Source: Sanguinoderma infundibulare (taxonomy: Eukaryota > Basidiomycota > Agaricomycetes > Polyporales > Polyporaceae). From it: a stretch of DNA of 64,000 nucleotides. The translations under genes were made by a program, and so were the position numbers. Shown piece after piece: positions 1-64,000 of this stretch (positions are counted from its first letter, which is position 1; the number at the start of each line of letters is the position of its first letter). The stretch covers positions 620,001 through 684,000 of the forward strand of contig JAVLRN010000002.1 of NCBI GenBank assembly GCA_032821775.1, read 5' to 3'. The notes under the pieces are model-generated. The model searched no databases and was not told the origin of the DNA. It saw only the letters and a list, made by a program, of their open reading frames with translations.

Positions 1-474
1 CCTGAGTGCCGGGTACTGCTTCATCTGAGTGCGCCACGTCCTCGTCCCCGCTTATTGAATCTATGAAGCTTATCCCGGTGAGGACAGGCTCGCCCATTGA
101 TGCTATAAATGCTGGGAGTTCCGCTGCAGTCTGGGAACCAGCTGCATTGAAGTTGAGTGAGGAGATGGCTGAGGGCGATGACGCGGAATAAGCAGAGCGG
201 TCCACTTGCCGAAGGTCCAGGAGGAAACGGCAGATAAGTATGGACGTCAATCTTCAACGTCAGTTTGAGCGGATCAATGTGTATAAGAGGGTGGGATGGG
301 GTTGACATACGGATAGATAATCACGCCAATATTTGCAGCGAAAGAATTGCTTGAACTGTATCCTGGCTATACAAGCACATTCAGGACTCCAGCACAGTGG
401 ACACAGGCTTAGTTATGGAACATGCCTTAAAGGCTATCAGGGTGAGGATGTCCAATGAAGTGAGAGCACTGATC
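1..474 (-). pseudogene. 3' part of a DUF6533-type seven-helix gene, cut off by mobile element 1
   Basis: Read on the minus strand, positions of about 240 down to 1 encode the last transmembrane end and the cytoplasmic tail of a DUF6533-type membrane protein: the motif ICRFLLDLRQVD followed by a Ser/Ala/Asp-rich tail that runs off the window edge. This family in Agaricomycetes has about seven membrane helices and no assigned biochemical role. The 5' part of the same gene lies at 4484-5690. The 4.0-kb element at 475-4483 sits between them, inside a coding exon, so the gene is almost certainly inactive. Further upstream (about 320-474) the exon that once joined the element reads GVMISALTSLDIL across the junction when one copy of the duplicated TC is removed. 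Family assignment is by pattern; exon borders here are approximate. Confidence 0.6.
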
Positions 475-795
475 CTCTGGAAAAACCTCCCCAGGCTAAT
501 TTGGTAGAAGTACAACTAAAAAGTAGGAATTAGTTCTAAATTAGAGGATTAGTGACATTAGCTCTAGTGTAGACAGGTTACCCCATCTCTTAGCAGTATT
601 AGGGATAAAATACCACTATAGTAGTGCTACAGTAGTGCTACTTTATCCCTAATTCCTCCTAATGGTTGCTAATGTAGGACTACAGGTTCAGTATCTCAGA
701 AATTTGCTGGCTGTCCAGAACTTGCACACACAACATAGAAGATAGACATGAAAAGTATATATTGGCCATAACTAATACATTGCTGTAGCTACAGA
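475..795 (+). repeat. Left terminal inverted repeat of element 1
   Basis: AT-rich repeat that matches, inverted, 4173-4483 and also matches 37163-37490 (direct) and 40233-40525 (inverted). It contains a near-perfect hairpin at about 599-653 that starts TTAGGGATAAA and ends TTTATCCCTAA. Beyond 795, homology continues to about 985 only with the corresponding end of element 2 (40020-40230 inverted), so this end carries an extra shared subterminal segment. Confidence 0.8.
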
Positions 796-1826
796 GAAGC
801 CGGGTGAAGCATTGACACTCCGAGGTGATAGTCACACCCGGGAGAAGTCAAATGGTGGCATGCCAGATGCTGTGCAGAGTGGATGGTACAATGGCCATGG
901 GGGTGGGCAGCATTGTCATTGCCAGTGGTTGTCACCTCAAAGAGCATGTCTTCGAGGCTGCTGGCGGAGGCGCGGGAGCAGGAAGACCATCCACGTGAGG
1001 TTGAGCGGCCCCAGCAGCGCGAACAATGCTGGTTGGGGTAGGCGTAGCGAGGATCATAGGCGCGGGAGTGGGACAGGTGTGGGTACTGCTGGTCATGGGG
1101 GTGGACAGCGGCAGCAGCAGTAGCATGGACTGCGAGCTGAGGTTAGTGGTCGGGGCGTGGCCATTTACAAGGTATGCTGGATAAGGAGAGTTTGACAGCT
1201 GGAGAGGCAACAGCGAGCGATAGCGGCATAATGGGTGAATGGAAACATACCAAAAGACTGTACCACCTGGTACAGCTACGGTCATCTTCACGGTCGTTGC
1301 GGGGCCGCTTGGCGGGATGGGGTGTGCCTGGACTGGAAAGAGACCCATTGTAGCCGGCATCCATGCTTCTGGCATGGGGACACACGCGACTGGATGTTGC
1401 GCTCGGCAGCGGGGGCAGGGGGATGGAGGGGAAGTGCTGAGAGAATCTGAGCCTATGCGAGGAGGTGTGGGAGACATGGACGTGTGCGGACAGGATCTGG
1501 GGGAGCTGGATGGTGGAATAGACGGCATTGGGGACGTAGAAGGTGCTCGGCGAGGAGGGGATGGTACTTACAGGATGTGAGCAGCCTCGGGTTCACGGCA
1601 CCCTTTCCAACCGCCGCCACCTGTGTGCTTCTCGGACCCCTCACGGCTGTGGACAGCCTGAACGGGGTTGAGGGAGACGTTGCGCTCCCGCTCGCGTTCG
1701 GCGTGCTCCTTGCGCTTCTTGGTGCGCTGCCGGCCGCCCCGAACACCACTGGTCCCCGTTCCCCGCTCCCGGAGAGCAAGACGATCGTCATCAAGATGAA
1801 GCGCGCTAAAAGAAGTAGAGACTTAC

Positions 1827-1985
1827 GTTTAGCTGGAACCAAAATGCGACTGGCGACAAAAGCTGGGGAAAACATGGAGAGCGAGTTGGTCTAGCTGCTC
1901 TACGATAATATGCTCTCCTGTGGGATCCCAGCGAATCATGTGGTGGTTCTCTGACAGCTCGAGGCTGAACGCTTCATTAACACGA
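1827..1985 (-). pseudogene. Captured fragment of a heat-shock-factor DNA-binding domain
   Basis: On the minus strand the segment reads HHMIRWDPTGEHIIVE, then LALHVFPSFCRQSRF, which is the core of an HSF-type winged-helix DNA-binding domain. The exon ends with CAG CTA AAC (QLN) directly before a GTAAGT donor at 1826-1821. That matches the RQLN position of HSF, but about 7-8 bases just before it are missing, so the frame is broken. An intron donor is still present, so the piece was probably copied from genomic DNA. It is a fragment of about 50 residues inside element 1 and should not be read as a functional Hsf gene. Confidence 0.7.
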
Positions 1986-2259
1986 CAGCGCGAGCAAGAG
2001 ACACGTCAGGCGGACGTACGCATAGAACTTTGTAATGAAGGTAGCTTGTGGCTTCGTGGGTTGCTGCTGTGGCGTACCATCCGAGTTTGTTGGGGAGGCA
2101 TCGTCCTGCTTGAGCGACTGTGATTCACGAGGGGAGGGCTGGGAAGACGCGTCAGTGGGGTCCGAGGTGGAAGTGGCATCTGGTGGTAGTGGTGGTACGA
2201 GAGGAAGGGTTGCCGGGGCGGGGGGGACACCTGGGGGGCGAGCTGGGATGCTTCAGGCG

Positions 2260-2632
2260 TGGTGACGAGGGATGATGACCACGCTGGAAGTGACAATGGG
2301 TGCAATACCGAGCTCCATGAGCATCCCACGGCTCGATGGGAGGATGACACGCATCCAGTAGAGGGGATCCACCGAGTCCGAATGCCGTACAGGGGGACCT
2401 GGGAGCAGATGAGGAAGATGAGGAGCATAATGGCAGTCCATAGCACCTTTTGGTTGAATGGGACCTGTCCCGCGGCAGTCAGGAGGGAAGATGTGGATGA
2501 TGGAGGATGTAATGGTGAAAAAAACTGTCCAGGCGGGATGGTTGCGGGTGCTACTTACTTCGCGGTCTGGGGACGAAACCTCGGGGAGGATGGGCAAGAA
2601 CGGACGGACGAGATTCAGGAACCGGACTGCGA
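2260..2632 (-). pseudogene. Captured fragment of Sec61 alpha (translocon subunit)
   Basis: The minus strand encodes the N-terminal part of the ER protein-translocation channel. It reads FLNLVRPFLPILPEVSSPDR, then an intron (GTAAGT to CAG, about 2565-2470), then VPFNQKVLWTAIMLLIFL and CSQVPLYGI. After a frameshift it continues with SDSVDPLYWMRVIL and GMLMELGIAPIVTS. These are signature stretches of Sec61 alpha from its first residues through the plug region. The intron is retained, the frame is lost near 2390 and the rest of the gene is absent. It lies inside mobile element 1 on the strand opposite to the CCT3 and MADS pieces. Confidence 0.8.
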
Positions 2633-2782
2633 CGTTTTCTGGTGAGTATCCAGCATGTCAGAGCACGATGAGGAGACGTACATCCGCTCATGGTGGAAGA
2701 AAGAGGGCCAAGGAGTGGCTGGGGGTCAGCGAACGGAGGTGAGTTCCACAACAGGCACATCGCGCTTGAGAGGAGAGAGGTG

Positions 2783-2897
2783 ACGTGGCGAGTGGGAGGA
2801 GAGGCCGAAGTCTTAGACGCTCGGTTTGGTGGCACGTCGCCTGTGGCGCCACCATGTTGAGCATCTAAGACTTCAACTTTCCTCCCACTCGCCACGT
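2783..2897. repeat. 115-bp hairpin repeat (MITE-like), copy 1
   Basis: The outer arms are ACGTGGCGAGTGGGAGGA and its exact reverse complement, and inner arms share the GTCTTAGA / TCTAAGAC core. A second copy of the same design lies at 38661-38776 inside element 2. In both elements it lies upstream of the MADS-box piece, so it probably belongs to the common ancestor of the two elements or marks an insertion that preceded their amplification. Confidence 0.75.
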
Positions 2898-3009
2898 TGA
2901 CACCGTCCTCTCCGCACCCACCCTCTCGCAAACCACCTCCTCTTCCTCCTCGTCCAGCACTGCCGCTATCATCGGCGGTGTCATCGCCGGGCTCGCCATC
3001 CTCCTCGCC

Positions 3010-3375
3010 CTCCGGATCATGCTGCTCGACTGCCCGCTCGAGTACAAGAAGGGCGAGTCACAGACGAACATCGAGATCTCGAAGGAGGCGGACTGGTCTA
3101 AGATACGGGAGAACGAGGAGGAGCCCAGGTGCGTCCATTCCCTGATTTGACTCCTCCAGCCCTGTTCACTCAGCTCCCACGAACACAGTCAGACTATGCC
3201 CAGCACTTCCTCTACAAGCCAAACGTGTCCGTGCTCCACCCAGTACGCAAAACAGATAACAACTGCGTCGAGCGCGCCGTCGGTGCCACGATCGTCAACC
3301 GCATTGACGACCTCCACGATGCCAATGTGGGCACCAACTGCGGGCTCTTCTACATCGAGAAGATCAGCCGCTACT
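3010..3375 (+). pseudogene. Captured fragment of CCT3 (TCP-1 gamma chaperonin subunit)
   Basis: Two adjacent stretches match the gamma subunit of the cytosolic chaperonin CCT. The first reads LLDCPLEYKKGESQTNIEIS followed by KEADWSKIRENEEEP. The second reads YAQHFLYKPNVSVLHPVRK, then TDNN, then AVGATIVNRIDDL and GTNCGLFYIEKI. In CCT3 these lie in the same order within the intermediate and apical domains. About 50 bases of non-coding DNA (a possible intron or deletion) separate them near 3130-3190. The motif VRKTDNNRIAR typical of CCT3 is altered here (VRKTDNNCVER). The piece then runs straight into the sugar-transporter piece, in the same frame, near 3380. It is a fragment, not a complete chaperonin gene. 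Confidence 0.75.
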
Positions 3376-3394
3376 CTGCCGACTGGCCCTCGGA

Positions 3395-3905
3395 TGCCCT
3401 CGCTGCCCAGGTGTCCGTCGCATGCGTCTATGCCTTCACGACCGCGTACGGCGTCAGCTACAGTCCCATCGCCTGGATCCTCCCCTTCGAAGTCTTCCTG
3501 CTCTCTGCCTGCAGCAAGGGCGTCGGGCTCTCCACCGCGTCCTGCTGGACGAACAACTGTGCGTTATTTTTTTCTTTGTTTCTTCTCCCCCAGTGCTTCA
3601 TTTGCCCTTCCTTCTTCCCCGTCCCCTCTCCTTGCTTCCGTTTTCCACGTCGTATATTCCGTCATTACTGACGCAAGATGGCTTTTCTCAGTCCTCATCG
3701 GGCTGCTCACGCTGGTGCTGATACAGCGCTCCGCTGGTATGACGTTCATCGTCTTCGCGGCCGCATCTGGTGCGGCCTGCGTCTGGTCGACGTGTTGCGT
3801 GCCCGAGACGGCCAACGTCTCACTCGAGGAGATCAACGCTGTCTTCGGGTCGAGCGCAGGGCGGGAGGATGTTGCGTTCAAATGCCAGGCGAGTCCTCCA
3901 TTCTC
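3395..3905 (+). pseudogene. Captured C-terminal fragment of an MFS sugar transporter
   Basis: The reading frame from about 3395 gives AYGVSYSPIAWILPFEVF, KGVGLSTASCWTNN, an intron (GTGCGT at about 3560 to CAG at about 3690), then FLIGLLTLVLIQRSAG and CVPETANVSLEEINAVF. These are the last transmembrane helices and the PET-x-x-x-SLEE-like motif of the major facilitator sugar-porter family. Only this C-terminal third is present, fused in frame behind the CCT3 piece. It differs clearly from the decayed transporter at 59.6-61.9 kb, so it was not derived from that copy. The intron is retained, pointing to capture of genomic DNA. Confidence 0.75.
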
Positions 3906-3914
3906 TCTACTGCG

Positions 3915-4165
3915 ATCCTAGATGACGATGACAAGGACAAGCCAAAGGCACACAAGAAGGGCTGCCGCAGGAAGATCAAGATCGAGTTCATGCAGGACAA
4001 GTCCAGATGTCATATCACCTTCTCAAAATGAAAGGCGGGCATCATGAAGAAGGTTAGTTCCTCTCTCCTCTTTCATCACTGATTATTCTGTCGTCATCCC
4101 TCACTCTCCCCCCTCGCCTCCTCCAGGCATATGAGTTCTCCACCCTCACCAGCATGCTTGCTTGT
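3915..4165 (+). pseudogene. Captured MADS-box (Mcm1/SRF type) fragment, 3' end lost
   Basis: The frame reads DDDDKDKPKAHKKG, RRKIKIEFMQDKSR, HITFSK, then a TGA (4029-4031) where the family has Arg (FSKRKAGIMKK), then KAGIMKK. An intron (GTTAGT to CAG) follows, then AYEFSTLTS. This is the N-terminal half of an SRF/Mcm1-type MADS DNA-binding and dimerisation domain. The sequence stops where the terminal repeat of element 1 begins (about 4165-4173). The copy in element 2 extends further. The same TGA occurs in both copies, most simply a CGA to TGA change that preceded their separation. Confidence 0.75.
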
Positions 4166-4172
4166 AGCTACT

Positions 4173-4483
4173 GCAATGTATTAGTTATACTCAATATACA
4201 CTTTTCATGTTTATCTTCTTTGTGTGGTGTGTGCAAGTTCTGGACAGCCCAGTAAATTTCTGAGATACTGAGCCTGTAGTCCTGCATTAGCAACTATTAG
4301 GAGGATTAGGGATAAAGTAGCAATACTGTAGCACTACTATAGTGCTACTTTATCCCTAATGCTGCTAACAGATGGGGTAATCTGTCTACATTATAGCTAA
4401 TGTCATTAATTCTTTAATTTAGAACTAATTCCTACTTTTTAGTTGTATTCCCACAAGATTAGGTGGGGAGGTTTTTCCTGATG
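4173..4483 (-). repeat. Right terminal inverted repeat of element 1
   Basis: Inverted match to 475-795. The internal hairpin lies at about 4306-4359. The outermost bases (GGTTTTTCCTGATG on the plus strand) match the left end of element 2 at 37163, so the two ends of this family are distinguishable: one starts CTCTG, the other CATCAGG. Confidence 0.8.
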
Positions 4484-5690
4484 TCATCACACCACTATAT
4501 TAGTATCCAGTTGGGAAAGAGAGGAGGAGTCTGGATAGGTCAGCTCACATGAAGTAAATGCTTCCTGTACACCAAATTGGTCAGCCAATATCTGATTTGG
4601 TGTAGGCCATCATACACACCATTGTACAACATAGTATGGACAAGTGATGGCCCCTTTAAGACCCCTCCCTGCATTTTCCAAGATGTGTATGTAGTATACC
4701 ATGTTATGAGCAGCACAAGGATATTATCTGCCATTTCACAGAGCCCAGCAGCCAGGGAAACTATAATGAAATCATTGCATACATTTAATTTTGCCTGACA
4801 AACATCCAGGGCAGAGTGCTCACATGTTGATGGCATTTGCCATGGTACAATGGGATTCCCAGCACTGCAGTTGAAAGGACTGGGTAGTTCTATCCCATTC
4901 CAACTGACACTCATTATCTATGACATGACAAGTAAGCTCAGGCCCTGGGAGTCAATGATACTGACTGAGTGGACATACCCTTTGAGTGATTTCTGGTACA
5001 CCTAAGATGAATGTAAAGATGGTTATATATTTGTTTTTGCCAGATAAGGCATAGACTCGAATTGTTGCAAAGACTGAGGCATGTCATGTTCAGCATGCAA
5101 GGGTGGCAAGTAAGCTCATACTTACTTAAGCTGATGAAGAGGAACATAGTTGCTAATATAAATTGTATGTGACTATTTATCTGACACCTGGGAGTGTCTT
5201 TCAATGAGTATTCTGCATCCAGCCAGATGGTAGATCATAACATACACCTAAGGGAATTGCAACCATTTTTAGCAAGAACTATGATAATCATACAGAATAC
5301 GCACCATTTCTGACATGGGAAATATAGTTTGAAATACAAGAGCACACCCGATGATGGTTGGGTAGCGACTGAGCATATAGATCAGTGTCGAGATGGTGGG
5401 CTTTTGGCCCCTGCCAAAATTCCAGAAGCAATGAATTTCCTCGTCAAGGGTAATCAGCCAGTCGTAGGCGACAAGGGCTAGGCGGTGCGCCATGCATCAG
5501 AAAGGTTCTAGGGCATCAAGAGTTAAGACTTACCAAATGCCGCGGTGCCGTAGTACTCTCCTGTCCGTCTTCGAACAACAACCACGTCCGGACGGGGATG
5601 AATGGTCAGCTCAGACAAACCCTGACAATTGATAAAAACTCACAAAGCGGAAATGGCATCGGAAAAAGCGGACACAGCTGCAGAGGCCAT
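4484..5690 (-). pseudogene. 5' part of the DUF6533-type seven-helix gene, interrupted by element 1
   Basis: The start ATG is at 5690-5688 (MASAAVSAFSDAISA). Short exons follow with GT-AG introns: RTGEYYGTAAF, then ALVAYDWLITLDEEIHCFWN, which is the DUF6533 signature, then GCALVFQTIFPMSE. Nearer the element are CNDFIIVSLAAGLCE, VLLITWYTTYTSW and an exon reading NGSIYF. These correspond to successive membrane helices of the family. The last exon before the break starts at about 4494 and runs only 11 bases to the insertion point. The rest of the gene continues on the far side of the element at 1-472. A TATA-like box lies at 5765-5771. Some middle exons are AT-rich and poorly resolved, so the gene may have been decaying before the insertion. 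Confidence 0.6.
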
Positions 5691-5764
5691 GGTTGTGAAA
5701 ACAGTTGGTGAAGAGGCAGGAAGATGAGGGAGTAATTTGTGGTGCCAATGCTCGTTGCTGAGCG

Positions 5765-5771
5765 TTTTATA
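5765..5771 (-). promoter_or_regulatory. TATA-like box of the DUF6533-type gene
   Basis: TATAAAA on the minus strand about 75 nt upstream of the ATG at 5690, the same spacing seen for the NmrA-like genes in this window. Confidence 0.5.
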
Positions 5772-8700
5772 AGCCCGAGGACAGGGCCCATGCGGCGGCG
5801 CCTCAAGTGCGCTGCTCATTCAGACTCTAGATCACCTTCGGGGAAGGTATCAAAGTCGGCCAACCGGCCATGCCCGGAAGCCACCAACATCACCTCGATC
5901 AAGTCACATATGAAGGGAGCATGATGCGGCCCTGATTGTTGTCGTCTAGAACGACCCGACCAGGTGTTCAAGCGAGATGGTAGCGAACCACGCGCATCCG
6001 TACGTTCCGATCCAACATGTGAGATCATCTCAGGGCTCGCGATGCAACGCGGTTCTCCAGAGAATGCATCTTCGTATCCTGTTCTATCAACAGCTGGCAT
6101 GCAGACGACGCGCAGGTGGCTGGACGATAGATGCGCATTTATGCACGCGCACGCCTACCCATCGCTTCTCCGCCTCTGCCACTAAAACCGGAGAACCTGT
6201 GAAGTCGACTCGGAAACGTATTAGTGTCTTGCATTGCGGCATATTCGTCCTATTACGCACTGATCGCGCGCGATACCGCAGGAAGATTGATCGCGATTGT
6301 AATCAACCTTGAACACCGCTTGTCGATATAGGAGCTGCCTCCCGGCGCACAAACGTCTGGTAGTTGCGTTTGGACAGCATACCAGATCTTGTGAGCTGCC
6401 GGCGCAGCGAAGACGATCCACGCCGCCCACAGTGGTTCGACCCTCTCCCAACGGACGTCCGGACGTTGGAATGCCGGCCGAGAGCTCGCGCTTTCGAACG
6501 CGACACCTAAGGGCGTGAAATGGTGCTTCGGTCAGGCGGCTCACCTCAGAAGCGCAAAGAACCGTGTCGTGAGCGTAGATGGCAAGCAGTTGCCGGCGCA
6601 ACTAAAACTTCATGATCCTAAGAATTCCCGTCGGCAGGGGCGGGCGTTGTGGATAACCCGGCGACAAACCACCTGCAAATATGCATCCTGTCGGCAACTG
6701 GAGGCAGCGAGCGATTGACTCCACATTCGCCGACGAGCTCATTCTAGGCATCCAGCTAGCCGCGGTCTCGGTGGGACGGTGTATTTTCGCTGTCGCATGT
6801 GGGATTGTGTTTACGGACCGCCTCACACTGTCAGCACTGTCAGCACTCCCCGATCTGAACGGCGCTTGGGAACGCGACTTACGTCCAGAATGGCCATGGA
6901 CACTCACATTGGGTGGGGAGGGCACCGCTCGCTCCTCCTCGCGCATACAAGCACCTCACCACGCTGCTTCAAACGTAGCTTCGACTTTGTCCGGGTCTAC
7001 GGCGTCCTCGTTGTCCTCCAGAGCGATTGTCTTGACACGAGCGGACGATGCCTCCTGTTCTGAAGCTTGCCCGTGCATGCGGCGACCGTGCACAGCATGT
7101 GCGTGTGTCCTCAAACAAACCCCTGGTCAGCTACAGTCGCCAGTAGATGATGCCCAGAGCAGATGTGACGTGCCCCACATTTGCATAGGGAACATGATGA
7201 GATGTTTGCCCGTCGTGAAAGTCATCGAGACGTAGTAGAGACCTGGCAACGAGCTCGGCCGCATCCTCTGCTCATTGACAGCAGACGTTGTTCAACGGGT
7301 GGAGTACGTACTGTTCGCTGTTCGCAATCTGCGTCTTGATCGTGCATGCTGTCCGCGTGGAACTCCTGGCGTAGTCTACGGTCGCATGGGCGAATTCATG
7401 CAAAGGGTCTTGGACAGTACGGCGGAAATTATTGACTGTGCTCGAGCGCATTGAGGGTGAGCGAAAGCGAGAATGCGATGGGGACCAGTACTTACGGGGG
7501 GATCTGCATGGGATAGGGGAGCGGAAACTGCAACCGGGAGCGTATGTGGATATCCAGTCAGCGCAGGGCGTTTGGGACAGGCAGTATGGCTGATGGCGGC
7601 CAGGCATGAACAATTGAAGTCGAGCATGACTTGCAGGGCGACATGACCTAGACAGCGGCGAAAGGACGAGTGAGAGAAACACTCAAAAGCCCACCATGAC
7701 CGAGAGACAGACTCGACAGGAGCGGCCGTGCTTCGACGCGAGGCCGATGCAGTCTGGAGCGACCTCCGACGACGTCCTCGACGAGCAAGACATGACCCGA
7801 ACGGCACGTGGCACCGTCGGTCCACATGTCCGTCCGGTCCGTCCTCTAATGCCGTTCCGGATCACTAGAGGACCATCTCTTCCATCAGCGAAACGACAAA
7901 GGTATACAGTGCTTTATCGAGGCAAACGGAAGCTGAAAGCATGCAACGATTCAATTGATCACTGCAAGGTGCCCTTACTCTCGGTCTCCATTCGTCGAAC
8001 CTCCCCCTAACAAAGTCTCGTTCCAGACTTTAGTTGCAGGTGTAGTTCGCGACTGGCATCCCTGCAGTAGAGTGTGGAGCATCGGAGGGCAGCGCACGAC
8101 TGCCCAAAGTCCGACATTATTCCCAAGTCCACATACTCCCCTCCGGTCGCGGACGAGGGCGAGGTCCCCGGTCACGAATGGGCGCGCGACTGCTCCGTCA
8201 GTCGACGTCGCGAGGCCGGCCACCGACGTCGAAGTCGAAGGGGAAGGGGAAGAAACGTGCGACTGAGGAAGCTGATCCTGACGAGGACGAGGTGTGCGAT
8301 GCGTGATTCCTCCTTTAAAACAGGACTCTGGATCTGTGGAAACAGAAGTTGTGGCACCAGTCCACGAGTGAGATGTGGTAGTGGGAACGAGGAGGAAAGG
8401 TTGCCAGCCTCACAGTTCGCCGCGGCATTGAGACGCTGACAGACAGGCGGCGGGGTATCGGTCTAATTCAGTCCGTTTCCGGATCCTGTGTAGCGTCTTC
8501 TAGATCTGCAGAGAGCTCGTAGTAGACTTCAGCGGCTGACTTCTCCACGTGCCGCTATCCTCTTGCGTAAATCAGTTCGCCATCCCGGTCAGCGGAGAAC
8601 GGTAGCTTGGCAATCGGCCTCAGACTCGATGGAGGACACATATGACGGAGGTATAAATTCGCGCTATCGTGCACGAGGGTAAGGGAAGTATGCCATCGAG

Positions 8701-9349
8701 GAGTTGTTGTCCGGATTTTCGTGAATGTGATGCATATACGGATTACACAGGCATAGGGAGAAAGAAGACGAAATAGGTTACAGACGATGAGACTTGCGGA
8801 GAGGAAGCGGAATTGGGGTGTGGATGGGACCGCGCGAGACCGACCGGCTTGGCAGATGTGCGCCAGCTTGCAGGCGAGTAGATGTACGAGCGTCGGCAGT
8901 GGTGCGCATCCGCCAGCTTTCTTAGCGGTGACTTCGAAACTGAGGAGGGAAATGCACCGTCGGTAGCCGTGGGACAGGTGGTGGTGTGGCGGAAGGAAAA
9001 TAGGGTGGCGAGTGTTAAAAGAAAAGGAGGCGAGGATGGGCAAGCCGGTGCGATGTTTGCGATGGTCCCGTTCGCTTGGGCATACAATCGCTCCAGGTGT
9101 GGGGTTGCCGCTGGGGTCGTGATAGCATATGGAAATGGATCAGCCGTGGAGGGCTTCGCTGGTCGAGTGGTCTGAGCTTTGTCGATCATGCGCGAGAATC
9201 AAAACAGCGCACAAGACTACCTTGAGCGTCAAATATCACGGAGCACTCGCACTCTCCACTGTGGAATCCTTTCTCCACTCATAATCACTATTTGTCGCTG
9301 TCGAAGGCCTCAGCAACAGAACGAGCAGCCCTGAAAGGCTATTAAATAT
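5772..9349. other. No supported gene
   Basis: About 3.5 kb of mixed-frame sequence. Short open frames occur on both strands, the longest on the minus strand at 8743-9189, but none carries a recognisable motif or a consistent exon series, and none matches a repeat elsewhere in the window. A small or decayed gene cannot be excluded. Confidence 0.4.
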
Positions 9350-10842
9350 CTACTTACGTGTCTGGTAGCTCATCTTCGCCTGCCCCAATTTTCCCCACGT
9401 TGGAAAGCAACCTTTGAGCTGGTCCCGCCACCATGCCCGCTGATCCTCCCAGTCATGAACCGCAATCACGACCCGAAACGGGACGCTTTGAACGGTATCT
9501 GAGATCGTGACACCAGCGGTGAACGCCGGTTGAAGGGTGTCCTGCAGCCAATCTTCAGCGACGGTACTCATAGCGCTAAGCGCGCCCAAAAATTCCTGCT
9601 TGGACAAAGTCGAGGAGTAGTCGTATGAGCCGAATAGAAAGAAGGGAGCCTGAACGCGAGGTTTCCACGATGCGAGCATTGCCCGCAGTGTGCTTGTGGA
9701 GCCTTCGAGGTCTGTCACGATATTCGGCATGAGGACGAGACGCAGCTGCCGAAGGTCCGAGCATGGGCTCAGGTCAACTTGGCCTTGGGTCTCCTCGGAC
9801 GTGGCGTCATTCTCTGCGGTTTAAACAAATCAGGGAACAAATCAGGTCTGGTTTTGTGGTGGGAATTTGAAATGGGGGAACATATACCATGCGTGGCCCC
9901 CTCCCCCGAGCCGGAGTTGTCTGACCGTGGCAGAGGAACGCCAACCTCGAGGTGCGTCAAATTAGGCCCGCATGCTGATATCAACCTCCGGGTGCCGAGC
10001 ATGCTTGTGTAGTGAAGCTGAGATAACACTTAATTACTTGCGTCGGAGACAATGTAGTCACGGAGTATACATACATGCAGGACTTGAAGATTTGGTGCGA
10101 AAGTCGAAATGGTACGCGCTATGCCATCGACGGGCCGCATGAAGGCGGGAAGAGAACCGAGTGTGATCCATCGCACGAACCGACACTGGAGCTGCCCCAG
10201 GGCTGGGAGGGAATGGACGATCCGTGCGAATTCAGTAAAGGAGTAGAATGTTGTGTTGGTGAGATAGAGTTGGGATATGGCTGTGAAGGAGGAGAGGAAG
10301 TGGTGGAAACGAGGATGAAGAGGGATGCGCGGGGGACGTGTTACGTTCAGCGAGCTAGGCTCGGTACTGGGAGGGTTGGATTCCGGAATGTGGAATACGG
10401 TCAGCACGTCGATGTTGGGCAGCCTTCCAGCAAAGGTAGCCGGGAAAAGCGAGAGGATGCTCGCTGTGGTGTGCAGCGAATGTCCGGTGAGAATGACTCT
10501 GCGCGCAGAGCTGCCGAGGTGCGGCGCGCTGGCCAAGACTGCAGAAAGCCTTCGGAGGGAGGTGATGTCGGAAAGCTGTATGCTGTAGAAGAGCATCCTC
10601 TGTGCGCGGATTCGCCAGGCCCTGCAGACGAGGGAGCAGCTCCGGAGGGTGGCGAGGTCCTGCATCTGGTCTCGGATTCCGTTCGAGTACAGCATGTCGA
10701 TGATGTTTTCGCAGACTTCGACGGGAACGTTGTGCTGGGCTAGCGGGTGAGTATACGGGATAACGTCATCTCCAGGATGGATTTCAGGCATCGTAGGAGT
10801 GAGTGGAGTGAACGAGGACGACTCGATAGTTGAGCTCTGCAC
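9350..10842 (-). CDS. F-box / leucine-rich-repeat-like protein
   Basis: Exons are 10842-10075, 10017-9888 and 9813-9350, joined by a 57-nt and a 74-nt GT-AG intron with frame kept. Near residues 40-80 the protein reads VPVEVCENIIDMLYSNG, LRSCSLVCRAWRIRAQRMLF, a typical Agaricomycete F-box (an Skp1-binding helix bundle). LRR-like strands follow (LGSSARRVILTG, FAPNLQVLH, LISACGPNLTHLEVGVPLP), then a variable C-terminal domain. Such proteins are substrate adaptors of SCF ubiquitin ligases; the target cannot be told from sequence. The call uses the stop at 9350-9352. A GTAAGT donor overlaps the last codons, and splicing to a CAG near 9335 would add about 30 residues, so the C-terminus has two possible forms. 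The gene is divergent from the NmrA-like gene at 11584. Confidence 0.75.
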
Positions 10843-11516
10843 ACGTCGAGATATTTCTAGTATCTCTGTGCCTTGCTTGAGCGGGGATCGTATCGCGAGA
10901 ATTGAGAGTGGTTGTGAGGACGACGTGAGGACGACGACGTCGACTTTCGAGTCAGGATAGCTGAGCGTGGGAACGCACGTGTCACATGATCTGTTCCAAG
11001 TCGCCCTGCTGTCCTCCTCGTCTCCTCGACGCGCTCCTGACCCACTGGGCCACTCGCCAAGCTGGCTATGAGGCTGTTATTTACCCTCTCTGTTTCTCCA
11101 CAGACGGTCTATCTTTCCCTATTTCCCCTTTTGGCACTGTGTATGACGTCATGCGTACTACCTGCCAGGGAGCGAGTAACTCAAGACAGGCAGGCTGACA
11201 TTTTCGGCTCAGGGATTGAATGGACACTGGCATCTCCACGGTAGTATCTTCCCCGAAACCGCGGAGAATGAATAAGAACACTCACCACGAATCAAATCGC
11301 CCCCTATTTTGCTTGCATATGCCGCCGACGCTGACCCAAGAGCTGCTCGTAAAGCTCAGCCGCAAGACGAACAACGTTGAGGAGGTGCTTGGTCAGCGGC
11401 GAGTGCCGACATCGGACATCGTTGATGTTCTTCTCATTTCACCATGACCAAGGCGAACGTGGTTCTGACATAGGATATGCAGCCAGTAATGACCGAGAGC
11501 GGGGGTCGTTTGAAGC
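10843..11516. other. Divergent promoter region between F-box and NmrA-like genes
   Basis: About 0.7 kb separates two genes transcribed away from each other. No gene or repeat is seen. The TATA box of the NmrA-like gene lies at its right end. Confidence 0.4.
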
Positions 11517-11523
11517 ATATAAG
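11517..11523 (+). promoter_or_regulatory. TATA box of NmrA-like gene 1
   Basis: ATATAAG about 65 nt upstream of the ATG at 11584. The paralogue at 28423 has the same element (CATATAAGAG) at the same distance. Confidence 0.55.
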
Positions 11524-11583
11524 AAGGGAACAGAGACGAGGATCAATACACGATCACTCACTTTTAATCCTCATCCTTCTACA

Positions 11584-12742
11584 ATGGCCAACCAGAAGCC
11601 GCTCGTACTCGTTGTTGGAGCGACCGGCACCACAGGCAAGATCATTGCTGACGCCGTCCTCTCGTCGGCAGACTTCGTGCGTAATTCGCCAATCGACCCC
11701 AATATGCTCTGCTGAACACCTCATACATCCAGCGCGTGGCGGCCCTTATCCGTCCTTCGTCGCTGTCTAAACCTGCGGTCTCCGAGCTCCGCGCTTCGGG
11801 CGTTGAGATTCGCTCGGGAGACGTCTCCGACAGCGTCGAGGGCCACAAGAAGAGCCTCGAAGGCGTCGACATCCTCGTCAGCGCCGTTGTCCCCTGGGTG
11901 GTCAACGAACAGCGCGCGATCATCCGCGCCGCGAAGGAAGTTGGCGTCCAACGCGTCGTCCCTTGCGACTTCGGCACCCCGGGCAGCAAAGGCGTCCGTG
12001 CGCTTCATGACGAGGTGTGTCCTCACGACCCGCCAGAACTTCCTAGATCGACGCTAAACGAGCACTAACAGAAACTAGCCATACGCGAGTTCATCAAGGA
12101 GCTCTGCGTGCCGCACACGTTCATCGACGTCGGCTGGTGGATGGAGATCTACCTGCCCCTGCCCCTACGCAGTAGCGCGCCGCTGGCGACCAAGGAGACG
12201 ACGTGGAAGATATACGGAGACGGCAAGGCTCGCAACCTCCTTACACACAACCAGATCATTGGCCAGTATGTCGCAAGGATCATCGTCGACCCTAGGACGT
12301 TGAACCAGGCGGTGATCGTGTGGGAGGACGAAGTGAGCCAGGAGGATGCACACGCCCTCGGCGAGAGACTCTCTGGGGAGGGGGACGCTCTGAAGGCGAA
12401 GCGGATTGTCGTAAGTTTCCCTTGCCTGCGAATCGAGTGGCGCAAGGACTCACATACGTGCAGACAACGAAGGATGGCTATCTCGCTCCCGCCGCTGCCG
12501 CAAAGGAGATCCTTGCGAAGGATCACAACGACGTCGATGGGCGCAGCGCCGAAGGCTGGAACGAGTACCAAGTCAGCATGAACGTGTTGGGAGAGAACAC
12601 CCTCGAGAACGCAAAGAAGCTTGGGTACCTGGATGCTAGAGAGTTGTATCCCGACATCGAGCCTCTGCCGTTCGAGGAGTATGCGAAGCAGTTTTACAGC
12701 ATGGAGGATCCAGGAGTCATTTGGGCAAAAATAGCCCAATGA
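11584..12742 (+). CDS. NmrA-like / isoflavone-reductase-like NAD(P)-binding protein, copy 1
   Basis: Exons are 11584-11676, 11733-12014, 12072-12410 and 12464-12742, about 330 residues, all joined by in-frame GT-AG introns. The N-terminus VLVVGATGTTGKIIADA is the GxxGxxG dinucleotide-binding turn of the NmrA / isoflavone reductase branch of the short-chain dehydrogenase superfamily. VDILVSAVVPW and RVVPCDFGTPG are the following Rossmann strands, and FIDVGWWMEIYLPLP lies in the substrate domain. Members either reduce small aromatic compounds or act as redox sensors; which applies here is not visible. Copy 3 (27267-28423, minus) is a very close paralogue with identical intron positions, and copy 2 (20505-21747) is more distant. 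It is complete, with no frame damage. Confidence 0.85.
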
Positions 12743-12887
12743 CTCCAGAGATACATACGGAGCGGGCAGTACTGTTCTGATGCGTCTCTTAGGAATGCAG
12801 TACGTGGTTAGTTTGCGTAATCTGAGTTGGATCGTTCTCAAACCATACCTGTCCTTATAGTATTGAGTCCTTGACCACGAAACGCGG

Positions 12888-13194
12888 TTTATCGGGTTTA
12901 AACCTTGGTTACACGAGGTAAACCGCCCGTAGCGTGCGGTACCCCGCTGCGGTACCTCTCGAACCGGCCGCGCCGGTTCGTGCGTTCCTGGTCTAACCGC
13001 GCACGCTAGCGCTGCGGACTCCCTCCTCGCTAGGAGTTAGGAGTTCGGGGATCGCGAACCTGGCTTACAGCGGCAGAGGCGGGATCCGCCGATCCCTCAG
13101 TTCTCTCTCACCGCCCGCCAGGTATGCACGCCGCAAGGTTCTGACCGCGTCGAACCTCACTAACTCTCTCACCGCCCGCCAGCGTTTTGTGTAG
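12888..13194 (+). repeat. Split direct repeat A1
   Basis: 307 bp, matches 16045-16351 with one noticed substitution (GTATGCACGC against GTATGCATGC). It includes the last codons of the recombinase frame and a GC-rich set of short palindromes (for example GAACCGGCCGCGCCGGTTC). Confidence 0.9.
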
Positions 13195-14197
13195 TAGTAG
13201 GAGTCGGATTTTGGTGTGCGAGGAGGAAGGCATGTGTAAGAGTGGGGTGCTTGCGGACGTATAGAAGCCAAGCGTCGGAGGACCAGCGGCCAGTGGCTTG
13301 AATGATGAGGGGCGACACGCCCGCAAGCGCAAGCGCAGTAGTACCGCCAGCGCGCATGGAATGGCCGCTGAGGTTGGAGGACGACGGGAGGCAGTGATGG
13401 AGACGGCGTAAGAACCATGCTCGAAGGGGAACGGATCCGTCGGCGCGCAGCCAAAGTTCTGAGCGACAGGGGAAAGAGAGGTCGCGGGAGGTGAGATAGG
13501 ATGTAAATATGTGCCAGGGATCGGGTTGCGATGGGGAGGAAATTTTGCGGACGAGGATACAGTCTCCTTCGAAGAACTTGTCGGATTTGTGAGAAGGGAG
13601 GGTAAAGGAATAGTCGGAGTCGGTGACGGAAACGGATAGGCGGCGGGATATTTTGGTGTAGGAACGGTGAGCGACGGAATCGGGCCACGTGAGGTCTCCG
13701 AGACGCATAAGTGCGTGAAAACCGGTGAGGAGGAGGGTGAGGAAGAGGATGTCATCATGAGATGGGGTGGGAGGCAATTTGGAGGAGATGGAGTGGAGAT
13801 CAGCATGAGTGAGGGGGGATTTGCGGTGAACAGGTCGACTGAAAAGGCGCATACACCCTTTGAGGGTGTTTTTGACGAGAAGAGATTTGCGGGCGTCGCG
13901 CACGGAGGGGTAGGCGGGTTCGAGGGCGCTGCAGACGCCAGAAAGGTAGGTTTTGACTGAACGGGGCTGGATGTGGTTGCATTCGTATACGACATAAAGG
14001 GATAAGGTGTTGGGGGTGGGTTCGATGTCGAAGTGGTGGGAATCGCAAAAGAGGAGGTAAGAGTTGAGAGCGGTGTTGTAAGAATCTCGGGTTTGAGAGT
14101 CGAGGGCATGCGTAAGGGCGAGGGCTCGCTCGTGAACGAGCCGTTCGCGCGACCACGGCTCACGGCGGTGAGGCCGTGGTCGATAGGAGGATGGCAT
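13169..14197 (-). CDS. Tyrosine recombinase of the Ngaro-like element
   Basis: A single intact frame of 342 residues. It has the fold order of a phage-type tyrosine recombinase: an N-terminal core-binding domain (RDSYNTALNSYLLFCDSH), then the catalytic domain with the first Arg in HALMRLGDLTW, the H-x-x-R box in SGHSMRAGGTTALALAGV, and the tyrosine in WSSDAWLLYVRKHP. In DIRS-group retrotransposons this enzyme integrates a circular DNA form by recombination instead of using a DDE integrase. Its ATG overlaps the RT stop in TAATG, so translation probably relies on reinitiation. The frame is open and the catalytic residues are present, so this protein could still be active although the upstream RT is broken. 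The stop lies inside repeat A1. Confidence 0.85.
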   Translation of the reverse strand: MPSSYRPRPHRREPWSRERLVHERALALTHALDSQTRDSYNTALNSYLLFCDSHHFDIEPTPNTLSLYVVYECNHIQPRSVKTYLSGVCSALEPAYPSVRDARKSLLVKNTLKGCMRLFSRPVHRKSPLTHADLHSISSKLPPTPSHDDILFLTLLLTGFHALMRLGDLTWPDSVAHRSYTKISRRLSVSVTDSDYSFTLPSHKSDKFFEGDCILVRKISSPSQPDPWHIFTSYLTSRDLSFPCRSELWLRADGSVPLRAWFLRRLHHCLPSSSNLSGHSMRAGGTTALALAGVSPLIIQATGRWSSDAWLLYVRKHPTLTHAFLLAHQNPTPTTTQNAGGR

Positions 14198-15866
14198 TAG
14201 GTGGTAGCGACCCCCAACGCATCCTGAGGGGGTGTAAAGGGAAAGAGTCGAAGGCGGGGATCGAGGTGATGAGCTTTGGCGAAATTATGGCGAGATATGG
14301 CGTCCGCGATGACGTTGAGTTCGCCGGGAATGTGATCGATGCGGAGGTCGATGCGGTAGCGAATGCGAACGTTGATCGCGGAGATGAGAATCGGATTATA
14401 GGGTGGGTCTGCACGTAGAGTATTGAACATATGGACGGAGTTGGTGTTGTCAGAAAAAATGGCAAGGCGCGAGATGGAGCGGCCGGCGGCAATCCAGGCA
14501 GGTAGACGATGAAGTGCTGAGCAGATAGCAAGGGCTTCAGCGAAGAAAATGAGACACGGAGCGGTGGAGGGAACCGGAGCGTAAAAAGCGAGGTGAATCC
14601 AGGGAAAATAGAGGCCGAGGCCGGTAGCGCAGGCATCGACAAATGCAAGTTCGTCCGAGGGAGAGAATTCGATGAGGTCTGCAGGGGACCATGCGGTAGA
14701 GGATAGAAAGTGAATGCCAGGAAGTTGACGAACATGGCTCTCGAACCACAAGAGTTCATCGATAATCGACTTGTTAAGGTAGAGTTTGGCATTGCGGACT
14801 TCTTTATCGGCGATTTTGGCATAGAGGGACGAAAGAGCAGGCTTCAGCAGGGGATACACGTTGAGGGCCCAGTTGATATACCCAGCAACGGCTTTGAACT
14901 CGGTGAGAGAGCGGCGGCGCGAGGTGGACGAATCGAGGAAACGATGGATGGTGTCGAGGAGTTTTTGCTTCGAGTCTGATGGAAGAGATGCTGTAAGAGA
15001 AATGGCGTCGCACTGGAAACCGATGACTGGTAGGGAGAGGTCGGCTTCTTGTTTGGGAGGTTGGTGCGAGATGCCAAGTTCATCCCAGACGAGAAGCATG
15101 CGAGTCTGGTCTTCAGGCTTGTACTGGTGATACGAAGCATACCAAAGGGCGCGGCGCAAGAGTTCGACGCCATAATTGTCGTCGACGTAAACGGCGACGA
15201 GTTTCACGCTGCGCTTCATAGTAGCGATCCAAACAACGAGGGAGTAGAAGGCGAGCCAGATGCGGAGAGAGCTACGACCGCCGAAGAGATTGCAGCGGTC
15301 AACGTACCGCTCACCGTCGATGGTAACGATTTGCCGAATTTGCCAGTAGGGCGAGACAGGCATGCGGCGGTAAGCTTGTGAAACGTCAGATTTCCAAATG
15401 ATGAGAGGTTCATGAGGAAATAGACGATGTAGACGACGGATATCTGCACCAAAAACTGGCATGCCATCGAGGATCGCGCCTTTGATCGACTCGGGACGTA
15501 TCATGGAATTGAGGGAGTAATGGCCTGCGCTCTGGTTGTTGACGAGTCAAAGTTTGTCTGAGTGTGGCTTGGGGACAACGTGGATTGGCATGGAATACAT
15601 CCCTGGAAGAAGGTCACGGCTGAAAGAAGGGGAATATCGACCCAAGGCAAGTTCTTCGTCGCGCTGCTCGCATAAAAATTGGCGTGCTCGTTCGTCGGAA
15701 AGAGGGGGTCGAATCTCATCCCAAGTATCTGGATAGTCGTCCGGTTTTTCATCGGCAAACGGCCAGAAACCTTCACGAAGGCCACGGCAAACGGAGAGGA
15801 CGAAGGGTCGGTTGGGGTGATCCGAGAGGAGTGATTCAAAAACATCAACCTCCTTTTTTCCATTAG
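14197..15866 (-). pseudogene. Reverse transcriptase / RNase H of the Ngaro-like element (5'-truncated, one stop)
   Basis: The frame reads CRGLREGFWPFAD, EEELALGRYS-like QRDEELALGRYS, MYSMPIHVVPKPHSDKL, a TGA at 15549-15547, then LVNNQSAGHYSLNSMI, and continues open to 14197. The RT palm is marked by WKSDVSQAYRRMPVSPYWQ and the YVDD box in LVAVYVDDNYG. RNase H follows, with Asp in AFVDACATGLG, FFAEALAI, IFSDNTNSVHM and IDHIPGELNVIADAIS. The TGA falls between KL and LVNN where relatives have Arg, so it is probably CGA to TGA. The part upstream of about 15866, including Gag and the RT fingers, has been deleted up to repeat B1. The remaining long frame from ATG 15504 lacks the first RT motifs. 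Confidence 0.85.
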
Positions 15867-15872
15867 TCCTTT

Positions 15873-16044
15873 TACCGCTCGGCTGCTCCGTCGACCGTAA
15901 TTTATCTGGGCGTCGCGGGCCGCGACCGCGGCGCCCGAGTCCCGCTATTTTTTAGTGCGCTCGAGTCCTCTTTCTTTATTCTCTCTCAATTTCTTCTATG
16001 GCTTTCACCCCTTTCACAGCGAAACGACACAAAGCGCGGGGCGT
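15873..16044 (+). repeat. Split direct repeat B1
   Basis: Identical by eye to 16393-16564; begins TACCGCTCGGCTGCTCC and ends GCGGGGCGT before the TTTAT core. It contains a palindrome around GGGCCGCGACCGCGG. Confidence 0.9.
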
Positions 16045-16351
16045 TTTATCGGGTTTAAACCTTGGTTACACGAGGTAAACCGCCCGTAGCGTGCGGTACC
16101 CCGCTGCGGTACCTCTCGAACCGGCCGCGCCGGTTCGTGCGTTCCTGGTCTAACCGCGCACGCTAGCGCTGCGGACTCCCTCCTCGCTAGGAGTTAGGAG
16201 TTCGGGGATCGCGAACCTGGCTTACAGCGGCAGAGGCGGGATCCGCCGATCCCTCAGTTCTCTCTCACCGCCCGCCAGGTATGCATGCCGCAAGGTTCTG
16301 ACCGCGTCGAACCTCACTAACTCTCTCACCGCCCGCCAGCGTTTTGTGTAG
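16045..16351 (+). repeat. Split direct repeat A2
   Basis: Second copy of A1, placed directly after B1 with the TTTAT core at 16045-16049. Confidence 0.9.
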
Positions 16352-16392
16352 TTTTGTATTCTCGCTACCCACCCTCCCTTTTATTTACCCTG

Positions 16393-16564
16393 TACCGCTC
16401 GGCTGCTCCGTCGACCGTAATTTATCTGGGCGTCGCGGGCCGCGACCGCGGCGCCCGAGTCCCGCTATTTTTTAGTGCGCTCGAGTCCTCTTTCTTTATT
16501 CTCTCTCAATTTCTTCTATGGCTTTCACCCCTTTCACAGCGAAACGACACAAAGCGCGGGGCGT
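16393..16564 (+). repeat. Split direct repeat B2
   Basis: Second copy of B1, separated from A2 by 41 unique bases; ends at the TTTAT core at the right edge of the element (about 16569). Confidence 0.9.
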
Positions 16565-17101
16565 TTTATTTGCCACCGTAGTGCCTATACACTGGGCTAG
16601 GCGCCTTCTTTCGGTTTATGCCGGTGTTTGTACATGTTGTCCCACAACCCGAATGCGGAACAGGCCGAACTTGATTTTCTGGCTTGTCTCTGGCCAACAC
16701 ATACGATGATCCTCGCCCATCGCTCTGTTTTAGCTCTGGACCAGTCGATTGCTGCAGACTCTCAGAGACCCCACGCGGCACAGGGGGAGACCTTGGGAAA
16801 GCACGAACACAAGTCCAAAGCAGGAACAGGCAGTCAGCTCCCTCTGATCCTCCAATATTGCTCGTCACTGCCCATAGGTGGCATGCCCATCATGGGCTGC
16901 GGCAGAAGCCACGCTGCGGTAGAGCTGCGGTAGAGCGTGTTCTCCATCCAAGGTAGCTCTAAAGTTTCCGTCCTCGGTGACGACAGCCCTGTTTGCTCGG
17001 ACGTCAGGCCCAATCGAATGGGGAGGGCCTCACATATTAAAGGCGAAGCTGGATAGGTCTACAGAACTTCGTATCCTCACCGTCTTTGCATGCTCTCATC
17101 G

Positions 17102-19861
17102 ATGGCTTCCACCGATCAGCCCGCTGGGGTCGGGCTTTCCGATTCTCTATACGCCTCCCGCAGGAGGCGCATGTTGGATGTTGTCAATGCTCTCCATCTG
17201 ACGGGGTTCGCACCATGTCCTGTTCGTTTCATATTGTCCGTCCTGAACACTCTGTTAGCGTCCAAGTCGATATCGACCTGCCTGTTATTGCGGTAATTGG
17301 CTCGCAGAGCGCGGGCAAATCCTCTTTGATCGAGTCAATTTCCGGCATCACCCTCCCTCGCGCAAGCGGAACGTGCACTCGGTTCGTGTCCACAGCATAT
17401 ATCCGTTTTGCGCACATCGCTCACTCCCTTCACAGCTGCCCGACCGAATGCCGCCTTTCCTATTCTGCGCAGCCCTGGCAATGCGTCGTCTCCCTGCACA
17501 TCCTCACCGACAAAGACGGCAGGCCGCTCGGGCACCCAAAGAACGAGCAATTCGGCGACGTCATCTACGACAAGGACCAGGTGGAAGATAGGATCGGGCG
17601 AGCGCAGCGCGCCATCCTAAACCCGAGCACAGACTACCGTCGCTTCCTAGAAGACGATGAACCCGAGGGCCGCGAATTAACGTTCTCCACGAACTCTGTC
17701 TCGCTCCAGATCAGTGGCGAGGATGTCCAGGACCTGTCGTTCTGCGACTTACCCGGTGCGTCTTGAGCGATGTATGGTCCGAACCCGCTCGCGCTCACAT
17801 CTGAATGCTAGGGCTCATCGCCAGCGTGGGGACCGGAGGCAACGAGAGCGACATCGACCTCGTCAAGGCTTTAGTGTCCATGTACATCTCGAAGTCCAGT
17901 TGTATCATCCTCCTGACGGTCACGTGTGAGAGTAAGTCATCGTACTGTGTCTACCTCGTTGTTACCCACTTATGCGTATCCCCTCAGCCGACTTCCAGAA
18001 TCAGGGTGCCCACCAGCTCGCGAAGAAGTTTGACCCGGAGGGGTTGCGCACTATAGGTCAGAGCTTCGATTTCGCATACCCGCCACTACTGTTTTAACTC
18101 ATGCGCGATCACAGGCGTTCTCACGAAGCCGGATCGCATTCCTCCTGGCGAAGAAGGCAGTTGGCTCCGGTACATTTGCAACCAAGACGAGCCCCTCGAG
18201 CACGGGTGGTTTAGCGTGAAGCAGCCGGACTCCCGGGCCATCGCCTCGGGGATCACGTGGGAGGAAGCGCGCCAGAAGGAGCGCGAATTCTTCACTGCGA
18301 GCTCCCCGTGGAACGTCCTCGACCTCGAATACCAGAACCGGCTGGGGACAGGCAAGCTCGTCGAGCGTCTCAGCGATGTGCTCTCAGACTGTATCTCGCA
18401 AAGGTTTGTCGTGCATATACACGATGCTTCAGGGATAGGCCAATCGATTTCGCCGTTACAGGCTCCCGAACATTCAAGAGGAGCTGTACAAGCTCCTCTC
18501 AACCACAGACCAACGACTGACCGAACTCCCCAAGCCGCCCTCCTCTGACATTCTCTCTGAGGTCCTCTTTCTCCTGTCGACGTTCTCTAAGAGCCTCGGA
18601 AAGTATCTCGAAGGAACGACTAAGGCGGACGGACTTCTCCAGTCAATCCGGGGCCCATGCGACGTCTTCCGCAAGGCCATCCGCGCGACCGAACCGGACT
18701 TCCGCCCGTACAAGCGCAGCCTTATCAGGCGCAACCCCAAGGCTCACAAGTTCGTGCCGCCGCTGTTTCTCGCGAACGAAGGGTCGACGTTCGTCCCGGA
18801 GAGTGACGGCCGTGCAATTTTCATCGACGACGTCATGGATCGCGCGCGCGAGTACGTCTCCCCAAACTCCTCACTGTGCAGCAGTCACTATGTCTCACCC
18901 TCCTTCTCTCAGGGCGAGGACGCGGGAACTGCCCGGCCACATCCCATTCGTAGTTACGCAGGAGTACATCACGTCGATCATCTCGGGCTGGCAAGGCCCG
19001 TCGGAGACGCTCTTCCGGGAGGTCCACAACATCTTAGTCAAGCATGTGTGGCAACTAGTGGCAGAGCACTTCGCACAGTACCCGCTGCTTCAGAGCCGCG
19101 TCACGTACGCAATTCCCGTCCGTTTCTCAACATCGCCTTCTTACTCACAAGCGGCGCATCGTTATACAGCGCTATCACCACCGACTTCCTCGCCGCGGCC
19201 GCCGAGCAGACGCTGACCCGAATCCGGTGGTTGATCGCGCTCGAGACGCGGCCGCGCACGCTCAACGAGGCGTACTACTCGGACTATCACGACAGGTTTC
19301 TCAGCCACTACAAAGGTTGGCGGCCGACCGATCTCGAGGCCGACGATGACAATCCCCGCGCGTCGCTCACGAGCCGCCTCACGGACCACACGCTTGAGAC
19401 GTTCCAGCAGGCGGTCAGCAGGGTGCTCTCCGGTCTCGCAGAGATGGACATCCATGGCACGAAGCCAGGCGACCTGGCGAAGCTCCTGCCGCCAGACCCG
19501 TACGACTCGGCTGTCGAGATAATGGCGAGTGTCCGCGCATACTTCCAGGGTGAGTCTCCGTGACAACCCGCTATTGCTCAGGCTTCGGCTGACTGCGTGC
19601 GGTGTTGCAGTCGCGCACAAGCGGTTCATCGACAACGTCCCGAACACGATCGACTACGAGCTCGTGCTCGGACTCGACCGCGAGCAGGCCCTGGACAAGG
19701 CGCTGCGCGAGGGACTCGGGATCGGCGGCGCGGACGCGCTTGCGCGCTGCGCGGAGTACGTCAAGGAGCCGCGCCACGTCACGGAGCGCAGGGAGGAGCT
19801 GATGAAGAAGCGCGAGCGGCTGGAGACGGCTCGGAGGCAGCTCACGGAGGCGTGGTTGTGA
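17102..19861 (+). CDS. Dynamin-related GTPase (Mx/dynamin type)
   Basis: Ten exons keep frame throughout: 17102-17205, 17259-17381, 17436-17755, 17812-17931, 17988-18056, 18115-18403, 18462-18851, 18913-19104, 19170-19549 and 19611-19861. The GTPase domain has G1 GSQSAGKSS, the following T loop in GTCTRCPTECRL, G3 DLPG and G4 TKPD, all in the standard order. The ELPG motif (RTRELPGHIPFVVTQ) follows, then a stalk region and a C-terminal GED-like helix (FIDNVPNTIDYEL). There is no obvious membrane segment or PH domain, as in fungal Mx-like proteins of Agaricomycetes. The family assembles into rings that constrict membranes; the target membrane is not evident. An in-frame ATG at 17090 would add four residues (MLSS). 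The product is about 740 residues. Confidence 0.85.
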
Positions 19862-20410
19862 TTAGACGGACGCGCCTACACCGCAGCTGCCTGGTCCGCT
19901 TCCCGGGGGCGCGTCAAAGAAAAGGGAAGGGGGATTCTTGTTGGTTGGTTTGCGGAGCGCATGGGCGTGTTGCGTGTTTTTGCTGAGTTCCATTGTCACG
20001 TGTTGTTGTCCACGTTCCAGTTCCTCATAGAACAGTCAGTTGGGTCACTTGTAGTATGACAAGCAGTAGATGGCAGTATGTATGTTTAGTTGTTGCTGTG
20101 CCTCTATTCTCATGAAGAGGACTTAGTACGGTCGAAGACGGTGTGACCAACTACGCATAACACAAGATTCAATGGGCATGTCTAGTAAGCGATGCTGACA
20201 AACCGTCTGCCACCGACGGAACGCACATTGTACAGCGCCTGGCATTTCCCGGGTCCATCGGTGTTACACTCTGCGGGCGGATGCAAACCCCCGCCGCGCC
20301 ATCCGCCCGACGCGTAACCCCCGCCTCTCTGTTACACAGTTCGTCATTGCGATGCCCTCATGAATTACGCTCAGCCCTATGTTGCGGGGTTCCTTGCAGT
20401 ACGTCGTCCC
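19862..20410. other. Intergenic; nothing recognised
   Basis: About 550 bp between the stop of the dynamin-like gene and the promoter of NmrA-like gene 2. No open frame, repeat or RNA was recognised. Confidence 0.4.
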
Positions 20411-20439
20411 ACCAATTGGATTTTCTGAGAGAGTATAAA
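20411..20439 (+). promoter_or_regulatory. CCAAT and TATA elements of NmrA-like gene 2
   Basis: ACCAAT at 20411-20416 and TATAAA at 20434-20439, the latter about 66 nt upstream of the ATG at 20505. Confidence 0.5.
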
Positions 20440-20504
20440 GCCCGTGCCCCATGGCTTGAGGGAGACAGTAACACAGTGACACCTCGTACCAAGAATCAGA
20501 ATCC

Positions 20505-21747
20505 ATGGCTCCCGACAGCAACCCCCTCGTCCTTGTCCTCGGCGGTACAGGTAGAGCTGGCCGCAGCATCGTCCAAGGGCTCGTCGACTCGGGGAACTTC
20601 GTACGTCCGCCTGCCCCAGCATCCGCATCCACATTCTCGTGCTGACCTCGAGTTGTCTCCATAGCGCATCGCCGCACTCGTTCGCCCCTGCTCCCTCAGC
20701 AAGCCCAAGACCGAGGCGCTGCGCGCACTCGGCGTCGAGATCCGCACGGGCGAGCTGACGGACGACGCCGAGACGCTCAAGGCGCACCTCAACGGGGTGC
20801 GCATCCTCGTGAGCGCATTGCACCCGGCGGCGATCCTCGACCAGAAGCACATCTTCCGCGCCGCGAAGGAGGTCGGCGTGGAGCGCATCGTCCCCTCGGA
20901 CTGGGGCACCGCCGGGGCGCGTGGCGTCCGCATGGTCTACGACCTCGTGAGTACTATCTTTCGAGTTGATCCCTCGTCGACGTCGAGTAGGTACTAGGAA
21001 ATAACCAAGCCGGATGCTGACCTGGGTTCTGGCAGAACCTCGACATCCACGACTTCCTCAAGGAGCTCGGCGTCCCGTGGACGATCATCGACGTCGGCTG
21101 GTGGATGCAGATGTTCCTCCCCCTGCCCTCGCGCAGCACCATCCCCGGGCCGGCCTTCCTCAAGCCGTTCAGGTACACGATCGTCGGCGACGGCGGCGCG
21201 AAGAACCTGGTCACCGACTGGAGGCACATGGGGACGTACGCCGCGAGGATCCTCGCCGACCCGCGCACGCTCAACCGACACGTGATCGTCTGGGAGGACG
21301 AGGTGACGCAGAACGAGGGCCACGAGCTGGCGGAGCAGCTGTCCGGCGACGCGGAGTACATCAAGTCGCAGAGGATCTATGTGAGTTCAAGTCGCTTATT
21401 TGAAATCACCATGCGAGGAGCCGACTGACCTTTCGCCCCTGGATCAGGTCCAACCCGATCGGTTCCTCAAAGACGCGACAGCGGCGGCCGCTGAGGTTGC
21501 GCAAGCGGGAGCTCCATCGAACGTCGATGCCTCGAGCATCTTCGCCAACGCCGCGCTCGCAAAGATGGTGGTGAACCAGTACTTCCACAGCATGCTCGCT
21601 CTGGAGGAGAACACGCTCGAGTTCGCTAAGAAGCTCGGATACCTGAGCGTGCAAGAGCTCTACCCCGACCTCCCAAAGCACACGTTGAAGGAGTTTGCAA
21701 AGGAATTCTACAGCATGCCACAGCCGGGAAGCGAGTTCAACGAGTAG
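20505..21747 (+). CDS. NmrA-like / isoflavone-reductase-like NAD(P)-binding protein, copy 2
   Basis: Exons are 20505-20600, 20665-20946, 21036-21380 and 21448-21747, with introns at the same codons as the paralogues at 11584 and 28423. The N-terminus VLVLGGTGRAGRSIVQG is the GxxGxxG cofactor turn. RILVSALHPAAI, RIVPSDWGTAG and WTIIDVGWWMQMFLPLP mark the remaining core. The C-terminus (KMVVNQYFHSML, LEFAKKLGYLSVQELYPD) matches the others but carries an Ala-rich insertion. It is a diverged, intact member of the local family, convergent with the ceramidase gene about 170 bp downstream. The substrate is unknown. Confidence 0.85.
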
Positions 21748-21918
21748 ATATGGGGAGGTGTAGTTGACGCTGATTGGTGCAGTAGGCACGCTCGATGGGC
21801 TCTGATGTCAATGAAATTGCTCCGCTTGAACCTATAAGGTGTTCAAGAGATACACAGATAGTAAAATAAAGCAGGAGAAAACGTCCAAAGCATGCACAGA
21901 GCAATACGGGATCGTAGG

Positions 21919-24900
21919 TCATGCAGAGATCGTGAAGTTCGAGGAGTGACCGACGAACGGCGTGATGCTGCCAATCAGGGGCTTGCTATCGCCGAAGTAC
22001 GTCAAACGGTACGTTCCGGCTGCATCGGGCTTCGATCAGTACAGTGTCCGAAAGGTAGTGAGAAGAATGGGACACACCGGGAGTACCGTCCTCGATTATC
22101 CAAGTGATGTTGACGGTGCTGGTCCCGAGTATCTGTACCATGGCGACGTGAATCTTCAAGTGATGGACTGGACAAGTACGTAACAAAGGAGGAAAATATG
22201 ACGCACAGTACTCGTCCTCGTCCACTGGTAGGTCGTCGAAGGGTGCGAGTCTGAGCGGACGGCCTGCCACTCGTCGCCAACCAGCTGATCGACATAGAGC
22301 AAGGTCTGCTCGAGACGAAGGTTGTTCTGGCAAACGTATCATTAGTCACGGACCTCAACGTCGTCACGCATTCTGCCTTGACTCACTCTTGGGTTAGCAC
22401 TAGAAATGAGCATTAGCTCAGCCGAAACAAGATCACAAACGGCCTGCACTCACCCAACGAAAGTCGCGATGGCAGCTTCGCCAGACGTGTACGGCGACGA
22501 GGTGCGCACGTCCGAGAGGACATCACCGAAGCTATGGCCGATACCAGCAGAGTCAAACACGACCCCCGTCTGCAGCGAGATCGCCTTGCCCGTCTGGTCG
22601 GGGGGCGCAGGGTCCGACGGCGGCTGGCCCGTAGCGTCGTCCGCGAGGTACGACACCAGGCTGCCGTACTTGTCGATGTACGAGTCCAGCGTCCACTGGC
22701 CGAAGATCGTCGACGCGCCCTCGTACCGCTGGACGCCGTACTCCTCCGGGGTCGCCACGTAGTGCGCGTACGTGTTCGCCGGGCCCGCGATCACGACGTA
22801 CGCGTCGTCGCCCAGGACGCCCTCGGAGATGAGCCTCGCGCGGATCGATTCGCGGAGACGGCGCCCGGACATGGTCGTCAGCTCGCCGGGCATGATGAGC
22901 ATGACGAAGTTGCCGACGCGGAGCATCTGGATGTCGACCGTGTTCGGGGACCACTCGTACGGGAAGTGTGCGAAGCCGGTGTTGAGGAGGATCGGCTTCG
23001 GGAACTGGCAGTCGATCTGCTGTTGAGTCGGGTACGGCGTGACGGCGCCCTTGACGAGTTCCCAGAACGGATTTTGCGAGTCCGACGAGTTGTCGCCCTG
23101 GATGAAGTCGAACGCGCCGGGACCGTCGCTGTCACTTTGGTGTTAACATCGCGTGTCCTGACGCAGTGAAGTGGACGACATACGTGGTTCCGCCGGCGAA
23201 CGAGTACCCCATGGCAGGCGGGCATGTCTGGACCGTCGTTCCGTTCGGGAGCTGGAACTCGCGGAAGGACATGTTCATGTACGTGTGCACATACTTGACG
23301 GCACCGGAGACGGCAGGCAGAGACTGAGCCATGAGCGACTTCGCGCCGTCGACCTGGTACTGCGCGATGATCCGGTTCGACTCGAAACACGACGTGCGGA
23401 ATCCGGGGCCGCTTGATCCCAAGAAATCCGTGAGTCGAGCGATTCGGTAGTGGATAGAAAACGAAAGACGTACCGGCCATGGCAGTCCTCAGTCTTGTTG
23501 CCGCAAGTAGAGTGATCGAACTCGCATGGCTGGCCATCCCAGGCCTCACCAGGCGACTCACAGAATGCACCAAGGCTATGCGAAGGTCAGCCGCTTGGTC
23601 AAAGAGAGAATCCGCAAAACCTACGTGTTGGGGCTGGTGTCGCCAACGTTCGCTGCACCACAGAATCAGCCGGTGAGGCGAGTGACATGCTCGAAATCAC
23701 GCACATTGAGTGAAACCGGCAACAAACGTGTTGTTACCGGGCATAGAGTCCGGCTCAACCATATTCTCGTAGAGATAGGCAGCCATTCCCTTGTTATCGC
23801 CGCTGACCAGCGTGTTGTTCTGCGGCGGCGCGATAAGTTCCCGGCATCGGTGCCTCGAACATTTGATCTCACCTCGTAGAGACTCGTCCCATGAACGGCG
23901 AAGAAGCTAAGGAAGCCCCGCGCGTTACCACTTTCGTCGTCGAAACGAAGCAATGTCAGGTCTTTGTCCTGATCGTACTGGTAGCGCGCCCGTTCGTCGG
24001 CCGGATTAGCCAGATACGCGCTCGGGGAGCGATTGATGTTCCCGTCGACAACGGTCGTGTTGCCCAGGCTGAGCTTGCCAGGTGCCAAGTTATTGTGCGC
24101 GCGCTGGACCGCGAGGACTGTGCCGGCGACGATCGCGTCAGCGGTCTGCTTGACGTAGCCGAGCGCGGTGAGTTGGGGGAGCAGGTCCTCAAGGTAGCCG
24201 CCGACACCGCTGTGCTGGTGCGTGGAGACGAGAGCGATGTTGTCGTTGTTGTAGTACTCGGGGTACTGCGTGGAGAGCTCCTCGACGATCGAGCGGCGGA
24301 TTCCCGTGTCACCCATTGCAATGTCTGTGACGAGCGGTGAGTCTCGTGATTCTGTCGGAATGGTAGGGAACTTGCCGGCGTTAATGAACACAATTCGGTT
24401 CGTCACGTTATTCGCGTCCGCGACGATCCATGCGCGGCTCCGTTGGCGCATATGCAGACCAGTGTCCGTCTGCGGGAGGGAGGCATATCCCTGGACTTAA
24501 TGTTAGCCTCGATTCAGGCTGTGTACACAGGGAGCGAAAGATGTCGAGCAAAAACGAAATACTCAATCCAAGACCGTAGAGAAATCCATAAGCCACTTGA
24601 CGTGTCTGTGACACCTCCAGCAAAAAAGACGGCGGGACAGAGATAGGATAGAGCTTTGACGGTATGGGCACAAGTATGACCCAAACGCAACAGGTCTACC
24701 TGCACGCATCCATAGCAGCTCTCGTGCAGCCTCTAACATTGGAAAGCACACGGCAGTCACATAGGGACTTCAATGCATTCGCAATGCCTGTACATTTCAG
24801 CGGCCATAAAAGATCAGAAAACATACAGCAGGCGTAAGCGGCTCGGGGAAACCTTCCTTGGACATCGCCAGCCGGATTGTTATCCCTTCCCGAAAAGCCC

Positions 24901-25233
24901 GACTAACATGTGCCTCCTCCAGACAATGTCAAACGAAAAGCATGTGCTCACCATCATATTTGTCTCCACGACCGGGCTAGTCAGGTAAGCCCTTAAGCGC
25001 ACGACCGAAAGCCTCCGGAGGGGAAAGTAGCTACCCAGTGATGTCACCAATCCCTGTATACCGCTGAGGCTCAGCGCACTGCGTCCGTCTCCACAAGACT
25101 GAACATTGTACTCACCGAGTCCGAGGAGATACTGGCCCGCGACACCCTGCACACCCTGCGCACCATTCGTGAGGACATTCGCCGACGTGAGAAAAGCGGT
25201 CAAGCATAGAAGACCTTGCTGGAGAAGGAGCAT
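21919..25233 (-). CDS. Neutral/alkaline non-lysosomal ceramidase, secreted
   Basis: A gene of about 13 exons. It starts MLLLQQGLLCLTAFLTSANV, a clear signal peptide, and ends at TGA 21921-21919. The protein shows LLGLGIGDITGPVVETNMMG, RQRSRAWIVAD, DIAMGDTGIRRSIVEEL, THQHSGVGGYLEDLLPQ (zinc-site histidines), DGNINRSPSAYLANP, RFDDESGNARGFLSFFAVHG, SNVGDTSPNT and a C-terminal immunoglobulin-like domain. The enzyme hydrolyses ceramide to sphingosine and fatty acid, usually outside the cell or in secretory compartments. Oddities: two consecutive microexons (25053-25035, 19 nt; 24976-24952, 25 nt), one 461-nt intron (24951-24491) among introns of 50-65 nt, and a GC-AG intron (24375-24325, 51 nt) that contains no stop and keeps frame if retained. 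An upstream in-frame ATG at 25293 would spoil the signal peptide. No frame damage was found. Confidence 0.85.
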
Positions 25234-26079
25234 GGTGGACCGTATCAAGCCCCAGAGGTCGGAGGGGAGGCTGGAGGGGTCAACGAGGTACATGGTGGGG
25301 GTGTAGTGGTGGGATATATGCGCGTTGGGTTGACCGTTGTCCTCCGGCGTGATGAAGGGAAGACTGTATCATGCGGTCGGTCTACAACTCCCGACAAGGC
25401 TCAGTGTCACGAGAACCGAATGCGGTGTGCTCGGTGGGCGAAGCAGCGCTGACGACGGAGGAGGCAAGGTCGATCAGCAAGGTCGATCAGCAGTGATCGA
25501 CTAGCGCTACCGGCTTTTTGTAGCCCTCGAGTCCGAGTCCCATGACGACAGCCACATTGCCTCCGTCCATATCCCATCTCACTCCCAGCACTCAAACCCC
25601 TCTCGTTTCTCGCACTCTGTCACCGTCCAAATGTAGTGACGCTGTCCTGGAACATGCCACGTAAGTGGCTCTACGTCCGTATGGCGCATGGCAACAGGCT
25701 TTATGACAGTGTTCAAGTTATCGCTGGGATCTCGACCAGGACTCCCACACGGAAGCTACTAAGAGCACATGCTGAAAGAACGCACCTCAGTTCGCCTACT
25801 GACCTATTCATAGGTCCTCACAGATGTCGTTTACGGAAGTAGTAGCTGGAGGGTTCGGGTTCTCAGCAATCTCGTGGGTGAGTCGTTGATACATTGCCCA
25901 GACACGTGTGTTATTGCAATGGAGCCTTCAAGGCACCCAGACCTCTTGCACTAGCGGACGGCGTGGAGGCATGTAGATTTACGTTAGGTACCGCTTCACA
26001 ATTTCATCTCCACCGGCAACAGACGTCAATTGAAGACATGCATCCCACATAGGGAACTCCCGTCATCCGCTGATCAAGT
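25234..26079. other. Intergenic; nothing recognised
   Basis: No supported gene. A short direct duplication AAGGTCGATCAGC occurs twice near 25467-25492; otherwise no repeat from elsewhere in the window is seen. Confidence 0.35.
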
Positions 26080-26200
26080 TGCCGGGAACTAGTTTGAAAT
26101 TGTAGAGCCCTTCCGCGAGCTGCTCTTGCTTCTGCATATCCGGGATACAACTCCCTTACGCCCAGGTACCCGGCCCCCCACGCATTCTCCAACGTGTTTG
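26080..26200 (-). pseudogene. Relic of a fourth NmrA-like gene (C-terminal piece)
   Basis: The minus strand reads NTLENAWGAGYLGVRELYPG, the counterpart of NTLENAKKLGYLDARELYPD at the C-terminus of the two close NmrA-like genes, with continuing weak similarity for a few residues. No upstream exon was recognised, so this is a short remnant. It lies about 1.1 kb downstream (on its own strand) of the intact copy at 27267-28423, in the same orientation. Confidence 0.6.
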
Positions 26201-27266
26201 CACCTCCGGCCGGTCCGGGATGCTCGTCAAAAAGTGACCGGGCTCAACACTCCGCTCCAGCGTGCGGATCCGCATGTCAGCAACCTGTACCCTTCCGTGA
26301 TCTCGCGCGGATGAAAGCGATCCCTCGGATCGGGAGTTTCTGTGTGACGGTGCGCTCAGCGCAGAGGCCAGTACTCATTCATTTCCGTTTGGCGCGGTGC
26401 GCATTGATCCCGGTGAAGAGGCGGAGCCGCGCTGCGTCGTGGAGTGGAGCGGAACGCGTGGCCCTGGACCACGCAGATGAGGATGTTAATCCCCCCGGGC
26501 GTTTTCTTGTTGGATTCTTGACGTCGCCCGGGGCCCGCGGGAGGCTGCACTTCAAACTGACAATGCGCCTCGGTCAAGGGTTTGGAGACGGGCCGGCGCG
26601 ACGGGCTGTATAACAAAGTGCGAGTCAGGCTGGCCTCACGGCCTAGACAAGACCGACGGACGCAGTAGTCGGAAGACAGCTGTCCGTTTATGGCACTGTC
26701 CTGTCTCTGACCAGGACGAGAGGCTTATCGCCGGTGGCCATGCGCTCCTGCCAGATCTTCCTTGCGCTGTGTTGCGATGATGGATACTCCTATCTATCCT
26801 CGCGAGCCTATCTGCTGCGTCCGCCGGCGAGCCAAACATCCGATACCTCCACAATTGTCTCGATGTTCTGCAGTGCACTCGGACGTCGGTCGAGAGGAGG
26901 GACGGGCCGAGGGTGTCCCTGCATCCACCACATAACGTGGATTAACATGAACAGCGAGCGCATCAAGGGATTCGATTACTCGTGGATCGCGAGTTTGGCA
27001 ATGACAAAGAAGGTGACGGTTTGACGTTGTCCTGAATGGCCTCAAATCGAATGCTGACTATATGCTGCACCTCGCGCACGCCGTTCTCCAGGTCGCACAC
27101 TGGATAATGTTCGACCTTGTCCTTATTTTCGCATCGACGACAAGACGAGTAATCGCGATTTCCCAACAGCACAGTACAAGATGTCGGCATGTGAGGTGGG
27201 AGCGACTCCACTCATATTTGGTGCACTGATCATAATGTACATGACCGACGTGTTACCAGCTCCACA
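26201..27266. other. Intergenic; nothing recognised
   Basis: Several short frames on both strands, none with a recognisable motif. The stretch may hold further decayed remains of the NmrA-like duplication, but no alignment by eye was convincing. Confidence 0.35.
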
Positions 27267-28423
27267 TCACCGTGCTTTTGCCCAAACGGCCCCTGGGTCC
27301 TCCATGCTGTAGAACCGCTTGGCGTACTCCTCAAACGACAGCGGCTCGATGTCGGGGTAGAGTTCTCTAGCATCCAGGTACCCAAGCTTCTTTGCGTTCT
27401 CGAGAGTGTTCTCCCCCAACACGTTCATGCTGAGTTGGTACTCGTTCCAGACAACGGCCATACGCGCCGCGATATCGGTGTGGTCCTTCGCAATGATCTC
27501 CTTTGCGGCAGATACGGTGGCAAGGTAGTCATGCTTCGTCGTCTGTGCATATGTGAGTTCTTCGCCCGTCCATTCTCTAGCGAGAGGCACTTACGACAAT
27601 CCGCTTCGCCTTCAGAGCGTTCCCCTCCCCAGAGAGTCTCTCGCCGAGCGCGTGCGCATCCTCCTGGCTCACATCGTCCTCCCACACGATCACCGCCTGG
27701 TTCAGCGTTCTCGGGTCGACGAGGATCCTTGCAACGAACTGGCCGATGCTCTGGTTGTGCGTGAGGAGGTTGCGAGCCCCGCCGTCTCCGTAGATCTTCC
27801 ACGTCATCTCCTTGATCACCAGCGGCGCCGAGCTGCGGAGGGGAAGGGGCAGGTAGAGTTCCATCCACCAGCCGACGTCGATGAACGTGTGCGGCACGCC
27901 GAGCTCCTTGATGAAATCATGAATGGCTAGTTTCTGTCAGTTCTCATTTAGCATCGATCTAGGAAGTCCGAACGGGTGGAGAGGACTCACTTCGTCATGG
28001 AGCGCGCGGACGCCCTTGTCGCCTGGGGTGGCGAAGTCGCAAGGGACGACGCGCTGGACGCCGACTTCCTTCGCGGCGCGGATGATGTCGCGCTGCTCGT
28101 TGATCAGCCAGCCGACGACGGCGCTGACGAGGATGTCGACGCCCTCGAGGCTCTTCTTGTGGCTCTCGACGCTGTCGGAGACGTCTCCCGAGCGTATCTC
28201 GACGCCCGAAGCGCGGAGCTCAGAAACGGCAGGTTTCGACAGGGAGGAAGGACGAATAAGGGCCGCCACGCGCTGGTTGCATGTGTGGTGTTCAGCGGAG
28301 CACGTCCGCGCAGAATTGGGGAACGCGTACGAAGTCTCCCGACGCGACCAGGGCGTCCGCGATGATCTTGCCTGTGGTGCCGGTCGCTCCGACGACGAGT
28401 ACGAGCGGCTTCTGGCTGGGCAT
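27267..28423 (-). CDS. NmrA-like / isoflavone-reductase-like NAD(P)-binding protein, copy 3
   Basis: Exons are 28423-28331, 28272-27991, 27933-27595 and 27542-27267. Starts MPSQKPLVLVVGATGTTG. The protein is nearly the same as copy 1 (for example VAALIRPSSLSKPAVSELR, VVPCDFATPGDKGVRALHD, WKIYGDGGARNLLTHNQ) and has all introns at identical positions. The two genes are therefore a recent inverted duplication about 15 kb apart, enclosing the dynamin, NmrA copy 2 and ceramidase genes. The end differs (PGAVWAKAR against PGVIWAKIAQ). It is intact. The substrate is unknown. Confidence 0.85.
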
Positions 28424-28483
28424 TGCAGACGGATGTGGGCGAAAGGTGAGTGGTTGCAGGCTCATCCTTGTCGCTGATCCTCT

Positions 28484-28490
28484 CTTATAT
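28484..28490 (-). promoter_or_regulatory. TATA box of NmrA-like gene 3
   Basis: ATATAAG on the minus strand, about 63 nt upstream of the ATG at 28423, conserved with copy 1. Confidence 0.55.
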
Positions 28491-29376
28491 GCCTATTCAG
28501 TCGTCACCCACGGTCGCATTCAAACGCCATAATCGCATCTGCATTGGTCCAGGTAGGTCTAGGACAACCTTCAAAATTGCCCGATGTCGGGGGACTTGCT
28601 GCTTACCAAGCACGTTCCAAGGGCCGTAAAATGGCCATGTCCCGGTACTTCGGCGGCCGAATAGAGTGACCGCGTCGGCCGTGATGATGGTAGACGTAGG
28701 CAGAATACTTTCTGGCTCCCCGCAGTGTCGGGGAAGAGGGTCAACTAGTATCTTACTCAGCAAGGGCGAAGATGTTCACCCAGCTCTCGTCTCATTTGTC
28801 AGATCTTACCCCGATCGCCGGCATACGAGCAGTCGTATTCGGACGATTGCGCTGCAAGTAACATGGGGATCCTTACTCTACTCTGCAAGACACACCAAGG
28901 ATTTATTTGGCCCGACGTCCTGCCGGTAGCGTGTCTTCTCTACTTACATCGTCCTCGAATACCAGTCTCTAATCTAGTCCTCTCCAAGTTCCCCCAACTC
29001 TTCTGCACAGTCTGCGGGGACGGATCCACAGTCCGTGGTGTTGTGTATGTAGATTTCGGCATGTGTTAGTAGCGAATGGTTCTGACACGGTGTGCTCGCA
29101 GGACGAGAAGGCGTAAGTGTGCGTGAGAGAGCCGATGTTACAAGGCATGTTTTCACGACGAATATCGTACACAAACGTCTTGTACTGATACGATGTTCGA
29201 GCAGGAAGAAGTAACAGTCATCGTTGGGAGTGGGTCGTGAGTAATAGTGCGAAAGTAAGGTAGAGTATCTACAGGTTATTACACCAGACAAGCGACAAGC
29301 GCAGTCGACATAAATCCTAGTACAACCACCCATCAGCCCGTTCCGCGACATCGACAACATCCCGCCGACACCATCA
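28491..29376. other. Intergenic; nothing recognised
   Basis: About 0.9 kb between the promoter of NmrA-like gene 3 and the 3' end of the DUF6533-type gene. No supported gene, RNA or repeat. Confidence 0.35.
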
Positions 29377-31099
29377 TTATTCCCCAACTTGACGACCTCC
29401 GACATGCTCCCCACCGTCTCCGTCGCTCCCGATCCCGCTCTTATGGTCATGGTCGTCTTCGTCGCCAAAGTAGTCGATATACGACATGTGGGCACCAAGG
29501 GACTCGAAGGTGTGTTTAAATACGATAGAGGAGCCGTTTTGGAGCGTTTGTGAAGACGCCGTGCCAAGCGCTCTGAGATTCGCTGACTGGAGGCGGAGGA
29601 GGAAACGGGAGATGAGAACCACAGAGACCCTAGATACCGGAATTGTACGCTAGGTTAGCGTGCGAGATCGTCTGGAGACAAGTAGAGATTTCCGTACGGG
29701 GTTGTGAAGCTCGTGATGTAGCTGTTGTTTTCTAGAACGTATATGTCCATCTACTCCCTCTCAGTGTTCCATTTTGGAATGGTCGGATGATGCGCTTACC
29801 GCAAGCACGGTGAACAGAAGGTGGAGGGAGTTGAGAACGGCAAGGACGCTAGATAACCACCCCGTCAGCCACGGCGGGACTACCTTTTCAGTCAAGGATG
29901 CGCAACTCACATAAAGTATATGGTCCCTAAGCATACCCTCGTTAGCATCGGGAGAGGTCTTGTTGTACACGGTGCACAGAGATATGAACATACCATCTAA
30001 TAAGAGCACACGAGATAGCGTGCCCTTCTCTGGACCCCTCAGACGACCGTCGTAGCGTCGCGACAGCGTGATCCATGTGATGCCGACCATCAGACAGTCT
30101 GCTGCGATCAGGCAAGAACGAGATATAATCGTCACTGTTGCGTCGAATCATCAGCTTTTCAGCACCCTTTCGAAGAACTTTCGCAGTGCCCTACGCCTTG
30201 AAACCGACATTCAGCATGACGTTTTGCCACGAGCACAACGGGTAGGAACCGCTTACGTTTTTGTCAGGTCCGCGGGAGAAGAATCGGAAGCTACACATCC
30301 CCATGGAGGTATAATGGCGCCGGTCAGTTGAAACGCAAAGCGACTCTGTGACCTGTGTGAGCATTTATGGGAGGCGGGTCTGTAAGAGCTTACAAAATTG
30401 ACACCCGTAGGCACGGCAGACAGAAGGAAGACAGTCAGACACAGGAGCCAGTTCCTGACGAATGCGTATGCACGCATCGCGGCGAATGCTGCAAAACGCT
30501 GTATCAGATTCAGTAGTGGACATGAGCGAAGTGAAACTAACCTCCCCAGACCAAGTACAGTAATAGCTCGATGGCAGAGGATGCTTGAATGCTGATCACA
30601 CAGCTGTCCATATACGTTCAGCGGCAAGGAACCCGGTAAGATGCGATTTGGCAGAGCATACCTCTAGGAAAGTAGGAACATTAGCTGGTGTCTCGGAATT
30701 TGGTTAAAGTTGTTGATACGGCTGAGCACGCACCTCCGCCGGCATCGAGAAGTATGTTACAAACGTCCAAACGAAGTAGAGCGTGGCGATGTACTTGTTC
30801 AGCCAGAACAGCACCGCCGCGCCTGTGATTCTCCGGCTCCAAAACAGCCGCACCTCATCCCCGGTGGTGAGGAGCGAGTCATAGAGGCAAAACACTAGAA
30901 ATCGCAGTAGCACGCGTCAATCCCGAGCAAAAAGAGTCTAGCTAACTGGGGTCGGACATACCGGCAGCAGCGTTGAAACAATGATTGCTGGTGATGCTGC
31001 GTGGTACGAACTACAATTTGAGTATGCCGGCGTGTCAAGAGCTGAAAGACTCACATGCTTGCGTATTCTGTAATGGTTGCGGCGGCTTGAGAGGAGGAC
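29377..31099 (-). CDS. DUF6533-type seven-helix membrane protein
   Basis: Multi-exon minus-strand gene. Key stretches in order are TSNHCFNAAA joined to VFCLYDSLLTTGDEVRLFW (the DUF6533 signature), LNKYIATLYFVWTFVTYF, SCVISIQASSAIELLLYLVWG, AFVRNWLLCLTVFLLSAV, IISRSCLIAADCLMVGITW, SVLAVLNSLHLLFTVLA, YITSFTTPYGNLYLSP and SVVLISRFLLRLQSAN. A long acidic C-terminal tail ends at 29377. These are about seven membrane helices in the family's usual order. The likely start is ATG 31099 (MSSSQAAATITEYA), but joining exon 1 to the next exon with the visible GTGAGT donor shifts the frame. Either the start is elsewhere, a splice site was misread, or the gene is damaged there. Function is unknown for the family. 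Confidence 0.65.
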
Positions 31100-31399
31100 A
31101 TCTCAACGTAGCGGCACCGGTGGTCGCTCACAAGGATCGTAAGGAGATAGCGGCAGTCCGGGAAGAGCACTTATATCCGTTTCCGTAGAGTTCATTTACA
31201 CAAAGACACTGACCGCAGGCAGAAGCGTTGGGGCTGTGTGATTGCGTTTGAGCTCCGCATGAGCATGCAGCCTACATATCTAACACACGTGTAAGAATCA
31301 CCCAACCCATGACCAGTCGGAGTACTAGTTACGGTTGAAAGCTTAAGATTGAACTCACCGTAAATAATACAGTACATAGGCTTGCGGGGCTTAATGTGG

Positions 31400-31990
31400 C
31401 TTCAGTCATAGAGATTCCGTGCCGCGATGACAACGCTGTACCCTGGTCTGGCAATACGTACACGTCGGGTACTACATCCGCACCCCACCGCCCCGTTACC
31501 TCGCGGTGATTGCGTGCGGATGTAGTACCTTACGCCCGGCCACGAGTCAGAAGTTGCATCAGCGGAAGATTGCGCACGGAAGGGCAGATGCCAGCGCAAG
31601 CGCATTTTTCCCTTGAGAAGAATCAGATACAGTCCGAGCCCCACCAGACGAAGCGCGCACAGTGCCACCATTCCAAAACCGGTCATGAGAATGCTTGGAT
31701 AGATGATCTCCGTCTCGGTAGGGCGCTGAGTCCTGAGGGTACTCGTCGTCATGAACTTGGTCGGGATCTGGACCGCGGACGCAGTTGGACTGGCGCCGTA
31801 CGTACTCGAGTACTTGCAGTCCTGCCTCTGTATGTCTGGAATCTGCTCCCTTCGATGGGCGCAAAGGCTAGGCCAACCTGCCAGGATGTCAGCAACGCCA
31901 AGGACGCTGACATTGGCATAGAATTCGCCAAGGCCATCACGAACAGCGTCATTTGTACGGTCATAAACAAAGGCGCAAAGCCGTCATCCT
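31400..31990 (-). CDS. Unidentified membrane-protein-like exons (uncertain)
   Basis: Two exons join well. MTVQMTLFVMALANSMPMSA ends at a CAG followed by a GTTGGC intron, and resumes after a CAG with IPDIQRQDCKYSSTYG. A hydrophobic stretch GMVALCALRLVGLGLYLIL and a GTAAGG donor after WPG (about 31530) follow. Upstream and downstream exons were not identified. It could be part of another helix-rich protein or a decayed gene. No family is recognised. Confidence 0.3.
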
Positions 31991-32319
31991 GAGGCCTGTG
32001 CGGCGAAATTACACTGTTTGGAGTGGGGCGCGATCCGGACCTAACTGAGTGAGCACTTCGAACGGGGGAGTCGGTGTCCCTATTTGAAAGACGTCAGTAT
32101 GCATACTGATCTCTTAGTATAAATGCCACACACTGCCGGTGTCATGGTATGGGCTGTGCGGGATTGCAGCAGCCAGTCTAGCGCGAGAGGCTCTCTCCAA
32201 TTCAGCTAACTGTCGACGCCTAGCGCACAAAATCCGACGATACATAAACTCCGGAGTCCAACGGCGTCCGGTGCGCCTAGGAGAAGCCATACAGCCCGCG
32301 CATAATCGGAGTCAGCTCT

Positions 32320-33160
32320 CATCACTGTCGCTCAGATGACCGGAGACAAGCGACCAACTTACGTTTTCCGCGTCCGACCAGCTTGTGTTCTAATCGCAGC
32401 AACCCCGAGGCCTGGAGCCTCGGGAGCGCCGGCGGGCGGTACCTCTCGAGCGGCTTCACGAACTTACCCTTTACAACCACCGGTAGTACGTGCAAGATTA
32501 CTCGCTGTTCAACCCTCCGTAGGTCACGCATGGTGGAGCCCCCGAGCACCAAGCTGCGAATTCGGACAGGTGGAGGAATGGATGCGTAGCGAGGTCTCTC
32601 CGGGTGCGTCGGATAAGGCGAGCTGATAACCAAAGTGTCCAAGGAAATCAGAGAAAGAAACTTCGCGAGGACGAAGGCAATGCCGCTGCAGTGGTGGAAC
32701 GATAGCAGCTTGAGTGTGGCCAGAGTGCGTCGAGGGTCCTCCACGTGTTAGTCCAGTCGAGGAGAGTCGAGGTGGTCGTAGCTAGACAAGACTAGTCTGC
32801 GTAGATTGGTGAGTACGGGAAGTGTATATACTAGGAGCTGGCCCCGGGGATTGACCTGAATCCGCTGTATCGCCCCTATCCAGAGAGGCCCCACGACCTA
32901 TCCAGGAAAGAGGTCTCCTTCACGTAGGCTGCGAGCTCGGGATGGGCGCAGAAGGACCGAATAAAGCTTTGGAGTCGACGATGCCTGATCGGGATGATCG
33001 TGAGGAAATAGGGGGACGCGATGCGGTTCCAAAGCCTGCAGGCGAGCATATAGCTCTAGAGGTGTCGCGACCCGAAAGCTTGAACAGTTCGAAGATGCCG
33101 CGAGGTAGCTCGGGGGGTAGTGTGCCGATGGGTCCAGGTTTGGGAGTGGGATGAACAGCG
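32320..33160 (-). pseudogene. Broken F-box / LRR-like gene
   Basis: The minus strand reads LPPELPRGIFELFKLSG (F-box start) in one frame. It then reads CRLWNRIASPYFLTI, RSFCAHPELAAYVKETSFL in another, and RGQLLVYTLPVLTNLRRLVL and RRTLATLKLLSFHHCSG in a third. The three frames together give a normal Agaricomycete F-box protein order, but no GT-AG introns fit the shifts near 33020 and 32880, and stops lie between. A decayed gene is more likely than a spliced one. It lies directly downstream of the U6-like gene on the same strand. Confidence 0.5.
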
Positions 33161-33256
33161 CGACTCAGAACACGAGCTAGCCTCAGGGACAGGCTTGGAA
33201 CACAATCAAATATACATCTCTTGACGACGAAAAAATTGAACTCACAAAGAAGGAGG

Positions 33257-33321
33257 AAAATAAATATTGAGACCCGTAGGTCTACCACTCCGGGAAAGCG
33301 TGTCATCCTTGTGCAGGGGCC

Positions 33322-33352
<31 letters not shown>

Positions 33353-33376
33353 TTCGTATGTCACCCCGAAGGGGAC
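33257..33376 (-). ncRNA. U6 spliceosomal snRNA (possibly a diverged copy)
   Basis: The minus strand contains the near-invariant U6 core: GTCCCCTTCGGGG at the 5' end, then ATTGGAACGATACAGAGAAG, then ATTAGCATGGCCCCTGCAC and AAGGATGACACGC. This includes the ACAGAGA box that pairs with the 5' splice site and the AGC triad region. A T-run (TTTT at 33260-33257) may end Pol III transcription. Downstream of ACACGC the sequence (TTTCCCGGAGTGG...) does not form the usual internal stem-loop well, and no TATA box is seen at -25. The locus could therefore be a functional gene with a lineage-specific 3' end, or a pseudogene. U6 forms the catalytic core of the spliceosome with U2. Confidence 0.8.
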
Positions 33377-34440
33377 AACTTGCAGGGCGGGAGGAGCGAT
33401 GGTAGCGGGCGAGTTCTGCATTTGGCTCAGCCCGCGGGTTTCAATTCCTCGGTGGCGCTCCGGACCGGTGGCCGGGAACATCTCATGCGTGGCGGGCAAT
33501 GGCGGGCGCCCTCTTCCATCGACCCCCACAATGCATTGGGCTTCTGTTTGTCACTATACCTACCCTTCGTGCTAGTCTGAGATGCGAAACTGTCACCGTT
33601 GACGACTTACTACTATAAAGGCCTCGGCGGTCAACGACGATCAACAAGGAGAAGTTTTCGCGTCTTTCTTTGCGGTGAGTTGAACATCCTGACCTTCTCC
33701 TCCGAGGACCGACACTGACTTATGATGTGTCACTACAGATCAGCGGGAATGGGAGGCTCGTAACCGTCCGAATAATGCTTGAGGTTGAAAGGGTGAGCAC
33801 AGATACATGCTACCCATGCAGTCCCTCGACTTCGTCGTCCTCAAGAGCTACACCCTGTGAGCCGGATGGCTGAGAATACGGTCCCAGACTTTCGATATCG
33901 CGGGGAGAGGCCGTCGCCATCGGTGAGGGTGAGGACATCAAGGGTGGGAAGGTCGGCGAGCGCATTTAGTCAAACTTTGCGGCCGACCATATCCACTGGA
34001 AGGCCACAGAGGATATCAAAGAAATGGGGCCGGGTGATCGACGGTGCGTTGACCAACTAGAAGCTCATCCCGGCGCAGCTCTACGCGCGCAAATCTATTC
34101 GTTCTGCCTCTGTTGTTATGTGACGGCGGAGCTGGATTCATTTCACTCTGCTGCTGCGTCGTGACCCACTCGGTGAGGGCTCCACAGAAGCCTCCAAACG
34201 TACCCTCGCCGCAAGCAAGTGGTGGATCGGTGCGCCTGGCAAGATCGCAAGACATGGCGTCGTTCAGGCGCCCTCCTCGGCAGAAACGTGGTACACCTCC
34301 CGTCTGTCCATTCTGTCACGGTCTGCGCCGTCCCTCGCCTTTCCTCCAGATAGCAGCCCTCATTGAGTTCCTTCCCTGCCTTTGCACCGGCGACATGATC
34401 CACCTCGCTCCCCCAAGACGCTCACCGTGACGGACGGCCT
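33377..34440. other. No supported gene
   Basis: Several short frames on both strands. A TATA-like ACTATAAAGG occurs near 33612, but no coding frame with a recognised motif follows it. Confidence 0.35.
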
Positions 34441-34758
34441 CAACGTGCTTGTCTCCACCACTGCCTTCGTCGTTCTCGAGACCACGCTCTGGCACGGGTA
34501 CAGGGACTTCGCTGGGCTGGGGCGGCGTACGTCCTCGCGATGGTCTACTTCGTACTCGACGTGAAGGTCGTCCGCGCTGCGCCCAAGGCCTTCGACGCGC
34601 TCGTCGTGAAACGAACTAGGAAGGTGGAGGCGCTTGCGTCGAGCACGGCCTATTCACGTTTGCTCTTCCAGGACTTGAATAGCGGCACAGCGGGTTCCAT
34701 CCATGCGTCTCCCAATCGTTCTCAGTTCCACACCCCCACCTTAGGTCGCTTGTTCTAG
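34441..34758 (+). pseudogene. Fragment with two hydrophobic segments, unidentified
   Basis: A frame from about 34420 reads LTVTDGLNVLVSTTAFVVLE, then after a frame change AAYVLAMVYFVLDVKVVRAA, and ends at 34758. Two hydrophobic stretches suggest a piece of a membrane protein. No family is recognised and no start or partner exons are seen. Confidence 0.25.
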
Positions 34759-35120
34759 GATATATGCCAAAGAGCTTCGGATTGGACGATGAGTTCTGGG
34801 GCCTCGGAGTGCACAGGAAATGGACGGATCGCTCTGCAAAATGAGCACTATGCCGCGCCGCGCGGTTTTGCCAGTGGCGCGCTAAATCAATAAATCAAGG
34901 TTCAGTCCTGTGTCCAGCCAGCGTGGCCGCGCAAGCTATCGTCATCCCATCGATTGCGCAGGTCCGTCCTTTTTACGTCCACGACCTGGCGAGAGTCGAA
35001 GTGAGCATGTCTCTGCTTGCGTCTCGAGTGGTCCACTCACTAACACACTGCTTGGAGTAGCACATTTTTCGTCGTCCCTTGAGCCGACCTTGGTTCCGGA
35101 GAGAGGCCTAGAGAGGCGTT
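34759..35120. other. Intergenic; nothing recognised
   Basis: Region upstream of the F-box gene at 35121; no motif stood out. Confidence 0.35.
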
Positions 35121-36210
35121 ATGATGGAAAATGATAGCCTTTCTATCGGCGTGCTGCCGACGGAGCTGCTTCACACTATTTTCGAAGCCTTGGAGTACGA
35201 CGAGGACCGCTCGCTGTCCTCATGCATACGCGTATGCAAGCTATGGTATGAAGTCGCCCGCCCTCACCTCTTCGTCGTCGTCGTCCAAGGGGGTGAAAGT
35301 CAATACCAGTTATCCGACTTTTGTCGCTCGCAGCTCGCGGCTTGCGTCAAGGAGCTACGGCTCTACGCCGATCCAGTCTTCTTTAGTTCCCAGGAAATCC
35401 TCGATATCAAGGAGCTGGTCTCGATACTGCCTACCCTCTCTTCTCTGCGCAAGCTCCACGTTGACCGTTTCAAAAACACGACGTCCGACTCAGCTTGCGG
35501 TTACGAGGTCAGCAAATCCATCCCACAAGCGAAGCTGTTTATCAACGCTTGCATCGAAGACCCCGTCACGTCCACATTAACCACTCTTCTTTCTCTCTTC
35601 TCTGTCGACACTCTCGAGGTTGTCACCGACAATTTCATATACTGGTCCGTCGATAGGCCAGAGCCTCTTGGCACTGCGTCCGCTACCAGCTCGATCGAGT
35701 TGCGCCATATCGTCATTGAAGATGCCATATTGTACTACAGTATCATCTTCCAATCCCTCCTTCGCCCAGGGACCGTCCAATCGTTTTCGACCATTTGCTG
35801 GGGCTACGACCAACTCTCTGCCGCTGGCGACTTCTTGCGGTCCGAACCGTCACGCAGCCTGTCCGGTCTCAGTTTAGTCGTTGATATTCAAGGCCGACGT
35901 ATAGGTCAGCTCTCCGCATGCCTGCTATCTTGGTCGCTTTTGCTGAGTCATAGCCGCAGATGACTACCTGTTTCCCCCCCCCTGAGAAGACATCCTCCCC
36001 GAGCTGCACTAACTTCAATATTTCCGACTCGGATACTACTCCAGTGGCCGCTTCGAACCCCACACACGTCGCGGACGCATCCAACCGCTGCTCGATGCGC
36101 TTTCCTCCGGCCTGCGCGCGTTCGCCCCGCTGTTCTACCTTGCGCCGCCCTCCCACGGTTACGCCGCCGTTCCGGTGTTTTGGGACAACCTCACACGCGA
36201 GGAAAACCAT
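35121..36210 (+). CDS. F-box protein, 3' end truncated by the large repeat
   Basis: The first exon (35121 to about 35906) encodes VLPTELLHTIFEALEYDEDR, SSCIRVCKLWYEVARPHLFV, a standard F-box, followed by LRR-like strands (LAACVKELRLYADPVFF, LPTLSSLRKLHVDRF, LLSLFSVDTLEVVTDNF). A GTCAGC donor follows GRRI, with a CAG acceptor near 35960 leading to DDYLFPPP or, in another frame, a Pro/Ser-rich stretch. Coding sense fades at about 36210, where the AT-rich end of the 36.4-41.5 kb repeat begins, so the original C-terminus is probably lost. The role would be substrate binding for an SCF ubiquitin ligase; the target is unknown. Confidence 0.6.
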
Positions 36211-37162
36211 AATTTTTTGTGCCTAAGAATAGGGGGAAAAATGTTAATGCGAATGTCACGTTTTGTCGAACATTTAGCCCCATATAGAACTTGACGTTTG
36301 AGATTTCTCCGAATGTTCACCCAAATTTGACGTTTCGGCCCGCATTCCGAGGCCAACAAAATGTGACAGAAAATGTCACGTTCTACGGAACGCAAAACAT
36401 TGACGAAAACATAGAGTTTAAGTGAACACTTTAGGGCGACTATAATTTTGAATTTTCGGCTATGTAGAATGTCGGTAGAATTTCAAGTTGTCCTGAACAT
36501 TGTCCGTGCCCGAAAACATCAAGTTCTGTAGGATATCAAATGTTAGTGAGAACATCAAGTTTAATGGAATAGAAAATAGTGTGCCCGCTCTCGACACGCC
36601 AAACACATGATAAGTGCCCACCAAGTGCCCGCCGAAACAAATATTTGCGCCCATTGCGTCGCGTTCGCGACGGTTACCTGAGCACACGGGCGGAACAGAG
36701 ATCAAGCAATCACATTGTTTGTATTTACAACATCAAGAACTAAGTGTGCGGCGACCGCAACATCAGGATGAATCCACTAGACGAAAATGTCGGAGTTGAT
36801 CCACGTCTCGAATGCCTCATCCGAATCGAACTGGTAGAGGTCATCCTCAAAGCCGGACATGGGGATCTTGCGGAACGTCGAGACCATCCAGCCGTAGAGC
36901 TCACGGACGCGGTCCGTAATGCTGCACAAACATGCTGTTAGTACTGCACATGAAAGACGAGGGAGAAAGAGGGGGATACTCACTAGAACACGTCGCACGA
37001 GCCGAAGTCGTCATTGACCGGCCATTTCAAGTACAGCGTGTGCTTGCACTCATTGAGGCTTTCGCCCGGGCCGATGAGCCAAAAGGCCGCGTTCGGCTTG
37101 TCCTCGACGAGGTGGAAGCCAATCGCAGCCATAGCCTAAAAGCGAGTTAGTGGGGCCGCAAA

Positions 37163-37490
37163 CATCAGGAAAACCCTCCCCACCTAATCTGGTGGGAATA
37201 CAACTAAAAAGTAGGAATTAGTTCTAAATTAGTAGGATTAGTGACATTAGCTATAATGTACACAGATTACCCCATCTGTTAGCAGCATTAGGGATAAAGT
37301 AGCACTATAGTAGTGCTACAGTATTGCTACTTTATCCCTAATCCTCCTAATAGTTGCTAATGCAGGACTACAGGCTCAGTATCTCAGAGATTTATTGGGC
37401 TGTCCAGAACTTGCAGACATCACACAAAGAAGATAAACATGAAAAGTGTATATTGAGTATAACTAATACATTGCGGTAGCTACAGACAAG
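37163..37490 (+). repeat. Left terminal repeat of element 2
   Basis: Matches 4173-4483 (inverted) most closely, including the CATCAGG outer end. The internal hairpin is at about 37288-37342. Confidence 0.8.
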
Positions 37491-37504
37491 CCAGGTGAAG
37501 CATT

Positions 37505-38560
37505 GACTCTTCTAGATGTTGTAATCTGAGAGGGTGCGACCATCCTACACCTGATGGGAGACATTCTCACCCTCATCCTTTGTGGCGAGCCAGAACCAAT
37601 AGCAAGCCCGCCGGGGACGTGAGACAGGTGCTGCACAGGGACCAAGGTATGATTGATGGGGGTGCCAACTGGCATGGAGGAGGGGCGCTGGCTGTGGGGG
37701 GCATTGAGACAGGCCCAGATGAGGTTCTTGCCCTCTGGTTGGGTGACGAGGGGCTGGCGCTTTGCGGTGGTGAAGGTGTAGACGAGACCGGTCTCGGACA
37801 CAACGACGAGGACTTCAGTGCCGGTGAGGGTGGGGAAATCATACACCTGGAGGAGGCGGGGGTCGATGGCGACATTGCAGATATCTGTGTGAGGATGGGC
37901 ATGGAGTTGATGTATGTGAGCATGCGACGCTGAAACGCCACCACCCTAAGGGTGGCGAGGAAGGGAACCACTAACCATCGCCAACATGCTTGAGGGCACG
38001 GTCAACACCTCCCGCTGCTTCGTAATACGCAGGGCCGAGTTCAGCTGTGGGTGGGGGACGAGGGGAGGGAGACGGCGAGTCTATTGAGAGGTCGTGGTGG
38101 TGGGAGTGCGAGAGGGACCACGAGGACGGGGCGGAAGATAGAATGGAGCCAACAAGAAGGAGGAGGACGCTAGGGCGGGCGCTGTAGACATAGGGATACG
38201 GCCAATGCATCAACGAGGGAGACTCACATCGAGTAATTCCCCTATGCTAGTTTCAGCACAAGTACACTCCAGCATCGCAAGAAATCGCGAAGCCCGCCAG
38301 GTTCCCGAGGGTGAAAGAGCGAGGGATGAGGACGGGATGGGCGACGACGAAAGAGGAGAGAGGGACAAACCATCATCATGATGCCCGCCTTTCATTTTGA
38401 GAAGGTGATATGACGTCTGGACTTGTCCTGGATGAACTCGATCTTGATCTTCCTGCGGCCAGCCTTCTTGTTCGTCTTTGGCTTGTCCTAGTCGTCGTTG
38501 TTGTCCTGGCCGCTCTCGCTGGCATCGGGGTCGTGGATGAAGCTGTCGTCGTTGGGGACG
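37505..38560 (-). pseudogene. Captured MADS-box (Mcm1/SRF type) gene piece, longer copy
   Basis: The minus strand from about 38560 reads YPRHKLDQVVPNDDSF, a TAG at the DD/DKPK junction, then AGRRKIKIEFIQDKSRRHIT, FSK, a TGA (38394-38392) and KAGIM. The second half of the domain lies at 37846-37500: YDFPTLTGTEVLVVVSETG, VYTFTTAKRQPLVTQPEGKN, then a Pro-rich tail. Together these give a whole SRF/Mcm1 MADS and dimerisation region with a lost or rearranged middle and unrelated sequence (about 37930-38330) between the halves. The FSK-TGA-KAG change is identical to that in element 1. Host Mcm1 is a DNA-binding regulator; this copy cannot encode it. Confidence 0.75.
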
Positions 38561-38660
38561 ACCTGGTCGAGTTTGTGGCGAGGGTACTTGTTGGACGAGG
38601 TGGAGGACGCCTGGGGGGTGAGCTAGGTGGTGATGAGGGATCCGCTCGATGAGAGAGGCG

Positions 38661-38776
38661 ACGTGGCGAGTGGGAGGAAAGTGGAAAGTCTTAGACGCTC
38701 GATTCTGTGGCATGTCACCTGTGGCGCCACTGAATCGAGCGTCTAAGACTTGCCACTCTCCTCCCACTCGCCACGT
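38661..38776. repeat. 115-bp hairpin repeat (MITE-like), copy 2
   Basis: Same design as 2783-2897: outer arms ACGTGGCGAGTGGGAGGA and its complement, inner arms AAGTCTTAGACGCTCGAT and its complement. The inner arm here pairs over a longer stretch than in copy 1. Confidence 0.75.
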
Positions 38777-38829
38777 CGCACCTCTCTCCTCGTGCTCCTC
38801 ACCCATTTCCTCCCCCGCCTTCACCATCC

Positions 38830-39293
38830 CTGCTGCGCTGAACGCACAGAACCCCGAGCTTAATGCTACGCAAATTCACGCGGTCGCGATCTGTCACCTC
38901 CCATATTGCTGTGACGCCTGCGCAATGGCGTCCACGGCCCTCACCATCCTCGACGTCGGCCTCAACAACCCCAGCGTCATTGGAATCGACGCTCTCGCAC
39001 CCATGCACGCTTTCAAGGGCAAGGCCGCCCGCTCGTGGCAGGATCTCCCCGCAGAGATTGTCAGGCATGTCTCTCATCTCGCTTATTGGTCTGCGCCGCT
39101 GTCGGGCCTAATGTCTCGTCCACGTCCAGGCTGATCATCACCTATTATCTCCTCGACCTCTCCACAAACGGCTGCATTCCAAAAACATGGGAGCCCCGAG
39201 AACTCTGGCCGCAGCACTTTGCATTCACCACCTACCACGACACCGTCCAGATGGCCTATCTCAAGATACTCGTCCCATGGTGGACGCACCATC
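38830..39293 (+). pseudogene. Captured F-box-like gene fragment
   Basis: Reads ALTILDVGLNNPSVIGI, then ARSWQDLPAEIVR (start of an F-box), an intron (GTCTCT region to a splice near 39125), then ITYYLLDLSTNGCIPKTWEP and ELWPQHFAFTTYHDTVQ. This order is typical of one Agaricomycete F-box family. It ends at a GTGAGT donor near 39294; no later exon of the same family was recognised. It lies in element 2 on the strand opposite the MADS piece. Confidence 0.5.
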
Positions 39294-39546
39294 GTGAGTG
39301 TCCATTTATGCGCCTCGGACCTTGTGATCTGCGCCATTCTCGTTCCCTCTTTTCCCTCTCCCTGCCATGCCTCTTCATTTCGACACGTCGACGCGTTCCG
39401 CGTATGAGTGTCTGTCTTCTCACCTGCTCAATTGCGGCAGTCGCACTCCCGAATATCACCCGAGCAAGCTGCACATCCCCGCATGCAGAGAGCAATGGTG
39501 TGCGGCATGACGTGAACCCTTCTTGTCGCTCTTGCTACCTTTGCAG

Positions 39547-39602
39547 GAGAGCTGCTGGAGTTGTTCGATGAGATAGATCTTGGCGTCGAGGTGAACACCA
39601 GA
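39547..39602 (+). pseudogene. Unidentified captured exon
   Basis: After a TTTGCAG acceptor the frame reads ELLELFDEIDLGVEVNTRG, and after a possible short shift SLKSIRKGLASIVKRVVDPL up to about 39690. It reads like a soluble conserved protein, but I cannot name the family. Confidence 0.3.
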
Positions 39603-39689
39603 GGTGAGTCTCTCAAGAGCATCCGCAAGGGCCTCGCTTCCATTGTCAAGCGGGTCGTTGATCCCCTCATGGCTGGCAGTATCGCAGAG

Positions 39690-39928
39690 AATTTGCGAGC
39701 AAGTCCATGAACGGGGTGCCAGGAGTAATAGCGTTGCTATCCTTGCACACGCCCCGAGGGCAAGGTATGTTCACGCAACATGCTTCATGACTTACAATGC
39801 AACTGACCATTGGTTTCCCCCAGCTTCCCTTGGAGACTGAAGAGGACATGGTGGTGGAAATCTTTAACTGCACGAAGCGCGTCGTCAACATGATTCGTCC
39901 ACGCAAGCTCCTCTTTATGGCCATTGGT
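39690..39928 (+). pseudogene. Captured fragment of Rat1/Xrn2 5'-3' exoribonuclease
   Basis: Reads PCTRPEGK before a GTATGT donor (39761), then after a CCCCAG acceptor (39822) [31 protein letters not shown], ending at another GTATGT donor. In Rat1/Xrn2 these stretches are contiguous near the N-terminal catalytic core (MNG...PCTHPEGK...ETEEEM...[19 protein letters not shown]...AIDGVAPRAKMNQQR). The DGVAPRAKMN exon is absent. Introns are retained. It is a fragment of about 60 residues. Confidence 0.7.
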
Positions 39929-40232
39929 ATGTCTGCTCATGATCTAGCATGATCACTCCCACACTGATGATCCTCGCTACTTACCCTGATCAGCATCGTT
40001 TGCGCCACTGGGGCCACTCAACCTTGCGTGGGCGGTCCTCCTGCTCCCGCGCCTCCGCCAGCAGCCTCGAAGACATGCTCTTTGAGGCGATGACCACCGG
40101 CGACGATAATGCTACCCACCCCCACGGCCATTGTGCCATCCACTCTGTACAGCATCTGGCACACTACCATTTGACTTCTCCCGGGCGTGACTATCACCTT
40201 GGAGTGTCAACGCTTCACCTGGCTTCTCTGTA

Positions 40233-40525
40233 GCTACAGCAATGTATTAGTGATGTTCAATATACACTTTTCATGTCTATCTTCTACATGTGTGCAAGTT
40301 CTGGACAGCCAGCAAATCTCTGAGATACTGAACCTTTAGTCTTGCATTAGCAACCATTAGGAGGAATTAGATATAAAGTAGCACTACTATAGTGCTATAA
40401 TACCTGCTATGAGATGGGGTAACCTGTCTAAACTAGAGCTAATGTCACTAATCCTCTAATTTAGAACTAATTCCTACTTTTTAGATGTATTTCTACCAAA
40501 TTAGCCTGGGGAGGTTTTTTCAGAG
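40233..40525 (-). repeat. Right terminal repeat of element 2
   Basis: Matches 475-795 (inverted), with the CTCTG outer end. Its internal hairpin is partly lost (about 40368-40410). The adjoining 40020-40230 matches 800-985 inverted. Confidence 0.75.
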
Positions 40526-41511
40526 AATGGAGGCTAGAGGCTGGAGCACGCACCGCGAGGAAGTCGCGCATGGACAGGTTGAGCCGTGCCAACCCTTCAC
40601 CTCCCAGAACACTCATAATGGGCTGCAGAGTGTAAGTACACGAATAGTGGGCATAGAGGCAGTACATACCACGAATTTGGAGGTGTGCAGCGCCAGAATG
40701 GGCTTCAGAGTGGAGCGCGTCCCAGGGCGGAAGAGGGTGAACAGGGAGAGGAGAGAAAGAAGCTTGGAAAGCTTGTTGCAAAGCATATTCGAATGGGGAG
40801 AGGTCTGAAGTGAATGGATGGTGGTGGTGGAGCAGAAAGAGGCAGAGGAGTGAGTGGGTGCCGCCTAGGGTGTTTGCTGGCGGGCGCGAGAGAGTTGGGC
40901 CCAGGATTGAGGGTGGTGATCGCGAGAGATCAAGACTTGTTGACTGCTATGTTTCCTTATGTCACAGCGCTGATATATACAGCAGCAGGCACTCATGACA
41001 TTCAATACAATGCAATATATAGAGTACCAGTTGTGTTGCAACAGTCTATGTCCATGTTTGATCCCTGTGCAGACATATGCCTATTTTAGAAGCAATGTCG
41101 GCAGAATACGACATATCGTGAACGGCGGTGAAACGGTAAAGGTACCCTGTGGTCGCGTCAGCCCTGTCCCTCGGAAGGACAAGTGCGACGTGTTGAGGGT
41201 GCGGGCCGTGGTGTTGTAACGCGCACGCGGACGCTATGGATATGTTGAGTGGTATGTCAGCAAACTTGGACATATCGCGGTCACGGGCAGGAGGACTTAC
41301 GTACGTTTGGTTTACGGCTGTCGTGGCCTTCGGATCATCTGCTTGATGTCATTTGTGCTGTGAAAGGAGTCGTCAGTGGAGAGAGAGTTCGAGAGGCTCG
41401 GAGAGGCGGGCGCCGTAGACATGGACACCCACGGTGCCTAACCCTCAGCGCCCGCTCTTTCGCGACCGCGATGAACGTGCGGCACCACCCATGAATGCAA
41501 ACCCTCTCACC

Positions 41512-42145
41512 TTCCGCCATCGCGCCCAGCGCAAGGATGCCGCTCTCCCTGTGCAGCCACTCCTCACTTCATAGCTTCGTCTTGAGCGGTTCCAAAAGCA
41601 CATTCAGCAAGTCCGCCCGAACCGGACGGCAAGTACATCCAGTGCCGCTGCTGCGCACTTGCGCAAGTTCCACTCCGTCGACATCTCATCCGCGAACTCA
41701 TCATTGTCGAAGTCATCATAGTCGTCATCGTCTGCATCATCGAGCTCCTCGCCATAAGCGCCGATGCACTTCGACGCGCTCGAGTCCTCGCCATTCGCCT
41801 CGTGCTCGAACCCGTGCGCCTTGCCACCGTAATGGCGCGGCTTGATGTCGGTCTCCTTGTCTGGCACCGCCGCGTCCTCCTCGTCGCCCTGCAGCCGCAG
41901 AAGGTCGTCCTCGCTGTACACCATGCAGTCGAGCAGTGTCGGTGTGACCTTGGTGAGGAGAGGGTGCAAGTACGGCGCGAGGTCTGGGTCCTCGAAGAAC
42001 ATGAGCCAGAATTCGCACACCTCGAGCGCGATGTTCTCGTTCTGGTCGCGGGTCGAGTACAGCATATATTCTGCGACATTGTTCATCTCTGGCATCAGCT
42101 TCTCCGGGCATGACGCGAGCAGGAGCACAAGCAACGCAGGAATGG
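41512..42145 (-). pseudogene. Fragment of transportin (karyopherin beta-2)
   Basis: The minus strand reads LVLLLASCPEKLMPEMNNVA, EYMLYSTRDQNENIALEVCE, EDPDLAPYLHPLLTKVTPTL, LDCMVYSEDDLLRLQGDEED, AAVPDKETDIKPRHYGG. The acidic loop and FADEMSTEWNLRKCAAAALD follow, and then, after a one-base deletion near 41615-41619, DLLNVLLEPLKTKL, a TGA, and EEWLHRESGILALGAMAEG at a GTGAGA donor. This is the middle HEAT-repeat region of an import receptor, including the acidic cargo-release loop (about 200 residues of 900). The frameshift, the stop and the missing ends make it a pseudogene. The large repeat abuts it in the following intron. Confidence 0.85.
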
Positions 42146-42418
42146 GTGCACATTGACCAGACGTACGAAGCAACAATCAAGTGCGTCCACCAGCTGCTTG
42201 GTGCCGACACCCCCCGCCTCCTCCAGTCGCGCGTCCGGCTGATCAACGTCTGGCGGCCGATTGCACGTTAGAGGAGACTCCAGCCCGATATGCTGTATTC
42301 CGAGTCCGCTACACGATATTAAATACAACAAGTGAACCAAGGATGAGCCGAGCGAACCGTCAGGAGCGAACATAGAACAACCGACGGCGATACTCTCGTG
42401 CCCATGCGCGCAAAAGCG

Positions 42419-45400
42419 CTAAGCTGTTGGCGCCCACTGCGACAAAAGCACCACGAGTACAAGGCCCGTGAAATGGATGCAGAATACACCATGATGATAT
42501 TTATGCGAGCTACCTAATCCTGATAGCGATGTTGTTAGTGTAGTGTACTTCTGAAGAGGAAAATTATGACAAACCTTATGCAACGGCAGAACGACCACGT
42601 CGCCTGTCGGCATCTTCCACCGGAGGAAATGGCAGATAACGCTGGAGAGTTCGACTAGTTCCAATGGACCGAGCTCAGAGGATCGAATTGTCGCTGGAAA
42701 GTCCGTGTAGTGCCTGAAAGGGTCCGTGCTGGAAGTTGAAAGATGGCGCCGTATGGCGAGCATGAAGCACTGGTCGACCTTGCATATGTACTGGATGGAC
42801 CCGTACTCGGCGGGGGATGACTGCTCGCGTGGATAGTACATAACGAGGCTATTCCCAGCATGCGTAGACGACCTGGACAGCACGTAACCCTCGTGTCTAC
42901 AACGAGCCACTAGGGTCACTTGATGGCACATGTCTGAAGAAAGTAGAGGGAGTAAGTCGGGTGGAATAGTCGATGGAGGCGCTGAGGCGTTTTGTTCATC
43001 GGTGCAGTGGGCGCCAGAACTAGCAGTATTGAAGTTCCCGAATCCGTAAGCTTTGTCGAAGAAGCATTTCACTTCACGGAGAGCCTCTGGGCAGTCATGC
43101 CTGTTGAGCCACCGACGGAGTTTAGCCGCTCTTAAGAACGAGTCTATCAAACTCGCTTCCAGTTGACCTGTCGGAGGCATCGTCAAAAATCAAGTATGTC
43201 ATTTGTCTCATAACAGAACACACCAAATTTGTCATTATGAGGTATACGTTGCAAGTGTCCGATGAGACGCTCAAAGGGGAAACACCACCACGAGTATATG
43301 GGTCCAAACAAGAGCAAGAAATCGTATATATGGAATGCGACGTGGTTGTTCATCCGATCAGAGTAGGATCCACAATGGATCTCTTGAAGACCGTGAAGCC
43401 AATCCGCGAGATACGCACGGTACTTCTGCGCTCGCGTCTCGGACATGGTTCGTTTGCACAGGACGACAACTGCGGATACTAGGAGCATGGTGTTGTCGAG
43501 GATGCATCGGAAGAAAACGCCAATTTCAGGAGTTGGATGCGCGGACCCCTCGCCCCACAGAGTGATGAGAGCTATTGGGAGATAGACAGTGCACATGATT
43601 TTCCACTCGTCAGCCTTCAAAGTCCCAGCGGCCGCGTCACCAAAGTTTTGAGGAACGGAGCTTAGCCAAGAGGCCTTATTGCAGTTGTTAATTACGTCGC
43701 AAATGCGGTCAAGAACCTCCAGCGTCGCGATCTTCTTTGCATTTAGATTGACGGAGAGCGGCTTCGTCCGACGCTAGATACATGTGGTCAGGATTGGGCC
43801 TGTACGAAAACATGCAATACTTACCCAAGTCACAAGCGCGTCCACCCACAACCGTTTCATCATCTTTGCCTTGGAAGGGAGCTTGAGGCCACGCCCGACG
43901 AAACCCAGCACTTTCAAGTTCTTGCCTAGCAATCTCCGATGGAGATCATCCAGCCCATCCTTCTGTGCCTCTGTGCTGTCACCAATATGCTGACAAAGTG
44001 CGTGGTTGATGGCTTCCACTTGGCCGATTTCCTTCTCCGTGAGTTTTGCCTTCTCAGGCAAGCCTCTGTTAGCCTGGACGTCCATGGCAGTGAAGTGATG
44101 TTCGAAGGCGGGCGGAAGACATTCTCTTTCTTTCGCGTTCACGGATGTTAAACTGAGGATGTCGCGGAAATGGTAGGAAATGAGACCTTCGAAGATACAG
44201 TGCATAGAGTCGATGATGAGCTGACAGGTAGGGTCCCAGTAAGGTAATTGCCACAGTTCTGACCAACGAACTCCGTGGCGCGCGAACTCCTTGTCTTGCT
44301 GCAATGCATTTGTAGCATCATGCCATGCTACCGCATGTTCACGCATCTCCTTGGGATCCCGGGACACCCATCGCTTGAAGTCAGTGTGCCTGCACGTATT
44401 CTTCCCAGAACAGGTACAAACATGGCAGTAGATATGCGCGGAGTGGGACGCGAGCTGCGCTGTCTTGCGGGCAGCGACGAGATCCATGACAGCAGCGGCG
44501 ATAGCTGACCGAGAGACACAACCATGAGGGTGCAGGGCAACGCGCGAATGGTGCGTTCCTCGCTCCCACGACTGGCAAAACGCGTCCACAACAGGTGCAA
44601 TGTAGTGATTTAGTTCAGTGAGATGGGGCTCCCGTGGGCCTGGGATGATGGCGACGAGACCAATGTTCTCGGCTTTGTATCGAAGTTCAGGGGGGAGGCT
44701 AAGACAGGCTAGCGAGATGATGCAGCAAGACGTCGATGCGCCCCGCACCGACATAGTCTTGACGTTGAAGCTGTCAACATGAAGGGCGAACAGTAGGCAC
44801 ATCTTGTTCCCTCGATCAATGAATAGGCGATTTGATTCCGCATCGAACACGAAGGACCGGATGAATTGTGCTTGAAATGGCCCGCGGATGAACGAGGGAA
44901 GAGGTTCGTTGCACCAGATCTCGTCCATGGCATCGTCGCAGGTGGCATTGATAAGGCGCATGTTTGTCTCGGAAGAGAGAATACCAGCTTCATACTCCTT
45001 GAGATTGTGTACAATGTAGGGTCGAACAGGCTTCAGATCGCCGCATGCGCGCCGCTCTAACAGTGGTGTGTCGCAGATATCTCCGCCAGGTTTGGGTCGG
45101 TTGTTGCATCGAGCAGGATACACGGGGTCATCGCAGAGGTGCATGGCGGAAGGAGGGTAAATACAATGGCAAGTGGGGCACGCCGCGTACGTGGTAGTAT
45201 GGGCAGAGAGGTTGAACCGCTGTAATGCTCCCTTGAGATTACTGGGGATTTGAGAGAGGATATTCTGCTGAAGGGGAGTCTGAGGTGAGCCAGAAGACTC
45301 AAAGGATAAACCCAGCAGGAATGATATGGACCGTAGAAGGAAGTCTGACCCATATCGACTCAGTTTGCTGAGAACGTTGAGCATGATCCCGAGGAACATG

Positions 45401-46347
45401 GCGATTTGGGCAACGACATGAGCGCGACTGGCAGGGATATCATAATGATGTTCTGAAAGTTAATGTCAGCTCCTTTGTTTTATCCGTCATACACATCACT
45501 TACTGCAATCATAAGGGACGGGGGCACTAGGGAAGGACAATCTCGGCATGAGATGTCTCAACTCGCAGATACGAGCATCAAGTCGTTGGAGTTGACCTCG
45601 TATCTCCTCCTTCTGCCTGTTCACTTCGCTTGTGTCCCGAGTGACACAACCAAAAAGCGAACGTAGCTCAGAGAATCGAATCTCCGCGTCCGTAAGCTGC
45701 TCCTCGGTGGGTGATGCAAGCGTGCGCTCGAGAAGTTGCACATCATTCTTGACATGCGAGAGCATGCGCAAGGCCTGCTCGGTAGCAATGTGAGCATCAC
45801 GCTTGCCACCCTTGAACGGGGTACTCGCAACGCCGTGTGATTCGGATGCGGGGTCAGGGAGACAGGTGGGAAGCGGTACATCGAGCGCGATGTTGCGAGG
45901 GTCATGAAGTTGGAGGTTGGTGGGGGAGTTGATAATGTCACCCACACGAGGAGATTCGGTACGCGATGCGTCATTCGGGGGGGTAGAAAGTCATATGCAA
46001 GAGAAGCTCTCAAGCAAGTCTTCCACCGCGAGAGGACCGGGGGTTGGTATGGTGGACATCTTGACGACGGAACGAGCGGTCAACGTCATCTGTGATGGAT
46101 TCAGGGAGTCTCCAACGAGAACAGAGGCGAATAGTTCAGTGGAACGTTCCTCAATTGACGGGAGGGCATGTCCAGAGGAATCGTCGGGATGAACCATGGA
46201 TGGCAATGAGGGGTTGTGACCGGGGAGGAGTCGTTTGTGCATCTTGAACTGGAATCTGTCATGCCATGGCTTCCCTAGAGCCTCATCGACTGCGTCGATG
46301 AGGCAAGTATCGCACTGGCAATGCTTGAAGAACCGTGGCGACGGCAT
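42419..46347 (-). pseudogene. Plavaka-type (CACTA-related) transposase gene, one in-frame stop
   Basis: Starts MPSPRFFKHCQCDTCLIDAV at 46347. Exon 1 runs to a donor after YDC at about 45500; further exons are about 45459-43825, 43773-43224 and 43167 to about 42575, with a last short exon whose frame is uncertain. Recognisable blocks are HHYDIPASRAHVVAQIAMFL, YAACPTCHCIYPP, CNEPLPSFIRGPFQAQFI, LLFALHVDSFNVKTM, IIPGPREPHLTELNHYIAPV, IYCHVCTC, RWSELWQLPYWDPTCQLIID joined to SMHCIFEGL, and SWWCFPFERLIGHLQRI. This is the order of the large Agaricomycete Tnp2/Plavaka transposases. The only clear lesion is a TGA at 45993-45991 inside exon 1, most simply CGA to TGA in an otherwise continuous frame. 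It may be a recently silenced or still partly active copy. The exact superfamily is inferred from memory of the family. Confidence 0.75.
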
Positions 46348-46388
46348 ATCAAGATGACAAAAAAACCAGCAGAGACCACAGTTGTCAA

Positions 46389-46519
46389 GAGCAGGTAATA
46401 ACCCAACTCAAATGATAGGCGAAGAGCAAGATACGCGAGTTATAACTCGACGCACAGGGGCCTTGAGGATAGCGGGGATGAAAGGTGGGGTGGGCGATGA
46501 AGAGGGCGAGTAATAACTC
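46389..46519 (+). repeat. Array of GAGTAATAACTC-type motifs upstream of the transposase
   Basis: Three variants lie just 5' of the transposase start: GAGCAGGTAATAACCCAACTC (46389-46409), GAGTTATAACTC (46436-46447) and GAGTAATAACTC (46508-46519). The same 21-bp motif recurs at 55627-55724 and 56197-56303. The position before the gene and the repetition are what transposase-binding subterminal repeats look like in CACTA-type elements. Binding is inference. Confidence 0.5.
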
Positions 46520-46815
46520 TGCCCGGGCTCCAAAGTGGCGGATGGATGGTCGTGATCGTTTCCATGGGAATAAATCTGTGGGAAACGAAGAACAAATCAG
46601 TTCCTATTCAATGACTTAGCGATGACTTACCGGGAGGTCGAGCCATTATACACCGCACCGTCCCAAGGTGGAGGCGCCGCAAATTGAACAAGCGTTTTCT
46701 AAGCGCCCACCTGATGTAACACCAAGATGAGCTGGATTTGGTAGGTCGATCGATCGAGAGACTTCACCTTGGAGTGGGCGCCTCCATGGCCTTGTTCTTT
46801 TTCCTCCGTCTTTGC
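46520..46815. other. Spacer with an imperfect inverted segment
   Basis: Contains GGTGGAGGCGCC near 46668 and GTGGGCGCCTCC near 46778, an imperfect inverted pair about 110 bp apart, and the palindrome CGATCGATCG near 46748. No gene. Confidence 0.35.
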
Positions 46816-46985
46816 CAACGTGCCAGGTTATGACCCGCACAAGGCGTCCCTCTGTCCCAGGTCGCTTGTCAACGCATTGGGTTATGACCCGCGCAAGGCG
46901 TCGATACTATGCCCTTGTTCCTCTTTGTCCCTCTTTCGCCACTTGCTTACCAACGCACTGGGTTATGACCCACGCAAGGTGCCAA
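46816..46985 (+). repeat. Three-unit interspersed repeat
   Basis: The phrase GGTTATGACCCGCRCAAGG occurs at about 46826-46844, 46880-46898 and 46961-46979, each preceded by CAACGY. Spacing is irregular (about 54 and 81 bp). No coding role is evident. Confidence 0.55.
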
Positions 46986-47190
46986 CAAGTTGTCGAACAA
47001 GGACTTCTCATCTGTGTATCAACACTTGAGATCCGGCGCATACCCGAAGTAGTCGTATTTGGTTTGTACCCTCGATGTGTGTAGTGCATGAGACTATGTT
47101 CATTTGAGTGTACGGGTACATGAACCTTCGCCATGTTAGGGTATGTTACAGCACAATGACTCGCCCGGTCCGCGCCCACTCACTGTTTTG

Positions 47191-48832
47191 TCAGCGTGCA
47201 ACGAAGGCCTTCCACTCCTGCCAAGCCACCCAATCCGCCTCGTGAAATGGCTTTCCGGTGGGCACCTCATTGTTTGCCGCATGTGGGATATTACCGTCCC
47301 GCCGTACTGCCATCTGAACAGCAGTTACTGGTCCCTGTGAGCCGAAGCCGCCGGTTCTTACGTGCACAAACCAAGGAGATATGTCAGTCTGTTAATATCG
47401 TAAGTAAAAGGATCTTAGCTCGGACCGCAAATTACTTACGCTGAGTTCGAAGGTCTGGAAGATGAATGCGGTCGTCGCCAATGCCATCGTGAGCTGCACA
47501 GCTAAGGAAAGCAAGCGATACAAGGGCCACATCAACCTTTGTTTGGAGGAGACGGCGAACAGCTTCTTGCTCTGCCATATGGTGATGGTGCCCTCTTCAC
47601 CCGACGACCCGGTCGCAACCACGGAATGTTCATCCCGATCGATTGCCTGCTCAGAGGTCAGTACCCCGCTGTATCAATCGATGCTTGAGATCCGCTCACC
47701 GCAACAGTCTGAACTAATCCCTTAGGTGCATGGTGCAACACATCTAACGGCGTGCCCGTCGTTCTGTCAAAGATATACACCGCCCCGTGATCGCTTCCAG
47801 CGACGACGGCCTTCCACCTCTCCGCGAAGACAACCTGCCTCGGCAGAAAATGGGAAGGCGATCCGGTCAGAAAGGTGCATAGGTGCATCCCAGTATCCAG
47901 ATCCCACAAGTCAAACCCACTGGAGACATTGTCGAGGACGACGAGATGTTGTTTAGGCAGTAGAGAAGTGTGCCCTCTGATCCTTCTTAGCCCGATATGC
48001 TAAGTTTGGATCGTGATACACTTACATCTTGTGGCTTAGGCTCCTCGACTTCAGCACCTTCCCATCGCTACTGCGTAGTGTATGCCTGCATTTAAGTGAG
48101 TCAGTTAACAAATGGTACGATCGTCCAATGACTTACATCGCTCCGTCGTACATTCCGAATACAAGGACATCTCGTTTGCTTGAAGTGAACTTGACAGAAC
48201 TCGGCACGACCCATTCCAGACGAACGGAGAAGATTGGAGTGACTCCTCCACGTCCGTCGTACTGGAAGACCTGGACAACGCACTTCCGTGTACCGACAGC
48301 AATTCGCGCGTCCATTCCATTACCATTTACGCATCCCAGAGCTGTAATCTCTACTCCGTCTGAAAGTTGCTTCCCGAAGACCTCGACGAAGCACTCCTGA
48401 AGTTGGCGGTGAGTCCAGTTCTTCATGATAAATCATACGATGTGACTCACACTCTTCGCCCCCTGATTTCAAAAGCACAGGTAGCCAAGTCCGGTACCAT
48501 AACAGAGTGTAGGATACACGGCATCGCTCCTGCCAACCCACAACACCTTGGATACAGACCCCAAAATGTCACAGTGTGTGGGTGTATGGAGAGACAACTT
48601 GGTTCGTAAGTCCCATATCTTGACACCATCTCCTCCTTCGACGAATCAGTGACCTAAGTACTCTACTAGAATATTTAGCAACATGCTTACCTCCGCTTGC
48701 TAGGTACTGCCCGTCCTTCGAAAAGCTGAGGCTGTTTACGCCCCTCCCGGAATTATTGAAGGTTGCAACAGAGCGATAGCGTCCACCAGTGGACACAAAG
48801 GGATTCCAGTTCGACATCGAGACCAGCATCAC
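47191..48832 (-). CDS. WD40-repeat protein with a C-terminal hydrophobic segment
   Basis: Multi-exon minus-strand gene starting at 48832 (MMLVSMSNW) or at the in-frame ATG 48817. WD-like blades include GVNSLSFSKDGQYLASGG, VSKVLWVGRSDAVYPTL, VEITALGCVNGNGMDARIAV, VKFTSSKRDVLVFGMYDG, VSSGFDLWDLDTGMHLCTF, WKAVVAGSDHGAVYIFD and VVATGSSGEEGTITIW. A stretch rich in hydrophobic residues (LLSLAVQLTMALATTAFIF) follows. If the GTAAGT donor near 47430 is used, the next exon stays open for 67 codons to a TGA at 47191; otherwise the protein stops at 47393. This matches an Agaricomycete-specific WD40 family, often near mobile DNA, of unknown role. No certain lesion was found. Confidence 0.65.
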
Positions 48833-49392
48833 AGGTGAACAGTGCTATGACGAGTGCATTTACAGGGGTATATGGGTGGCGGCATGGTTTATGAGTTGTG
48901 GTCATCGATGCAAAGTCATGAGCGGTCTCCGGGCAATGCGCACATAATAGAATGCACGCGTTGTCTCATATCATGAGAGATCACAATTGGGAATGGCCCG
49001 ATGGCTGTATGCTGTATTGTATTCGCATTCGTTGACCCAGCTACCTAATAAGGTTGTAAGGTTGTCGTTGTGACTTTTAGGAAACAATAATGTACCCAAA
49101 TCCGGAGGGCATGATTAGCTCCACCCATATCCGCTCACCCTTGTTGTTTCTCTCTCATCGCCCGCTGTCATCTCACGCGGTCGCCGCAAGCTATCGTTGC
49201 ATGCTGTCGTCGCATGCTATCGTCGCGTGTTATCGTCGCCCGCTCTTCTCGTTCTCATTCCCTGCCCTCTCCTTTCGTGCTGGTTGTGTTATCATTCATT
49301 TTCCATCTCCTCACTACATTCCCGCCATGACTGTTACTGCCATCGCTGTGCCCATCTAGTACGAGCCCGGCTCGCCTCCTACCCTCCATCCT
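48833..49392. other. Intergenic; nothing recognised
   Basis: Contains near-repeats of GTCGTCGCATGCTATCG-like phrases at about 49180-49235 (four short degenerate units of TATCGTCGC). No supported gene. Confidence 0.35.
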
Positions 49393-50165
49393 TTGCTCGT
49401 CTGTGAAACCGATATTCCTGGCTTGTGTCTCGACATTGAGCCTCTGTGTCGCCAAGAAGTCGAGATGTCAAAGGCCGTAATCACTCCGATTCAAGCTCGA
49501 AAGTCCGGAGAGAAAGTGGGGAAAGGAAAGGCTATCAGTTTGGAGGTCGTACGGTCGACAACTCCCGTTGAAGATCATTCTCGGTCCACACCATCCACCC
49601 CCGAACAAGGATCCATCAGCGATGGCGATGGCGACTCGGACAGCACCAGCTCTACAGAATCGGAATCCGAGCTGGAGTCACAGAAGGACTTAAAGATCGC
49701 TAAACCTCCTGGAGAGGTGGGTCGCCCAGGTAGGGGGGGCTACTCGCTTGAACAAGTCCTAGACTTGGCCCCCAGGCGCATGTCGGAGTTCAAGGTACGT
49801 GGTTGATTCCACTTGAATGCTCACAATCTTATGCTGTTTGTTAAAAAACTGATCAATAAACTTGTGGGTGAGCATCTCGACCCCACGCGGTCTGTGTCAG
49901 GCCAATCCATGAGCCACATGGCATTGGTGCGGGATAAGGTAAGTGTCCATGTCATCACCATTGCATCGCCGGTGGACCATTTACATCTATGGTGCTGTAG
50001 GCACTCAAGAAGTTCCCGGAACTTGACCAGTATGAGAATGTATGGCCGGTCGCAGACGCCATCAAGCAGCGCCTGAAGTACACATCGTCGAAAGCCTGAA
50101 AACACGCCTACGATGCTGTCGCTGCCGAGATGGGGAAGAAGGGGAAGAAGTCACAGCCGCGTCAT
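49393..50165 (+). pseudogene. Decayed gene of an unrecognised Agaricomycete family
   Basis: A first frame (49393-49806, with an alternative start at MSKAV, 49465) is rich in Ser/Glu/Asp and ends ..YSLEQVLDLAPRRMSEFK before a GTACGT donor. Later exons read HLDPTRSVSGQSMSHMALV, then LKKFPELDQYENVWPVADAI and KQRLKYTSSKA. A TGA follows at 50097-50099 where an Arg codon would fit, then KHAYDAVAAEMGKKGKK. The pattern of an acidic low-complexity start followed by a (Y/F)EN.WPV...L..TS block is one I have seen in repetitive basidiomycete proteins, but I cannot name a function. Confidence 0.4.
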
Positions 50166-50395
50166 CACGAAGGCGATTGAGAAGTAAGTACGATCAGTCA
50201 CCTACATTTGTTACCAGGCTTCTTAGAATCACGCTTCGTTCAGGTGCTGCGATGGTAGATGGTTGTAGTTTTCGCATGTACCCGCATAAACGGTCAAATC
50301 GTACTTTACTTGCCTTGCTTCTGCCCGCTCACAGCGCCTGCGCACGTCACGGGAGTGCATGTGTTCGCCCGAGACTTGACACAGCTCGCATCCTC

Positions 50396-50545
50396 CCTCA
50401 GATTCAAGCAGGGCTACCGGGAGAAGATTGAGAGCGAGCTCGCCAAGATATGCGAGGACATCCTCGACGTCCTGAACAAGCACCCCATCCCTTCGGCCGC
50501 CTCGACAGGTCCAAGGTTTTCTATGCCAGTATGATGCCCCAAATA
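50396..50545 (+). pseudogene. Fragment of a 14-3-3 protein
   Basis: Reads GYREKIESELAKICEDILDV, LNKHPIPSAAS, then after a frameshift SKVFYASMM. This is the helix 4-5 region of 14-3-3 proteins (YR.KIE.EL..IC.DIL..LDKHLIPSA...ESKVFY.KM). Only about 45 residues are present, preceded by unrelated sequence. It is a displaced piece of a highly conserved phosphoserine-binding protein. Confidence 0.75.
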
Positions 50546-50932
50546 CTTCCCGATTCTCCTTCACCTTCCTTTAGACCCATTTCTATGCTCAGCAGTGACG
50601 ACAAGCCGTCGGCCGACCTACACAATTCAGACCTTACTTGGTTTGTTTCTGCCAGCCTTTAGCGCCTGCTCCGACATACATACCCTCTCGTCCGGTGAGA
50701 CTCGACTCAACTCTTCTTTTCGACATCATACAACAGTAAAAGCTGATAATGCATCTCGGGTACAGGCTAATAAGTTAATTCCTCCCGGCCAGTCTCTTGG
50801 ATCGCATTCCACGCACCACCTCCACTGTCATGGTCCGGGGAAGAGATCGAGATGTTACTGCAGTGTTCACTTTCGAGACGAATCTGGAATCTGAAGGTGA
50901 GTATTCTATACTACGTAAAGGTGCTGGTACCT

Positions 50933-51530
50933 TACTCACTTTGCGACTACCAGGTTCGCGACGACTGTGTCTCCGGAACGCATGTTGATGACATGCCCAT
51001 TCCTCGAGCCAACCCGCATCACAACGATGTCGCCACAGAATGTGAGAGGGTAGCAGAGACAGGAAATGCATGGATTGGAGGGGAGGGCGCAATGTCTCTT
51101 GAAGAATACGATGTAGCGGTGCGTACGCGATCCATCGACAACAGTCACGATGCAGCCGTGAATGTAAGGTTGCACCCACGAATTGCCCACCACGCTCTCA
51201 GCAAACGGGTAACGGAGACGGCCTGTGCAGCGCGTTGTCACGCTGACTGGTCGAGCCTTGTTTTCAGATGATGAGTACAGGCGGGATCGCAGGTTGCGGT
51301 GGATAGTCTGGCACTATGTTATGGAAGATGAACATGGGTTGATGCACGTACTACTTACATTAGAGCTAGGTGCGACGTAGATGTGCCTGTTGACCATGGT
51401 GAAAACGTAGCATTCCGAAAATGGGTGAGATGCGACCAGCGTGAAGGTTGGTAGAGCAGGAACTGAGAGCGGGCGACGAGGGTGGGCGATACGAGCAGGC
51501 AAAAAGCACTCTCAGTATTAACTACCAGCT
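50933..51530 (-). pseudogene. Unidentified decayed gene
   Basis: Minus-strand pieces HPFSECYVFTMVNRHIYVAP, GNSWVQPYIHGCIVTVVDG, and GDIVVMRVGSRNGHVINMRS followed by GDTVVANLVVAK look like one protein split by short introns or shifts. No start or family was established. Confidence 0.3.
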
Positions 51531-52161
51531 CTAGAGAGACGATCTCAGAGAAGAGAGCGGGGCCTGTGATTCACTATGTGGCAAAAATGGAAGTGTCCTA
51601 AAGCAGAGGGAGCGGCAAGACAATTAGCACAATAAACACATTGTGGCACTCACAGCATTCGGGCGTGCGGAGCAGATGCATGACAATGTAGCGGCGGAGC
51701 GCTGCAGGAAGAGTGACCTTAGTTGTGTTCGAGCGCACCGCAAACATCCACTTGTTCGATCATCGCACATGTTCGAGCGAGACCTTGGTAGTCGTGTCCA
51801 AGTGCGCGATTCCATAAACTGCACCTGTCCTACCATCGCGCCTCGCAATGCAATTCACTTGCTCAATGTAGCATTTGAGCGCAAGCTTCCAATTGTTTTG
51901 CTATTGTGTATGATTTTCAAGGTTCGGACGACGGCGAGGTTAGAGAGACGTCTGAGGCGCATATAAGCATGGCGTCGACGGACCCCTCACTGCAGAACAC
52001 TCAACGTTGCGCAGCGCACATCTTGTAACACCTGGCACCTCATATCCTCTCACCGCGCAGCACACACACACCACTACTACCGCCACATCCACTCTTTCCG
52101 TACTCTTGCATCTTCCTGCGCTGTGCGCACATCCTCTCACACCGCTCAACATGTCCTCACC
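51531..52161. other. No supported gene
   Basis: A short frame at 51643-51966 has no recognised motif. A TATA-like GCATATAAGC at 51957-51966 lies about 200 nt before the next gene's ATG. Confidence 0.35.
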
Positions 52162-54850
52162 CTCTTCGACTCGTCGACTATGACCACTCCTACTCCTGCA
52201 TCACGCCCTTCAGAGACCTTCGCCCAGACAGCCATGGAGGTTTCCCTAGATGAAGTTTCGGCTTCCGGCTCTGAGGTCTACATCACGGCTCACAGCACTT
52301 TTGACTCTTCTGACGATGAGCGCACGGACGACTCCGCTTATGCTACCCCGCCTGCCTACTCTCTCCGACCTCACACCACTCCTTCCATTGCAGCTCTGCT
52401 GATGCCGGGGACATATCAGCAGTCCTCACGTTCCCTCACTCCAATGTCTACGCACTCTGGCAATGACATCAACATCTCTTCTCCTCCAGAGGTGCCTGAG
52501 GAGAACTTCCCGATGGCCAAATCCGACTCCGGATGGAGCACGCCTAGAGCTCTCGCCACAACATCGTATCAACAACCTTGCAATGTTGAAGATGATGACG
52601 ACGATGATGACGACATGAATGATCACGAGGTATCGTACTACCAGCTGATTAATGTCGTATCCAGCATACTCATGACACTTTCCCGCAGGACGTACGCCGT
52701 CAACTTGACGACAACATGCGTGTCGTGAGGCAGTGACGTGATGACACGCCAGGAAAGCGAGACCTTCGAGGCGAAGTCCACTACTGGAAGGAGGTATCCA
52801 AGCTTCACAAAGACGAGACGCGTAGTCTGAAGAAGGTAAGTGAGGTCTCTGGACATTTTCAACTGTCCATTAACACCACCCCACAGAAAATCGCGGATAT
52901 CAATAATCATTGGCAGACAGTGCAGCAAACCAACAACCATACGGTCGACGAGCTAAAGCAGAAGATTGCAGAGCTGGTGACGTTCATGAACAACACCAAC
53001 ACTAATACTGCAGTGGTATGTACTCTTTGTTTATTGCTTCGGTTCTATGCTCATTGTGGTCGCATATAGCAAGTACAAGCCGAACAACTGCGTATCGAAA
53101 CAGAGCATCAAGCTATCCAACACGCGCAGATGGTGCTCTTGACGATGCGGGCCAAACAGGAGAAGATGGCAGCGGATCTCTGCAAACAAGCAGAGGAGCT
53201 GGCGGAGAAGGCGGCTGCTCTCGAAAAGGAACGCACATCACTGGATAACCAGCAGGCCACCGTGTCTCGTCACTTGCAGCAGATTCAGGCGGGATCCGCT
53301 GATCCCTGCGATGCCTCCAACCGCACACACCCATCTCAGCAGACTGCCGCTCCTGCCTCATCATCTCGACCGACTCTTACGCGTCACCTCCCCCTTGCTT
53401 AGCCCCAGAAGACCGGCTTGTCGACTCGTATGTTTTTAGTGCCAGTGCCGGTGAGTTTAATCACCTAGTACATCCTGTACGTCGACATAAATATTGAAGT
53501 CATCTTTCAGGAAAACAGATCTCATGCCGAAAGGCCTTCTGACGCCGAGAGCGACGACGACGTGCCACCAACTCCTTCGCAAAATGCGAATGCCCGCCCA
53601 TCAGCGTCCAACATGCCCGCCGATGTCGAGGATCACCACTTGACCACGAAACAGCTCTTGAATGCAGTCACCCACATCGTGCACGGAGAAGTCCGGGTCG
53701 TGCGCGAACAGGTACAGGCCATACGCGAACAGGTGGAAGCTTTCGAGAAGCAGAAGTCATCCCCGCGGCGTCGCCAGCGTACGTCTGCGACACCAGAGCC
53801 GGAGCCGCGAGACCCAGTTGACCACGAAACACGCCTTGGGCTCATGGTATGTCATTGCCCGATCCAGTTTCGCATTTTCACTAACTTCGCCTACAGCGAC
53901 TGGTTCGTGCGCTTTACAAGGAGGAGTGCGGGATCGATGCGGACAAGGAGTGGCAGGCTCACCAAGAAGCTGATCGGATTGCCGTGGAGGCCTACAACAC
54001 TCGAGGACAAGGAGCCCCGGACACTTCCACCATCGCCTTTGACATGTGCACCCCAGGCAGCAAGGTTTCTCCCTGGAACTCCATAATCTTCCAGCACCTC
54101 TTGACAGTATTCAAAGCCTGCAACCGGACCTTCATCGCCGAGAGCAACATTGAAGATAGCTACATTGACCTACTTATCCAGAAGAAGTTCAAGCGTGGTC
54201 GGCAAGCGTGGAGAAGAGGTCAACCCAAGCTCACGTCCACGGGCATCGTCGAGACTGCGGAGGAATGCAACGCTCGAGTCCTCCTTGAGGATGAGAAGGT
54301 GAAGAGAAGGGCTAGGGTCAATACCAGGCAGCGCAGCGTGGGTGCAATCCGTTGATTCGCGACTCAATCGTTGAGGCTCACAGTTATCTTTCAAGAAATA
54401 CGACCGTTGCAACGAGGCGGCCACCAAGATGATCTTGCTGCATGTGAGCGACTTGTCGCAACGCACGACGTGGAAGTTCCTCCAGAAGGTCTTGCACCTC
54501 TTGGGGCCTGAAGGAATGAGCTTGGACGAAACCTGCGGAAAAGCGTCGGAGAGACTCTTCTGCGTCAAGGTGCTCGAGTGGCGATGCCCCATGGACAATC
54601 ACATGGATATCATCGATGGCCAGCACATCGAGGATGGTGAGGGTGGCCCCCGAAAGGGATCTCTGCCGGCCAAGCGACTCTGGGATGGCACGATCAAGAG
54701 CACTCGCCCGCCTGTCAGATGACTCCCATATCCACTCTACAACGAGAAGTGGCTGAAGTCCTTGAATCCTCAGGAGACACAGGCGCTCTCTGTGTTGTCT
54801 GAGCAGTTCGAATGGATTCATTGCGTCATAGCCCTTGCTCACAACATGTA
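52162..54850 (+). pseudogene. Decayed coiled-coil gene, unrecognised Agaricomycete family
   Basis: The start is near 52162-52180 (ATG ACC ACT CCT). The N-terminal third is Ser/Thr-rich and ends in a run of eight Asp near 52600. A long coiled coil follows at 53070-53290 (IETEHQAIQHAQMVLLTMRA, EELAEKAAALEKERTSLDNQ), then a VVREQVQAIREQVEAFEKQK stretch. A conserved C-terminal region follows (SPWNSIIFQHLLTVFKAC, LHLLGPEGMSLDETCG, VKVLEWRCPMDNHMDIIDGQ, GTIKSTRPPV). Stops interrupt this: after RVVRQ near 52733, after HLPLA near 53400, and after PPVR at 54720. The C-terminal part resembles repetitive hypothetical proteins of mushroom genomes. No function is assigned. Confidence 0.45.
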
Positions 54851-55626
54851 GATGGGAGGTTAAGATGACATGGGTACTCTGTGGACGACAATGGACATGT
54901 GTTTGTGTAGTGATGTATGAACGTGTAGCGTTTTATAATGTATCCCATATTAGGGACGTGTACTGCAGTGCCAACCAATGCCACGCAAGGACCGGATACA
55001 TTTGAGGTACGTAGATGTCTATAATCAAACTCGAGCACTAAGTTAATGGCGATATGAGACCACAACACCAGTTTGGAACTGCCCACGGCAAAAGGGTGCA
55101 CTCAGGCCTCACTTGATCCTCACGGCGCGATGGCCACGAGCTGGGACAGACTGCTCTTGACGTAGGTCTGTTTCTCGCCTGATAGTCTCTGGCAGAGGTA
55201 TGCGCCCAGGGGTCCGCAAAAGGAGTACGCTCTCTACGAGGCGACCACAGGTGGCCTTAGCGGAAGGAATGGTGTGCATGAGCCCAGGTAGAGGAGTGAG
55301 GCAACTGGACGTCGACATAGATTTCGAATTCAACGAACTTGGGCTCGGGACGTGGACATGGTCACCCGTGCGCGAGAGCCGGAGGACGTGCGAGCGGGCG
55401 GAGGCAGGGAGGGCGGGGTAAACGTGTTCTCCTCCTGCTGTGGAGTTGCGCGATACCCGCTATGCTAGGGCCATGGCAGGTATCGCGAAACGCCACAGCA
55501 TCATACGCTTGCGCGCCCGCCACCATGAAGCGCATCATTTGTGCAACAATTCCGACCTGTCTGACATGGTGCTTGGGTCCATCAACCCATTGGAAGGCAA
55601 GGTATTCCAACTCGTATACATGAGAA
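54851..55626. other. No supported gene
   Basis: Short frames on both strands; the segment 55440-55625 carries a perfect-looking inverted pair around GATACC / GGTATC at 55452 and 55482, but no gene. Confidence 0.35.
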
Positions 55627-55724
55627 GAGCAAGTGATAACTCAGCTCAAAGGGCCCCCTAGCGAAGGAGCGAGTAATAACTCGGCTCGTCAGATCGCAGG
55701 AAAGAGCGGATCATAATCCAGCTC
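55627..55724 (+). repeat. Three 21-bp GAGC-N-TAATAACTC-GCTC motifs
   Basis: Copies are GAGCAAGTGATAACTCAGCTC (55627-55647), GAGCGAGTAATAACTCGGCTC (55667-55687) and GAGCGGATCATAATCCAGCTC (55704-55724), spaced 40 and 37 bp. Each has GAGC/GCTC arms around a TAATAAC-like core. They are in the same sense as those at 46389-46519 and in the opposite sense to those at 56197-56303. Confidence 0.6.
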
Positions 55725-56196
55725 ATCGGCCGCGGTAAGTACATTGCCTGAATATAAAGAGTTCAGTACAGACGATATGATGGGCTCATTACGTACTATT
55801 TAGATATGCATGAGGACGGGACAGTGCGACGGCAAAGCACGGGGGCCGGTAGATGGTAAGTGCTGGGTAAGCGGTGGGCGATGGGCGCAAACAGGACAAA
55901 CATGACCAAACTAAAGCCACCGCACAGGACAAATATGACCAAACTAAAGCCACCGACGCGTCGGGCCTCTCTTCGAAACCAATTGCAAGTTCCTCGCTCG
56001 CCTCGAGTCTTTCATACGTGACGTGCCCCCTTTGCCTCCATCCGCTCTGCAGCAACATCGACTCTACACGTCTCGTATTCGGTTCCCCTTTGCTATCATC
56101 GTTCCGTCCCTCGTAAGTCTGCGGTCCACCCTGACTCACCTCACCATCGTCGCTCATCGTTGCCTGCAGCGCATCCCCATTCCCTCCATTCCTCCT

Positions 56197-56303
56197 GAGC
56201 AGAGTTATTACTCGCTCCTTGATTCGAGCAGAGTTATTACTCGCTCCTTGATTTGAGTAGAGTTATCACTCTCTCAGCTCTTGAACAGAGTTATTACTCA
56301 TTC
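56197..56303 (-). repeat. Four 21-bp motifs in opposite orientation
   Basis: GAGCAGAGTTATTACTCGCTC at 56197-56217 and again at 56226-56246, GAGTAGAGTTATCACTCTCTC at 56255-56275, and GAACAGAGTTATTACTCATTC at 56283-56303, with a regular 28-29 bp period. They are the inverted form of the 55627-55724 motifs, leaving about 470 bp between the two arrays. Confidence 0.65.
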
Positions 56304-56579
56304 TATTCCCTCGCCTATCCCCTCACGCACTGGATAATTATCAAGGCACCGCTGCTGGCCTCCCCTTGTCTGTGACGGTCTTGTCGTACTGCTGTCAACC
56401 ACGTCTAAACCTGTGAAGTACATGAATTGCATTGTTTCCCCCCGTTTACTATATTGACTCATAGTTGTAGCACAAAATGTCGTCGCTTCCAATGCTTTCC
56501 GGTGGGGCAACATCTCAAATGGGTCCCAGGTTCATTCACCTGCAATCCCAGCCTGACATCACACTAATCCTTCATATTT

Positions 56580-59301
56580 TCTAGTACAATTCATCCCTCT
56601 CGGACTTTCTGGTTCGAGAACCAGTGCTTCACCATTGTCAACCCATCGCGAGTCGAGTTCCTCCCGGGACTGCGTGTCGGCGACCCCGACAAACTCTTGA
56701 CCGCGAGAGAGTTGCGCAAAGCATTGTGGGCCCTTGAAAAAGCCCCGGAGATGGCTTACATGCTGTGACGCTCCCATGCCGACTGCTCGCTGCTTGCCCG
56801 ACTCAGTTGCGACCTTCGTAACCCACCGATCGGCGCCAACCCGAATAAATGCTACATTTTGCGTACAGACATCCTGACGTCCTGGCAAGACTTAGAACGG
56901 TGTCTTTACTTCGTCAGTGACACGTTGATGCTCACCATCAGCAACATTCCCGAAGCAAAGTTTCCTTTCAACACTTTCTGGCCCCTTCTGAGCGAGTTTG
57001 GCTATCAGAAGGACCATGCCAACTTCATGTCTGCCAGGCGGGCTTTCTTTGCCTCACGCGACACCCTCTTCCTCCTTGCTGCTCGGTGCACGCTTGCGGT
57101 TGCCCTCTTTCACTTCCGTTGTCCCGACGCCGATCCCCTGGTGTGGGTGAATGTGCTCTTAGAACGAGGTGTGCCCGCACCTTGGATCGATGCCCTGCAT
57201 AGTAGCCCTATCACCAACCTTTCTCCCGGGCTCCGAGTCGGTGCTTTTATCGACCCTCTGCCTGATTGCACACTGTGGACAAAGCATGTCCCGTGCATGA
57301 TCAAGGCGAACCTGCCGACATATATCGCATGGCCAACGTCGGGGGGAAAGCTTGACACTTCTCAGTGTGAGGGGGTCCTGAGAGCTCATCCCTACCTCCG
57401 CCCATATTTTCCTGGCTCAGCGGATGAAGCACCCATCATTCCAACCTCAGAGGGCAGGGAGGACCCTCTGACCCATTTCCGTTGGGACGACTTCCCTTCT
57501 CCTATCCATCCAACTTCAGCTTCACATCCTGCGCCTGTCACAGAGGCCTCCATGCCTATCCCTTCAGCTGATGAGCTGCGTCGTCTGCCCCACAGTCCAG
57601 GACAGCACCCAGGCGAGACATACGAGCAGTTCTTCCGCCGTAGAGAAGCTGGGTGGTGTAAGTACGAGGAGACTGAAACCAGCGAGCAAAGGGAGAAACG
57701 ACTTGCACATGCAACGAAGGCAGCGACGTTCGCCTGCCCAATGCGTCCCTTGGAGACGTTTCTTTGAGTTGAAATCGGGGATATCGACGCTACCATCCCC
57801 TGGTATTGTCTCGAGTATGACTATAGGAAGAAGGTCCGTTTCAATGCTGTACGGGATCTATGGGCGATGTACCCGAACTCTCACAAGTGCTATGATCCGT
57901 ACCGTGATGAGTGGGATATCTGCCCCAAGCTCTCCAACGACCCCATCGTGGAAGAGGATGATGACGACGACGATGATGGACCTTATGCACCGACACCCCC
58001 ACACACCGCGCAGCCCTCCCAGGAGCCTCCGCTTACCGCTGTATCTCCGGCTACCATTGCTCAGTCATTCCTGGCTGACCTCCAACGATTTTATGACTGT
58101 GAGGATTTCGTTGGCCACAAATTTGTTCCCGAAGGTTTTGGAGAGGTCATGCACCGCCGATACGGTGTCGTTATGGGGGTGTCGCCTGCGATGAAGAGTG
58201 GAGGGACGCCCCCAGAGTATGTCCTGTTCAAACGCCAAGAACTGCAGAAGTATTTCGGCGTGCTTTCTATGGACCTTGATGAAGCCCACCTCCCCCCCCT
58301 CAGCAGGTTCCTCCGCTTTGTCTTGAAGCTTTCAGCAAACCTTGCAATCCTCCCCATCGTTTGGGACCTTAACCCCCGCTGCTCCCGATACTTGTTGGGA
58401 TCGAGTCACCAGCATCCTACCTTGGGTCTCAGCCGCTGGACGCTATCTGGCGTTACGTACTATCGCATCACCTACGAGGCTGAGTCTCCATGTTGGTTCC
58501 ACGTCATCGTGGATGCAACAATGGCCCTCGAGCTCTACCGTCGCCACAACATCCTCTCCCGTGCCGCTGCTATCTCCTATATGGCCCAGAAAGGAATCGC
58601 TTTCCATACGTTGTATTCCCTGTCCAGAAGGGATTCATTTTATGTCAGAATATCTCCCTTCGACGATTGTTTGGGGTGGCGCCTGTCTGGATTTCGGGCT
58701 ACACGGTACGACTACGCGCAATACCTCAATGAGGCGTATGAGGTTCTTTGTCAGCCCCGAGGCTGAGCCGCATTGTTGCGCGGTGGAATCGTGTGGAGAC
58801 TCGCTTTGGAAATTCTTGGGAGCGATGCAGTCGAACATGCTCTGGAAGGACCGTCTGACGACATCTACTACTTCCGCGACCAGTTCTTGCCTCGACAAGG
58901 GGATGCTTGGTATGATGATTGCTTGACGATCGGGGAGTTGAATATTGTCTGCGGCGTATACAAGCTACCTTCGAGTGCGTTTATCTTCACATTTGTATTG
59001 GAATATACTTACTGATGTTCACATAGGTAAAGGGTCCGAACCGGAACTACTGTCCTGGTGGCTGAGACCTCATGTTTTTGATACATCTGGTCTCGCATTC
59101 AGGTATTGGACGCCGTGGTGCGAGAATTGGTTCCAGCGATGTCTCCAGCATATCAGAGATGGTACGGATGGCCCTCTGTCAGCGAGGCAATGGAGAAACA
59201 GCATCAAGTTCTTCAAGGATGTCGTTCCACTGCGCGATGCCATGGAGGAGGCCAGTGTACAGTTTTTGTCGAACCACACGCGGGTAGTGGATGATGCGTA
59301 G
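56580..59301 (+). pseudogene. Decayed large gene, unrecognised Agaricomycete family
   Basis: Reads RTFWFENQCFTIVNPSRVEF at the start, then three long frames broken by stops at 56766-56768 (after PEMAYML), 57765-57767 (after PLETFL) and 58764-58766 (after CQPRG). The frames are otherwise continuous. Blocks include EGVLRAHPYLRPYFPGSAD, IDATIPWYCLEYDYRKKVRF, YDPYRDEWDICPKLSNDP and LLRGGIVWRLALEILGSDAV. The last exons, after a GTGCGT...ATAG intron near 58975-59027, end SARQWRNSIKFFKDVV. The third stop fits CGA to TGA (GRAL in relatives). I recognise the type as a repetitive hypothetical protein of mushroom genomes but know no function. It is downstream of the 56.2-kb motif array and could be element cargo. 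Confidence 0.5.
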
Positions 59302-59526
59302 AACGGTTGTATTAGGTACGTCTGTCCACAGCACGTCGACAGGTGAGACCCACTGATCTTCTTCATAGTACAAATGTCATGTGTTCTTGACGGATGAATT
59401 CATGTTGTTTTCTTGTCTATTCATTGGTATGTGCCTGCGAGGATCCGTTGCGGGCAAAGGGACATATCTGCGTGCAATCCTTCGCTGTCACAGAAGAGTG
59501 GGCACTAACAGTTTACATGCAGCGAA

Positions 59527-59574
59527 GGCGGGCGCCGTCATGACCACTCAACGAGGACACCCACGGCGCCCGCC
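59527..59574. repeat. GC-rich hairpin (GGCGGGCGCCGT arms)
   Basis: Perfect 12-bp arms GGCGGGCGCCGT (59527-59538) and ACGGCGCCCGCC (59563-59574) with a 24-base loop. Related decayed versions lie near 62314-62350 and, inverted, near 41397-41440 in the two copies of the large repeat; flanking CCACTGAC...CCTTT is also shared. Confidence 0.6.
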
Positions 59575-59599
59575 TCTCGCACTCGGCTCCACTGACACA

Positions 59600-61858
59600 T
59601 CCTTTGCGCAAATGTTATCTACTGGCGTTACGACTTGTTCTCGCAACAGGGAGGATGGATGGCTAGCATGCTGGCCGTTCTGGCCTCCATGGGCGGTTTC
59701 ATCTTCGGTGTACGTATTTCCCCATTTCATCAGCACAAAACCTGGTGTATGCTCACCCTTATCCGCGTCTGAATCGCCACAGTATGATACAGGCCAAATC
59801 TCCGATATCCTGCTCATGGTCGACTTCCTCCTCCGTTTTGCCAGCTGCACCAACCTGACAGACACAAAGACCTGCTCATACACCCACGTCCGCGAAGGGC
59901 TCATTGTCGCCCTGCTCGGCGTCGGCACGCTCGTCAGCGCGCTCCTCGGTGCCCCGTAAGCCTCCCTAACCTCATCGCGCGCCAACGTTGTGTGGTGCTG
60001 ACTGATTTCGCCCATGGCCCTTTGAACTTAGGATGGCGGACTTCCTCGGTCACCGGTACGTGATGAGCGTGGAGTGCGGCGTCTTCATGGTCGGCGTCCT
60101 CACACAAAACACCATGTTCCAGTCCTGGCAGCAGTTCGCCATCGGCCGTCTCATCAGCGGCTTCGGTGTTGGTTCCCTCAGCGTGGCGGTCCCGATGTAT
60201 CAGGCGGAGATGGCGCCCCCGCAGATCCGTGGTGCGCTGACTGCTACGTACCAGTGAGTTTCGCTTGCGGTTCGTATCTTGAGGATGTGTTAACACCGTC
60301 TTGCTCGTCAGGCTCTTCATCACTTTCGGCATCCTCGTTGTGTGTAAGCGGACCACTTCACTATGCTGGTCGCGGTATGCTGATTGCACATTCACGCAGA
60401 CTGCATCTCCATCGGAGCGTGAAACATCCCTGGCGCTGGGTCGTGGCGGACCGTGGTCGGCATCGGCTTCCTCTGGCCCTTGATCTTTGGCATCGGGATC
60501 TTGTTCATGCCCGAGTCACCCAAGTGTGTAACGTCGCAGCGTTCTGTCAGCCGCGAGTCTGACTCGGACTGGTTTCATAGATGGCTCACCGCGCACAGCT
60601 ACTTCGACCAAGTGCGGCGCTCGATCGCGCTTGCGCGCGGCATACTCGAGTCGGAGGAGGACGAGGACCCATTCATCCACCGTGAGGTATGGTTGATCGC
60701 TTATCTGCAGTATGTGGCACGCATTGTGGGCTAACCTAATTGATGGTTTTGGTTTAGATCGAGGAGATGCGGACCGTCATTGAGAGGGAGAGCAAGGAGA
60801 AAATGGGCTGGATCGAGTGCTTCAATGTGCATCGCAAGCAGCTCTACTGGATGCTGCTCTCCGCAGCCTACGGGTGCCAACTACTTCTTCTACGTGCATT
60901 TTGTCCTCGCGTGTCCTTCTCTGTGTGGTTCCCGTGCTGATCGTGATATGACAGTACGGTGTGACGATCTCAGTCAGTCGGGATCAGTGACTCATTCGTG
61001 ACGCAGATCATCCTCGGTGCCGTGAACGTTGGCTGCACATTTGGCGGCATGTACGTCATGGAGAAGGTACGGTTTACACATCATGCCAATGCGCAATTTG
61101 GATTGGCTCATGGTTTCCGCTCCAGTTTGGACATCTTATCCCCCTCATCATCGGAGGAGTGTGGCAGTCTGCTTGATTGTTCATCTTCACAGCAGCTGGT
61201 ATGGCCAAGAACCCGACGACCGACCAGGGCATTGGTGAACGTAAGTGTCGTTTCTGTCCATTTGAGTGCCTCAAGTCCAATGCTCACGTTCCTCCCGTAG
61301 TGATGATCGTCTCCGCCTGCCTGTTCATCATCGGCTACGCCATGACCTGGGCTCCGTATGTTGTCCATCCTCGTCCTCGTCCTCATCCCCATCTTTTCCT
61401 CTCGAAGCTGACCCATTCCTTGAAGCGGCATCTGGATCATCATCGGCGAGACGTTCCCCACCCACACGCGCGTGCGCCAGGCCTCGCGCGCGATGGCGTC
61501 CAACTGGCTCTGGAACTTCCTCCTCGCCTTCTTCACACCCTTCATTATCAAGGCGATCGACTACCACTACGGCTTCGTCTTCGCCACGTACAGCCTCACC
61601 GGCGCGGTCATCGTCTATCTCTTCCTATACGAGTCCTCGGACCTCTCGCTCGAGGAGGTCGACGCGATGTACTGCGACCACGCGTGCATGCCATGGGGCT
61701 CATGCAACTGGGCGCCCGAGGGCTTCACATCGCGCAAGGAGTTTGTCACGTCGAAGGTTGCATCGGAGAAGCATGAGATCGGGAAGGTGGAGGACACGCC
61801 CGTGGAGCACGTTCGGGACAAGACGACTGCTGCTGGGGTGCCGCCGTCTGCTGTTTGA
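59600..61858 (+). pseudogene. Decayed MFS sugar transporter
   Basis: Successive exons give GGWMASMLAVLASMGGFIFG, YDTGQISDILLMVDFL, VALLGVGTLVSALLGAP, MADFLGHRYVMSVECGVF, IGRLISGFGVGSLSVAVPMY, FLWPLIFGIGILFMPESPK, IEEMRTVIERESKEKMGW, TQIILGAVNVGCTFGGMYV, VSACLFIIGYAMTWAP, IIIGETFPTHTRVRQASRAM and YGFVFATYSLTGAVIVYLFL. This is a full 12-helix sugar porter of the fungal hexose/quinate type with the PESPK motif. Lesions: TGA at 60420-60422 (GA-stop-NIPGAGSW, CGA to TGA), a deletion at LLS / QPTGANYFFY near 60860, and a 2-bp loss near 60970 that shifts YGVTIFQSVG. The first coding exon is missing next to the 59527 hairpin. Confidence 0.8.
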
Positions 61859-62205
61859 GAGGCACGGCGAGCAGAGGCGTGTTATTGTCTCCTCTTCAAG
61901 TCAACGACCTCCTCTGGATCAAGTTCTTGTCGCACCCTCCTTGCTTTCATATCTTGTGGAGTGCGAGATGGAGACACAGATCTAGAAATGTGATATCGGA
62001 TACAGTCTAAACAGGTCTGAATATGCCACCAGCGTGCAGTCCGAGAGAAACATCGAACAAAAGTGCAACTCGTATCGGGTCACCGCTCCATCGATGCAAA
62101 TCAACTTCCGCGAGTCGTGGCCCCGCCCATTGGCCTCAGCGCGCCTGCTCCCAATGTCCGCTCATCTCACACTCACTCCCGCATCCACACTCATACAGAC
62201 ACACT
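61859..62205. other. Intergenic; nothing recognised
   Basis: About 350 bp between the decayed transporter and the SNF2-like fragment; no motif stood out. Confidence 0.35.
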
Positions 62206-62260
62206 CCGCACTCGCAATACGCTCAAGCACGACGATGAAGAGGCATACATGAAGCTCATC
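62206..62260 (+). pseudogene. Short fragment resembling SNF2/Sth1 (HSA to post-HSA region)
   Basis: Reads TLKHDDEEAYMKLI, which matches the very conserved ALK..DEEAYMKLID stretch just after the HSA domain of SNF2/Sth1/Brahma remodelling ATPases. Only about 15 residues are convincing. The large repeat begins directly after it (62262), as it begins next to transportin in the left copy. Confidence 0.45.
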
Positions 62261-62261
62261 T

Positions 62262-64000
62262 ACCCAGGTGCCGTGCGTTCGTCGCGGTCACGAAAGAGCG
62301 GGCGCTGAGGGTTAGGCGCCGGGGGTGTTCATGTCGACGGCGCCCGCCTCTCTGAGCCTCTCGAACTCTCTCTCCACTGACGACTCCTTTCACAGCACAA
62401 ACAACATCAAGCAGATGATCCAAAGGCCACGAAAGCCGTGAACCAAACGTACGTAAGTCCTCCTGCCCGTGACCGCGATATGTCCGATTTCGCTGACATA
62501 CCGCTCGACATATCCATAGCATCCACGTGCACTTTACAATGCCACGGCCTACACCCTCAACGCGTCGCACTTGTCCTTCCGAGGGACAGGGCTGACGCGA
62601 CCGCAGGGTACCTTTACCGTTTCACCGCCATTCGCGATATGTCGTATTCTGCCGACATTGCTTCTAAAATAGGCATATGTCTGCACAGGGATCAAACATG
62701 GACATAGACTGTTGCAACACAACTGGTACTCTATATATTGCATTGTATTGAATGTCATGAGTGCCTGCTGCTGTATATACCAGCGCTGTGACATAAGGAA
62801 ACATAGCAGTCAACAAGTCTTGATCTCTCGCGATCACCACCCTCAATCCTGGGCCCAACTCTCTCGCGCCCGCCAGCAAACACCCTAGGTGGCACCCACT
62901 CACTCCTCTGCCTCTTTCTGCTCCACCACCACCATCCATTCACTTCAGACCTCTCCCCATTCGAATATGCTTTGCAACAAGCTTTCCAAGCTTCTTTCTC
63001 TCCTCTCCCTGTTCACCCTCTTCCGCCCTGGGACACGCTCCACTCTGAAGCCCATTCTGGCGCTGCACACCTCCAAATTCGTGGTATGTACTGCCTCTAT
63101 GCCCACTATTCGTGTACTTACACTCTGCAGCCCATTATGAGTGTTCTGGGAGGTGAAGGGTTGGCGCGGCTCAACCTGTCCATGCGCGACTTCCTCATAG
63201 TGCGTGCTCCAGCCTCTAGCCTCCATTTGCGGCCCCACTAACTCGCTTTTAGGCTATGGCTGCGATTGGCTTCCACCTCGTCGAGGACAAGCCGAACGCG
63301 GCCTTTTGGCTCATCGGCCCGGGCAAAAGCCTCAATGAGTGCAAGCACACGCTGTACTTGAAATGGCCGGTCAATGACGACTTCGGCTCGCGCAACGTGT
63401 TCTAGTGAGTATCCCCCTCTTTCTCCCTCGTCTTTCATGTGCAGTACTAACAGCATGTTTGTGCAGCATTACAGACCGCGTCCGTGAGCTCTACGGCTGG
63501 ACGGTCTCGACGTTCCGCAAGATCCCCATGTCCGGCTTTGAGGATGACCTCTACCAGTTCGATTCGGACGAGGCATTCGAGACGTGGATCAACTCCGACA
63601 TTTTCGTCTAGTGGATTCATCCTGATGTTGCGGTCGCCACACACTTAGTTCTTGATGTTGTAAATACAAACAATGTGATTGCTTGATCTCTGTTCCGCCC
63701 GTGTGCTCAGGTAACCGTCGCGAACGCGACGCAATGGGCGCAAATATTCGTTTCGGCGGGCACTTGGTGGGCACTTATCATGTGTTTGGCGTGTCGAGAG
63801 CGGGCACACTATTTTCTATTCCATTAAACTTGATGTTCTCACTAACATTTGATATCCTACAGAACTTGATGTTTTCGGGCACGGACAATGTTCAGGACAA
63901 CTTGAAATTGTATTGACATTCTACATAGCGTAAAATTCGACATTATAGTCGCTCTAAAGTGTTCATTTAAACTCTACATTTTCGGCAACGTTTTGCGTTC
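62262..64000 (+). repeat. Large repeat, right copy (empty site for element 2, cut by window end)
   Basis: Matches 40528-41490 and 36390-37162 in inverted order without the 3.36-kb element. It still matches at the last base of the window, so the true end lies beyond. It contains the intact-looking small gene at 62967-63611. Confidence 0.8.
62967..63611 (+). CDS. Small unidentified protein (about 160 residues), right copy
   Basis: Exons are 62967-63083, 63131-63199, 63253-63404 and 63467-63611, all joined in frame by GT-AG introns of 47-62 nt. The protein starts MLCNKLSKLLSLLSLFTLF (a hydrophobic, weakly signal-like start), continues PIMSVLGGEGLARLNLSMRD, AMAAIGFHLVEDKPNAAFWL, CKHTLYLKWPVNDDFGSRNV, and ends YGWTVSTFRKIPMSGFEDDL, FDSDEAFETWINSDIFV. 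I recognise no domain. It is duplicated with the large repeat at 36777-40786. TATATA-rich sequence at 62728-62780 may serve as a promoter. It could be a mobile-element gene or a host gene carried by the repeat. Confidence 0.55.

What the first reader, a model, noticed from the sequence alone, without database searches (positions are those of the whole stretch)
475..4483. A family of gene-capturing TIR elements (Pack-type) in a mushroom genome, founding copy 1
Seen: two elements (475-4483 and 37163-40525) share about 300-bp inverted ends, end-specific terminal sequences (CTCTG versus CATCAGG), a flanking 2-bp duplication (TC and AA) and a MADS-box piece with a hairpin, while the rest of their cargo differs. 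Element 1 alone holds pieces of Hsf, Sec61 alpha, CCT3, a sugar transporter and a MADS gene. Known: Pack-MULEs and Helitrons shuffle genes in plants; long-TIR gene-shuffling elements are, as far as I know, poorly described in basidiomycetes. Inference: a non-autonomous family that repeatedly captures conserved exons.
Basis: partly seen in the sequence, partly recalled or inferred. Interest (0 to 1): 0.9.

Follow-up and report, generated by a model that had tools for sequence, protein, structure and literature searches.

The report
Gene-patchwork Plavaka transposons with central palindrome
This fungal genome holds about 62 copies of a jumping DNA element, many of them built from patches of ordinary host genes around a central palindrome; they are likely moved by a Plavaka-type enzyme and their patches were likely added by error-prone DNA repair, so they would act as a natural gene-shuffling device.

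Summary
Elements 1 (475-4483) and 2 (37163-40525) are complete transposons with 2-bp duplications; element 2's empty site lies at 62267-64000. Genome-wide, 62 convergent end pairs were found: all 62 join one CTCTG tip to one CATCAGG tip, and 53 have an exact 2-bp duplication (shuffled mean 5.9). A 12-kb element with the same tip types, 106 kb away, carries a Plavaka transposase gene (PF18759); published PlavakaB termini (CATCA) and duplications match one of our two ends. Element 1's Hsf, Sec61, CCT, sugar-transporter and MADS pieces all have donor loci (87-93% identical); other members carry XRN, malate dehydrogenase, cyclin, proteasome or ENTH pieces. Capture by template-switching gap repair is inferred. 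New variant: a Pack-type Plavaka family in a basidiomycete-like genome.

The parts
475..4483 (+). Element 1 (copy a), 4009 bp, non-autonomous; two more copies at C6:2656171-2659821 and C5:3915160-3918823
473..474 (.). TC target duplication, left
4484..4485 (.). TC target duplication, right
475..816 (+). A end (tip CTCTGG)
4155..4483 (-). B end, minority form (tip CATCAGG, then A-like sequence)
817..984 (+). Segment shared, inverted, with the transposase-bearing element (86% over 168 bp)
1808..2158 (-). Heat-shock-factor gene piece (donor C3:1464425-1464788, 87%); also in the transposase-bearing element and other members
2274..2763 (-). Sec61 alpha gene piece (donor C2:4203668-4204164, 91%), inserted beside the palindrome; absent at this point in L018
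2771..2922 (.). Central palindrome of element 1
3014..3132 (-). CCT chaperonin piece 1 (donor C12:773704-773820, 93%)
3126..3368 (-). CCT chaperonin piece 2 (donor C12:773398-773640, 87%); 63 bp of the donor skipped between the pieces
3368..3916 (+). Sugar transporter piece (donor C2:1951542-1952090, 90%)
3921..4154 (-). MADS-box gene piece (donor C7:2746447-2746680, 87%)
37163..40525 (-). Element 2 (copy a), 3363 bp; two more copies at C5:2870008-2873370 and C4:376587-379949 (98%)
37161..37162 (.). AA target duplication, left
40526..40527 (.). AA target duplication, right
37163..37491 (+). B end of element 2, A-like form
40184..40525 (-). A end of element 2
37573..37860 (+). MADS gene piece, first half (donor L037 498-787, 86%)
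37852..38316 (+). Three adjoining pieces of locus C7:207795-209092 (83-90%), inserted inside the MADS piece
38321..38609 (+). MADS gene piece, second half (donor L037 800-1088, 90%)
38651..38790 (.). Central palindrome of element 2 (loop in flipped orientation)
38788..38887 (+). Piece of locus C18:439545-439640 (L041 246-341, 90%)
38882..39527 (+). Piece of locus C2:691980-692627 (96%), inserted inside the L041 piece
39525..39678 (+). Continuation of the L041 piece (337-490, 90%)
39677..39742 (+). XRN exonuclease gene piece (donor L040 310-375, 97%)
39741..39960 (+). XRN gene piece joined in inverted orientation (donor L040 821-602, 92%)
62267..64000 (-). Unoccupied copy of element 2's target (empty site with a single AA)

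Best explanation
Element 1 belongs to a family of 62 end-paired copies in this genome, 53 of them with exact 2-bp target duplications, whose members carry pieces of host genes and are likely moved by a Plavaka-type transposase encoded in a 12-kb relative on the same contig, the pieces having likely been added by microhomology-guided template switching during gap repair inside the elements. Shown: in all 62 pairs one A tip (CTCTGG and close variants) faces one B tip (CATCAGG and close variants); copies of the same cargo sit at different sites with different duplications; donor loci remain elsewhere; in five places a later patch lies inside an earlier stretch; 25 of 31 fully read members have a palindrome near the middle, and in several pairs of members a shared arm and unrelated arms meet there. 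Inferred: the transposase needs one A and one B tip; breaks or fork stalls inside the element, perhaps favoured by the palindrome, are filled from other loci and from other members; only products that keep one A and one B tip move on.
For: Tips and duplications: 62 of 62 convergent pairs are A-B (300 label shuffles: mean 31.3, maximum 41); 53 of 62 exact 2-bp duplications (2000 shuffles: mean 5.9, maximum 16); empty site. Transposase: A tip at C2:730758, PF18759 hits at 737184-738184 without stops, B tip at 742807, duplication GC/GC; a second copy, 91% over 5.7 kb, lies in the pair C16:250779-273553, duplication GG/GG. Published PlavakaB: 2-3 bp duplications, termini CATCA..TGATG (PMC12730594, passages). 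Cargo donors at 83-97%. Five nested inserts: Sec61 beside the palindrome (E1), locus C7:207795 inside MADS (E2), locus C2:691980 inside L041 (E2), malate dehydrogenase inside a C9:714486-715161 piece (L017), a multicopy piece inside a C2:695513-695998 piece (L016). Siblings without the insert: L018 for Sec61, L014 for the L016 insert. Microhomology over 13 joints: mean 1.92 against 0.65 in 4000 simulated sets, P=0.00075. Arms: E2a, L013, L014 share 99-100% of the A arm and 0-10% of the B arm; L017/L019 99% and 0%; E1a/L018 75-97% and 0%; L018/L030 0% and 61-63%; L014/L016 0% and 37-52%. Apart from the B end itself, shared sequence stops in the palindrome or 15 bp past it in 4 of 5 A-sharing pairs. 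Precedent for the repair model: animal Pack-TIRs with median 2-bp microhomology (PMC8277862, passages).
Against: 9 of 62 pairs lack the duplication. The 12-kb element's ends match the short elements at only 71-89% (A) and 70-89% (B) over short stretches, so it is a relative and perhaps not the direct driver; its activity is untested and its ORFs would need splicing to join. Under strict scoring only 3 of 13 joints have 3 bp or more of microhomology and 3 have none; the 13 joints come from two elements. 6 of 31 fully read members lack the palindrome, the 12-kb element among them, so movement does not need it. Not every pair shows exchange: L023/L024 share both arms and L016/L125 share parts of both; in the fifth A-sharing pair (L013/L014) shared sequence runs about 155 bp past the palindrome. 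The two palindrome arms do not co-vary beyond chance (P=0.17). Two of 8 further elements scanned showed no Pfam domain, and several domain hits in cargo lie under Pfam's cut-off on their own.
Confidence: 0.77

Rival explanations
1. Capture by side-by-side insertion and joint movement, the model proposed for plant Pack-CACTA: two copies land close together and the outer ends move with everything between them.
For: Some copies lie close together, for example C9:2436317-2439801 and 2440319-2444528, or C12:2339686-2343292 and 2345455-2348459; the model is published for plants (PMC8903248 and PMC13317346, passages).
Against: No relic tips (up to 4 mismatches in 17-18 bases) inside the cargo of elements 1 and 2. 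Their cargo comes from several contigs in short patches, some nested and one inverted, not as one neighbouring stretch. Other members were not tested for relic tips in this way.
Confidence: 0.1
2. Arms are exchanged by ordinary homologous recombination between members, using the palindrome merely as the longest internal stretch they share; the palindrome has no special fragility.
For: The palindrome is in 25 of 31 fully read members and arms switch there; its arms do not co-vary. The flipped loop in E2a, L016, L017 and L019 (by eye) fits recombination between palindrome arms.
Against: It does not explain uptake of host gene pieces. The five known inserts lie 8-540 bp from the palindrome in arms of about 1.2-2.0 kb, but five cases chosen afterwards prove little.
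Confidence: 0.4
3. The palindrome is a functional RNA or DNA signal, such as a source of small RNA or a protein-binding hairpin, and the cargo is passive.
For: Strong predicted folds in most of 17 aligned copies and conservation across them.
Against: No excess of paired changes between arms (P=0.17); absent from 6 of 31 fully read members.
Confidence: 0.12
4. Segmental duplication or assembly chimeras gave the look of a mobile family.
For: Repeats are common around the window.
Against: Constant boundaries, 53 of 62 duplications, different duplications and flanks for copies of one cargo, and an empty site.
Confidence: 0.01

Closest known systems
PlavakaB DNA transposons of Agaricomycotina (PMC12730594, passages seen)
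   Same: PF18759 transposase in the 12-kb member; 2-bp duplications; one terminus CATCA
   Different: The other terminus is CTCTG, not CATCA; most copies lack a PF18759 match and members carry host gene patches. The passages seen describe TET/JBP genes in Plavaka elements, not patchworks of host gene pieces.
Pack-CACTA and other Pack-TYPE elements of plants (PMC8903248, passages seen)
   Same: Non-autonomous copies with transposon ends, target duplications and host gene pieces, sometimes from several loci; CACTA/EnSpm is placed with Plavaka in the CMCT group by PMC12730594
   Different: Fungal host; two unlike tips; nested patches; central palindrome with arm exchange; 2-bp duplications
Pack-TIRs of animals with gap-filling and FoSTeST models (PMC8277862, passages seen)
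   Same: Short microhomology at joints; breakpoints skewed to the interior; later amplification of some
   Different: Here several patches per element, nested, with an identifiable candidate weak spot
Gene-capturing Helitrons of Pleurotus (PMC4289320, passages seen) and stepwise capture in maize Helitrons (PMC3288121, passages seen)
   Same: Captured gene pieces in a mushroom genome; sequential capture
   Different: Helitrons lack inverted repeats and target duplications; these elements have both
hAT transduplication of a histone H3 gene in Pyrenophora (PMC3538342, passages seen)
   Same: DNA transposon carrying a host-like gene in a fungus
   Different: hAT superfamily, ascomycete, one histone-like gene rather than a patchwork

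Membership tests
Plavaka superfamily | PF18759 transposase inside an element bounded by the family's ends | tested here: met
   C2:730758-742807 with PF18759 at 737184-738184 and duplication GC/GC
Plavaka superfamily | Catalytic DDE residues and the C(2)C, H(3-4)H motif | not tested
   Residues were not aligned to a reference set; a CxxC (CLKC) can be seen in the ORF
PlavakaB subgroup | 2 or 3 bp target duplication | tested here: met
   53 of 62 pairs, 2 bp
PlavakaB subgroup | Termini CATCA..TGATG, that is CATCA at both ends | tested here: not met
   CATCA (one CATCT) at one end and CTCTG or CTCTA at the other in 62 of 62 pairs; so not filed as a strict PlavakaB
Pack-TYPE / Pack-TIR | No transposase, transposon ends and target duplications | tested here: met
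   Elements 1 and 2: no transposase among Pfam matches, tips and duplications present
Pack-TYPE / Pack-TIR | Host gene pieces with donor loci elsewhere | tested here: met
   Elements 1, 2, L016, L017
Pack-TYPE / Pack-TIR | Moved in trans by an autonomous relative | not testable with these tools
   Needs a transposition assay
Helitron | TC start, CTRR end, no target duplication | tested here: not met
   CTCTG/CATCAGG tips and 2-bp duplications
CACTA/EnSpm | CAC..GTG termini and 3-bp duplications (as given in PMC12730594) | tested here: not met
   Tips differ; 2-bp duplications, only two pairs match further
Mutator-like (Pack-MULE) | 8-11 bp target duplications (recalled) | tested here: not met

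The most novel reading that the evidence does not exclude
The central palindrome is a built-in capture and exchange hub: it breaks or stalls replication, the gap is filled from other genes, and whole half-elements are swapped between members across it, while the need for one A and one B tip filters the products. The family would be a two-armed exon-shuffling machine, not a transposon with passive cargo.
Probability: 0.35. Interest if true: 0.85.

Novelty: new variant of a known kind. Interest (0 to 1): 0.72.

Why it matters
How cut-and-paste transposons pick up host exons is debated between neighbour insertion and gap filling. Here donor loci, elements with and without single captures, nested order and a candidate weak spot sit in one 49-Mb genome, so the order of events can be read and tested. 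It would also give Plavaka, a transposon group of mushrooms, a gene-shuffling role that nine library searches did not list, and it suggests a rule of two unlike tips.

Tried and rejected
Rejected readings: Helitron, CACTA and Mutator identity (tips and duplications); KDZ transposase as driver (87 matches; the one copy inside a family pair, C4:2862836 in C4:2854579-2883681, belongs to a set of six like copies whose other five lie in none of the 62 pairs, so it looks like a nested insertion, inferred); C14:125964-136874 as an autonomous copy (much of it is a nested Copia-like retroelement, judged from ORFs by eye); the palindrome kept as a paired RNA (no covariation); copies as segmental duplication.

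Led nowhere or limited: the Pfam scan of 8 further elements found no domain in two (L026, L124) and sub-cut-off matches in L022 and L125; L041, L042 and L038 gave no Pfam name, so the labels I used for them in notes (an F-box label for L038 among them) are unsupported and dropped; DNA of other fungal genomes could not be searched. The host species is unknown; the highest-ranking named transposases are from Trametes, Ganoderma and Lenzites, with Chiua and Mycena further down, hence a polypore relative is likely. The two pattern searches see only these two tip types, so members with a third tip type would be missed.

Rows dropped before counts: of 88 A-pattern matches, 6 that are B ends read one base in were removed; of 76 B-pattern matches, 4 off-family or A-overlapping ones were removed, leaving 82 and 72. 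Pattern read backwards as control: 17 for A, 0 for B. 30 ends stayed unpaired. Of the 23 palindrome-bearing elements in hand, 16 representatives were used: near-identical copies (E1b, E1c, E2b, E2c, L027, L028) and the retroelement-interrupted L015 element were left out. Palindrome searches are capped, so 43 of 62 is a lower bound; 5 of the 40 palindrome places lie outside the 62 pairs. Of the 53 B ends counted as the common form, 40 matched the common motif and 13 were variants assigned by eye. In one search the CCT joint scores 0 under the strict rule although 7 identical bases overlap.
Full report
1. What is there. Element 1 (475-4483) and element 2 (37163-40525) have one A tip (CTCTGG or CTCTGA) and one B tip (CATCAGG), with TC/TC and AA/AA flanks. 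Element 2's target exists unoccupied in the same window: the joined flanks match 62267-64000 (inverted) at 98.6% over 1000 bp without a gap, with a single AA. The window lies in a 48.9-Mb, 87-contig genome.

2. The family. Pattern searches with both tips (backward controls 17 and 0) gave 82 A and 72 B ends after removing overlaps and off-family matches. Neighbouring ends that point at each other within 40 kb make 62 pairs, and all 62 are A with B (300 label shuffles: mean 31.3, maximum 41). Reading the flanks of every pair gave an exact 2-bp duplication in 53 of 62 (2000 shuffles: mean 5.9, maximum 16); two pairs match beyond 2 bp; nine have none. 53 pairs are 2.7-5.1 kb and nine are 10.9-33.8 kb; all nine long pairs have the duplication. 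Element 1 has three copies (93-97% alike; TC, TA, GA) and element 2 three (98%; AA, TG, GA), so they moved after the cargo was assembled. Thirty ends stayed unpaired.

3. Two B forms. Nine of 62 B ends, those of elements 1 and 2 included, carry A-like sequence behind the B tip; of the other 53, 40 match the common motif and 13 are variants of it by eye. The tip stays B even when the sequence behind it is A-like. With the 62-of-62 pairing this suggests, as inference, that movement needs one tip of each kind.

4. The transposase. PF18759 (Plavaka) was sought in the genome. One good hit, C2:737184-738184, lies between an A tip at 730758 and a B tip at 742807 with GC/GC duplication: a 12,050-bp element. 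Its 366-aa ORF matches PF18759 at 1.1e-63, and the highest-ranking named relatives of that ORF are from Trametes, Ganoderma and Lenzites. The pair C16:250779-273553 (GG/GG) holds a second copy, 91% over 5.7 kb. None of the other 60 pairs contains a PF18759 hit, a capped, family-model search. A 2025 study gives PlavakaB 2-3 bp duplications and termini CATCA..TGATG (PMC12730594, passages); our B tip fits and our A tip does not.

5. Cargo. Element 1: HSF (1808-2158), Sec61 (2274-2763), CCT (3014-3368, two pieces), sugar transporter (3368-3916), MADS (3921-4154), with donors elsewhere at 87-93% whose Pfam identity was checked. Element 2: MADS, a C7:207795-209092 locus, L041, L038 and XRN pieces; L038, L041 and L042 have no Pfam name. 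Of 8 further elements scanned, six gave domains: malate/lactate dehydrogenase and SRF (L017), cyclin and Tudor-knot (L016), proteasome (L126), ENTH (L130), and sub-cut-off Sec61 (L022) and Tudor-knot (L125); two gave none. The MADS and sugar-transporter pieces align without a large gap across what frame breaks suggest are introns, so uptake was probably from DNA. The HSF piece is also in the 12-kb element and the MADS piece in L017 and L019, so these are likely older, inherited pieces.

6. Nested capture. In element 2, L038 (96% to donor) interrupts an L041 piece (90%) whose two halves are continuous in the donor, and three C7:207795 pieces interrupt the MADS piece. In element 1, Sec61 interrupts a stretch that is continuous in L018 and in other members. 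In L017, malate dehydrogenase (97%) interrupts a C9:714486-715161 piece; in L016, a multicopy piece interrupts a C2:695513-695998 piece, and L014 lacks that insert. Joints overlap by up to 7 bp by eye; scored strictly, 13 joints of elements 1 and 2 average 1.92 bp against 0.65 for simulated joints (P=0.00075), with 3 of 13 at 3 bp or more and 3 at zero. This is what gap filling with template switching would leave; animal Pack-TIRs show a median of 2 bp (PMC8277862, passages). No relic tips lie in the cargo of elements 1 and 2, against the neighbour-insertion model for these two.

7. Central palindrome and arm exchange. A palindrome of roughly 100-160 bp is present in 25 of 31 fully read members and in at least 43 of 62 overall; for the 41 placed its middle lies at a median of 1,890 bp from the A tip (quartiles 1,723-1,984). 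Some pairs of members share only one arm: E2a, L013 and L014 share the A arm (99-100%) but not the B arm (0-10%); L017/L019 and E1a/L018 likewise; L018/L030 and L014/L016 share only the B arm. Others share both (L023/L024) or parts of both (L016/L125). Apart from the B end itself, in 4 of 5 A-sharing pairs the shared sequence stops in the palindrome or 15 bp past it; in the fifth (L013/L014) about 155 bp past it. The loop is reversed in E2a, L016, L017 and L019 (read by eye), as expected if palindrome arms recombine. Against a kept RNA hairpin: no excess covariation (P=0.17). Against the palindrome being essential: six fully read members lack it.

8. Reading. A Plavaka-superfamily family whose short members are Pack-type: they work like Pack-CACTA, but differ in host, tips, nesting and palindrome. 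Shown: anatomy, family, duplications, donors, nesting, arm boundaries. Inferred: movement in trans, template-switch repair, and the palindrome as weak spot. Nine library searches (Plavaka with transposon and with capture, Pack-TYPE with fungi, Pack-MULE or gene capture with basidiomycete, captured gene fragments, palindrome with capture, transduplication with fungi, Polyporales with CACTA, mushroom gene fragments) listed no such family; I saw the listings and passages of eleven papers. Most subscription journals and Repbase were not searchable.

Noticed in passing
C10:1110251-1144006 and C4:2854579-2883681: A/B pairs of 33.8 and 29.1 kb with matching 2-bp duplications; mostly unread. They may be giant members or hold nested insertions.
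   Followed up: no
window 1605-1938: 334 bp in element 1 copy a that copies b and c lack; L018 has it.
   Followed up: partly
C18, C16:132089, C14:161487, C4:2950102, C2:4211192 and others: A related group shares window 1101-1571, some with part of the palindrome, without our A tip: a second end type or decayed members.
   Followed up: no
L127:2285-2393: A different, weak internal inverted repeat near the middle of a member that lacks the common palindrome.
   Followed up: no
C14:125964-136874 (L015, L029): Member interrupted by a Copia-like retroelement (ORFs, by eye).
   Followed up: partly
window 11515-12730 and 27276-28492; 12884-13183 and 16041-16340: Other repeats: inverted copies 77-88% alike and direct 300-bp copies 99% alike.
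   Followed up: no
C7:445335 and C7:451278-452279: The best PF18759 match of the genome lies 6 kb inward of a B tip, but no A tip lies within 40 kb.
   Followed up: no
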